From Ulva prolifera (lineage: Eukaryota > Chlorophyta > Ulvophyceae > Ulvales > Ulvaceae): 64,000 bases of DNA. The stretch is taken from the NCBI GenBank assembly GCA_023078555.1, contig CM041196.1, forward strand, positions 8,567,985 to 8,631,984, written 5' to 3'. Positions within the stretch are counted from its first letter, which is position 1; each line of letters begins with the position of its first letter. This document shows, piece after piece, positions 1 through 64,000 of this stretch. Made by a program: the position numbers and the translations under genes. The notes beneath the pieces were generated by a model. It searched no databases. It was given only the letters and a program-made list of their open reading frames with translations, and had not been told where the DNA came from.

Positions 1-1701
1 TGATAAGGGAAACTTCTGCCAGTGCATCCTTGTACACCTCCACCTGTAGCTGCTCTTCTAGCCGTTGCGATAGCTTGGTGAAGTGATCTGGTGCCACCGT
101 ACCTTCTGTGATGGCTGCCTGCACATAAGTGCTGGTCACAACATTGATGCATCCTACAGCGTATCACACCAAAGCATCACCGATCTGCAGGGAGCTTTCG
201 CACGTGCATAATGTCTTCATAGTAACGCAATCGTTGCTGTACAAGTTGCTGGCTCCTCGATTCGCGGTACTGCCACTGTAGCTTCCGCAGGCCGTTGAGA
301 ACCTCTTTCTGCTTGCGAACGGTGGTGGCCCTTGCAAATTGACTGGCGAATGCATCGCCAACAAAAGCACGGCCAATCCGGGAAGCCCGGGTACATCTGT
401 TGTTCACAAAACGTGCAATCTCTACAGTTGTCCATGGTCCATTGAATATCTACATTATGTACCAAAGTGTTTACAATCGGCTTTGCTGCCGATAGACTCT
501 CCGGATACGGATGCTACATGACTCAGGCAAATCAGCTATTATCAGTTACTGTGGCAGGCCGGTGGAGGATGACTTACCACAGGTCGCTCGTGCACGTTGT
601 GCACCTCGTGCACAGGTGGAAGCCACACGAGTATAGGTTCTGGGGGAGATCCAACCAGCGGCCCTGCTGGTGCTGCATACATGGACTTACCAGATTCGCT
701 GGATGCATCATCTGAGACGAATGCAAATGATGCACACATCCGCAGCTCGTGGTCATGGAAGGATCTTTTGGCATATTGGCTCACTACTTCGACAACTTGT
801 TCACACTCTCCGCACTGCTCGGGGAGCCTCAATGCTACCCAGCCATGCCATGTGGGCACCTGCACCGCTCCATCATGCTATCTGTAAACAGCAATGTCGC
901 GAAATCCAAAGGTCTGTGCGATTACTGTGTCCATAGATCTTCGCGGGCTGAATGTCACAACTGTCATGCTGTGGGCAATGGCACCGCGCGGAAGAAATCA
1001 CACATGCATCTTCAGGTCTGATTCTGTCAGCTTTGGCAGCCATGGGGTCTCATGGTGGCCCGGGCTGAATCTCTTCACCTTTTTGGCGGGCTGACTGGAA
1101 TGGTAAGGATCTCCAGGTAGCGGTTCTGTCCTTTTGATCTCCTGCAACACTGAGCCTGATATGCGCATCTGCCAATAGCCAGCTGCTTCACACATCACCA
1201 ATCGCTCCGCCTCAAAGATACACAGTCAGACATGGAATAACCGTGCTGCATGGGTCGTTGCGAAGAGGTGGTATGGACGTGATGCACTCCACAGTTCAAA
1301 ATGTCAAAGCTGTCACACCGGCATCAAATGCGACACAACATGCGGCAGCTCCCGCAAAGCAGCTTGTAGGCGGGTCACCAAAGTAACCTCTCCTGAGAGC
1401 ACAGCTGCAGATGCATTGACTGTAGTTCCTGCATATGCGCGACCGTGCAGATACTTCAATTTAAACGGCAGGGCCAGAACCACCCCAATAAAGTAGCAGA
1501 TGACCCAAACAAAGACAGCATCAGTCAATATACTTTACCTAAAACGTTGCGAAGTTTGGGAATTGAACTCTGACCTCCCGCAGCGAGGCGCCCTGAAGAG
1601 TCGAGTTCGACATGGCCCTGTCTAGACTCCCCCGATGCCGTGTATGCACTGGTTCCCTTCGCTGCTCTGATAAGAAGCATAAAAAGAAGCTTCAAAAACA
1701 T
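1..1701 (-). CDS. Secreted thioredoxin-fold (PDI-like) protein, 3' end cut by window edge
   Basis: Phase-consistent exons: 1701-1539, 1428-1319, 1210-1004, 877-578, 449-204 and 118-1 (continues beyond the window). The protein starts MFLKLLFMLLI, a typical signal peptide, so it should enter the secretory pathway. The fourth exon holds a thioredoxin-like strand, then QCGECEQ, a CxxC redox motif, and later a beta-hairpin-like stretch ending in the exon 5 words FNGPWTTVEIARFV. This matches the late part of a thioredoxin fold (F-x-G-x-x-T-x-x-x-I-x-x-F-V). The last two exons are helical and charged (RLRYYEDIMH, then FTKLSQRLEEQL) and recall the C-terminal helical domain of ERp29/PDI-D proteins. 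The CGEC motif and fold are read from sequence; an ER oxidoreductase or chaperone role is inferred. No ER-retention signal can be checked because the C-terminus is missing. The exon 3 acceptor (after tttgag) is weak. The family assignment is moderate. Confidence 0.5.
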
Positions 1702-2549
1702 CTTGATGCGCAATTACGTGTTAGGCACCACAACCCCAAAGGAGATCACGCGCAGTGAAGCTATTGTCGGAGGTCCGCGGCGCTGTTGATTTTGCCATTC
1801 CAAGGCCTTTCTCCCTCAACATACAGCACAGAATTCCGGGAGCAGGTCCAGGACCAACGTCAGCTACAGGATGGGTGACTGAACACACTCATAGTGGCTG
1901 AGATGCGACTCCATGGCCTTCATGCTCGGTATGCATGTTCAGAGTTGGGCAGGTCCTGCAACCCAACTGCACAAGGCCACAATTGTGCACGATTCATATC
2001 CTGTACGTGTGTGTGCTTTTTGGATGAATCGCACTCCAAAACGGGTAAGGCCTGTGGGGGCAAGGGATCTAATCTATTCAGGCAAAACATGCTGACATGA
2101 GATGTGACCGCATGTACGGCCAAGTTCACTGCCAAGCTCATCTCTAATTCCTTGAAACATAGGTATTTGCAAGGGAAATTTTTCGATTGCATGATCACGC
2201 ATCTGCATGCCATTGGACTAAGGTGGCAGGGAAGTCAGGCCACTCAATTGCAGTGAATTGCGTTCCAACGACGTCGAGAAGAACTAGCATGCTTTCTCTC
2301 CAGAGAATCAACATGAAGCTGACGCGGCTACTCTTGTGAAGGCTTCTAGCTTGCTGTTTCAAGGCAGCTTTCCCCTATGTCTCCCAACGCTATGCAGTCT
2401 GTCTCGGTGTGCTGCTTCAGGAAGTGCCCCGAGCTCTTATATCTTGATCACCTGTGCCTCCGAGCACGATAAATACACGCCCATGGCTGATGCCAGGCTC
2501 CCTTTGTGACACGCACACGAATCTCCTGTGTGCAACAGCTTACATGCGA
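1702..2549. other. Intergenic, about 850 bases
   Basis: This lies between the 5' end of the thioredoxin-fold gene and the 3' end of KRR1. It should hold the promoter of the first and the 3' untranslated region of the second. Short open frames on both strands lack family signatures and splice support. I see no repeat or RNA gene. Confidence 0.4.
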
Positions 2550-4401
<1,852 letters not shown>

Positions 4402-5322
4402 GTCTTGTCAACGGTGCGCACGCGTAATTGCTTCAAGCACCGCCAGCCCAGCCCGGGAAGTGATTGTGCGCCAGGGCCAGGTGCTAGGAAATTGTGCAAC
4501 AATGTTGAAGCAGTGTGCCTTCACGAGATCGGGCTGTGCTGGGGCTCAACGGCTGGGCAGCATGATCGGTTCGTTTGTGAAAGCCTGGTAGCAGCCAAAC
4601 GCGCGTTGGTGACACAGCGTCTTCGGCAACGGATGTCAAACAACTATGCATACCCGATTCATCACCGCTGAAACGCTATCGATTTCGTGGCGATGCGAAC
4701 GGACGCACAGCACAAGTGCCGGTGGCTTCAGTGCAGCAACGTCAATTTTGAATGGCCGAACTTTGTTGTTGACATCACTCAAGGCACCAAAGCTCTACAG
4801 CAGAGGGCAAGTCACATAGTACACTTGCTGGATGGATCAAGCAGAGCGGACTGGAGTTGGCCGAGGGCATATCCGTCAGCGGGGGGCAGCGTCCTGTCTT
4901 CCCTCGCATAAGTATCTGATCCGAATATGGGGCCTGATCACTTTGAGTTGCGATATATAGAAACGTGGCGTTGGGACTGTCCGTTATCTGTCAGATCTAG
5001 CACAGGGCCAGATACTAACGCAGCCCCATGAACTCGCGACCAAGCGGCGTCTTTGTCGAGCTCATCGTGACCATGATCGGCAAAATTTCCAAACAAATAC
5101 CTGCATCGAGCGCTCCGGTGTGTCGACCTTCCAGGTGTGTGCACACGCGCAGCTCTCGGGGTCAGTCGGTACGCTCTCCGGCACTGTTCGTGCTCGATCA
5201 TTGATAAACTTGAGAAAGTGGCTCTGTCTGAGACGATGCAGCTGCCAAAAGGTGATCTGTGCAGGCAGCTGTGAGCAGTCTCAAGCACATGATTGAACAG
5301 GAGCTATGTACTGGCTGTCACA
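4402..5322. other. Divergent promoter interval between KRR1 and the exonuclease-RecG gene
   Basis: About 920 bases separate the two start codons, which face away from each other. Both 5' untranslated regions and promoters must lie here. I see no TATA-like consensus placed convincingly and no coding exon I can defend. A plus-strand frame at 4687-4911 has no recognisable content. Confidence 0.4.
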
Positions 5323-8300
5323 ATGCCTCATCTTTCGGCACGCGCGTGGTGTGCCTCTGATCACCGAAAATTGGACGTATTACTTTGCATCGACAGCACA
5401 GAAATGCCAGTTCTGGTTCTACAGGGAGCCTTGCTGCAAGACAGCGGACTCCATTTAAGCAAGGGAGTTGCTCGCAGCCTTGAAAAGTACCCCGACAAAT
5501 CCCGGTTGGACCGCCGGATCGTCTTGATTGCGGTCATGGACCGACATCTTCATGATGTCGAGGCCAGTGAACCGCCTGTGACCGCTGATGCTAGGCCGGA
5601 GCATGTGCTTGCGACCACAGCCATGCTGGCACAGCGCACAGGTGCTGCGGCTACTGAGACAAGCAACGGCGGAGCAATTCACGCCACGAGCCCACGCCTT
5701 GAAGCCTCGACACCCGCCTCGCAGTCGCAGACCACAGCTGCATCTCGTCAGCCTCATGAGGGCCGCACATGGGTCACCCAATGGACAGCCGGCAAGCACA
5801 GTCAGGCTCCGCTGAATGGCTTGCGGCAGGGTAGTGACGTTCCACGCAAACGAGATCCACAATCTTCTCGCGACGACAGCAGTAGCAACTCTAGCGAGTG
5901 GCTACAAAGTGCAAACGGAGTCGCTGCAAATGCTAGTAGCTTTTTACCGACCACATCGGAAGCCACATCAAGTTGTGATTTCGCCGCTGCTGATAGCCGG
6001 GCCACAATTTGCATGCATCCGGGCGCGCAGCGCGGTGCAGGGACGGCCGGGCATGATGCCTCCCATGCAGCTGCCGTCGCCAGCGCTGCCAGAGCACATG
6101 CTGAGGGGTCCGTTGGCAGCGCCGCAACAGCAGCTGCGCCCCCTCCAGCACCCGCCCAGGAGCCGCCGCCGCCGGCGGTGTCCAAGGAACCCCTGGGCCG
6201 CCCCACGGAACACACCAACGGCGCACCGACAGCCTCGAGTCCAGGGCCGCTACAGGAAGCAGCTAGCTGCAGCTCTGGACCTCTTATACACCACAATGGT
6301 GACGGCGGAGCGGCTGCGCCTAGCATTCATGAAGCCACAGAGGAGGCGGGCCGCGGACCGGACGTGCTGGCAGCGGCATGCATGCCGTTTGAGGACCCAC
6401 GGGACCGCGGCTGGTACTGCTGCGACCTGTTTGCCGCTGGCGGCGGCAGCGTGCCGGGGCTGCAGTTTGCGTCCACCCCTGCTGGCACAGTTCGTACGTT
6501 TGGCACAGCCGACGAGGCGAGCATCGCGCTGCAGGCCCTCCAAGGTGTGCAACTTGGCACCCCACCTGCATGCTTAGCGGACGTGGGTCCGCACACCCCC
6601 CCCACCCTGGACAGCCCCTGTCTGGACCGCACCACACCATCAGCTGGTTCCGCAACCCATGTGGCTGGGACGTGGCTGCGTACGGTTGTCGCGCTGAGGC
6701 CGGGCAGCCATCGCACACCATGTGCAGGGCGAAGCTTGCTCAACGTACGGCTGCCCGGCTCGTCCGCGTTTTCATACACGCTGCCGTCGCTCCACGAGCC
6801 GGAGCGCGAGTGGCTCCGCGGGCTGGAGGCGCGGCTGCATGCGACGCGCTATGATGCCGGCAGCTGCGTGCCAGTGTACTGGGACACGGAGTCCACCGGC
6901 CTCGGGTCCGTGCTGTGGTGGACCCCCCAGCGGCACCGCGTCGTACAGATCGCGGCGACCGCTGCCGGCGCCGAGTTCAAGATCGACATCAACCCCTACC
7001 CCGTCGCGATGTCGGGTGGTGCTGCTGAGACCACCGGCATGAGCACCGCCGCCGTCTGGGCACACACTGTCCCCCCTCAGGTGCGCGGCCGTCCACACGA
7101 TGCCCTGTTGGTGCCGGGGTGCGGGGGGGGGGGGGGGGGGGGGGGGTAGTTGGCTTGCTCTGCTATGCAGTGGTCTCAGCTCATGTCATTTGATCTCTTC
7201 GTCACACTGGGGCTGGCGCTGCAGATTGGGCTGGCGCAGTTTCTGGAGTTCTGCCTGAAGGCGTCAGAGGCGAACGGCGGCGCCGTGCCGGTGCTTGTCG
7301 CGCACAACAGCAACTTTGACAACGGCATGCTGCTGGGGGACTGCTGGCAGAGCGGCCTGCACGTGCCGCCGCAGTGGCGCTCGCTGTGCACCTTCCGCAT
7401 GGCCAAGCGCCTCGCACAGGCGTGCCCGCAGCTCGCCGCGCTGCCGACGCTCAGCCTCGGGCCGCTCGCGCGCCACTTCGGGTGCGCTCCGGTGCCTGCT
7501 CTTCCCACCTGCATGCATGCAGCCGCGGGCTGGAGCGTGACGCTCGTGCGGGGCGGAGTGCAGGTCGACAGTCGCCACGGCAGATCTGCATGACGCGCTG
7601 GAGGACGCCCGGCAGCTGCCGATCATCGCCGCTGGCCTGCACCGCGTCGGAGGCGACGATTGGTCCATCGAGTCGCTCGCGGGGTCGCCCCTCCCGGCCA
7701 CCCCCGATGCCAAGACCACCAAGCCGCTTGTGGACTCGTTCGCAAACATCGCCGCGGCGCGGCATATGTCCATGTTGCGCAAGATCGGCGTTGCAGCGCC
7801 CAAGCCACGACAGCCTCCTGCGAGCGCGGCGGCCGCGGCGCCGCCGCCGCCGCCCAAGGCGACAGGCAAGGCACGCAACCGCACGGTGGAGCTGTCGCAG
7901 GCTGCGCATCTGGCCGTGCTGTCTGACGACGACGCCGCCAGCACGGCGCCGAGGGAGAGCACAGCATCCGTGCCCGACACCCCTGCCACACACTCTGACC
8001 CGGACTCGACCGCGGCCGGCAGCGTCTCGTCAGAGAGGAGTAGCCGCCGCCCGAGGGCGCTGGAGGAGATGCTTCTGGCACAGCGCACCACGATGGAGCC
8101 TGACCCGTTCCTGACTGTCACGTGCGCATCTCCTTCCCGCAGCGCCGCCCGGGCGTCCCGCTGCTCGCCGGCTGCGTGAACCCTGATTGCACAAGCATGC
8201 GGGCATGCGCCGATGGCGACCGGGGACCGCGTGTGCAGGCCCGGCGACATCTCTGACGAGGACAAGCTGCTGGGCGCTGATGTCATTGGCACGGCGGACC

Positions 8301-11300
8301 TCGCCGACGCATGGCCCCCGTTCACTGCACCCCTATCTGCCGCCGGCCTGCCTCGCAACACCTTCCGTGCCCCGTTGCTCTCCAAGCTCGAGGATGCCGG
8401 ATTCTCGTCCGTCCTTGATGTGCGCCCTGCTTCACCACCTACGTGCACTTCTGCGTGAGCCTGCCACGTGGACAACTCCACGGCTGCGGGCCCGTGCTGA
8501 CGGCGAGAGGTGCTGTGCAGCTGCTCCGGCACACGCCGCGGCTGGAGCGGCGGCTACACCCGTCAGTGCACGTGGAGGAAGTCACCGACAAGGTCACCGC
8601 GCGGGGCACCGTGCTCTCCGTGGGTAACCCCGCCCGCCGGCCACGCTGCGCGTTCCTCACCTTCCAGGTCATGGTGCGCCTCTTGCCGTCGCTGCTCTGC
8701 GGCGCGCCCCCAGCATCGCCGCGGAGCGTGCGCCTCAGTCGGCATGCGTGAAGCCCGAATCCTGAGGTTCAGGGTTCAGACACCGCGCGCGTGAGGTTCT
8801 GGGCGTTAGCATCCGATCTCAGGTGTTGATGTGTGTGGTGCGTCTGCCCTCTGAGTGGGTGCTCTGCCATCAGATGGCCCATGAGCAGGTCCCCAGCAGG
8901 GCTGCTCACGGCTGAGTGTGTGCTTGCAGCTGGACCTGCTGGCGGACGATGGCACGCTGCTGGCAAAGGAGTTTGAGTCATGCATCTTCACCGGCAGCTC
9001 GGCCAAGGGCACCTACAAGCTTGAGCGCGACGCGGAGCGCCTCCGAGTGCGGCCCCCCTCCCCTGCCTGCCTGCTGACACAGCTCTGCCCTGAGCAGCAG
9101 CAGCAGCAGCAGCAGCAGCCCTGAGCAGTGGCATGGCCGGAGGGTCTGCACGTCAAAGCACCTCAGCAGGGCAGATTCGTGCTGGTGCGAAGGCGCACAT
9201 GGCAGCCGTGCGGCTGTTCTGTGAGTGTGTATGTGTGACGCGGGTGCGGCTGCAGGCTGCGGTGCGCCAGGATGCGGAGGTGGTGCTGGTGGGGCGCTTC
9301 AAGCCCAAGGGTGACGACCGCCACACGTTTCATGTGCGCCCTGCCCCCCCTGGTGTTCCCATGCTGGCCTAGATGTGGCGGCGGCACGTGGTCGCGGCCG
9401 CTCCGCCCATGCCCGGCGACGTCATGCAGCGGCGCCATGTGTTGCTGCTGTTTGGGGGCCGCCTGTAAGGGCCTGCCCCAGCCCCTGCTCGTGTCAACTC
9501 CTCCTCCCTGAACGCAAGCTCGGCCTGTACTCCTGCTGGCGAGACGCTGGCCGGTGTCCATCGCTCATGCCAGTGGGCGCAGCCTGACGCTCTGCCTCAC
9601 AGCGCCGGCGGCATGCAGGTGTCGGACTTCAACCTCATCGACCCCAACACCGCGCCGGTCGTCCCGGGTAGCGACGAGCCGGACCCTGAGGGTGCCAACG
9701 AAGACGCCCTCGCCGTCTACCCCCAGAGGTACATCCTATGAAATCGCTATGTCACTGCTGCATCACGCCAGCAGTGCATCCCATTCACACCCGGACCTGC
9801 TACATGGTACCGGGTAGGCTGTCATGGCGAGCGCACCGTGTTGCGCCTCTGCCGATCCCAGCGGAGCAATGTCAAGCCGGTGCGGTGCAGGCGCGAGGTG
9901 AAGGACTCGGACTTTGCGCGCATCATGCCGAAGCTGGTTGCGCACCTGCAGCGCGTGGACTACAGCGCGCAGAGCACCGACCCCACCGTGCCCCCCGCCG
10001 ACTTCCTGCCGCAGCCGCTGCTGGACGAGCACGACCTCATGCCGTGGCTGGAGGCGCTCGCGGTGGTGCATGCGGAGCTGGGCACACCGCTGCCGGCGGG
10101 CGCGCGCACGCGGGCGCGCCGCCGCCTCGTCTTCAACGAGGCCGTGCTGCTGTCCATCATGATGCTGCACCACCGCGTCGCGCTGCAGAGCGCCGAGCAC
10201 GCCGTCGCGGAGGCCCCCGTCGTCTGCGACAACCAGGTGCGGCCCGCCTCACAGCCGCTACCGCCACCGTGCCCTACACATCTGGTGGCGCAGAGCGGCC
10301 TGGGCCTACGGCAATCGATGCCCGCCTCTCGTGCTCTCCAGTCGGCCACCACCCCATGACGGGCCCTTGGGAGGCCGGTCACAGTGGCGGCCGCGGCGGT
10401 CCAAGAGCGCTGCGGCAGCAGTCGCTCGCGTGTCTTGAGTGCGGGGCTCGGCCCGGCCGCAGGACGCACGCATGCATGCATGCATGCGGGCCAGGTGACA
10501 CCCTGCGGTGCCGGCACCCCAACGTCGCACGCGTGCAGGAGCTGAGTGCGAGCGCGGTGGCGGCGCTGCCGTACGAGCTCACGGCGGCGCAGCAGCGGTG
10601 CGTCGCGGAGATCCTGCGGGACCTCGCGCAGCCGGTGCCGATGCTGCGCCTGCTGCAGGGCGACGTCGGCAGCGGCAAGACGGCCGTCGCGTTCATCGCC
10701 GCGCTCGCAGCCGTCGCCAGCGGCTACCAGGTCGCCGTGCTCGTGCCGAACGAGGTGCTGGCTGCGCAGCATGAGCGCTTCATCGCTGCGGCCGCGGCGC
10801 GTATGCCGCCAGAGCACCGCCCCGTCGTGGAGGTCCTCGCGGGCAAGGTCGGCGCCAAGTGCGCCCCGCAATGCTGTCCCGCACCACCGTCTGACCGCGC
10901 ATCCCCATGCATGCCGTACAGCAGATGTCAGCCTCTCCGGCTGCTGCTGGCTGCCAGCTGTTTGAGCGGCGCCCACAGCAGAGGGGTACTGGGTCATCAT
11001 CACACCATGAGCCTCTGCTGCACCCCGCATCGGCTGGCCCTGCTGTGTAAGACTGCCACGAAAGCATATCAACCTCGCGAAACCAGAGCAGGGTGTACAT
11101 AGCCGGGCATCAATATGTGCTCCAGCTGGTCGTCCACAGCCATCGTACCTGAGCCTCCGACCTTGCGCTCTCTGCGGCGCTGTGCTGACCTCCGTGCTGT
11201 GTGCCCTCCACCCTGGTCACCGGCCGTGTGGTGGTGCAGGCGGCGGCGCAGCCTGCGGGAGCGGCTGGCGGCAGGCGACGTCGACGTCGTGATCGGCACG

Positions 11301-12818
11301 ACCGCCCTGAACAACGACGAGGAGCTCTTTTCGAGCCTCGGCCTCGTTATCATTGACGAGCAGCACCGCTTCGGCGTGCGGCAGCGCGCGCAGCTCGTGA
11401 AGAAGGCCCCCGACGCGCCGCCCCCGCACGTCCTCTTCATGACGGCCACGCCCATCCCCCGCACCATCGCGATGACCCTCATGAGCCACATGAGCACCTC
11501 CGTCATCGATGAGCTGCCCCCGGGCCGCCTCCCTGTGAAGTGCGCGCCCCCCCACATCACACATACCTGCAGTATACCTCCAAGAGGCCGCCAGCCGATC
11601 GCACTGACAAGTGCCGAATGCATGTGGTTGTCAGGTGTGTCTGCCCCCTTTGTCATGCATGCGGCCATGTGTGACGGCAATTGGCGATGCTGCAGAACGA
11701 CGCTGGTGCGGGTGCCCCCTGGAAGCGAGGTGACGGCGCGGGGGCGGCAGAAGGTGCTGCAGGCGATCGAGGACGAGCTGGCTGCCGGCGGCTCGGTCTT
11801 CTGGGTGTTCCCGCTGGTGCACGAGTCGGAGCACTTCCAGGACATGACGTCCGCACACCTGGTGCGCCGTCTGTGTATGTGCTATCGACGGCAATGTGGG
11901 AGCGCGAGCGGCTGTGCAAAGATCTTCTGGATGCATCGGGAAGCTCCGGAGGTCCCACCGAGTACAGTCGCGTCCGCAGGCAGCAGGCCCGGAAGGCGCT
12001 GCACGTGCGCATGATTGCCTTAAGATCGTGCCCGCGGCGCCGCGGCACCAGCTTACCGCGCAACCCGCGCCACAGAGCGCGTCGGCGCATGCATGCAGGC
12101 GTACGAGCAGATCCGGGAGGCCGGGGGCCAGCTGGCCGAGCACGCGATGGTGATGACCGGCCAGATGGCGGGCGAGTCCAAGGCGACGGTGCTGGAGGTC
12201 TTTCGCAGCGGCCGCTGCCGGCTGCTGCTCAGCACAGTCGTCATCGAGGTCGGCATCGACGTCCCCGACGCCACGCTGATGGTCGTCGAGCACGCGGAGC
12301 GCTTCGGCCTTCTGCAGCTGCACCAGCTGCGCGGCCGCGTCGGCCGCAGCGACCGACCGAGCGCCTGCATGCTTGTGACGACCTCCAAGGGGCCCAAGGA
12401 GCGGCTGCAGGTCCTCACGGTGCGCCAGGCCCCCCCTGCTGTGCGCTGAGGCCCATGCTGTGGCTGCGACGCAGAGCGGCGCTGCGCTACTCGGCACATG
12501 AGTGAACCCATGCATCGTGTGCAGGAGACGTCGGCGGGGCAGGCGGTGGCACTGGCAGACCTGCGGCTGCGCGGCGCAGGCCAGATCTTCGGGCAGCGGC
12601 AGTCGGGCCCGGCAGATATGGGCCTCGGCGGGCTGCTCAAGGCGACGGACCTAGCGGCCGACGAGCAGGCGGTGGAGGACGCGCGGCGCGCTGCGGCCGC
12701 ACTCATCCGCGAGCACGGCTTCCGCCGCCTGCCGCGGCCGCTGCTCGCCGCGCTGTCCGGCTACAACATGACGTCGCTGTTGGCGCTGAAGATGCAGGAT
12801 GTGGACATCCACATGTGA
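5323..12818 (+). CDS. Fusion of DEDDh 3'-5' exonuclease and RecG-type DNA helicase
   Basis: Fourteen exons keep one frame to a stop, about 1650 residues: 5323-7080, 7225-7481, 7564-8121, 8239-8419, 8521-8667, 8930-9046, 9256-9333, 9619-9728, 9891-10236, 10539-10858, 11240-11539, 11696-11861, 12099-12419, 12525-12818. Residues 1-510 are Ala/Pro/Ser-rich and look disordered. The exonuclease has motif I DTE (D521, E523), motif II NSNFD (D618) and motif III HDALED (H681, D686), a full DEDDh set. After a low-complexity linker comes RecG: wedge-like OB region, Walker A GDVGSGKT (about 1225), DEQH box (about 1330), [31 protein letters not shown], and the TRG-like end [18 protein letters not shown]. 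RecG remodels stalled forks and branched DNA; plant RECG1 is organellar. The start is uncertain: the frame is open a few codons upstream, and an upstream exon with a targeting peptide is possible. Eleven of 13 donors are GTGCG. Confidence 0.85.
7123..7146 (+). repeat. Poly-G run in intron 1 of the exonuclease-RecG gene
   Basis: A run of about two dozen G, broken only near its start, lies about 40 bases after the donor at 7081 and about 80 bases before the acceptor at 7224. If unspliced, translation would enter a glycine run and stop at once. Such runs are length-unstable and hard to sequence, so the exact count is unreliable. Confidence 0.9.
9093..9120 (+). repeat. CAG trinucleotide microsatellite in a RecG intron
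   Basis: Eight or nine CAG units follow a GAG and are followed by CCTGAGCAG. The run sits in the intron between exons 8930-9046 and 9256-9333, so it is not translated in the proposed model. Each unit ends in AG and could act as a decoy 3' splice site. Confidence 0.85.
10468..10489. repeat. CATG/GCAT short tandem repeat
   Basis: Tandem tetranucleotide GCAT units (cgcatgcatgcatgcatgcg) lie in the RecG intron between exons 9891-10236 and 10539-10858. The same word recurs singly before several 3' splice sites in the window. Confidence 0.8.
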
Positions 12819-14704
12819 TGCGCGGCGTGGTGCAGGGGTGAGCGCAAGGGCGCCCGCCCCAGTGGTAAATGGCATTATGCATTTTATTGAGAGTGATACA
12901 TGGGCCTAGGCTTTCGGATTGCAGTTGTGGACTATTTCCCACCTTTGACTGTTCCTGTGTGGTTACATGTAAGCACCGTGGGCGCAGCTGCTTTGTGAGG
13001 TCTGTCGCAGCAGGGCACATCTCCCTGTACCACAATATCAGCCCCCGCACTTCATGGTCGAGGTGTATGGCATGGCCAGTGCGAAGAGAGGCACTCCCAC
13101 CTCTACCGGCGTCTGCATCACACTGTGCACTTAGCTTGCCAGCTCACACATGACCTCGGCGATGCGTGATCCAGTGCGGTGCACATTGGAGTGCTTGTTA
13201 TTGTTCACTTGCGAGCTGTGTTGCGCATATAGTGTGGTTGGCAGCAACTGCGCATGAACGGGGCGATGTGTGATGGTGTCTGTTGACTCTTGCGCAGTTG
13301 CCACACATCTGCCATTCATCTGCAAATGTGGTATCGAAGCATGGCAGATGTTGAAGACCACAGACCAATTCGAACATGCAGTGCTTCGATGCTGTGACCA
13401 TTCGCCAGGTATATTGATCAGGGAAGGGATGACAAGGGCCGTGTATAGGGACCGTGCAACCTGAAGCTGTCCCACTCGACATTGGACTCACATGCACACA
13501 AATGCATACTCTGCCCTTGTCATGAGGCTTTCGGACAGCTGTCTAGTGATACAAGCTAGAACCGGACGCCTTGTAACCATGCTTCCTGAGGTGCTGTGGC
13601 AGATGACATCAGATGCGCATCATTTAGTGAAAGGGCAGGAGCCCCTCTTAGTCTGCAGCATGAACAATGTTCATGCTCTGTGCTGGACACAGTAAGAGCT
13701 TCTGTTTGTGTCTTGCAGTAGGAAGTGTGTGGTACTCTTGTCTGGGTCAGCTATTCACCACAGGGAGCACACTGGCAGTTGATGCACAATGGGAGCACAG
13801 TGCATCCCATGGCAACCATTGCCCATGCGCATCAATGCAGCCAATGTCAAGCATTTGGGAGTGCCACAGGGCTGATGCAAGTTCGATGTGGGGATACTAG
13901 GTTACAGTCCCTACCCGCACTCTCGCCATAAAACAACTAGCCGATGGTGAGGCTGGGCCAAATGTCATCTCGAAGCTGTGCCTCCTTCACACCAGCAATC
14001 AAGATCCTTGCAGAATGATGAAACCAACTCATTTTGGAGTCGCACTGGGATGAAGCCCTGCATTGTCACTTTGTGCACCCCTCACTGCACAATGATGGAT
14101 ACAACTAGTTCCCAAGCCACAGTCTGGGCAAATTTGAAGTTGGATACATCGAGCGTGAGTCGTAGGCACCGCCCTTGCGTTTCACAGAACTGAAGCAATC
14201 CGCTGAGGATGAAGTGAACCTGGTTCCATCACGTTTGCTACATACTCAGCGAAATGGTTTAGCCCTCACATTCATGTGATGGAGCACATGCACGCAGGGG
14301 CTTAAGGCATCATGTAGCACCGGCGAGATTCGTGAAAGAACAAAACATGTGTGGATAAAGCGGCCCGAAACTGCAGACCCACTCCTCCAGTCCAGTTTGT
14401 TCAACTACTGATCATGTTGCTCGGTCGACGCCGAAGTGAAACACCTGCGCAGCGACCTGTGCAGTATGTTATGTGTTGCAAAAGCCATGAGTGACGTAAC
14501 TTTCACACACCTATCCACATGTCACGTCCAGGTTGCACTAAGCGTAAGACTCCCTTGCTATCGCTGATCATCTCAACCTCTGGCACGCTGTCGGCCCTGA
14601 TGCTAGCTTTGACAGCATCCTCAAGGATCTGGCTCCACGAACATGCAATCCTCCCAGTTCACCACCATGGGACATAAAAAATTGAGGTTTATCCGTTGAG
14701 CAAA
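12819..14704. other. Gene-free interval, about 1.9 kb
   Basis: Two convergent genes end here (RecG on plus, TFIIS on minus), so both 3' untranslated regions are expected. The sequence is markedly less GC-rich than the RecG exons. Small open frames on both strands have no signatures or good splice sites. I see no terminal inverted repeats or transposase-like reading frame. Confidence 0.5.
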
Positions 14705-16131
14705 TCAGCAGAACTTCCATCTGTGACTGCATTCAAGACACCGCACAAAGGTCGTCATGGGTTCATCCGCAGACCTGGTCTGCATCTGATAGTATGTTGT
14801 ACGTCGCTTCTTGCACTTCCCACACTTGAACATGTCCGTGACGTTTCCAGAGGCAATGTCATCTGTTCTTGCTGTCTCCCTTTGCATGTACGCCCTGCAG
14901 CATCACAATCTTGATTGAGTCAGTGATAAATGACCTGGTGCAGCGATTGTGCGCTGTGCACCCGACATAACCTACCTGATATTGGAGTTTTCCTCGCGTT
15001 TCTTGTCAGACGCCATTTGCTCTGATTTCATATTAACAATTTCATCAGGAGCAACCTCGCCAATGAGGACGCGTCTCCTGAAATCTGGATTCTTCTTGTC
15101 TTTAAGATTGAAGATAATCGTCCGAACTTGAGCTCTGTACCCAGCTTGGTCGTAGGCATCATACACCTTCTGCTCTATCTCCGCTGAAGTCATGTAGGGG
15201 CTGTCTAGCTCTGCAAAGCCCACCACACACATTCAGGTTCCGATACACCAGCTACCTTGAAGATACACGATGGCATGCGGAAAGAAACAACAGCACCTTC
15301 AAAATCATCTTCAACTGCACCCAGCAGCGCTTCTGCCATGGCGGCACGCAGCTTGTTTCTTGCAGAATCAGCCACAGGTTGTGGCTGCTGGAAAGGTGAT
15401 CTACGCTTCCGTTTTCGGTCTCCGCCTTGTCCTGATTCTTGCCTCTGCAGAGTCCCCCCTCCTTCTGTGCATTCATCATGACCATTCTTGACACTGGGAA
15501 TTTTGCCCGTTTCAGTGTCCTGTGCTTGCTCACCGACAGCATCAGGAGGCACCGCACCCCCACTTGCTTCACCTAGAACTTCGGGCCTTGCTTCACGCAC
15601 TCGTGCCTGAAAACACCCGCTACACTATTCTTCAGACCGCGGTAAAAAGTGCACTGTGTTGATTAAGGCTCGATTGAAGGTCACCTCTGAACGGGATGCC
15701 TGCTTCTGTGGAGATGCTACCTTGCTGGGAGACGATGCTTTGCTAGGGGAAACAGAAGGGCGTGATTTTCCTCCCCCATCAGTTATGGCACGAATTTTCT
15801 TCTTCCATGAGGATATGACGGCTGCAGCAGCAGTTGCAATGGCTTTGTTGTTGTGGTCCAGCAAGGCCCGGACTCGTTTCCCTAACTTCCCGTCGCGCAG
15901 AAGCTACATGTTCACAAACACCATTACAACAAGCATCCAGCAGATTTCTTAAAGCTGCAGGAAAGCAACGGTGGCCAGTCGTACCTCAACGGTCACAGAC
16001 GCCTGTTCCAGCTGTGACAACGTCTCTAAACATGTCTCCGTACTTCCAGCATCCGCGTCGGCATTCGAGGCCTGATCGCTAGTTGCCTCTGCTATTCTCA
16101 CTAGTCTGCTAATGTCTGGAGGATCGCCCAT
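14705..16131 (-). CDS. Transcription elongation factor TFIIS
   Basis: Five exons: 16131-15985, 15903-15685, 15606-15256, 15208-14976 and 14894-14705, giving 379 residues. TFIIS rescues backtracked RNA polymerase II by stimulating its internal RNA cleavage. The three family parts are in order. The N-terminal LW domain covers roughly residues 15-95 ([30 protein letters not shown]). A Ser/Pro-rich linker follows. The central polymerase-binding TFS2M domain has [37 protein letters not shown] and [10 protein letters not shown]. The C-terminal zinc ribbon has C341, C344, C369 and C372, with [15 protein letters not shown] carrying the catalytic acidic pair D360-E361. It ends RWKFC, as in yeast and human TFIIS. 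The start [10 protein letters not shown] was taken because the LW domain follows at normal spacing. The exon 4 acceptor (gcagag) is unusual, but only it keeps the frame. Confidence 0.95.
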
Positions 16132-17758
16132 GCTACATAAATGCCCGGAATTGAAATTAATATCGCCCGTTGCAGACAGGTTTTGCGGAACAGGACATCC
16201 CAGCCGCACAAATAGAGCTGAAGATCGCTAAGAAAAAACAGAGCGAAAGTGTCGTATGATCGACCCTCTTCTCAAGCATCAAGAGCCTGGGGTGCGCCAA
16301 CACTGAACCGCGCGGATGCATGCGTCGTCGGGAAGCACGCCCAATGGCTGGACGCTGCCGACCTCGCTCTGAACGTCCGCATTGGTGCATAAGTGCGAAA
16401 GGCTGAATAGACGTGATCATACTGCCAAGCCTCGGAAGCTGCCGGAAATAGCTGGTAGACACGCCCGCTCCCCGGTGGGCGTGTGTTTCTATGGAGCCGC
16501 TACCCGACAGCACATTAATCGGGAATTGAAAAAATGAAGGATATAAGTGCAAGTGACCGTAAGATACGACCTTACAGCATCCAAACTGATCTTACAGAAT
16601 CCAAGCTGACAAAGAATTCGTCAGCTGAGCACAATGAACAACTCAGGGATCCGGTAAAGTCAAGCCATACGGGCTTGAATGTATATGCGCCCATGACGCA
16701 GCCGCATCAAAACAAAAATTGGGATCTCTGGGTGCCTGGACTCCTAGAGCCAGTGAAGCATCTCTAGCCCCAGCCATGGCCAGTGTGACTCCCACTTACA
16801 CAGTATCTTCACGGACAGCAGACGCCATATCCTTTGCAACGTCTCAGGGTTGCTCACCCAAACGGCTGCATCACGCCGGCTGACGTTGCTTATTGCAGCT
16901 TGCCGAGTTGTCCATACTCAAGAGTGATTGTTAATCCATCATCCCTGTGTGCATGACGGAATGCTCAGGCGCAGGTGATCTCCTAGAGTTACCCGATGGA
17001 GACTTGCTTGGCGGACGATTTTTCACCACCCTCTGCAGATCATATGCCACTGTTACATAAGTGGAACACTCCAACCCATGGCCAAAAGAGTAGCCAAGGA
17101 CCACACTCGTCATGATGCACAAAGAATCTAGGTCACACCTTCCGACTTGTAACATTTCGATTGACACTGAGCTGCGAAAGCGCCTCACTGTGCAAACTAC
17201 GATGACTGTGTGTGCTGCCTGTTGGAGATGGGGCAACATTTTCTGATGGGTGACCAGACATTGTTCGAGGGCCTTGCAACTGAGGCAACTTCAGCAGCAC
17301 CGCTTCTGCAGCACACTCCTGGGGAGATTAGGAACCACTCGTGAGCTTCATATTGGAATCGTGTTTGCAAAAGCCATATGCCATGACCAAGCGGCCCTGA
17401 GTGAACACCGAGGCACACCTGGGGACGGATTGCATGATCCAAGATTGACAGAATCGTCCACTTGCAGAGATGCCATGGTGTGGCCACATGCACCATACCG
17501 ATCGCTACGGGCGGTTTTGGATGAAGCAGACGCGTTCGCCAGACTGTTCACCAGATCCTGCAATGGATTGAGGCCAGCACGTGGCTGTGCTGGAGCGATC
17601 CTGCACGCAAATCACATTGTTTCACATACCTTGCCTGCCAAGTAATGAGTGTGTGCAGGTGCCAGGCCAGGGGTACCGGGTCTGTCACAATGTCCAACAG
17701 TATATACAGAAGTTCCTCACGTACTGCCTCAAGTGAGTGCACCAGTCTCTGACGTGGA
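16132..17758. other. Intergenic, about 1.6 kb
   Basis: This separates the TFIIS 5' end from the MAP65 3' end, both on minus. It should contain the TFIIS promoter. A minus-strand frame at 16931-17239 and a plus-strand frame at 17250-17645 stay open for about 100-130 codons but resemble no family. I see no repeats or RNA gene. Confidence 0.4.
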
Positions 17759-20363
17759 CTAAAGCAGGAAAAAAAGATCGTACACTAGTGGCGTTTGAGC
17801 GGCAAGATCCCCCGCCGCTGACACTGCCTCAGAGTTAGGTGCAGCCATGGGTGGCAGTATGGGTGGGATCTGACTACATGCACCAAAGACTGAGGGAGGT
17901 GCTCCAGATGCAGTGGGGGCGGTTGCTGGGCGCTCTGAGGGTGCCGGGGTCATGGCGCGAGTATCACGCGCTCGTTCCATAGCTGCCACTGCCCGCGATC
18001 CTGGCACTTTGGTCTGCTTTGCTGCCGCATCGCGTGGGGGCTTGCCGGTGGCAGCCTTTTTTCTGTCCGCTGGCTGAACATGCAACCACGCATTGACAGT
18101 CAATCTCAAAAGACGACAACATGGCTGTGCGGTAGACGACAGAGTGACATGGAAGCACATCACAGCTACATACCTTTTTTGGCTTCACTTCGGCCATGGT
18201 TCGGAGCTCTGTCTCAACCACATCAAGCACCTCAGAGCGGTAGTCGACTCGGCCCATGACAAAGCGCTCGCCTTTCGAAGATTGCCATTCGTCCAGCATC
18301 CCCTGCAGCTTCACAATGGCTTTTGGGAGTTTTTTCTTCTTCTCTTCCGCTTTGATCACACGCTGCAGGAGCCGGTTTGCATCTCTTCCCTGCACATATT
18401 TGCTTGATTACAGGGCACTGTATGCGCATGTGTGCGTGCCACGATAAATGTAGAATCAATCGTGTCTAGAAAGAGGCAAGGCGCAGCAAGTCAAAACGCT
18501 GAACCTGGAGCGCACCCGGTTGTTGAACAAATTGTCCTGCTGGTGCTGATGGTGCCAAACAGCTTCTTTGAAGCATTCTTCTACCTCAAAAATGGCCCGC
18601 ATGATGGGATCACGCTGCTCTACCAGCACAGTGAATTGGGCAAGCATGTTGACAAGCTTTGAAAGGACTTCAGCCACTTGCCCTGGGGACTCCAACTCAT
18701 CCAGCAGTATGCTCAAACTGGGCATGGGAAGGACAGTTGTCTCGCACAGGCGAGCCATTTCAGCTACTTTGCTGTGGATCATGCTACGCATCGCCTTGGC
18801 TTGCTCAGCCTCAAGTCGGCCAATCTCCTCATTGCACTGTACAAAAAAGGGTGCACTTACACAGATGCGACAGAAAAGTGGATGCGCCCAGTGAACACCA
18901 TACTCTTGTAAATTGCAAGTTCAGTGGTACAGAGTATGAAAACGCCTGACTGCTACTGGAGAGCAGTACTGCAGAACGGCAGAGGCCTTGAGGAGCGTAG
19001 GGAACGCACTTTCTCCAGCGTGTGCGCATGCAAACGAGCAGGGGCAGCAATCATCTTCTGGAAGAACGAACGACTGTCATCATCTTCTGAGATATCCAGA
19101 AGACGCCACATATTCCGGAGTACTTCATGCATGTCTGCAAGTCGAGCCTCTCTTTCCTCTTTCATGGTCGACAACTCATCCAGCCTTGCCTCTAGGCCGC
19201 GGAATATATCTTCACTCAACGCAATCTGTTCCCGTGTCTCTGTCTCTGCAGTCGGCTTCTGGGTAGAAAAGCCAAAGTAGTGGCCGCGCATGGACTGGTG
19301 GTAATTACGCAAGGACGGGTGAACACTTGCAGCCATTTCAGCATCATCAGCTCCCAGCTCAATGCACATCTTTCGGAGTTTTGCCAACGTGGCCTCCATC
19401 TTGCGCTCACGGCGAACCTACACAGATCGATTCAGATGCAGCAAGATCTGAGCACTACATGTGTCCCGAAAGCAGCACTGGGATGCAAAATGGCTGGTGC
19501 GTGTGATTCAACAATCCCTGTGGCACTGCACCTTCTCACCGCGCATGCGCTCCAGCTCAACTTTGAGAAAGTCCATATTTGCTTTCGTTATGCTGTTCTT
19601 CACTTTCTTTGTGCACACTATGGTCATGCCCATTGACTCTCGGATCTCATTGATGCGGCTTTGAATTGTATCAAACTCGCTGATACGAGATTCCCGCTTG
19701 CGCTTCCATGTTTCTAGCTCTCCAACAACTTCGTCAAACTGGCGTTTAAGGGTCTTGCCAGGGCTGATCACCAACGAGCCCTGCACGGTACAGAAACTAA
19801 CAATGAAGGACAGCCACCATGAAGTGATCACGCACTCAGCAGCGCCATGAACCAGATTAAAAGCGTCAATGAAGTATCACCATGGATATGCTGGGATCCT
19901 CTAGCGCGGTGAGTTCACCCAGTTGCTCTGCGATAGTCTTCATCTCAGCAGCAGCAACATCGATCCTGCCACGAATGCCGTGTCGATGCTGTTCAGCATG
20001 TTCAACAGCACCATTCCAGACTCCCATTGCTTTTTGCGTGATATCTTGAAGCGTCTGCTCTTGCGCTACGTCGGACATTTCAAGATCTTTCCAAATTTCC
20101 TGCAGAACGCACGCAGCTCTCGTCCGCAATTCTGGATTGAGCATAACCTGACAGATCAAGAATTGGGAATTTCGTGCTATGATCTACGTCAGCATGGGAT
20201 GGTTGCCTGATGATACTGCATTGTGCGACCTTGGGCCCAGCAGTATCACTGCCATGCAAAGCACCTGTAGCTTCTTGTAGCACGACTTCGTCACTTTTGA
20301 ATATTCGTCAATATTGACAACATCTTTGGACTCTGTTGGGTAGATGGAGACGTCTTCGGTCAT
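17759..20363 (-). CDS. MAP65/PRC1/Ase1 microtubule-bundling protein
   Basis: Seven exons keep frame: 20363-20265, 20099-19881, 19780-19532, 19417-19010, 18836-18516, 18389-18174 and 18073-17759, giving 608 residues. MAP65/PRC1 proteins cross-link antiparallel microtubules in the spindle midzone and cytokinetic array. The chain is helical and charged throughout, as expected for a spectrin-like rod. Family stretches include EIWKDLEM near the start, GELETWKRKRESRISEF, KLRKMCIELGADD, LARLADMHEVLRNMWRLLD-like text and CNEEIGRLEAEQAKAMRSMI. The spectrin/microtubule-binding part follows, with ECFKEAVW and GRDANRLLQRVIKAEEKKKK. The last exon is a basic Pro/Ala/Ser-rich tail (PADRKKAATGKPP), a usual site of mitotic control. 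The first Met in the frame (MTEDVSIYP) was taken; the frame is open upstream but has no earlier ATG. Length matches plant MAP65s. Confidence 0.9.
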
Positions 20364-21654
20364 GATGCCCAACGCCGTTGCACTTGCGACTTTGAATGTT
20401 AGGTAGCCTCCACCAGCAATCTTTGTTGTAACAGCTTGCAGCTTTGAGGTTTCACCTCAGACGTAGGAAATCGGCCCCAAGAGTAGATTTTGTGTGTGCG
20501 GCCTATATTTCAAGCGCCAACACGGGTAACACTGCAACTTGATTTCAAACTCGTTACCGCAAGCCAGCAACGTGCATGCTAAGCTGACGTCGTCGATCTA
20601 GAGAAACAATGTCGAACGCTGTTGCTGTGATCCGGCGCAAACCCGTACATAGCGTTGATGTGAACGCCAGCAAATGCGCGTTCGTTGTCTCGATTTCTCG
20701 AAAGTCAAGCACGCACACGGGCAGGTTCTATGCATTTACGAGGGGGCCGGCACAACTGCACAGAGCATAGCAACAAATCAAATTCTGAATAACATCGTGG
20801 CGCATGTTTTTGTATACAGTGTGGTGTAGCCAGATCCACAAGTCATTGAAAGTTCTGAGTTGGGTGACGCAATGGCTGGTAAGCAGGGGCAGGTCACAGT
20901 GCAGGTAACACCAGACCAGTAGACAAATGCAAGATGGATTGTAATTTTGTGGGGAATTTCTTGCAAGTTGCCCTCTTTGTTCTCGTATAGTCTCAATCAT
21001 ACCCATGCATTGGGAGTGTGGCCGATGAGGATGCTTCACAACGCCCAGCTGACAATGCTCGATGCAGGAGGTCACAGAGCCAGGGGTGTTTCTATTGCTG
21101 TACGTGGCGCTCTATTGTTTGAGTGCTAAGCTGCTTGTGTCGCGAATGATGGTTGGCTGTCATGCCAACACAGAGGTACGTGGGCCTTAATGGTGAAGCA
21201 GCAGTGGAATGTGAAGGAGTGCCAAGTCGTTTCTGACCCAAGATACTGCGACCTTGTTGTGCATGCCAGATTTAACCTCGTGCAGGGTGTGGACAAAGGC
21301 GTTATTGCCAGCTGTTCAGCAGTGCCGTGGGCGCGGCAAAGCATACACCCGACATGCACACGCTTGGTTGCGATCGCATTCATCCTTCTTACTTAGTACA
21401 CGTCCCACTAGGACCAAATTGAAGCAGTGTCACAGTGGCCACTTGATTTGGTGGCCATGAATGCGACACAGAGTGCTAGTCTGGACAGGGAGCATGAGCA
21501 AGTCACACTTTCTGCACGCGCCACAGGGATCACTCTCCCCTTTCCCACACTTGAGACTTGGCCCCACTTCATGCTGCCACACATCACATCATCCCCGTCC
21601 CCTCCATGACACTGTAAAAATTGGTTTGATGAGAGGTGGACTTGCGCTTCAGAT
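20364..21654. other. Intergenic, about 1.3 kb, with a short divergent open frame
   Basis: This lies between the MAP65 start and the PEX3 stop. On the plus strand an ATG near 20609 opens about 39 codons (MSNAVAVIRRKP onward) and ends at a possible donor (ggcag|gttcta). It could be the first exon of a small div­ergent gene, but I found no convincing second exon. The rest shows nothing I can name. Confidence 0.3.
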
Positions 21655-24200
21655 TCATGTGCCTGCAGCTTGTATGTCCAAAAATGGACCACTCGCAAAA
21701 GTGGCATCAAGTAAAGCACGAACAGCAGGGAGGCGGCACATCTCCTCGGACGCGTCACTGCCAGTCGTCAGGAGCTCATCTACGATTTTGGCCAAGCGCG
21801 GAAGCATGGCTGCTGTGACCATGCTGGCACTGCCATCTTGTAGCGCATCTCCTTGCCCATGCAGTGCATCAGGAGATATTCCCTGCGATGCGGCTGCCAT
21901 GCCTGGGCTGCTTCCAATCGGCCTCTGGGCACTGTCAAAGTGCCCTTGCAGAGCCTCTGCAGTTGCTGCTGCACACCACTTGACGCTTGTGTGAAAGGCA
22001 CGCGAGAAAAACTCGGATGACAGGATCTCCCGTGTCTGCATCAAACTACAGGTGTTTCAAGGGGCATCGAAATCTGGTCCGGTTGCTGTGTGGAAAGAGT
22101 ATGTGTCCGTGGGTTGCTGTTGATACACCTACAACCACCTCTATCAGGCAGCGGCTATGCATCCTGCCCCCGACAATTTCATATCAAATGCCTGACAAGG
22201 GTAGATGCTACGACTACTAGCTAGTGCATTCTCCCGCACGAGTAAGATGGCATAAGAGGCACTGCATGAACATGATGGAGGTATCGACACCCAAAGAACC
22301 TACCCCTGTACAAGTGCTATCTGCAACATCATGAAACATCATAATGGCCACATACCTCCAGGATGAGTTTTGCCACCACCTGGGCACCCTCTTCATCTAG
22401 CCCTGCTGGCTGATACTCGCTGGCAATGGCCCAGTCAACTGGTTGCATGTGTCCTGTGCTGCCTGATGCTCGCTGCGACCCTGCATGCACGTAACATGAG
22501 GCAGGCCAGGGCACAATGCCTAGCCCAATTGCCGCGGGTGACAACAAAGTTCTTTCATGTGATGAAAGTGTGGTGCAGTGATACTGCTGTGTATGATGCA
22601 TGCTGACACACCACGGTGAATTCCTTGCGCCAATGAAGATTCGTCTCCGTGCCATTGTGCGCTGCAAGCTTGAACTGAGTGGCCACCACGGAGCGCGGAC
22701 ACAGGGACAAGCGGTGGCAGTAGCGCTGCGCGCCAAGCTTCTGTGTGGACTGAATAGTCTATTTCCTCATGAATCTGTGACAGTATTTGCCACAGCTGCA
22801 CATGCCATACATGTCAGAACTTGAGCATAGCTGCACAGACCCTACTTGCTCGGACGCTGCGGGAATCAATTATCTAGACATGCAGCGTACAATGGTGAAT
22901 GAATAACATTCATGAGCCACCCTTGCAGCTCACATGCCTGCGCACATGGAGACAGCTGCTTGACATGCATGAATCCTGGAAGGCGGTTGGTGATTCGACA
23001 GATTCTGCAGGACTTGCTGGGCACACCCTTGCACATGCTTGTCTAGGCTGTATGCAGTCAGCGCTGCACTGTTGTTACGGCATACAATTGCGAAAACGCA
23101 GCTCTAAGGTCGCACCGAAGCCAGTGAAATGTGTTCTTGCAGTGCCAGGTCACTCACTTGTCCTCTCACTGCTTCTTGAAGAGCTGGCATGACAAAGTCC
23201 AGGCCATGCTGTAACAAAAATGAGCCATAGCTCAAGAAAGCCTCTTGCTCTGCACTGCTCAGGCGCTTCATGGCCACACCTGTGAGCGCCGGAGATGCAA
23301 GCCTTCGATGCATACGTGCTTGGCTTGACGAGTGTGTTGGGCTGTACGGAGTGTAAGCCAGATGCTCCAGATATGCACTGCGACCAATGATGGTCAATTG
23401 CACGTGGACAAGTAGTGTAAGCGCCGGCAGCAGCCAGGTTGTGGCCGCTAACAGTACAAAGCTCTGGTCCCGTAGCTCTGCCCACATTGCGAGCTTACGA
23501 GCCATGCGTTCGGCATGCTCAGCAGATGTTGCAGGGAAGGCAGAAGGGGTCGAAGACGTCGCTGGTGGAGCGCTAGGTCGTAAGGCCCGCAAGGCAGTCG
23601 TCAGCTTGTCCACCCCAGAGCACTCTAGTAAGCGCCGGTGCAGGCGCTGGTGGGCCTCAGGAAGCGTCTGCTTGTTGGCAATGGACTGCAGAGCAGCCAA
23701 ATAAGGTTTATAGATGAACGGAGCGGGACTATTTGCTCGTTGTCGTTATGCCATGGCACACCTGTAACAAGATCTGCTGCTCTCGAATGCGGGCTTCTAG
23801 CTCTAGTGATCCCGCAGCGGTTGACTTTGCATCCCCGGGTGAGCTACTGGACACATCAGCACACTCTGCTGGCTGTGAATTTTGAGCCGCTCCGTCCACC
23901 TGATCGCTGTTACCCACCTCCTCAGCATCGCTTGGTCCAGTGTACCAACTGTATGCATAATACGCCACGGCAACTCCAGCAGCGGACGCTAGAGCAATGC
24001 CCAACGCCTGCCTCTTTTTCCTGCAACAGGAACCGCGCAGTGTGGGGCCCACGCTCGGAACGTTGCTCTATGGTGCAAGCGTGACTGAGACTAAGGGTCG
24101 TGCTGACGAGGCGAATTGTGCAGCTTCACTGGATCATTGTGCTTCATCTACGTTTCATTAGAATTTGTTACAGGGCATACCTTTGTACCCATGCGTACAT
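21655..24200 (-). CDS. PEX3: Peroxin-3 (PEX3), peroxisome membrane biogenesis
   Basis: Six exons: 24200-24181, 24020-23762, 23685-23158, 22795-22612, 22480-22356 and 22035-21655, giving 498 residues. PEX3 is the membrane anchor that receives PEX19 with newly made peroxisomal membrane proteins. Exon 1 is only 20 bases and encodes MYAWVQR, giving a short basic start before RKKRQALG and a hydrophobic segment (about residues 12-33), the known PEX3 topology. Family text follows: ILLQSIANKQTLPEAHQRL (compare HFxSIQxIAxxTTLP), KLAMWAELRDQSF, and LLVHVQLTIIGRSAYLEH, matching the conserved QLNxLGRxxY block. The exon 6 stretch TREILSSEFFSRAFHTSV corresponds to the late PEX3 helix where most homologues read DVLES-PDF. 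The 5' ATG has an in-frame stop just upstream, supporting the start. The donor after exon 4 (GTG|GTGTGT) is the least certain junction. Confidence 0.88.
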
Positions 24201-26062
24201 TACTTTCACCTGCTAGCATACGTAATGACGTGCTCCAGCCGGGGAGTAGAACGCCAAATTAGTGAAGCGACCACTGGCATGAGGACTGGCGCTGTGATAT
24301 ATATTATTGAGTTCAGTCGTCCGTCTTTGTTCCCTTTCTTACAGCGGATCGATTGGAGACGTGTTCAGCAGCGATAACAAGCCTGCAGTGGGACGATGAC
24401 TGCCTTGATTCGTCAAAACGGGAAGTCCGTGTGAGGATGTGCGAATGCAAGGAAACATAAATGTGGCTGTTTGAGTCCGCTTCGCACGCTGCACATGGAG
24501 AACCTGAGGCCGTCGCTGTGGTCTTCGGCATGCGCACCGCGCGCTGCACGCTGTGCTCCACCGCTCCACCGCTCTCGCAACAACCGTAAGCATGTCCGTG
24601 ACTCTGTGCCCGCTGCAGAGCTCAGCTGTAGAACTGATACAGGTACAAGCAATGCACACGCTGGGCCATTGCGCCATTTGGCAAACACTTTCGAGACATT
24701 GCACATTTCAGGCCTCGCAAGGGCACTGAGGGGCTTGTTGCTCATGCAGTTGACACCCCAGCAGCGCCTTGCACACAGGATATACCAGTGTGCGTTTATA
24801 TACAACGGTGCTATCCTCCTTCGATATGTTGCCCTTGTCTCAATCGCATTGAGACGAAGCATGCTGTAGCGGACAGCAAAGAACCTGACTACAGGTACAT
24901 GCATGTGCATTCAACCACACCTTTGCCGTTTGCTTGACCAATGTGAACCAGTGTACCTTTTGCCTGTCTTGCTGGCCGCAAGCAAACGGAGGGAGGCAAA
25001 ACGGACCAGCGTCAGATATGACAGCAATTCCACATTTCAACGAGAAGCCGCATCACACGCATGTTATGATGAGTTGGCTGCGGAGGAGCAATACTTGCCG
25101 TCATGCTTCTCCTGTCATCATCGGTTGAGCCGAGATGGCATAGCAGTGGCCCCTGTTGCATCAGATGTGGGTCTGCTTCTGTGCATGCCCAAATCAAATG
25201 AAAACACCAACCACCAGAACACAACTCACGATACAGCAAGGCCGCTGTACGGAAACGGTAGAGAAGTAAAGTAGTGCTGCGGTGGCCCTCTGCCGCCCTT
25301 ATGAGGCCACTGTGTGATCATGCTAGCATGCATATTGCGCGCAGGTACTGGAGTCGATGATGCGTTGACAAGCACATGTATGACCAAGAGGTTTACTGAT
25401 GCATGGGCTGGGTCTTGCGGAGCTAATTTGGGGGGCCTGTCCTGGTCAGGTAGAGTCGCTGCAAACGATATGTGCACCCTGTGAGACACGCGTATCATCT
25501 GCCTGGCCAATGCTGCAATCCTCATGATGTCATCTGTGCACATGTTCACGCACTGCCAGGGCTGCGCCGGCTCTTTGCCAACCAGACAGCAGCAGGTCTC
25601 ACCATCGCTGCAAGAGTCATACTGTGTGCGGATGCTGCCACTGTGGTACACGCCACTACAATGTGCAATCAAGTCTTCACCAGTCTTGAAGCGATCTCCA
25701 GCGGATCATTTCAATGCAGGCTCTGATTTCTCCGTTCAGATTGGTGGCTTGGACACCTGGTTGAAGAAAGTACATACTCTGGTCGTACCTCTTCACGTGA
25801 CCTTTCGCAGTGATTCTGCATGACTTTCTGACGGCATTGTTCTCTACACCTGTGAAGATATCGACATATGTTTGACTCGCACAAGCACCACCACAACATC
25901 ATGTGGTGCAATTCTCATTCTCCAAAATGGAATGGATGTACCATTATCTGAGTGTGTCAATATTGGAAAGCAGCTGCATACAATAATGGCAATTGATCTT
26001 GATTCCAGCATGAATTCTAGCAGCTGGTCGTTCGCTGTGTTGCACTTCTCCTTACTGATGGT
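24201..26062. other. Gene-free interval, about 1.9 kb
   Basis: This contains the PEX3 promoter side and the BFR1-like gene's 3' side. A plus-strand frame at 24471-24869 stays open for 132 codons, overlapping a 165-codon minus frame. Neither has family signatures, and both are rich in Arg/Ala/Cys as shadow frames usually are. No RNA gene or repeat was seen. Confidence 0.4.
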
Positions 26063-28356
26063 CTAATTTGCAACAATCTCGACTATAACTTGTCCAAACG
26101 CCTCGTCACAGCGCATGCTCACATTCACAGCCGCATGTGACCCATTGACAGTGCCGTTTGCGCCACTGCTTGGGCCGGCTTCATCTCCATCATCGTTATC
26201 ATCTGCCTCCTCAGCTACCACCTCACCCTGCAACTTACGCTTCTGCTTGCTCTCGTAGTCTTCTTTCTTTGCAGATACTTTTTCAACTAATCCCGGAATG
26301 TCTGCTACTGTGCTTGGCACTGGCAGACGCATCTTCCCGAGGACACTAAGTGTCTCCATGTCCAGGTTCACACGACCACTGTCGCCGTTGGTGTGAGTTT
26401 TCTTGCACGATTTCCCCCCTTTCTTCTTACCTGCACCAATTGACAGGAAATGCATATCATATTGCTGCCATGCCAAAGTAACAAAATGCTGCGGCCAAAA
26501 TTCCCCGCACAACTCAGAAACTGCTTCTGTAAGATTAGAACTTGGTTCGCATCAGACTTGCCACCACAGCACATTCACACAACAGGATGTGCGCCACACC
26601 CTTGGACCTAGAAGTGGTGAATACATCATTGCTATCGGCGTCTTTTTTCTTGAAGGCGACCATGCCATCCAGCTCCAGCGGAGCAGCGGTCGCAGGCGCC
26701 GCTGCCTCTTCTGCTGGGCGCTCATACTGCTTGCACCACAGCAGCAGCTGATCGCAACGCATTAACTCAAGGCTGAACGGGGCGCCCTTCGTTTCTAGCT
26801 CACGCTGCGCGCGCTGCTCCTCTTTTGCTTTCTGATCAGCCTCACGTTCTGCACGCCTGCATGCCAAACAAACCATTCCAGGCATCAGCCATTAGGACAC
26901 AGTTGCAGAAAAGATCTCGTGGCTGCTTGTTTGGCAACTTTGTGTACATAATTGTCGCACACTATCCTTTCTGTCTCAAACAAAAAACCTTGCAAGCCAG
27001 CAATACCAGCCAATGGATGCTCATCGCTTGCAATGCGTGACATGGCAGAACCAAACATAATGGTGGACGGGCCTGCCTGTGGCAACAACGACCGAAAATG
27101 GACGCACCGTTCTGTCATCACTTTATCCATGGTGACTTTCCATTCAGCCATTGCAGCTTTGAATGTTTCAAACTGTTCAGAGTAATCTGCGTTGATCTCG
27201 GTTGTCTTGTCCCTGAGTTGTCTCACCACGGTTAGGCACACTTCACGCTCTTGGCGCAATCGATCAATTGCAGGCTGAGATTCCACGATCTTGGCACGCA
27301 AGTCCTCAACTGCTGCCCGTTCTGTCTGCTCTCGGGACAGAACCTCCTTCAGCTCTTTGGTGTGTTTCTGTAACTCTTCTTCAAGAGAGGCTGCAAGATT
27401 CTTCCCCCCCGCAGCACCGCGAGCTGCTGAAGGCTCTTTTTCTCCTGTCAGGGCCTGCCACGAAGAGTGCAAGCCTTGGATCCGGGCACAAATGCGGTCA
27501 CGCTCTGAGGGATCCTGTTCCGCCTCAACCTTCTCACGCAGGCGCTCCATCTGCAGTATGATGTCATCTGGTGTAAGGTTGACTCCCACTCCTTTAGATA
27601 CCTTTGCAGTTGCAGCCTTGGGGTTGCGCAGATCTTCCAGTCTCTTTTGGCAGTTAGCCTTCAGCTTCTGCAAGGGGGAATTGCGGGTGATGATTGGAGG
27701 AGGGGGGATTACCCGTTGCCCGAACACATCAAATATGCATGAAAACATTGATACATGAACGCTTTGTAAAGAGGCACCGCCGCTTGTCGTTTGGCCATGT
27801 TGTTCTACAGCATGATGTGCTGCGGATCTCGGTGCGAGCTCCCGGACTGCCGACTCGTGTCCGGCCAGAACTGGACACCCCAACAGCTGAGAAAATTCGA
27901 GGATATTCCACACATGTTCAAGGCATTGTGCTGAGCTTCGAGGCTGTGGTGGTATGGGGAAAGAGCATCTAAGCGTCTAGGCAGCGACGCTGGGAGCACA
28001 TCGCTTTGCAATAGTCACAATCCTGTATCCGGCGCTTCCGACCATACTGGAAGGCACCATCGTGAAGACTTGTTCAAGCATACGTAACATACCTCGAGTT
28101 GAGTGCGGCTGTGCATTGTGTTCGCAAGTGTACGCTTGAGGCTCTCGAGTTTATTGTTTGCTTTCGCTTCATTGACCAGACCATCGATCTCTGCAGCTTT
28201 CGCTTTTGCAACTTTGTCGTACTCGTTTATTTTGTCACGAAGCTTTTGGAGCTTCTCATCTCGGGCATCAAAGTCAGGTCTAGTTGGCTTGCGCGGGATT
28301 TTGGGCGCCCTGGATTGTGGTGCGCTCACAGGCGCAACATCATCGTCACTGGTCAT
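26063..28356 (-). CDS. BFR1-like coiled-coil mRNP protein
   Basis: Four exons: 28356-28093, 27667-26901, 26856-26600 and 26430-26063, giving 551 residues. The N-terminus is short and acidic (MTSDDDVAPVS), followed by a basic stretch (KIPRKPTRPDFDARDEKL) and long heptad-rich coiled coils (residues about 30-330). Next comes a highly charged helix (AEREADQKAKEEQRAQRELE) and a C-terminal element MRLPVPSTVADIPGLVEKVS. This last part matches the short domain ending yeast Bfr1-type proteins (pattern L-x-x-P-x-x-x-x-D-V/I-P). Bfr1 associates with polysomes and mRNPs near the ER and affects nuclear segregation. The order of parts fits; residue identity is low, as is usual for coiled coils, so the assignment rests on architecture plus the C-terminal block. 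The exon 3 acceptor is preceded by GCATGCAG. The junction after exon 2 (CAACT|GTGTCC) is plausible but not strong. Confidence 0.7.
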
Positions 28357-29897
28357 GGACGTGAAGCCGTATCAGCGTCGGCCTAACAGTTCCACGCGAT
28401 CGTGGAATAGATACAACCAGCTAAACTTCGCGATGTTCCACGGTGCATGCCACTACACTAAATGTACAATGCCGGTTGCAGTATTACTTTCAAGATTCAC
28501 AACCAGTTACCACCCACATTCCACTGCGATGCTGCGCTGCTGCACAGCAAGTCCGTATGCTCGGTCCGGAGTTCGCCCTGTCGCAGTAAGTGGGGCATCG
28601 GTTCACGGGGCCCGTGGAGAGGGGGGCTCCAAGCACGGCGGAATCCCGATGGCCAGGCAGCGCGTCATCCGGCAGCAGCGGAACCATGTGTGGCAATGAC
28701 GCGTGCAGCACCGCAAGTTTGAATTCATTGGCAATCGGCATATCGAGGCGTGATGAACTCAGCTGTGCCCGGAACGTTGCAAACGCTGCATATGCAGGCC
28801 ACAATGTGCAGATTTGGAAGAGTCGTGTTAGTGCTGGGGGCTCGCCGAGCCCACATAGCACGTTACAAAGGAGTGCCAAACAGACCATCCTTGTATCGTG
28901 TGCAGCTGCAGGGATGGATGCACTCTCCTAACCTGCATACCACGACACAGGGGCAGACATGACAGCAATGCCGCACACAGCAAACCCAGCAACTAGCCTT
29001 TAAACACATCTAGGCAGGAAGATGAGTTGTTGTGTGCCATCCTCGAGGTTGTGTACATGTGCAAGCTGCAGCATATGTGAACATGTTCTCTGAACAGCAT
29101 GTGAAGTGGTAATGTCCAGTGGTGAACCTGGAAGGGCCAAAACACCCAGTTGGGCATCACGCCAAGCTGGAGGCCCGGTTATATGTATACAATTATGAAG
29201 CAGACATGTATAGGAGATAGCATGGTTTGCATAGGTGGCACACAGCTCTCTATGATCATCTGTCTCACGAGATAGTTGCGTCAGAACAATCATAGCAAAA
29301 CTCTACCACTGCATGGACCTCATCATTTGAATTACGCTTTACAGACGACCGGCAGCCTCATGTGGTGCACTGTCTTCCAGGAGGCCACTTGGCAGATCTG
29401 TAGGGCTTGCCTTAACCATGATTAGAACAGGTCACTTGGGACCGCTGCTGGGCAGCAGCAACGGCCACTTATAGGCCACTTATAAGACTGTGTCCCGCAT
29501 CACATATGCATGGGTCAATTGAAACACACACGACTGATCAACATGTCCAGCATGTGTTGTGTGCGTGTGGAACCAACCCTACTTCACCTTCGCCAAGGCG
29601 TGTCACGCCTGTCCGGAAGACATCAAGAGTACATTACAAGCTACAGCGATCGCGATGCATGCCGTACATTCTTGTTTATAAATCGTCATCACTTGCACCA
29701 CTTAGTTCTACTTCCAGGCAGAAGAAATGTTATTGGCCTGGCACTGAGATCTGAAACCTGCCCAGTGATATGCTGGGCGGGCTGCACGTGAATGGTCCCG
29801 CTCGCTCAGGACCTGAAGCCAACCCACATTTGTGCCGGTGATCATAACCCTGTTATCATGATCAACAGAGGCATGTGGCCACTGCAGCGCCATGGCG
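28357..29897. other. Intergenic, about 1.5 kb
   Basis: This lies between the BFR1-like start and the end of the cyclic-nucleotide-binding gene. It includes a tandem pair of ggccacttata near 29463-29487. Open frames at 28490-28888 (minus) and 28103-28699 (plus) overlap each other and resemble nothing. No gene supported. Confidence 0.4.
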
Positions 29898-32800
29898 TCA
29901 GAGCTGCCCGGGGCATCGCACCTGTCTCACCAGCTCTGTTCTGAAGCGCTCCCACCTCAAATGCCTACACAGACAAAGACACAGCAGTCCATGATTGCCA
30001 TTTGTCATACAATGACATCTGGTCACAGATCGCAGAAGCAGAGCTGAGGCCTTTGATGTCTGGCAACACATGTAGGAGCATATCCCGCGTCGGTCTGTTC
30101 AAAAGGGCAAGCTAAGTTCGTGAATGAACTTGAGTGCAAGGTGCTGGTCCTGCCACGGATAATGTTGATGCACATGGCTGTGCTCGCTGGAAAGTGGCTG
30201 GAGAAGGTGCACTCCTGAGCACGATGAGACACACCATGATGACCGACATCCCCACTTGCACGTGTGTATCAGGTCTGTAAATGTGGGTGTGAAGCACACA
30301 CGACCATTGCAGCTGCACGTGGCTACGCTCGAATAACAGGTAGCAGAGTGTTCAGATGTACAGGCCTAGGTGCGCCGACCATCATAGGGAATCAGCTAGG
30401 CAGTGGTCGAAACTTGGCCGCCTCAACATAGAGGGGCGTTTGCCCCCGAGCTGGTGTGTGGAACAGCCTACCTTTGGATGTGGAGTCAGCGCTAAAAATG
30501 GTGAGATCAGAGGATCAACCCACAGGTTTCGTCTTTTCTATGTACGCAGGTCTATGCTACAGTAGCATCGACTAGCAACCGCGAAGAGCTCTCGCCCCGT
30601 AGTCACCACCCTCAGGTGTCAGCACACAATGGTGCTGAGAGTTTGTGGCCTGACAAGCAGGAGGCCAGTACAAATACACAGCCATCTGTATCATGGCCAG
30701 TCATGTATGCAATCATAGTCACCACTGAAGAGGACATGGTGCGCAAGGCGCCTTGGACTCACCTGTAAAACTGCTCTTTCAAGCGCTCTTCTTGTATGTC
30801 GCCAACAACTGAGTACTTTGTGAAGCCTGAGAGGTCCTCCGGCCGCACCATCTTCAGTACATCCCACTTGTGCAGGACAAGCACCGAAGCTGTTGTGCTT
30901 GCAATCACACTGGTGGTGCACTTGGGGACCTTACTGAGACACTGCTCTCCAAAAAACTCCCCGTGGCCAGCCGTTGCTATCTGCGGCAGACAGAAGATTT
31001 CACAGTGCAGCGTGACATTGATTCCAGGCGGAGACAACTGTATCTGTCTTCGAATGTTGGCCCTGGCAAGGTTCTGGTGCAGATTGTGGGCTTGTATACG
31101 GCAGGGTAACAGCTAGGATTTTGATCATGCCTGACAGTAGGAGCAGCGTCCGCTGGACAGCTGGACAGCATGGCGGCACCAGCACCGAAATATCATGAAC
31201 TTCTGACGTAGACTGAAGCATTCAATGTACGCACCTCCAGGAAGAGCCGGTCACCGACCTCGCAGCGTGTGGCATGCTGGAACGCTTTGGCCAGGTCAGT
31301 TGTCATGTGAGACGTTTGATTCTCCGTCACAGCTCGGTCCAGCACCATGAAGAACCCACTCTTCCTGGACTGTTCGATCTTGGTCACAGCTCGTTGCAAC
31401 TACAGACGCACATGCACTGTTTCATGCGTGCGCCGATGGCAACCCAGCCTTGCCACAGTCACATTCCAAGTTGCATGATCACAGACCAACCCCAATATGT
31501 GACAAAATCAGAGAGCTACAGATTGGGGCTAAAGCATGCCTTGGCATGGGCGCTGGCAACCAGGCGCCTGCGCTCTGCTGCACTTCTCAGCTTTTGGGGG
31601 TCCTGTTTAATGTACGTGCGGACGGGGCTGGCCACATGAGCGAATCTTGCTGACACAGCAGCCTGACGCTTGAACGGATCATCTTGCGGCATGAATTCAT
31701 CGGGGTCAAAAACTTCCGAGCGCCTTGGGAGCTCCCTACATAGAGGTCCAGTTTTGCATGCACCAATCAACTCCAACGCTGCGGACCCCTGAGCCTTGAA
31801 GACCAGGATGATCTTGTTTCCAACAGTTGCTGGATCCTGATGCATCGATGTTGCCAGGACAGACGTGTATCCAAACCAGCTTACTTGCATCCACTGTACC
31901 ACACATGTGACCCATGCATCAGACCATATGCAGGGCTGGGCCACTGGCTCTGCAGCTCACCGTATCAACTTCACATGCCCTTTCTGAAGTATGTAAACAT
32001 CTTCAACCTCCTGATCTTGCTGCAAAATCACTGAATTGGGCAGAAACTCCCGTGGCATACAAACAAGCGTCAAAGCACGTAGTGTGGACTCCGGCAAATG
32101 TTGAAACACCGCCATCTTCTGTAACAGATTCATCTTGTCAAGATTGGCTTGTCCATTCTGGTCCTTGATGAATCTGCAGCATCTATCACGCAGTGTGGCC
32201 TTCATAACACCACCGACATTCTACATTGATAGCGGCCAGGATGACATATGGGCGATGCATCTGTGAACGCACTATCTGCTCCTGTAACATATCAGTCTCG
32301 TTCAAGAGGTCGCCAGCAACAGAAGGGATGCCATTGTCAGCACTGTGAGCAAATGGCACGCACTGTTCGTACGCTGTTTGATGCAAGACTGCAAAAGCAG
32401 TGTCCTCGCGGCACTGACATGAGGCTCTTCTTATTGATTTGGGCTCCATTAGCGCAAGATCACCGAACGATCCTCCCGGCCCGAGCACTGCTATCTGTGA
32501 CTCCGTGCCTGTGGTCGGATCTTGCACGAGCACACTCACACTGCCTTTGAGAATGATGAAAAATTCACGACCTTCTTCACCCTGGGTTATGGCGTTGACT
32601 CCCAACTCCAATTTACGATACCCCAGGTGCTGCAAATCTGAGGTTGTCAGACCAGCAGCATTGCAGCATCGCGTCGCTGCTGCTAGGCAGGTGGCAGGGT
32701 CAACACAAGCTATGGCGCACAGACAATTAAAGAAGACTCCAGCATGTGCAACAAAAGACGTAACATATGGAAGCATAAGGTGGTATGAAGATATGACATG

Positions 32801-33351
32801 CATGCCGCAGAGCACTGTGCAGAGTGGCACACAACACATAACCATATGCGCAGCCTCACCTGTGCAATTCCAGACAAGGCATCCGGTGGAAGCTCTTGTA
32901 GCAGCTTCACCTTTAATAGCATCTTCTGCAGCGCCTGAATGTCCTCCGGACTCCTGTGCTGTGGTCTGCGTGGAAGGGGCGCAATCAGTCGACGGTTGCT
33001 AGCGTTCAGACACTGTCTGCATGATACGTGAAGGAATTTTCTCACCTCTTCTGTAGCGCAGTCTCCTCGATCCCGTAGAGAGCCCCGAAAGGCACCTCAG
33101 GATCAAGGCTGTCCACTGTGTCGCAAACTGCTTCGGCATGGGCGGACAAAGGCTGGCGGAAGTCATCGTTATTCGCCTACGTAGCAACTTTGACGTGAAA
33201 TTAGCGTTCGCCCATTCTCGCGATGATCACAGCTGTGATAGCAGAACGATACCTCTGGTTCTCCGGAGCCGTTCGCTGGAGATTTTCCTTCCAGCTTATT
33301 GCTAAGCTCTCCACGAGGGCTGAGACCAATTGTAAGTAGTGTTGGGGCCAT
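29898..33351 (-). CDS. Soluble protein with two cyclic-nucleotide-binding (CNB) domains
   Basis: Clear exons: 33351-33253, 33176-33046, 32965-32860, 32629-32364, 32173-31961, 31399-31235, 31037-30763 and 29964-29898 (stop). An exon around 31510-31840 (frame containing VGNKIILVFKAQG) is certain in content, but its edges are unresolved. CNB1 has HLGYRKLELG, GREFFIILKGSVSV and a phosphate-binding cassette GGSFGDLALMEPKSIRRAS with the expected Arg-Ala. CNB2 begins LLQKMAVFQHLPESTLRAL and EVEDVYILQKGHVKL. It is then interrupted by about 160 residues before GHGEFFGEQCLSKVP and IASTTASVLVL. Its cassette lacks the Arg (KCTTSV), so binding at site 2 is doubtful. The end RHLRWERFRTELVRQ resembles tails of CNBD2-type proteins. 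There are no membrane segments and no kinase domain. I infer a cyclic-nucleotide sensor or scaffold, perhaps ciliary; the nearest relatives are uncertain. Confidence 0.75.
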
Positions 33352-36300
33352 GTCTGCGACTCAAGCGATTGTTGCCCAGGTTGGAGATGACGAGATCCCA
33401 AGTGCCACAATCGAGCAGAGCTGTTGCCTGCCTTGCAGCACAGCTGCACTGGTAGCGACTGTCAGTTCCGCGACAAAGTAAGTGTTCAGTCCAAATTTTG
33501 CCATCTCTGCAGCCGAGGACTTCACAAACGTGAAGTTGACGTTCTCGCGATTAATCGACGCGACTTGTGCAGGGGACCACATGGCAGACCACGCCCACAA
33601 TGGCATACGCCTCGGCACCCCTGCATTGTTGAGCTGTTCCAACGTTGAGTGAGCAGCAAACTGTAGCATGCGGGCGAGTGTGTGTGCACGTTTCAGCTGC
33701 AAAGGACTTCATCAGAGTGCTGATGCATGGTGGAGATCTGCGTAAAACACTGCTGAATCTGCTGCCACATGGACGCCAACACCTGCTGCCACTGCTGCCA
33801 TCCCTCTGCCCAAGCCTGCGATATACCTGGGCACCTGCTCGACATCATCGGAGACACTTTTCGCACGACATGGCCCGGCCAGACGGACGACTTCGCCTGC
33901 CGGAATGCATCTGCACAATTATTGAAGCGGATGTGGGCTGGGCCCAGCTGGGATGAGAGGCCAGCGCCTCAAGCACGGTTCACCTTCTGGGCCCCAGTCC
34001 ACCAGGCGCGGAATGTTCCGTCCGGATCAATAGCGCACAGCAGCTTTCAGTGCATGACAGCAGCCGCCTGCACCTGCAGCCAAGCACAGCACTTGCTGCT
34101 GCATGGCTGTGATATTTGCCACAGCCGCAGTGCGGTAGCGGTGTGTGGCAATCCAGTGATATGACTGCCACACCACTGTATTGCCACACGGGCACCCGCA
34201 CAGTGCGAGGCAGCCGCAGCAAGGGTGTGTGAAGGGGCCCGTACAGCACCCTGTGCCAGCGACCAACCTGCAAATACATTCTCCAGTGCAAAACTCGTGC
34301 CGCGCAGTGGTACATGCTATGCTGTCCTTCAAACATGTTGGCACACGTGCGCGGTCATGCAGTACGTGGAGCGTCTGGAGATGCTCGAGCGGATCCAAAC
34401 GATGATGGGCCCGCCAGGCGGGAGCCATCATACGCACTTGCACATCACGTCCGTGCAGACCTAATACCTCTCTGGGCATGATATAATGGTATACGTATAC
34501 CACGTGCACCTCGTGCCGCCCGGCCGCTTCAGGCTATGCCCTCTTCACACTGACGTTGCATGGGTATCAGCCTGCATTTGTGTGCACCCGGCCTGGTCAA
34601 ACCACCTCATGATCTGCAGTGGACACGCATGATCATAGCTAGCAGTTCACCAACGCGGTCTGAGTGGGAGTCAACTGCTTGGGCCCTGCCTGTCGAAACA
34701 TCGAAACAAATTCGAATCAGCTGTGCGATGCCGATGCACGCGAGGGTGGTACTCTGGCGCAGAAGGTGGTGTGTGAGCAGGTCTCCGCTCAAGCAGCAAG
34801 GCCCCATGCCCCACCCCTCACTCCTCGCCCCACCGACGCGTGAGGTCTGGTCGCGACTGCAGGTCTCGAAGGCTGAGCACGCTAGTGGCATGTAAATCAC
34901 ACCATATCACATCGAACTACGGCAAGTGCCAACAGACAGGTGAACGGTATCATCCCAGATCTACAATCGTACACGCGGCATGTGAACGGGAAACAGCTGA
35001 CATGAGCTGCACTCCATAACAGAGCACTGCCGACCAGATGGTTTGCAGCACAGCTCACGACGGCCAGCGTCATGCAGCTCACGCAACTGATTCGAAGGAG
35101 GTCGCCAACATAGCCAGCATATGCAGTTGGGGACAGAGCTGTAAGCTCAGATGGTCGTATGCATCAGTGAGCATCATGGGATCAGCCATGGCCACTGTAA
35201 CTTCATTTTCGAGCTCTCCACACCTGCAGGTTACTCTGATTGCACTTGTGTATAGCTCGGCGCCCCGGTTGCACCCGAAGCTGCGTGGAGGCGTCGATGG
35301 GAGCTTCACGGCATGTGTGCAGTGCACACAGGCGCAGCGTGTTACCTGTCATGACGCTGTCGACAGCAGACTTCTGGTGCGTTGTCGCGTCACAGCAGGC
35401 AGAACCTCGTGCACGAACAGCTGTTGTGCAAGCTGCGACTAAGCTCGGCCACGGACTCGTGCTCAGGATCATTGGTACATACCGGTTGACGTGAGCTGGC
35501 ACGTGGTATCCACGAGTGTACAAGGAGCACCCATCTGAAATTATCTATGGCACAGTTGCAAGTTCAAGCATATGCTGCACCGCTGCAGCCTATCTGTCTG
35601 GCGTGCAAGTCATAGTACGGCAGTGCAGCGGCACTTGCTCCTGCCGCACTGACAAAATGTCACAACAGCTTGTGGGCATCGTGCCCGATTGATAGCGGAC
35701 ACGCAGCTAATGAGTAATTCCATACCGGTGTGCTGCAACATTGCCTCCCGCTTGCCAGGCCTTCTGCAACTTGGCCTCGCCCACGCGGGGCCACGCATGT
35801 CTTGACCTGATGTACGGCGGTGGTGCCGGTGGTGGCTTTCCGGCTTGTTCTAGCTGCAGCTGTGACGTCGCGGTTGGCTGCTCCATGCACATGGGTCTGT
35901 AGTCATGTCTGGGGTTGCGGCCCTGTCTCAGAGATACGGGGGTACAACCCCAGAGATACGGGGCCCTGATTGTGCTTCGAATTCAACCCGGACGCGCTCG
36001 AGCACCTGCGGCAATCTTCAAGGTGTAGCTTGAGGCGCGCGGCCCATGCTATCTGTGGATATCTCTAATTATCTTTCACTATTATAGATATCCTCTGGCG
36101 ATATCAGAGAGGCCTAGCGAGGTGACACGGGATCACGGCGATCATGAGATATGCTGACGTGTCGAAAGCAGTGCATCACCCGAAATAGGCCTCGGCCTGG
36201 TATGTCGTTGCACCACAATAACGCCGCTTGTGTGCGATCGCGACGGACATTTACAAGTGTGGGCATAGGTGCAGTGGAAGCAGCCTGTCGACCTGCAGCA

Positions 36301-37181
36301 AAATCAATCTGCCCACCGCCGGCAACATACGGACAACACATGTGTACAGCTGCATGTGACCGTCGACGGACGTGCACGTGTACTCTCTTCCACGTGGCCG
36401 CGATCAGAGGTTGTGCTGCTGATTCGAAAACTACGGTGTAGGTTCGGGACCTACCGTCGGAATGCACATTCATGCGATCTTCTTGCAAAGCGCGTCGATG
36501 GCGGCGTGCATGCAGGCCCCACAAACTTGAACACCATTGATATAGGTGGTGCGTCGCATCATTTGTAGACGCCTGGCCAGGGCATGCGCAAACAAGCAAG
36601 CACGGCCACATCCGTACAGACACTGATGTACGTATTCAGACAGGCGGTGAGTCCAGCTGGCTGACAAACGTACAGCTGTCGATACGTGCTGACTGTAAGC
36701 ATGGGGCTTGTCAGCGTCCCGTGAATTCGTCCTGCCGGCGGCCAGGACAGGGACGCGGTGCAGTCCAGGGCTCCTCACGAACAGCCCGCAGACAATACGT
36801 GCGGAGGCCAATATCGAAGTACTTGAAGCAGCATGCTGGAAATTCTGCAATGCACTCAAACATAGATCAACTATTTCATACAGCCCTTTATTTCTTATTT
36901 CATCTGATGACCGGGCCAGCATTGACAGTCTGTCTGCAACACCGACAGTCTGTCTCGCGTAACCAGCGCAGTTCTGGCTGTTACGCCTGACGTCCATGAC
37001 ATAGAATTGCCATCTAATATCTGCAGAGGTGGTGGGCGTTCTTTCGATACAATCCAGTTGATCCAGCAGTACCAACGTGTTTGCCGTTGGCGTGTCACGT
37101 TGTTGCACGCCGTAGCAATTGTTGATGCTGTAAAATTTTGACGCTCTAATTTGATTCCGCGACTGTTTTCGCTGCCGGAAC
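33352..37181. other. Longest gene-poor stretch, about 3.8 kb
   Basis: This separates two divergent genes (the CNB-domain gene on minus, bestrophin on plus). It contains repeated words such as CAGAGATACGGGG twice at about 35925-35960 and a cluster of GATATC palindromes at about 36058-36105. It also has a 237-codon open frame on minus at 36470-37183 that overlaps the bestrophin start by two bases. No family is recognisable in that frame or in those at 33361-33702 and 34027-34509. No terminal repeats or transposase signature was found. Confidence 0.4.
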
Positions 37182-37183
37182 AT
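36470..37183 (-). CDS. Candidate orphan open frame, 237 codons, function unknown
   Basis: An uninterrupted ATG-to-stop frame (MFRQRKQSRNQ to ALCKKIA) lies in DNA of middling base composition, where frames this long are not expected often by chance. It has no signal peptide, clear membrane segment or motif I recognise, and is rich in Arg, Ser and Cys. Its ATG overlaps the bestrophin ATG on the other strand, which argues against both being real starts. It may be a chance frame or one exon of a larger gene. Confidence 0.15.
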   Translation of the reverse strand: MFRQRKQSRNQIRASKFYSINNCYGVQQRDTPTANTLVLLDQLDCIERTPTTSADIRWQFYVMDVRRNSQNCAGYARQTVGVADRLSMLARSSDEIRNKGLYEIVDLCLSALQNFQHAASSTSILASARIVCGLFVRSPGLHRVPVLAAGRTNSRDADKPHAYSQHVSTAVRLSASWTHRLSEYVHQCLYGCGRACLFAHALARRLQMMRRTTYINGVQVCGACMHAAIDALCKKIA

Positions 37184-40180
37184 GGGCACTGTGCAGCGCC
37201 GTGCGGGCGCTCAAAAGCATCCCTTGCGTGCTCGTCGTGGTTCGTTGCAGCGTCGCCGTGCCAAGGCTGTATTGTCCGAACGTCAGGAGAAAAGGTCAGC
37301 TGATTATCAGCAGAAAGGCTCCGATGCAGACGAGGAAGAAGAAGCAGTCTTGGCCCGGCTCATGCCATCGACATGGCAGAGGAAGTCCGTGTGCGGTTCA
37401 ACCACAGGGGAAGGTGCGTCTATTCTCGCCAGTCTCAAGGGTGCATGAAATCGTTTACTGCTGTACGCCAGCCCGCGGATCTGTTGCTGTCGTTTCTTCC
37501 GTGTCATTGCACTGGATCTCACTGCTCTTATTCGATCTACGTGCGCGATTCTGGGATCCCGGTTCTGGCTGCAAGGTATTCAACATCACAGAAATATAAA
37601 TTTTGTTAGTGACGATCCGCTGCCCTGAGACCCCTCTGTGATCTCCTAGTGCGTGCAGAGCCCGACTCCCCTGGCGACCTATCCGCTCCGAGCTCGCACG
37701 ACACGAGCGAGCACACGTTCATGAAATCCCTCAGGTCTCACCTTGAATCCGGAGTGAAGGTAGTGGGTGCGCGAACTCTCTTTAGTGATGCAGTGAGTGG
37801 GTTACCCAAGATGCTGTCTGGGCCGTGCGTGGACAGTGGACTGGTGTGACAGGCCTGGACAGTGGAATGTCTGTACAGATGCCACCAAGCTGGCAATGGC
37901 ACCCGAAGATCATCCCATGAGGCCGTCAAAGAACTTCCTGGTGGTTCTGACTCGCCGACTCTTTCCACGCAAGCGTCCTGCTTCAGCTGTGAGAGCCGTG
38001 CCCCTCCCAGAATTGCGGTGGTCTGCTGCCAAATCAGCAACAGTGCACCCTGCCAGCCAGGCAGACTTGAGAGCGCTGTCATCCTTGGGGTACATAGAGT
38101 CAGAATCACAACATTCTCTCAGAAATCGGCCCCGCGAGTTCCTGCCCGCCGCAATGTCTGCCAACCGCTCTAAGCCAAGCTTGCGCCGGGTCGAAGCCGG
38201 CTCTGCTCCATCAAGTTCGCAGTACACTTCGCTGCAGACTGCCCCAGGGCCCAATGCCGCCGGGGCCACAGCACACATAGATGCCAAGCTCAAGCGCAGC
38301 CTTGCAGCTGCGACCCGCCTCAAAGCTCCGGCACAAGATGCGGATTTGGCCACCAGCATCGCAAATGTGCACCGCAAGCTTGCGCCTGCCGCCCCCGCCC
38401 CCGCACAGCCCAGCCCTCTGCACAGTGACCCGTGGCACTCACCGGCAGCGCCGGCTGCACGCGTGTACAGTACCACTGCACGGCCAGCCGTGCCACCTGC
38501 CGCCACCGCGACCCCGACACCTGCCCCGCCTACAACTCCCTTCTCTCGATCTGCCGTCGAGGCCCTGCCCCGCTCCCCGCTCGACGAGGCCCACACGGGC
38601 CTTGGTGCGGTGGACACGCTGCGGCAACGTCTGCATCGCCCCACGCAGCCGTTCCCAGCCCAGTGTGAAATCGACGACACCCCACCCGTCCCCGGCATGC
38701 GGCCGCGCAGCCAGCTCATCTACGACGAGGACAAGGAGGCGCACCGCTCCTGGCGCCGCTACGTCTATGACTTTGACTACTGGGCGAACGACCGCAGCGC
38801 CGCGCGCTTCTTCTTCGCGATGCTGCACCTGCCGGCAACCCGAATCCTGAGGGACGTGCTCGGGCCGACACTCTTCGTCACCGCCATCGCCGCCGTGCGC
38901 TGCTCGCCCGCCGCCTCAGCTGCCGTCGCCGCAGCCGCCGAGCAGCTCGCCAGCGTCCTGCCGGCCGCGATCCGCTCATTCGGCGGTGTGCTTGCGTCTG
39001 TCGTGAGCGGCACCCCGATGGATCTCACGGCGGGCTTCGTCGGGTTGCTCGTGGCATTCCGGGCGAACAATGCGGCGACGCGCTTCAACGAGGCACGCGC
39101 CCAGCTCGCGACGATGCTCAACGCGAGCCGCGACTCGGTGCGGCTAGCGATTGCGACGCTGCCGTCGGGCGCGGTGCAGGCCAAGGCCTCGTTCGCGCGC
39201 TGGGTCATGGTCGCCTTCTCGTCGCTGCAGTGCCAGCTGCGCATAGACGACGACCTCGAGAAGGAGGTCGCCGGCCTGCTGACCGACCAGGAGCAGCAGC
39301 TGCTTTTCTCGTCCGACCACCCGGTGCGGCCCCGCGCCGGTGCCACTTGCAGTCCGCCGAAACAGGCCTCTTTGTGTAGGTCGTGCCAACGACCCACTGC
39401 TGAGGCAAGCGCTCGCAGCATTCCTGACTCGCTCGATCAATGTGCAGTGCGTACCTGCGCTAATCCACTGAGCGTCGCATGATCATGCATGACGGCCGCA
39501 TGGGGTGCAGACGCTGATGTGCTTTGCGGTGCTCGCGCGCATGATAGAGAACGCCGAGACGGAGCAGCCGCAGAAGCGGCTGATGCAGCGCTCGGTGACG
39601 CGCATGATGGACGTCCTCGGCGGCTGTGAGCGCATCATGGATACGCCTATCCCGCTGACGACGATGCGCCACTCGGCCCGCTCCCTGATGATCTGGCTCT
39701 CGATGTTTCCAATCTGCCTCTACCCCACCCTCGGCCCGCACGTGCTGTGGGTGACCCCCTTTGCAGCATTCCTCCTCTTTGGTGCGTCGCCCCTTCTCCA
39801 GCTCCTGATCCTGTGGGCCTCCTGGCACATTGCGGAGGGTGCGGGTAGCACACAGCGTAGCATGCGATGCCCGGGCTGTGTTGCAGAGATTTAGCTTCTG
39901 GCTCAGGCCGTACTGTGGTGCAGGGATGGAGGAGATTAGTGTAGAGATTGAGGAACCCTTCAGCATGCTGCCGATCGAGGTCATTACAGCCAAAGCACGC
40001 AGTGACATCATCACGCTGGTGAACAACCAGCGCGCCAATGACTGTTCTACGGACACTGTCGTTGGAACCGCCATGAACGGGGCTGCTGTGCAGAGCCTTA
40101 ATTCCATGGAGCGCCCGAAAGAGTTTGTGTGGGATGAGCCTAGTGGCTGGTTGAAGCCCGATTGGGCCACCATCGACTGA
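37182..40180 (+). CDS. Bestrophin-family anion channel with long N-terminal extension
   Basis: Five exons: 37182-37413, 37659-37766, 37879-39323, 39511-39781 and 39924-40180, giving 770 residues. The bestrophin/RFP-TM domain starts near residue 395 (YDEDKEAHRSWRRYVYDFDYW). It includes ARFFFAMLHLPATRIL, TAGFVGLLVAFRANNAATRFNEAR, TRMMDVLGGCERIMDTPIPL, a membrane segment near LWVTPFAAFLLFG, and GMEEISVEIEEPFSMLPIEVI. These are hallmarks of the plant and algal branch (VCCN-like channels, or BST proteins linked to bicarbonate in algae). The first 390 residues are Ala/Pro/Ser-rich with a basic start (MGTVQRRAGAQKHPLRARRG), far longer than usual for the family. That part may hold a targeting sequence and regulatory sites. 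All four donors are GTGCG. The first two small exons are supported by exact phase joins; MAPEDHPMRPS at 37896 is an alternative start. Thylakoid or other organelle location is inferred. Confidence 0.88.
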
Positions 40181-42010
40181 GGCGGCATTGGCTGAAAATG
40201 CAAGTGCCATGCCATAGCTGCTTTGTAGTCTGAAAATGAATATGTGTGACCTGAACGTTTTCTTTTTGGAGTGGAGGATGAGCGATGAATCGTCCCTGAA
40301 TTTTATTATGGGTGTCTCTGATTGGCTGTTGTTTGAGAATGCAAGCGCAATGGAGGTATTCCGTGGTGTAGACTAAAGAGTTGTACACGTCCATAGGACG
40401 TGGTCGACAGGTTGAGTTCAAGCTGAATGTTAGCGATGGTGATGCTAGTTATGGTAATTCACAGGGTGATGGTGTGCGGAGGCTGTACGCTGCCGTTTAC
40501 AGCATGTCCCTTTCTCACTAGCAACCGGATCTGAAATCTGTTCTCCATTCCACACCTTTTGGTCGATGGACATCATGCATCTCTGGGTGTACAGAGGCAG
40601 ATGCACTCGTGGATCGTTGTTCATGTGCCATTGGCATCTAGATTGGCTTTGCGAAAGAATCGATGTGTGATACGGAAGGAAGGTTCCAACACTGCATCAT
40701 GGAGGACCATGTGGTACTGGGACGTCCGTGAATTTCCTTTGATTATTGCCCATGGGACCGGATCTGTACCAAAATCGGCCATTCAAGACATTTGTCTTCG
40801 CAAGTGACGTGCTACTGGTATGATTCATCGACCCAGCCTGTCATGGTGAAAGACTTGAAAGGCACCGGTGCTGGCATGAAAGTTCAGGGTGAGCAGATAT
40901 GCGTTACCACTCCTGCCGAGGTCACAGCTGAGTGCTATGAGCAAAATCACTGTATCAAACGCCATACCCACATCAGATGTGTTGTCTGTCAAGGAATGTG
41001 TTCACAACCATCTTTGACGACGACTTCTGTGATGTCATACAGATTTAACGTGGCGTACAGTCATCTGACAGTAGAAGGTATCCTAATCGCACTGGGTCAA
41101 TCAAACACGTCCCTCCCCTCGCAGGGTGGTCATGTAGTGGACTACACAGCACTGTAACCGAGTCCAAGCGACCGCCTGTGGTTACATCCTATGGTGACAT
41201 TTCATCAGCAAGAGCACGGCCATGCACTTGCTCGCATATTTGAGTCTCAGTGTGATTCACACATGTCATTGGGTGGTCTGATTGAAGGAGCATCACTGTG
41301 CCTTTGCCTTACATAAGTCACACAGGCATCAATCTGTGCAGGCCGAACCAACTGATGTAAACCGGCAGAATTTGAAACGATATTGCCAAGAAGTGGAAAT
41401 CTTATACTGCAAATTGTCTGCAGCTTCATCAACAGGAGGGCATTTGTTGAGGATGACCACGTGGAGCCTCAGCGCCACGGCTTCAGGAGACTGAGCCAGC
41501 ACTGGGCCAGACTGTGGCTTCATTCGATCAAGGAAGCAGGTCTGCATCACTGCCCCTGCCGGACCGCGAATCACCGAGATGAGGTGGACATGCAAAAGTA
41601 TACAGATATGTATGTGGACACACGTGGTGTCACAGAGTGCATGTACAGGCACCTGGAGGCATGACACATTTTCCCCACGTGTTGGTTCCCCTCGGCGCGC
41701 TGAAGACTTGAACAGAGAAATAATCAAACATGACCACGTTGAGGTCGCCGCATCTGGTGCAGGTTTTGATTCGGCGCACCAACAGAGTCTTGCACACAAT
41801 CATGCGGGTGGTGCACGCTCATGCCCACACCGTGAATGATCACAGCAGCACTCTGAAGGGAACCAGGCAGGCCATTATACACACGCCCACATTTCCAATG
41901 TAAGGAGATCCCCAACCCACCTGCACCAGCAGGGGCCACTGTGCTAGCAGCAGAATTGTGAGCACATCTGCTGCTATCTCAAGTGAAGTAAAGCTCGCAG
42001 CCCGGAGAGA
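40181..42010. other. Gene-free interval, about 1.8 kb
   Basis: Bestrophin (plus) and the bZIP gene (minus) converge here, so this is largely 3' untranslated sequence and spacer. A plus frame at 40792-41157 (121 codons) and a minus frame at 41329-41799 are unrecognisable and have no splice support. No repeats were seen. Confidence 0.45.
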
Positions 42011-45000
42011 CTACACAGCGACGCCTCTGATGTCGGCGGTGGACGGCCGGCGCGAGAAGAGTGCCTCTCGCCGCTCCTGGTTTGCCGCCATCTGGCAGAG
42101 CACCAGCAGGTCCACGGGGAGCCCAAGATACTTTACATGACCGCAGCAGAACTTGATGCGTTGCGCGCCGGACAGGAACCACGATGGCAGTGCAAAGGCG
42201 GCCACGAAGTCCTCCATCTGCCGCGCATCCCGATAGTGCAGGTCAGCCAGGCCCTCTAGTGCGGTCATGCTCGCCCGCGTCGCCACGGCCGACAGGCCCA
42301 GCAGCTCCAACACCACCGGCACAGCCGGGCTCGCAGCCGCGGCGACCGGTGAGCCCGAGGCTGCCGCAGACACCAGCATCAGCAGGCTGCCATCGAGGTC
42401 CGCGGCACTGGGCAGGCGCTCCAGCTGCTCCAAGGCGCTGGCAAGCTCGGTGTCTAACGCCCGCCTCCTCCGCTCCCATTTCCCCCAGAAGTCGCTCATG
42501 AAGCGGCGCTGCTCGGGTGTGAACTTCATCTCCTTGTACACGCGGATGTGCACAAGCTCTGTCTGCATACTAACAGCCCATGGAGTGGCCGCTGCAGCTG
42601 GGCGACGTGATATGACACCACAAGACAGCAGGAGCGGTTCCGGAACGGGTGAATGTCGCACCCGATCAAACGAAATACGCTGGGGGCCAACGGTCTCCGT
42701 CACCAGGTACCTGACCATGCGCTTGGCGTCCGTCATCAGGCAGAACCACGACAGGCCCCAAGACGTGCCGACGCGGTCAACGCGCTGCAGCAGCTGCTGC
42801 CGCCGAGCCTCACTCGCCACCCACGGCACCTGCATGCCCCTAGCTACTCACTCCAACAGCTGTGCGGGCGCAGCGAAGTTCAAGTGCAGCGACCAAGCCA
42901 GGCCCTTCCCGAATTGCATGACCTAAATGTCCGTGCGCTCTTGTGTGTGTAAGCATGCAGCCAGGCTGGTGCCGCATGCACACCTCAGGCACATCCTCCT
43001 GCATGACGCTCGCAGTGACGTTGCAGAGTGTCTGCAGCATGATGGCGACCTGCATGCCGAAGCTCTTTGCATCGATCGGCGTGCCGCAGCTGCCGCCCTG
43101 GCCCGAATACTCTGGGAGCTGCTGTTCGCAGTACTCCGGCAGCCCCTGCTCCGCGCCCTCGCCGCGGCCCGCCACCTGGTCCACAAACTGCAGGAACAGC
43201 TGGCAGCACTTGAGCCACTGAGCTCGGGGCATGTGGCTGCGAGAGTCGCGCAGCATGCCGCCAATCATGGCTGAGAGGGCAGAGGTGACATCACAGGACT
43301 CGCTGACACCGCATCGCACGAGCCTGACGTGCGCAGATGGGTCGAGGAGTGGTTGCTGCATGAGGCTGCTGGAGAACGTTTCCCGGGTGGGGCCACGGGA
43401 GCGCTTGCGACACACAGCGCTGCTGAGGCTCGGGCCCACGTCGAGTGGAGCAGCGGCAGAGGAATGCAGCAGAGGGTCATGCATGAGCATTGCCTCCCCT
43501 GCAAATGGCAAACCCGCTGTGTAGCTCAATGCAATCAGTTGAGCCCCATATGCGTGCTGGCATGCAGGCTCAAGCATCACACCATCCTCAAGAGTCCCGT
43601 TGAAACGGTCCAACTCTGCCCCTGCCAGTGTGTTCTCCAGTGAGGTTGCCATGAAGAACAGGAAGAAGGACGCGCAGCACTGATCTGAGCTCAAGGACGA
43701 GCTGAATGACAGGTGCCTGCCTGTGTGCATCATATACGGTGTCTGCAGAAACCAGCAGATGTCACCACACGGAACTGAAACTTGCTGAGCAACGGCGCTC
43801 TTATACGCTTGGACAGAATCCCGTAGATTGATGCAGCCATCAACTCCAGGCAGCATGCAGCCGAGTCGTTCACACTCCCCCGGGGAGAGGACGGCTGAAT
43901 GGGTGAACGAAGAAAGCGGTCGTTCTTGAGAAAAGAAGTAACTGCGAGCCGAACTTTGAGGCAGCAGACTGTGAGCTTGGCTTGTGGACTGAGCTCCTGG
44001 TCCTCCAGATGCCATAGGTGCAGCATCGGTCACTGGCGGGTCTGGGACACTTGGGGCAGCTGCATCAGCCGTCGTCAGTTGGCTGTTTCCTTGCAGCACG
44101 GCCACCAATGCATTGTTGGCCGAAGTTACTCGATTGGACAGAGTATTCCGCAGGCCGCGAGCCGCCCTGCACCTCGCTGTTGCATCTGCAACCTTCTGCC
44201 TGACAGCTTCCACTTGTGATTGGACAGATTCCAGCTCTTGCTGCACAGGCAGCGGCAATATGTAAACTCCCCGGTGAAAATGTCCATCATGGGCACTGCA
44301 TGAGTCGGAGCAACGCACTCTGCGCTTCTGCCTGAAGCGTGCTTGTGCAAGCCTGCACTGTTGTCAGATTGTTACGTTCATGTCTTCTGCATCCTTCAGA
44401 AGGTGCAACGTAAAGAATTGCGCAAGGAAGGAGATGTGCAAGGATTGAAATGTACAATAAAGGTCTTCATCAGCGCTGTGCTGACAAAGCCCAGGCATAG
44501 CCCAAAAGTATGTGTAGCCCAGCGGTGGGTACACATCATGGCGTCAAGAATGGTACCCATAGCCTGAACGCAGCCGTGCACAGGACGTTCAGAAGAGCTG
44601 TAATCATGTTGACTGCATGCACTGACACTTCCAGCTAAAAGTCAAGGTTTCAAAGCGCGTGTTCATGTGCCTGCGACACCAAAACCTTGATGCTATTGCT
44701 CCGTCTGGACGCATCACTTGCAGAATGTGGATCAATCTCCCGCCTGGTACCCGCTCTCGGATGCAGACACCATGTGCCAAACTGTGCCAAATGAAGACGT
44801 CACGAGGAACACGCACATGCACGACATCACATGGTCCAGTCCCAGGTAATTCACAGTACCCACGCTTGTACCCACATATGCCTCCATGCAAACATGAGCA
44901 GCTGTACATTACGCGTGTTGGCATGAACATAAGCTGCCAGCGAATGATCGCAACGAACGATTGGCTTGCGCGTAGATGTATCAGACACAGCACACACGAG

Positions 45001-45723
45001 CAGACATGTTAACGCATATACTGCTCAGGCGTGCAAGCCGCAATCGTTTCTTCAGGATAATGACAACTTCTTAAGATTTGAATAATTCTCCGCAAACGTG
45101 GGATGACAATGCCACACAGGCGAACTACAGCAATGAGTTCCTGTCAACTGTGTACAGCAGTGCACCCGGATGTACGTACATAAAATGTGAGGGGAAAGGG
45201 CGATCTGAATGCAGCGTTCAAGTCTCTTGTATATTTGAGGTGCATCTAATGCAGCTTTCTGTCGCTGCGACGTCCAGTATGGCCGCAGAACAGCTGTGCA
45301 GCTAGACAGCCTGCAGATCGCACAGGCACAGTACACAGGCACATGGAACACCGAACGATGAAAGCACCTGTTTTTCTCCCGTACTTTCTCTAATCGATCA
45401 ACCTTCTCCGCGGCTGTCACACCAGAACGGCCTGGTCTAGGAGCTACTTTCTCATCTCCCACACTGCCGCTGCCTGCTTGGCTTGATAATGATGGCACGT
45501 GAGAGGACTCAGTGCTGCCTGCCTGTCTTTGTTCTGCCAAAATTCCATCCGCTGGCAACGGTACGTCATCTTGAAAGGATTCGAGCCACTCTACGAAGTC
45601 GTCGCCAGTGGCATCGAGCTGTAACGCTGGATCGAGATCAATGTCCCCGATGTCAATTGATCCCAGCAACGCAGTGAGACCGTCAGCTGGGGCTGGACAA
45701 TGGTCCATGCTGGACGAAGCCAC
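42011..45723 (-). CDS. bZIP transcription factor with large C-terminal region
   Basis: Exons: 45723-45368, 44352-44319, 44240-42984, 42829-42662 and 42562-42011, giving 788 residues from MASSSMDH (MDHCPAP five codons on is an alternative). Exon 1 is acidic (DIGDIDLDPALQLD, DDFVEWLESFQDD), like an activation domain, and ends RLEKVREKN. The 34-base exon 2 supplies R-LAQARFRQKRR, completing the N-x7-R basic region. Exon 3 continues QELESVQSQVEAVRQKVADATARC, with V/A/C at heptad a and d positions: a weak zipper. After long Ser/Ala regions come helical blocks: RRQQLLQRVDRVGTSWGL, then EQRRFMSDFWGKWERRRRALD, and near the end GAQRIKFCCGHVKYLGLPVD. These resemble the conserved C-terminal parts seen in other green algal bZIPs. 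DNA binding is well supported; targets are unknown. Intron 1 is about 1 kb, the longest resolved in the window. Confidence 0.8.
44353..45367 (-). other. 1-kb intron 1 of the bZIP gene
   Basis: It runs from the donor at 45367 (AAC AG|GTGCTT) to the acceptor before the micro-exon at 44352 (cagtgcag|G). The minus frame stays open from exon 1 to 45052, encoding a different tail if the intron is retained. No gene or repeat was recognised inside. Confidence 0.6.
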
Positions 45724-47075
45724 AGCTGCGCGACGAGGGAGCTAGCTGTGGACTGTGCTTGCTCACAGCTACAATTTCTGCTTTGAATCTGACGCCAAAG
45801 GATAGCTGATCATAAAACGAGATTCGGTCTGCAAACATGCAGACGAATGGCTTACTTTCAGATGGTCTGCGCTAGATTTTTGTCCCGCGCCGCGCACTGG
45901 CCTCCGCGAGTAGACAGAGAGGTATGCAATGTTGCTTGAACTTTTTGTGTTGCCTGGATTTGTCCGCTGTCTTGTCAGTTCAGGCGAACGTGAAAATGAC
46001 GACGCGCAGTAGTCATCGGTCACGCCTGAGCTCTGCAGTGATACAGTGATCTGGACAGGTCGCGGACATGCCTAGTGTGGCTGTCCGATCCTGCCAGCTT
46101 GGTCATGGAAACCGACCAAGGCCAGGGAAACCAAGAGGCACCCTGTTTGATTTTTCAGGCAGTTGTGCAATTTCTTGTCACTGAATGGCGTTGCGGATGT
46201 GATACACGTCTGCCTAATCTATACCACGATGTAAAGAATCTGAAATGTACTCCATCACAAAACACCACCAGAAGTCCCGTGTGTATGCAATGCACAAGCT
46301 TTCGCTAATCGCGTCAGCGTAAAGCACGGTATGTTGCACCTCAAATGATCTGAAAGCAGTCCCGCCAAGGTCTCACTGAGCTTGAAAAAGAGCAGGTACA
46401 CTGTTGTTCTGCAGGCAAATCACTGCATCTACAACTTGCTTGTTGGTCATACGTTATCGAATCTGTGCGCGTGTACTATTCAACTTCACGGCGCCCGCAG
46501 ACGTATCGCCTGGCTGATTTCAAGCAGCCACAGGCTCGAAATTCACGTATCATGATCATTACTGATGGCAGGAGACCATGCTCCTGTGTCACCCGCATGC
46601 TCCAAGTGTCGGCCAGACTGCACAAACGCAGAAGCTAAAGAATACGTCCCGCCGTTAGGCTGAACAGCAGCCTGCCCATGGTGCATATTGAACCGAACAA
46701 ATCATTTCCGTAGTCAACATTGTCCACAGCTATGCAGCTGGCGAATGTGTTGGACCAGCTTTCACGCGGCTCACACACCCAAGCGTGGTCGTGCACACGG
46801 TCAATCAAAATCCCAGAATACACGAAATCTGTACTCGTCAGACACCACCACGTTGTTCTGTATCTTGCTCTTGGACATCAAGCTGTCATCATCGTGGAGT
46901 GGCAATGGACATGCACTCGTAACTTGCAAGCCGAGGGCCACGGACGCTGATCATGATCAAAATGGCACCGTTGGACCGATGTTGGACTGCAGGTGTGTTT
47001 GGCTATCTGCAGTACATCGAGATCCTCGCATGTATGTTCTACATAAATGCTAGCCTAGATACCTGACAGGGGCAC
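45724..47075. other. Intergenic, about 1.35 kb
   Basis: This lies upstream of the bZIP start and downstream of the DNAAF4 stop, and should hold the bZIP promoter. Open frames at 45769-46023 (minus) and 46688-47053 (plus) are unrecognisable. No repeats were seen. Confidence 0.4.
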
Positions 47076-49496
47076 TTATGGCTCTACATCTGCCAGTGAT
47101 CTCATTTGTTTTGCATCTGCTACAAACACTGCAGCTGCAGCATTGTTCCCAGTACCCTGCGCAATGCCTGCTGCAATCATATACAACCTTTCTGCCTCAA
47201 TGAATTCCTTCATGTGTGCAACGCAAGTGGCCATCCTACCCACACATTTCATGATCACCGGTGCAACCTCAGGAAGGCACAACTTGTCAGAGAGCAGTTC
47301 AAGAACGTTTTCAACCGATCCCTGTGGAAGTGTGCTTGTCTCTGCAGCACATGTGAAGGCAGCTTGGCATGCCTCAAAAGCCTTGTCAAACTGATGCATA
47401 CATAACTTGCACATAGCCTTGTTAGAAAGTGCAGTTGCAAGCTTGACTGGATCTTCTTTGTGTATCGTTTCCAGAGCACTGAAAGCATCGGCAGCAGCAC
47501 CATACTGACCTGATTCGAACCGTGCATGCGCACGCTTCTGTATACTGATGGCACACTGCACCCCTCCAGGGCCATTCAACTCAGCACACAGGCTTAGCAG
47601 CTGCTTGTTCATTGGATCCAGTTTGAGTGCGCTGTGGCAGTCTTCGCGGGCCTGTTGCATGATCCCTGCAGGAACACAAGTCGCTGACATCCTGCTGCTT
47701 AGAAAACAGTCTACATGCGGACCACACTACAGCTCAGCACATGACTCGAGGCAGCTCACCCTGCTGTGCATATGCAGCGCTGCGGCGTGTGAGTGCCTTA
47801 AGTTTCAAGGTTTTCCACTTTCCATTGTACACATCAGATCCCTCCACTGCAATGCCTTCTGCGGCGTGTATTGTACTCAGGACAAGCCCACAGTCTGAGA
47901 TGCACTCTGCAAGGCAATCTATGCGGCTGTAGCAAGCGGCACGATTCAACCTGCGTCAGCACAGATAGAGTGAATGCATCGTTGTAAGCGCGCAAGAGAG
48001 CATGTTGACCTGTACGATGGGTGCCTCAAGATAGTGGGCTTGTGTTTGCAGCACGAGCTGCTTTCCACAGCGTACCGGCATGTCAGGGACAATTCAGAAT
48101 CACTTTCTTCCCGCTCTAGAGCAGCACTATATGCATTTATAGCAGCATGGAAGTTCCGCTGCGAATGCAATGCATCTGCTTTGTCCTTCAAGAATGCTGG
48201 CTGCTTGTTAGCCATTTCTGCTGAATTTGACACTTGTGATGCATCCGCTTGAGCCTGCTTGTACAGCCGCAATTCTGCCTCCCGATTTTCCCGAGCGGGC
48301 AAATGCGGGAATTCGAGCTTTGTGAAATCGACCTACAGGCTTTGACGGCATGATGCTAGCTCGATGCAGGTACTTGCATCAGGTTGTCAACGTCAGTCAT
48401 GGGGCAGAGTTCAGTGGCCGATCCACCGCAAGAATTACCATCGATGATGATTTTTGTTTGTGTAGCGTCATAGAGGTGAAATGCATAGAGCACACCTCGA
48501 CCCGTTTAAGCATATCTCTAGGGGGCAGTGCGAACGGAATGCGACACATGGTAGATGCCAGAGCTTTGTCAAGTTCAGCGTCACTGCTTGATGTTTCATG
48601 CTCACGACCGCCAGATGGACCAACCATTCCATGCCCACAGCTTTGTGACGTTGACTGTTCCTGCCTGTGTTGCTGAGAGGTAGGATTCCGTTGAAACTCT
48701 TCTTTCTCCGTGCCTGGGTGGCCGACTGTCACAGATGTTTCGCTCTGCACCTGTTGCTTGTGAAGATCGAGCATGATGCTGCTCACTACAAACGACAGTA
48801 ATCCAATACGTACCGACTCGCTCTCTGCTTCCTCATTGTACGCTTGTTTGTTCAGGGCCAATTTCCACTGATTCAGGCGCTCAACTTCAGCATCCAATTC
48901 TGAAGCTTTTGCAGATTCTATTGTCTTCCTCTTGCGTTTGTCCACTTCGATCTGCCGATCGATGCACATTCTGCAAAGCAGATCATATAGAGTCGTTACA
49001 ACCATGCTTCACTTGAGTTCCTGAGCAGCTCACTTTTTCTCACGTGCCAAGCGCTCCACATGTCTTCTGCGGCGCTCCTCCGCGTCTGCGTGTGCAGCTT
49101 CAATGCTCAAATGCCGCCTTTCTTCAGAAGCAGCCTTGGATCCATTGTAAACCAGCGTACCCCATGTGCAAGGCTCTCTCTAGATAGACCAACCGACTCA
49201 GACGATCCCAGGCATGCCCAATTGGATCGCAGTAGTGAGATTATAGCAGTGAGTCTCAAGCAGCGTACCTTAGGCAACTTGAACACTATGTCTCCTGGTG
49301 TTGCATATGCTGCACCATTGTCCGAATCGATAGCAGCGTGAAGATCCAGCAGCAGTACATACGGATGAGCGACCACTTTCACAAGAACATCTGTGACAAA
49401 TATGTCAGGCTTTTGCCTTGTCAGGCCTGGTAACTTTACTCGTATGTCCACTTGATCGATTGTTTGTGACCAGCTATACGTTGGGGTCACAGGCAT
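47076..49496 (-). CDS. DNAAF4: Dynein axonemal assembly factor 4 (DYX1C1): CS domain plus TPRs
   Basis: Seven exons: 49496-49269, 49179-49034, 48970-48814, 48744-48496, 48332-48076, 47950-47760 and 47665-47076, giving 605 residues. DNAAF4 is a cytoplasmic HSP90 co-chaperone that preassembles ciliary dynein arms. The N-terminal CS/p23 domain spans residues 1-76 (MPVTPTYSWSQTIDQVDIRVKL, PDIFVTDVLVKVV, GDIVFKLPK). A WGTLVYNG segment follows, aligned with the W-E-x-L of the family, then charged helices (EERRRHVERLAREKK, SELDAEVERLNQWKLAL). The TPR part begins near residue 260: DFTKLEFPHLPARENREAEL, FLKDKADALHSQRNFHAAINAYS, LNRAACYSRIDCLAECISDC, AREDCHSALKLDP. After the usual end it continues for about 170 residues with two further TPR-like helices (RAHARFESGQYGAAADAF, AMCKLCMHQFDKAFEACQA), longer than the human protein. 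Its presence implies motile cilia at some life stage. The start ATG follows an in-frame non-ATG codon. Confidence 0.9.
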
Positions 49497-50039
49497 TTTC
49501 AAACTTCGGGCCTATGCTTGAGACAACAGCGCGCTTGGTGACTGACTCGTCCACGGGTCTTTGTACGCGAAGGACGTGCCCCGTACGTAGCCTGTGTTTA
49601 CGCGGATCAACTCACACACGAGCCGTACTCCGCAATGTCCCATACTAGCAGCACAATAAAGCATAATGGCGAGTGGCCTGGCCCACGGAATTGATTGCGG
49701 AATGCGTTGTTTTTGTCAACTGTCAACCGGGTGGCCGCATGTATGGTAGCTCCGCGTAGGCCTCGTGATGTGCATTCGACGCGTTTTTTGTTTGAATCCG
49801 AGCGGCTGACACAGCACTCGCTGCGGCGGAGGAGACACAGATAATTGAAAGCAACACTGGCAGCGATCCAGTTGGAACCAGGCAGTGATGAAGCGGACTG
49901 CGTTGAATGCTATTGTGCCTGGAGATCGTCGAGTACTGCACGCAAGTAAATTGTTGGAAGGTCCGCTTCGTCAGCAGAGCTGACATTAAGCAACAATTAT
50001 CGATCGCGATCAGAAGTCGATCTGAACTGAAGGACTCAA
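49497..50039. other. Divergent interval between DNAAF4 and an unnamed gene
   Basis: About 540 bases separate two outward-facing start codons. It should hold both promoters. No motif could be assigned. Confidence 0.4.
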
Positions 50040-51811
50040 ATGGGAGGCAGTGCTAGTCGAAAGGTCGCGGTGATCGCTTCTCTTGCGGCTACTCAGACCA
50101 GCCTGCAGTGCACCAAAGCAGAGTCCTTCGACCCAGGTATGTTGTCACCGTCACGCGAACACAACTTTGGCGCATTGGAAGTTGTGACGTGAGCTCCATG
50201 GCTGCGTTGCGCAATAATGGCGGACCTGCCGTCGGCTCAGGCAGCGGGCCAGAGGGACGTGGCCTGTTCGTGCAGTCGGTGCCTGTTTGGGAGAGACCAT
50301 GCCTGACAAATATACGGCCTCGACCCGATTACCGCTGTTCTGGCCGCTAAGCAGATGTTCTCCCGGTAGTGCTACAGCATGGCAACAAATGTTCACTTGA
50401 GTCAGCCAGACAGATGTTTGGTATTCCAGGAACCATCCTGGTCGGTCGAAATCCATACCTACCGATGCCTACTGATGTCCACTCTACATTCAACATTTCT
50501 CCGTACGTTTAAGACACCGTGGTGTTGCTCTATCGAGTCAGAGAAGCATTGCTGTGCAGGTCTCGGTCATGATCAAAGGCCACCAAGGGGCACCTTGGTT
50601 ACATACGTTCACACGTGGCGCTCATTTGCCATGTTGCATCCAGGCGTAGACTTCGTTCTGAGCACTTTCGAGAGCTGGCGCAGAAGCGTGGGCCATTATC
50701 CAGGTCACAAACTTGACCTTGTGGCCGTAATGACAGAGCTGGTGGCTGAGAAGCTGCAGCAGCATGCAACGATTGGACATATATGTAATATACGGAAGCT
50801 TTCCAATGATGTACTTGCTGGTGCTCAAAGTGCAGTGGATGATGAGACGCCCAAGCTAAAGCTACATTCTCAATGCTGGCTGCTGACACACACCTCAGCG
50901 CAAGCACGTGAGTGGGAAGGATTCCCGTTGGTCCATGACATCCTGCATGTGGCGTCCGATCAATTCAAGCGGTTTACGGACGAATTCCGCTATGACAAAG
51001 TCATCATGGTACGTCTTCGTACTGTATGTTCTCGGGTGGCATGTCAAATGCCATTAGGTTCCACAAGTCGACAGCTGTGTTTGTGTGATTTGCCTGCTCG
51101 CAGGTTCCAAACGGAGCAATAGTCACACCTCTGCTGCCAAAACTCACAACAGATCTGCTTGCGTTCAACCATGGAAGCTACTCATGGCACCCTGAAACCC
51201 GCCAGAGACTGCAAGCCGCTGCGCTTCAATTCAACATATCACATAGCGGTCAGCATGGCATTGGGGATGTTTGGGCGGGCCCCACACAGACCATTATTGA
51301 CCTCTCTAAGGCATCTATGGACCTTCTTCATCAGTTACTATCGACAACTTTCAGACGCACTGAGGACCCGGAGTCTTCATTGACGGAGTGGCTGGAGGAC
51401 ATCGAGTGGGAGGACCAGACTGACCCCAGCAGTAGTGCTGGTCTGCAGCCGTGGAATGTGGGACATGTCGTGCAGTATGCAGCAGAGCTTGCAGTCAATC
51501 AACTATCATGCAACTGGACGTGGGACGAAAGATTGGGACCATCCGCTGGAGCACTGCACAGTGGGACGATGAACGATGCCGCAGTCATCCCACCAGCAAC
51601 AGTAAATGGGGCATTCAATCTGCACCAGCTGCTCCGCAACACCCATGCCTACTGCTCTGCTTGGGCAACAGGGCTCAAAGGCAAGCCGGGAAGTCTGCTG
51701 CATTTTGCGGGACTGATTGCTTGCCAAGGCTCCGAGACGGATGTTCCAAGTGGAGAACTACGGTATGCGGAGTCTGTACAAGCGCCTGCAGCCCGGCAAG
51801 GACAGCCGTGA
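50040..51811 (+). CDS. Unrecognised multi-exon gene with MGGSASRK start
   Basis: Exon 1 (50040-50136) reads MGGSASRKVAVIASLA and ends at a strong donor (CCA G|GTATGT). A start of M-G-G-x-x-S-type with following basic residues fits an N-myristoylation signal (inference). A later exon ends at 51008 (ATG|GTACGT) and carries VDFVLSTFESWRRSVGHYPG, LDLVAVMTELVAEKLQQHA and HDILHVASDQFKRFTDEF. It joins in phase 0 to an exon from 51104 that stays open to 51811: VPNGAIVTPLLPKLTTDLL, WAGPTQTIIDLSKASMDLLH, LTEWLEDIEWEDQTD. The text is protein-like (amphipathic helices, Trp, few Arg runs), but I recognise no family. Exons between 50136 and about 50640 are unresolved. The 3' end may instead splice near 51735 into a frame reading NYGMRSLYKRLQPGKDSRE. 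Confidence 0.4.
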
Positions 51812-54454
51812 GGTCAGTGACATCGTTGTACGTCTGATACCAGCATGTGGCTCTTGTGACATCAAGAGTCTTGTGACATCTGTAAGCTATGGTGGCATCA
51901 TGATGCTGTTGCTCAGTTTGTATCCAAGGACAACATGATGTTGGCATGTCCAGATACGTGCTGCTTCCGGTGGATTGCCTGCCAGCTCGCATACATCAGC
52001 TTATCTATGGCACCCAACCGCTGTCTGGCCTGCCTCAATGCAGGTGGAAACGTCTCTGCGGAGCGTCACTCTTTGGGGAGCTAAAATTTCATGTCGCCGA
52101 GCAGTACACTGTCAGCGTGCTTTGATGGCAGGGGTCCAGCCGCTCAGCAGCCGTGCTTTCCAGAGGCACAGAGGGAGTCTTTGAGATGCATCCTGTAGTT
52201 TGTTTTTGGACTTCGGCACCCCAGTTCTGCCCAAGGGCTCCGCCGGAACTTCTGTGTTGCAAGTCCAGACCTCCAGACGCGTGCCGTCCTTCATACGACC
52301 ATACACGCGGCAGCACGTGCTGGATGAGGTGTGACTGAGGAGATCACACATGGTAAAATTCCTTATCGTACAACCAGCTCCCAGCAGTGCTGTTGGTGGA
52401 CATATGCCGCATCCATGCACAAATTCACATGGTGTGTCACACCGTGTGTGTAGTTGCTTGCATCTGAGACTGAGTAGCCAAACCACTGCACCTGGCGTCG
52501 CAAGCTGCATTGAACACACATGCACACACATCTATCGCGCATGGCCATTTAAGGGCTCAAAATATGCGGGCATTTTTGGAGATATAGACTGCAGCGGCTG
52601 CGCGTGCAACCGAGCTTCCTCTCATGATCAGGGAGGCATCTGTGGATCGACGCAGAATGTTAACACGTAGTAATTACTATCATTCTGATCGATGGAACCA
52701 CTCCGGTCCATATATTCTGCATGTTTTGAGACCCAGCTTCTCGGCCCTCCACTCTGGACCTGAGGGCTGGCCAGAGCCGGCTGGCCCTGCTTCATGGGGG
52801 CATCAACGCTGAAAATGAAGCAGCGGCCCTTGCAGGCTTTGCCCTTGCAATTGCTCAAGGGCATGCTTGAGGCTTAAGCGCATGCTTGAGGTGGGGTCAG
52901 CTACAACAGTTACTACGTGAGCACCAATACAGAAGGGAGCACATACCCTGCACATGCTTCTGCACATGTGATATCACATGGTGTGCAGCCTGTGGGAGGC
53001 CCTCCTGCTGTGCACGTTTGTAGGCACCATTGATCCTTGCGATGCATGTATGTGTCACCCTCACATGATACACATCCCGCAGTGATCTGCCTGCGTAGCG
53101 CAAGTTGTGAACCGAAGAATGATGTAAAGTGGTACTACCGCCCTGAAAATATTTAAAATCTTCAGCGCCCAATGGGGTGCCCTTCGCTAGGACCCGGCAG
53201 ACTTTCCTGTTCGGAAGGAGCCGACCGCATTATCTCGAGGCAGAGATGGGCACGGTCGTGTACGAACGAATCGCGACAGTCTGGATCTGGCCCACATGAT
53301 CATGACTGTCGACACGGCCACGCCACAACTCCCAACACAGCCGGCTGTTAGCGCTCTGTATAGATGAGCTGCTCGTTGCGCGTGCCGGATCGGTGGTGAT
53401 GAAGTTGTCGACAGTCCAACGTGCCGCACATCGATATTCTGTGGAGCTCGAGCCATGGAGGCCTGTTGCAAGGACAGCTAGGACACATCACAGCCACGTG
53501 TGGCTCATATGCGCTGGCGTGCACGTGCCTCCTCGTGCGGCGAATCAGAGGTCAGATCAGTTTGCATTGGCACACGTCCTGCACACGCTAACAGTGAAGA
53601 TGACAGACGGGGCACGGTGACAGAACTCTCGAGATATAGATTCAGCACTTGGACACCACTTACGCTGAAAGGGGCAAAGGGCACAGGGCAAGTCCAAGCC
53701 TTATATAGTCTTTGGCGTATGCAGCCTAACATCGCAGTTCAACCTTGATCATGACAACAACATTATCTATGTGGCTACAGCATGTCATAATACGCGTTAT
53801 CGTCTTGATCTTGTCATGCACGATGCAGCAGCATGCATGGTCGTCATCTCAGCGTCCAACACGCTGACCCTAAACCCCACACGTGGGGCCTCAGATATCC
53901 GCATCCATGGGCCTCTCCTTCGAAGGAGAGGCATTCATCTGTAAGCTGCTGAGCACATCCAGAACCTTTGTTCGCTGAAAATGCAGTCGCGACAGCGCTT
54001 GACGGAGTGAGATGCGCCAGGGATGGCGCTAGAGCTGTGGAAACATCCACGTCGACGTCGATCTCGAGATATGTGACCGCGCGCAGATCTAGGTCTATAG
54101 ACGATTCAATACACGTGCAGAGTGCAAAGTCCGATGCTGCCATGCGCTCGCACCGCAAGGCCTCATAGCACGTGCACATCTGACTATGGACGGCATGCTC
54201 GGAGTTCAGAGGCAGCAATAGCACTGCACCCAGTCGGCCGCGGCTTAGTGAGAGTGTGCAGTGCCATGTAGCCATATGCATTGCTGTCAAGGCACCGTCA
54301 CGACGATCCAAAGCCATGCCCTTTCGTGGATCCAGAAGAACGGAGGCAAACCCAGCGTGACTTATGTCTACACATGTAGTGCTTTGCCGGCTGGGATGGG
54401 CCTGTGAGCGTGGTGGAGCTAATCGGGTTGTGGCTGGACGCAGATACATCCGTC
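51812..54454. other. Interval of about 2.6 kb without a supported gene
   Basis: It includes a minus-strand segment at 52947-53090 that looks like an internal exon: tacgcag acceptor, an open frame (SLRDVYHVRVTHTCIARING onward), and a consensus donor (G|GTATGTG). Another open minus frame lies at 52112-52531 and a 201-codon one at 53844-54449. I could not chain them into a gene. No transposon signature was seen. Confidence 0.35.
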
Positions 54455-57400
54455 ATGGCGGTGGAAAGATGCCAGAGGAAGCCATTCAATTCGGAAATTT
54501 ATCCTGACACTTGCCTTCTGCTGTATGTCGACGATGACGTTGTAAACCAGCAAGTACTCGACATGCTCCTGTCGACGAAGTCGGAGTACCGAGTACTTCT
54601 AGCTTGCGACCAGCAAGAAGTTGAAGACGTTCTGCGAGATGAAGCTTGCCTGCCGGACGTGGTTTTTATGGACAACCAATTGGTTGATTGCACTGGTGTG
54701 CAGGTGCGTCCAAGGGCGTCCAAGGGCGATCAGCGTGCATGTCGCCACTGGCACCAGCTTAGTAGCAATTTAGTTGTATATTGTAGACTGGTGCTGCTGC
54801 AGCTGTCCATTCGCTGCCTCACGGCTGTGTTGCATGCCAAATAGTTGACACACAGCTCGCTGCGCCGGTGAACCACCTCGTCGTTTTCATCATCCGAGCG
54901 AGCATCATCGACAGAGGCGACTCTTTCCACTGATCGTGCGGGAGGGATGATTACAGGTGATAGCGTGGATGCGCCGACGCTACTCCGAAGATCTAGTGTT
55001 TGTGATGTGCACCGCCCTGTCACAGCTAGAAGCCACAAAACTTGCGGCCGTTGCTAGGGCGGAAGGCTATCTGTGCAAGCCATACACGATGAAAGATCTA
55101 TTGGACCTGCTGTCCAATCTGAGGTCGACTTGGCACTCCTGTGCACTGGGGTCGGTCCCAGTCGTTGGGGCAGTGGCTTTGGCCGATTCCAAAGCGCGTG
55201 CCCAAAGTCAGAATGACCTCAGGACAGCGCAAGGTGTGTTCGATGCGAGGCTCGCATTATTTTGCATATTCTGCAGCATGCTCTGTTTCTCCTGCCTGGC
55301 TTCAGAACAGGGCGCTGTGCAGCACTAGGTGGCCACTTGGTCAGCTGGAGTTGTTTCCGCTGCATTGCAGCTCCAAGTCATTATGGGGTCTAAGTAATTA
55401 TGGCTCTGCATTCGGCTGGGCGCCTGCAGTGGCATGTGTTAGCTTGCACTGGCTGATGTCGACAAGCAATTCGCTGTTGTTGCTACAGGCAAAGCATCTG
55501 GCAAAGCAGGCTCTGACTTTGGTGACGTGCCAGGCCCTGTCCCTACGGATGCAAGAAGCAGATTAGATCAAAGTGATGCTGTGCACCGGGCATACAAGCG
55601 GCTTCCCACAACAGGTCCGAGTCCCTCCAGTGCCCAGCCTGGCAGCGCTGGCGCCCAGGCGCGACCACGAGCATTGCGTCCACAATTTCGGCATCTGTTT
55701 TTAATGCAGTCCCCAGCTGCGCCTCCCTTGCAGCGTACTAAGGGAATAGGCAGCCAGCTTTCACCGTGCCGGGTGCCCCCCAACGCCGCTCCTGGCCTCT
55801 TGACAGTGCACCCCAGGTCTGGCAGAGCTATAGGAGTTCAGGGCCATCTGCCGTTGCGCTTGCCCGTGTTGCATCCAATGTGCCTAGTGCAGGTGACAGC
55901 GCATCAGCCAGTACAGGACTGAACTCGGCCACCCGGTCACTGGCCACATGGCTCCTGTCGCCCAAGCTACCTGCGACACAGGCTGTTCCACGCACACGCT
56001 GTGTGACGGAGGAGTGCCAGCAGGACCACCTGGCCAACGTCATGCACAAGAAGGCCAGTGCATCATGGCCGCTGTCAGTGGCGTCAAATTATTGTCTACC
56101 AAGCCCGACAGGAGGGCAATCGTGTGCACTGGCGAGCTCGGCATATCGTGATGGCTGTGCTTTGGCGCCTGGCAATGTATATCCGCGGGGCTGTTCTAGT
56201 GCGTCCGTAGCGCACAGGCAACCGTGGCTGGTCGGTTACGCTTCTGCACAGCTTCCGCCGTACGGCTCTTCGCTGAGGCCGGCAATGGGCGGAGGAGCAC
56301 ATGATGGTGTGTCTACATCTTCCTCTTCATCAGCAGCACATAGATGCTGCAGTGTGCATGCTGAGTGCCAGGCACATGCCACGACCAGTGCCATGCCCGT
56401 CGTCTTGTTGTCGATGGCTGATTCCGCATGCCATCCAGACATGTCATATCACATGTCCAGGTAGCATCCACACGAAGCAGGCACGCCATGTGTTGCGCCA
56501 CTGATCTGATGCGTGTGCATTATCTAGGGGGCATGCTTGCGCAGGACCCCGCTCGTGGCACAGTGAGTCTGGGCCATCGCGGCCTGGCGGACCACCAGAC
56601 ATCACAAGTGGGTTCAATGACAACCTTGAGGCCTTTGCAAGGCTGACGTCCAGAGACAACTGCTCAAAAACAAACTCTTTGAGTGAGCCCACTGTGCATG
56701 TCAGGTGGCCTGGCGCACAGGCCGCCGGTGCTGCCGCAGTGCGTTGCCCCCTCTGCTGTGTCCCTTTGTCTGACGGTGCCTTCACCGGTTGCAGTCATGC
56801 AAGCCCTGGCGCATGCAGGCCAACAGCGGCGCCCAGCCCTCGGGCAGTGCCTCTGGAGCCGGCCCCTCGCAGCGTGTCTTCATCACGGCTGCATGCGTCC
56901 CCGGTACGCTGGCGGCGGCTGACACGATACCCCCGCCCGGGTCTGCTAGCGTGCACCGTTCTGGCGCCAGCACAGATGCAGGGGGCAGCCAAGCAAGCGG
57001 AGCGCTCCAGGACGATGATTGCATTTCGTGTGTGAGGCCGCCTTTCATACCAGAGCCGCAGGAACTGCCTGGACGTTCGACATATCGCAACGTCGATGCT
57101 AGGGTGCCTGTTGCTGGCTGGGGCCCTGTGTGGGTCAGGCTGTCGCCTCAGAAGGATGGCAATGGTGGGATCGAGTACACCGTGGTTCTTGGGGAAGTCG
57201 GGGCCGGTGCAGAAGAGACGGCGGACACAGCTGAGAAGCTGCGCGCGGCGTGTGCGGCCACCCAAGAGGTCCTGGAGGCTGAGCTGTCCACCCTGAGTAT
57301 CGCCCCAGGTGAACTGGTGCGGTGCATGGTCGCAAGCGCCGCCTGATATGGTCGGGGCCAGTGACTGACGCCACGGTTGCTGTGCAGGAGGCTGCAGAGA

Positions 57401-57678
57401 TTGCATGTGCTGTGCAGCACGTCATCAACGTGCTGAGCATGCCCGCGGCGTGCACAGATGAAGGTGCAGGCAGCGTTCTGCTGGCTGAAGCAGATGACCA
57501 CCTGTGTCTTGACGACCTGCTGCAGGTTTTGGGCGCGACCAACGCTCGCAAGGCCGTGCACAACAAGGGTCTTACGCTTTCAGAGCTGAAGTGTATGAGT
57601 GCAATGGAGGTCATGCAGCAAGGCGTGGTCGTTTTCCCAGAGCTAGAAGCGGTGATGGATGCCTTGCACAGCCTGTGA
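54455..57678 (+). CDS. Receiver-domain (response-regulator-like) protein
   Basis: Firm exons: 54455-54703 and 54957-55233, with 55489 onward (phase 1 entry) next. Together they make a CheY-like receiver: acidic cluster YVDDD, phospho-acceptor Asp in DVVFMDNQL, VMCTALSQ with the switch Thr/Ser, and LCKPYT with the conserved Lys. No histidine kinase, MYB-like or other output domain is visible. The receiver follows almost directly after a 20-residue start (MAVERCQRKPF; the frame is open upstream without another ATG). After it comes a long Ala/Pro/Ser/Gln-rich region whose exon structure between about 55614 and 56800 I could not settle. The last exons, 56819-57316 and 57388-57678, join in phase 0 and end with helical text (EAAEIACAVQHVINVLSM, LDDLLQVLGATNARKAV). 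That the 5' receiver and 3' exons belong to one gene is inferred from strand and spacing. It could be two genes. Confidence 0.6.
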
Positions 57679-58975
57679 GCAGCCAACTCAGCCCTGTTTG
57701 GAATACACCGAGCCTGCAGCGGATGTTGGAGGCAGTGGTAGTCAATACCTGCCCCAGTGCGTAGTGTGCAGGTGTGGACCGGTTCATGCGGCTTCCGGTG
57801 CCAACAGGTGCTCAGCACAACTCGTGCTGTGGATCACGCAGTTCAAATGAAAACCAATGACTGTTTGGTGTGCGCTTTGAAGAGACTGCGTGGCGGTGCG
57901 TGTGGCTTTGTCCGGCTAGCCACCGCCGACGCCCCCAGAGCAGGTCATGCCCGAACTGCACAGCCCTCCCAGTGACGTGACGATCATTGCTTTACATACA
58001 CCTGGTTTTTGAAGGCAACTCCAGTTGCAGCGGATTTGTACAGTTGGTCATACCAAAACATGTGGTGTTTTGAGTGTGTAATGGCCATAGAATAATGCTG
58101 TCGTGATGATTGTTGCTTGTAACATGTTGATAGATGTCTGCAACACGAGGTTGTGTGTTGGGCATTCAGTGTGCAGTGAGAACGCATTTCAGCATCAGTC
58201 GCTCACAGCCTTCCGGTGTCTCGATGCCACATGCAATGCACCCAGTGAGTGAACCTTCGCACGAGTGACAAATGTGTCAAGTGAGAATGTTGCACAGCTG
58301 GCCGCAGTGCACAAACGAGGAGGGGGGAGCATCATCCCACTGAACTGCTGCGCAGTGACAAAAGTTCGACCCGAGTTGCATGTAGGTTTTGCTGCATAAA
58401 TCAAAACGTTGACTGGGTTCCCATTGCTTCCTGCCTGATTGCAACTGCGTGACACTTTGCACTCTAGTGCCTTGATGAGGCACAGGCATGCTCGCTAGAA
58501 GTATGATGGCTGCGAATAGATGTGAGACACCTGATCTCAACATGACAGAGGTGTCGGGTTCGTGTATTGTTTGTTTCAGCAACCATGCTTCAAGAGGAAC
58601 GTTTGATCAAGAGAATCCTGTCCAACACGCCTACATCGGTCACCCTTGTATCAAGAGAAGCTGTCGGTACAATCGACACCAGCGCTGCCACCATCTGAAC
58701 TTACAGCAGACATCCGCGATGTCAGCTCCAACGATCTCTGCCCGTGACTTTGGTGGCAGGCGCCGGCATTGGCGGATCTGACGGCGCAGTGGCATTGCAG
58801 TCATGAATCAAGTCAGGAAAGACAAACGTCTACCAATGCAATCTGTGCTTCTGCGCGACCAAACCACGACAAAGTGGTGGGGCCAGCAACATCGAAGTAT
58901 TATATATGCCATACAATGCATACTCAACCTAGCTGCATGGCCGCACCACAGCAATGAGGCAGGCACTTCCAGAAA
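57679..58975. other. Convergent intergenic interval, about 1.3 kb
   Basis: This is the 3' side of both the receiver-domain gene and the RAP gene. Composition drops relative to the RAP exons. No coding signature, repeat or RNA gene was seen. Confidence 0.5.
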
Positions 58976-61900
58976 CTAACGGGAGCTAGAGCCCCGCCCT
59001 GCATCCCCACCGCTCGCACTGTGGCACTGTGGGCGCCGCTGCGCCTTGATCTGGCGCAGGGCGGCCCTCTTCAGCAGCTGCTGCTTGCTCAAGCGCCCCT
59101 GCTGGTACTGCAGCAGGTTCACCCGCGCAGCATCCACACGGGCTGGCTCGCCGCCATCGTCCCCGCCGCTCCTCTCTTGCTGGTCACTGACCCCGCTGTC
59201 CACGCTGCTGCACACCCCCAATGGTTTGGGTTCTGCCTCCGGCGGCATGCTCCGCGGCGCCGCGGCGCCTTCTGCCATGGAGCCCCCCCAGCCGTGCCAC
59301 GTTCCGCGCGCCCGCGAGAGCGCCCCCGGTGGCTGAGCTACCTCCAGCCCTGCGTCCCTACCCTCACGCATGCAGCCCTCCCCAGCGCCACAACCGTCGT
59401 CCAGTAGCTGCCGCAGATACTCCAGCCGCTCTGCCGGCTCTCGCGCCTTCCATTCGTAGAACGGCAAAGCGACCGCTCGCACACCACAGCGCCGCAGCAG
59501 GCGCCGCTTCAGGCGCGTCGGCCCAAGTGCATGCTGCGGCCGGTTTGCTGCAAAATGCAGCGGCCCGTCCACCTCGAGGGCCAGGCCCGCCGCGGGCACC
59601 CAGATGTCGACGGACATGCCTTGGACACAGCCCTCGCTCACACACTCGTGCCCAAGCTCGCGCACGGCGGCCTCCACGGACGCCTGTAGCCGCGTGATCC
59701 CGCGGCCCATCGGCCTCCACAGCCAGCTGTGCGCCACCTTGTTCCTGCGCACGCTGCGGTCCCGCCGTCAGTTGTCTGTCTGCACGCCTCACAATCGTGC
59801 GAGGAGGCGCTCATGCGCAGTGCCCAGCAATCACATCGCGCGGAGCGGTGCGGAGCTCTTCCAGGATGTGGCTCACACAGAGGGGGGGGGGGGCAGCTGA
59901 GGCACCAGGGCAGCCCCGCCCGACATGGCACAGGGCACAGTCTCGAGGCCTGTGCTGCTGGTGTCTGCAGAGTCATGCACGGCAGGCAGCAGCACAGCAG
60001 GCGCACACGACTGCAGCATGTGACTCGGCTGCCGGCACGAGAGGTGCTGCCGGCGGGCGGGGTGGGAAGGCCGGACTCGCACCGTGTGGCCCCCAACCAG
60101 TACAGGCCCCCCAAGAGGTCCTCTGGCTGGCCGTCGTGCAGCCATGCGTGCGAGCTGTACCACGGGGCCTCGAGCCGTAGCGCCAGGTCGACCTGTGCGA
60201 GCTGCGCCAGCTCCACCGTGTTCAAGTGGTCTCCCCGTGCAAACGCCTCCTGCACAGCCGGAGCCGCGTCAGCGGACAGCAGCCGCACACCATCAGAGAT
60301 CCGCCCCAATAAAAGTGCCACAGCATGCTGCTGCGACTTGAGGCGATTTGTGCCACAGCCCCACACGCACAGCAACTCAGCGCTTCTGCGCAGCTGGACA
60401 GGTGTAGTGGCTATGGCGGTACGAGCGGGGTGCCGGGGGGCGCGTGGTACTAGGGGCGCTGGGGGGCGCGCCTGCAGCAGCGCTTTCAGGGCGTCGCTCT
60501 GGGAGTGCTCCTCTGCGACGGCGCTCGCCCACAGCGCCACCGTCAGTGCCTGCGGGCTCGCGGCGCGGCGGTGGTGTGCGAGGAAGCGCTGCCCGAGCCG
60601 CAGCAGCCGCCGCTCGTCCGCCGTGCCGCACGCCAGCGTTGCGCACGCATGCATCGCCATGCACACGGCCTGCGCATGCATGGCCATGCCGGGGTCCTCT
60701 TCCTGCCTCCTCTCCTCGCGCAGGGCGGCGGTGAACGCCGCGGCGAGCAGGGCGCTCGTGCCGGGGCTGACGTGGGCGAGGCGGCCAAAGGCCCAGAGGC
60801 AGGTGGCGGCGGACTGCACGCCCATACCGGGCGCACGGGCACGCTGCGCTGCGCAGTGCTCCAAGTGCGTCAGGAAGTCCGCATGGTGGAGGGAGACAGT
60901 CGCGGCAGCCCATAGCATGTTGGAGATCGCCACCTCACTCTGCATGCATGCCGCCAGCGGTGAGCGCCGAGCCTGCTCACCGGCACACCGCCCCGACGCC
61001 ACTGCCCAGCACCGCTGCTGCATCACACGCTCTACCCTGGCATCTACACGTGCCAGACAGGCACCCGCCCTGGCTCTGGGGCCTCGCGTGGAGGCCACTT
61101 TCGCCTTCGGCAAGCAGCTGACTGCATCTCGGTGACGGTGCCTGTGTCGGCAACGTAGCTGCAAGCAGACTCTGCCGCAGGAAGGGCAGCAGTACAGGGG
61201 ACCTCGTGGCGGCAGCTGCACCCGCAGCGCATCCCCTGGCTGTGCTGCGCATGCGGCTGCTGAGCGCAGCACACACAGCACACACTGTGCGCGGGTGATG
61301 GCGCTGCGGCCGGCCGGCGTGTTGGCGGGCGCACCTGCATGCTGGGGCGCTGCGCCGCGACGACGTGCATCAGCGCATGCATGATACCCGTGACCGGCAC
61401 CTCCGGCCAGCACCGCTGGAGCAGCTCCGGCACGCGGGTGCCGCTGTAGTCCAGCGCCGAGGTGTGCACCGGGGCCCCCCGCCGCTCCGGGGCCTGCGCG
61501 GCCTTCGGGCCCCGCGCCGCCACGCGCGCCTCTGCCACAGTCGCATACGACCACATCAGCTGTGCCAGGACGTCGCCGTTCAGCTGGGACAGCTCCTCTC
61601 GGCCTGCAGCGACGCGAGAGCCTCGTGTCACATCTACGGGCAGCACAGGGCACGTCCAATGGGCTGAGGGCGGATTGGAAAGTAACCCCTCTTTCGGGAG
61701 GTCGTGGGTTCGATCCTGCGTGCGCTTCGAAGAGACGAAGCAGCCGCGCGTGAGCCCCTGACTTAGCACAGAAGGAGGCCCTTTGCATCGTGTACAGTTG
61801 TCTTGAGGGATGAGGCAGGTGGTTCCCCCCATAGCATATGCGCTCCCGGGTATCCGGAGTTGTCAACACCATAGGTAAGGATGTGGCTAGGTAAATCTGA

Positions 61901-63130
61901 TTCACCTCACTGTACAGGTCATCGCATGAGAATGTGCAGGCGTAAGCAGTTGCCGTGGCAGCGAGCCGCAGCGTGGGGGCCAGGCGCACCGCGGGGTGAT
62001 TCTGCGGCCTCTAGGATGATGCGGCCGGTGATCTGAAACAGCAGCGTCACGTACGAGCTCTGCGTGTGCCCGGCCTTGGCGAAGGCCCACAGCAGGGACT
62101 GCAGGGAGCGCAGGCCGCTGTGGCCCGCAGCGCCGTTGTGGTCACACCAGCGCACGGCCGCCTGCGCGACCCGCTGCAGCACACGCTTGCGGTCGATCCC
62201 GAGCTTCGTCAGCGCCGCCGCAAACATGGACAGCGAGTGGAGGTCCCAGGAGCCGAGGCCTCGCCGCAGGATAGTGTCGAGGGCGGCGGTGACGGTGTGA
62301 GGCTCCAGGGGTGCGCTGGACGCGGAGCACGCGCGGAAGACCATCGCCGGGCAGCGCCCGTCTGGCGGGCAGGAGGCGGTGAGCTCCTGGAGGAGCATCT
62401 CAGGCAGGCCCTGTGGGCCCAGGCGGCACCTGTGGAAGGATGCAGCGACCTCGAAGAGCATGCGTTCATCGCAGTCTTGAAGGTGGTGCGCTAGTGCTGC
62501 ATTGATGATCTCCATGCCGGGATGTCTTCGCACGCTTGCGAAGCTACACTCCCGCTGAGCAAGCTGCAAAGATGTATCGCGTCGCGCTTGTGCGGTCCGG
62601 GCATGAATGGTACCGATGGTGGTCCAAGAGGTGACCACGAATTGGGCATGCACGTCTACGCGCTGGATTCTACCACCACTCAGAGGGTGTCAGAGGCGGC
62701 ATTTTCTGAATTCGAGCATGACAAACAGCATAGCTGCCCTGCTATCGCTTCGTGACAAGGCAGGACAACCGTCACAGCTGAAAATGAAATGTACCTTTGA
62801 AAGCAGAGAGTAGCAGGCGCTAGTGTTAATCTGGTCCAACAGGTGAGAATGTCGGTGAGCAGCAGATAGAACATCATCAGATACTTTACTTCGCCTTATC
62901 TCAGCCAGCAGCTTCCTCTCGGTCATCGGGGACGTGCGGAAGGATGCGTCCCGCTCCACCGCTGCTGCGCCTGCCCACACTTGCCTCGTACCCGGCGGGA
63001 CTGGCAGCGACAGCGATCCATGTGCCTCTGAATAGCTGGCTTTACGCCCCTGCGGGCGCGCGTACAAGGCACTTTGCGCGAAGCAGTGGCGGGAAAGTGT
63101 CGTTGTTGGTTGAATTGCCCTCAGCTCCAT
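58976..63130 (-). CDS. RAP-domain protein with LWA-type helical repeats (organelle RNA factor)
   Basis: Five exons: 63130-62795, 62563-61990, 61603-61335, 60939-60098 and 59744-58976, giving 929 residues. The first 60 residues lack acidic runs and are rich in Arg/Ser/Ala (MELRAIQPTTTLSRHCFAQ), suiting a plastid or mitochondrial transit peptide. The middle has recurring helix-pair signatures: SLLWAFAKAGH, AQLMWSYATVAEA, SNMLWAAATVSLHH, ATCLWAFGRLAHVS, TVALWASAVAEEHS. These are the LWA motif of octotricopeptide (OPR) and FASTK-like proteins. The RAP domain covers about residues 715-790: SVDIWVPAAGLALEVDGPLHF, LKRRLLRRCGVRAVALPFYEW and RLEYLRQLL, with the endonuclease-like D/E positions present. 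A charged tail of about 130 residues follows. Such proteins bind and process or stabilise organelle transcripts; the specific RNA is unknown. Donors are GTACAT, GTGCGC, GTGCGC and GTTGGG. Confidence 0.88.
59881..59892 (+). repeat. Short poly-G run in the last RAP intron
   Basis: About a dozen G in a row (C on the coding strand) lie between exons 60939-60098 and 59744-58976. On the coding strand this is a C-rich stretch upstream of the acceptor at 59745, so it may serve as part of a pyrimidine tract. Confidence 0.8.
61655..61745 (+). repeat. Possible tRNA-derived SINE fragment in RAP intron 2
   Basis: At 61707-61716 there is a perfect pol III B-box (GGTTCGATCC), preceded by gggaggtcgt, exactly the style of a tRNA variable-arm/T-arm junction. 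A small hairpin (CCTC...GAGG) lies just before it. The T-stem does not pair well and no full cloverleaf folds, so it is not a working tRNA. A weak A-box-like TGGGCTGAGGG lies about 40 bases upstream. It sits inside an intron on the strand opposite to the gene. No second copy was found in this window, so this rests on one B-box. Confidence 0.3.
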
Positions 63131-63460
63131 GGTAGACCGGTAACTTTAATTCCTACCCTCCTCAACCCGCATGATAGTCACGATGAGAATGCTAGTGATT
63201 GCTAAGGCGTGCTCGATCTGGGACAAGCCCGCCCGTAACAGCACATCGGTTCATGCCATTGCATGACATCACAACGGGCTCTGGGTCATCAGCACACATT
63301 CATGCATGTAGTCTGAGGCTATCTGTGGATGGACACAATCTTCTGCATTTCAGGCAACGGCGCAGCACAGAACACCATGTGTGACACGGTCGCGCCCCTG
63401 CAATCCTGGTTTTGGGCAGAATGTCCTAACATGCACGCAACGCCACGACGTTATTGAGAA
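63131..63460. other. Interval between RAP gene start and the next minus-strand gene
   Basis: About 330 bases that must hold the RAP promoter and the 3' untranslated region of the gene at the window end. Nothing specific was recognised. Confidence 0.4.
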
Positions 63461-64000
63461 TCAGTGTATCTCTTCTTGCTGGAACTTCTTGCGTTTGGTA
63501 TCTGCGCGTGAGGCTTCACGTATCTTGCGGAGTTTTCTGGCCATCGAGATATCGGGGTTAACGGCCGCTGAGATTCGGTGCATCTTGCTGGGCCGGATGC
63601 GTACGTCGTGACAGCGCGGAATCAGTGAGAGACGCAGCCCTCAATTCATAGTGGAGACAATGCCGCTGCCTCGTCATGATGAGGACGCACATTGATCTCG
63701 GATGCAGCAGCGGTGTCGAGATGATGCGCTGCACTCACACAGGCATCGCGTCCAAGTCCGTGGAGAGCGTTACACCAAGCATCACACCGTCAGGCAGCAA
63801 TGTAATACCAGCCTCTAGTAAGTCCTTGAAAAACGGACACAAGTACCACATGCGCTGGGAGGAAGTCACCAGCAGCACTGCCCAAACTAAACGGCAGCAA
63901 CTACAGCTGGCATCATCACAGAGACTTGATGTACTGACCGACCGTGTCACTCCAGAGGCTCTGCATCGCGCTGGCGACCTCGGAGTCCTCGCTGTGGATC
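63461..64000 (-). CDS. C-terminal end of an unrecognised gene running off the window
   Basis: The terminal exon ends EIH-stop at 63461 and reads KMHRISAAVNPDISMARKL and REASRADTKRKKFQQEE, a basic helical tail. An upstream exon around 63738-63823 follows a tttttcaag acceptor and reads DLLEAGITLLPDGVMLGVTL. At the window edge another piece reads SEDSEVASAMQSLWSDTV before a likely donor. The three pieces share strand and plausible spacing, but I could not fix the phases of the joins. I recognise no family. Confidence 0.4.

Follow-up and report, generated by a model that had tools for sequence, protein, structure and literature searches.

The locus at positions 5323 to 12818 of the window, the 64,000-nucleotide stretch of Ulva prolifera DNA analyzed here, raises the question of whether a 3'-5' exonuclease and a RecG helicase are encoded as a single chain, and of what such a chain might do in organelles. 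The window lies at C1:8567985-8631984 of its own assembly, and this assembly (88,887,114 bases in 44 contigs) was the genome searched. On the plus strand, 14 exons were joined into 4959 nt encoding 1652 residues, in phase, with a single terminal stop and no internal stop. Three criteria were applied jointly in placing the exon borders: the reading frame, similarity to RecG, and the signals at splice sites. The donor GTGCG was found in 12 of the 13 introns (GTACA in the remaining one) and the acceptor TGCAG in all 13, counts that partly depend on model building since the borders were picked partly by those same signals. The stop codon (12816-12818) closes exon 14 and is followed downstream by TGTAA at 12968-12972. 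TGTAA serves as a polyadenylation signal in green algae, and this copy, a possible signal of the gene, constitutes weak evidence because the same motif is present in introns 7 and 10.

The exonuclease domain (residues 519-689, positions 6877-7615) spans exons 1 to 3 and is interrupted by introns 7081-7224 and 7482-7563. Exon 1 (5323-7080) is an open frame that ends at the donor GTGCGC and encodes an N-terminal extension followed by the first part of the exonuclease, including D521 and E523, while exon 2 (7225-7481) encodes the middle of the domain with D618. Exon 3 (7564-8121) encodes the end of the exonuclease (H681 and D686) and a linker, with third-position G+C remaining high to the exon end. 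Intron 3 (8122-8238) then joins the exonuclease to RecG, and exon 4 (8239-8419) contains further linker and the start of the RecG N-terminal segment, with the bacterial RecG profile aligning from residue 907 (base 8384). A scan of the junction was performed with donors from 7900 to 8178, acceptors up to 8300, and introns of at least 60 bases. This yielded 48 GT-AG pairs, of which 15 were in frame and open and a single one, 8122/8239, combined GTGCG with TGCAG. Exonuclease and RecG lie in one reading frame across this intron, as in the green-algal DPD1-RecG proteins discussed below, suggesting a single transcript and a single chain. The original prediction of 14 exons without a frame break is thereby upheld, as the joined frame is open to the terminal stop. 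The exons it placed at 7564-8121 and 8239-8419 coincide with those of the present model, the former begins just 5' of the HDALED motif, and its last codon is completed by exon 4 (AC ending at 8121, G at 8239), all as proposed.

The N-terminal region is less clearly defined. Third-position G+C of the exon 1 frame was indistinct from that of the other frames from 5323 to approximately 6670 and consistently higher only from approximately 6670 onward. Exon 1 scanned alone matched no Pfam family at E values up to 1. For the first 90 residues, alignment-free structure prediction returned a mean pLDDT of 44.8 and a PDB search a best E value of only 0.48. Errors or missing sequence are possible in the early portion of exon 1, and the 5' boundary of the model is considered provisional.

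The exonuclease domain matched Pfam RNase_T with 29.0 bits on the joined protein and 35.7 bits when searched alone (cut-off 24). All five DEDDh residues claimed previously (D521, E523, D618, H681, and D686) are in place. Their spacing (2, 95, 63, 5) is close to the 2, 92, 61, 5 calculated from the residue positions given for P. patens DPD1 in PMC12292046. A PDB search with the domain at E <= 1 returned five sequences; four were weak matches to RNase T, the best at E 0.0074, and the fifth was unrelated. The domain is most readily assigned to the DPD1/TREX-like DEDDh 3'-5' type, the likeness to DPD1 being one of description and residue spacing in the accessible text of PMC12292046. No close second copy was found in the genome: a search with the domain at E <= 1 gave seven matches, three from the present gene and four weak ones (E 0.036 to 0.29). 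A Pfam RNase_T genome scan indicated three other places, an undercount since the exons of the present gene escape the same scan. Outside the genome, the domain query produced 14 pattern stretches and 0 relatives at E <= 1e-3 in viral contigs, and 90 stretches and 0 relatives in bacterial and archaeal contigs; as single-protein queries these searches are sensitive to close relatives only, and distant relatives are possible.

The RecG portion is encoded by the remaining exons. Exons 10 to 14 (10539-10858, 11240-11539, 11696-11861, 12099-12419, and 12525-12818) encode the helicase core and C-terminal end. The motifs GDVGSGKT (1227), DEQH (1332), TATPIPRT (1361), and GRVGR (1527) are present, and a 17-residue C-terminal segment aligned with the end of the bacterial RecG profile. 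On the joined protein, Pfam DEAD was matched at residues 1201-1370 (74.9 bits) and Helicase_C at 1461-1532 (49.4 bits), while RecG_dom3_C at 1558-1617 scored 21.9 bits with the whole protein (cut-off 26.8) and 28.1 bits with exon 14 alone. Both NCBIfam scores fell below cut-off (best RecG model, 544.2 bits with a cut-off of 718; TIGR00643, 524.3 bits with a cut-off of 659.4), and the best solved-structure matches were RecG proteins (9wm0, E 1.7e-93; 1gm5, E 3.5e-83). A profile search of the genome at E <= 0.01 gave 16 matches, four from the present gene and 12 weak helicase matches (E >= 1.3e-6), and no second RecG was found by this search. Among bacterial contigs, a RecG-core search returned 389 stretches and 199 relatives, the best 80 of which shared 41-49% identity in the best segment and were used to build the bacterial RecG profile. 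The frames of 76 of these 80 were complete in their contig (median 763.5 and longest 1030 residues, stop to stop), and an exonuclease domain was matched in none of the 80 at E values up to 10.

Exons 5 to 9 (8521-8673, 8930-9046, 9256-9333, 9619-9728, and 9891-10236) encode the RecG N-terminal part, including the wedge. The wedge is the junction-binding part of RecG. Pfam RecG_wedge was unmatched in the genome, in the joined protein (E 0.01), and in the RecG N-terminal part (E up to 10). Residues 907-1174 aligned in register with the bacterial RecG profile at 21.3 bits (best shuffle 2.2 among 299 reported of 500), and exons 4 to 8 alone gave a weak 1.4 bits (best shuffle -0.7 among 282 reported of 500). 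The region is tentatively read as a divergent wedge spread over exons 5 to 8. The intact Walker A, DEQH, and TATPIPRT motifs of the original prediction were all recovered, and its description of a complete RecG applies to the helicase core and C-terminal end but not to the wedge, which is divergent and unmatched by RecG_wedge. Similarly, the RecG part does begin in exon 8239-8419, as proposed, but this exon carries the N-terminal segment, which runs on as LLRHTP in exon 5, and the wedge proper falls in exons 5 to 8.

At the sequence level, the fused arrangement and the assignment of each domain are borne out. A nuclease-bearing RecG had been put forward as new, which does not hold since DPD1-RecG proteins are already published for green algae: a 2024 Plant Cell paper describes fusions of a DPD1-like exonuclease with RecG in Micromonas, Ostreococcus, Volvox, and Cymbomonas (PMC12292046), and a 2025 review restates the fusion, with its function still to be explored (PMC12079397). 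RecG is reported from plants and green algae and, in the text available, from no eukaryote outside the plant kingdom (PMC3542137). DPD1 is described as absent from mosses and green algae in the accessible part of PMC11164812; the DPD1-like domain found here fits better with the Plant Cell account (PMC12292046). The nuclear gene is very probably a further case of the reported DPD1-RecG type, with a low-complexity linker between the two predicted domains.

To place the fusion beside the MutS family, the genome was searched with the mutS1 profile, yielding 26 matches at E <= 0.001 grouped into ten places. From their motifs, these places are taken to be MSH2, MSH3, MSH4, MSH5, MSH6, MSH7, two MSH1-like genes, and two MutS2. 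A cyanobacterial-like MutS1 was recognized at none of the ten by motif reading of the translations, without a tree. Two of the ten were compared with solved structures. C6:7829920 matched human MSH6 most strongly, at 153.3 bits, with 120.5 bits for the best bacterial MutS. The place at C3:11188301 is presumed to be MSH1-like from its motifs. This label is supported by the motifs together with a GIY-YIG-like stretch on its 3' side (18.7 bits, below the cut-off of 22.6), and is weakened because the nearest solved match of its exon is a bacterial MutS, itself weak at 39.4 bits. Viridiplantae are described as having doubled MSH6, doubled MutS2, and MSH1 (PMC12292046). Together with RecG, the set assigned here is in keeping with a green-algal genome. 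According to the same source, genomes with DPD1-RecG mostly seem to lack MutS1, with the exception of Cymbomonas, and the window adds a genome in which DPD1-RecG is present and MutS1 was unrecognized.

Taken as a whole, the best explanation, with a probability of roughly 0.6, is a DPD1-RecG fusion that acts as a coupled remodeler and trimmer of organelle DNA. An organelle role is plausible in view of what has been published on RECG and DPD1 in land plants. The protein would enter plastids and/or mitochondria, where the RecG part would bind branched DNA such as 3' flaps, D-loops, and stalled or fusing forks. Branch migration driven by RecG would then proceed alongside trimming of the exposed 3' end by the tethered exonuclease, and ectopic recombination as well as over-replication in organelle DNA would be kept in check. 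Elements of this mechanism are found in the accessible literature: E. coli RecG converts 3' flaps to 5' flaps, 3' exonucleases remove 3' flaps directly, and RecG is required in E. coli without ExoI, ExoVII, and SbcCD (PMC6393302). Furthermore, the exonuclease of DPD1-MutS1 was suggested to act on the exposed ends of invading strands (PMC12292046). The chances that the two activities are mechanistically coupled are about even. Against coupling, the substrates of RecG and of the 3' exonucleases seem partly different in E. coli (PMC6393302), and conversion of 3' flaps to 5' flaps by RecG could set the two activities in competition rather than cooperation; the predicted divergence of the wedge, the part that would contact junctions, also counts against it. 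A more specific form is offered tentatively, and is on balance doubtful: the sole RecG and the sole DPD1-like exonuclease may have merged into a motor-nuclease for one-step handling of 3' flaps and D-loops in organelle DNA. If true, an overlap known from E. coli would have been made permanent, which could help explain a dispensable organelle MutS1. As no second copy of the gene was found and the active sites are separable, a direct test of coupling between RecG remodeling and 3' trimming is feasible.

Other roles were weighed with the same evidence. The fused exonuclease could mainly serve the bulk degradation of organelle DNA, for nutrient recycling or uniparental inheritance, with RecG merely delivering it. 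Arabidopsis DPD1 degrades plastid and mitochondrial DNA and tobacco DPD1 affects plastid inheritance, but seed-plant DPD1 is described as standalone in the available text of the same review (PMC12079397), and it can be argued that a permanent RecG tether would leave the organelle genome open to degradation whenever RecG is made; this role is regarded as unlikely. Somewhat less probable is a role in mismatch correction, in which strand chew-back by the fusion would replace a lost DPD1-MutS1. Chew-back is raised for DPD1-MutS1 in PMC12292046, where DPD1-RecG is noted in genomes that seem to have lost MutS1, and no cyanobacterial-like MutS1 was recognized in the present genome by motif reading. 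RecG, however, is not known to carry a mismatch-recognition domain, and the genome retains MSH1-like genes, including the one with the sub-threshold GIY-YIG-like stretch. There is also a slim chance that the protein is one chain in which one of the two parts, exonuclease or RecG, has lost its activity, leaving a relic or scaffold; the wedge is divergent and the activity of both parts is predicted from sequence, but the exonuclease keeps all five of its catalytic residues and the helicase its main motifs.

The least probable alternative is a pair of neighboring genes, an exonuclease stopping at the TGA at 8177-8179 and a RecG with its start codon at, for example, 8213. If intron 3 is retained, the exonuclease frame does close at 8179, an in-frame ATG is available at 8213, and the single chain is predicted here from genomic sequence, but this layout would leave just 33 bases between the genes, the only GTGCG/TGCAG pair of the stretch links both frames, neither a G+C dip nor TGTAA was seen in 8122-8521, and the fusion is known from other green algae (PMC12292046). 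A single chain is much the more probable of the two, favored by the single consensus intron together with the published green-algal fusions.

Comparison with known systems places the protein among several partial relatives. Bacterial RecG differs in being without the exonuclease (0 of 80 frames) to which RecG is fused here. Land-plant RECG is not known to carry a nuclease either. WRN likewise holds a 3'-5' exonuclease and a helicase for branched DNA in one chain, an analogy only, as WRN combines its exonuclease with a RecQ helicase and both its exonuclease subfamily and its helicase family differ from those found here. The helicase core and C-terminal end are shared with bacterial RecG and with land-plant RECG (PMC4358946). 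Seed-plant DPD1 (AT5G26940) is likewise a DEDDh exonuclease, with a catalytic spacing nearly equal to the present one as judged from that given for P. patens DPD1, but is described as standalone (PMC12079397). The DPD1-MutS1 proteins found in non-seed plants and in certain green algae have in common with the present protein an N-terminal DPD1, the five catalytic residues, and a DNA-binding partner (PMC12292046), the partner being MutS1 in the former and RecG here. The green-algal DPD1-RecG proteins, likened by their description in PMC12292046, share the union of a DPD1-like DEDDh exonuclease with RecG in one protein, while the present gene has a host species, an exon structure, and a long N-terminal extension of its own.

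Upstream of the gene in which a DPD1-like DEDDh exonuclease is joined to RecG, and on the opposite strand, lies a KRR1-like gene (window 3491-4272, - strand), for which both KH domains were matched in Pfam (100.4 and 103 bits). Within the fusion gene itself, a long G run (window 7119-7146) was observed inside intron 1, adjoining the first exonuclease exons.

A search of the same genome (assembly G000) with the exonuclease domain returned weak matches (E 0.036) at two loci, L014 (C3:9324617) and L015 (C4:5367696). Each contains a 235-residue open frame, the translations of which are identical; the pair may stem from recent duplication or represent a mobile element. Contig C3 also carries two MSH1-like genes, labelled by motifs in their translations. 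One, at L038, spans 5052-5327 plus 5780-5935 on the - strand; the other, at L039 (4281-4739, + strand), was found with a GIY-YIG-like stretch (L039:6022-6528; 18.7 bits, below the cut-off of 22.6).

The Pfam scan of the window took in 10 frames and yielded matches at 18956-19417, 32189-32998 and 47079-47726 on the - strand and at 54380-54841 on the + strand. These were to MAP65/ASE1, cyclic-nucleotide binding, TPR repeats, and a response-regulator receiver that scored slightly below its cut-off (28.8 versus 30.2 bits). The window also encodes a RAP-domain protein (58979-59767, - strand; 34.1 bits versus a cut-off of 24.2); organelle RNA is a frequent target of RAP proteins.
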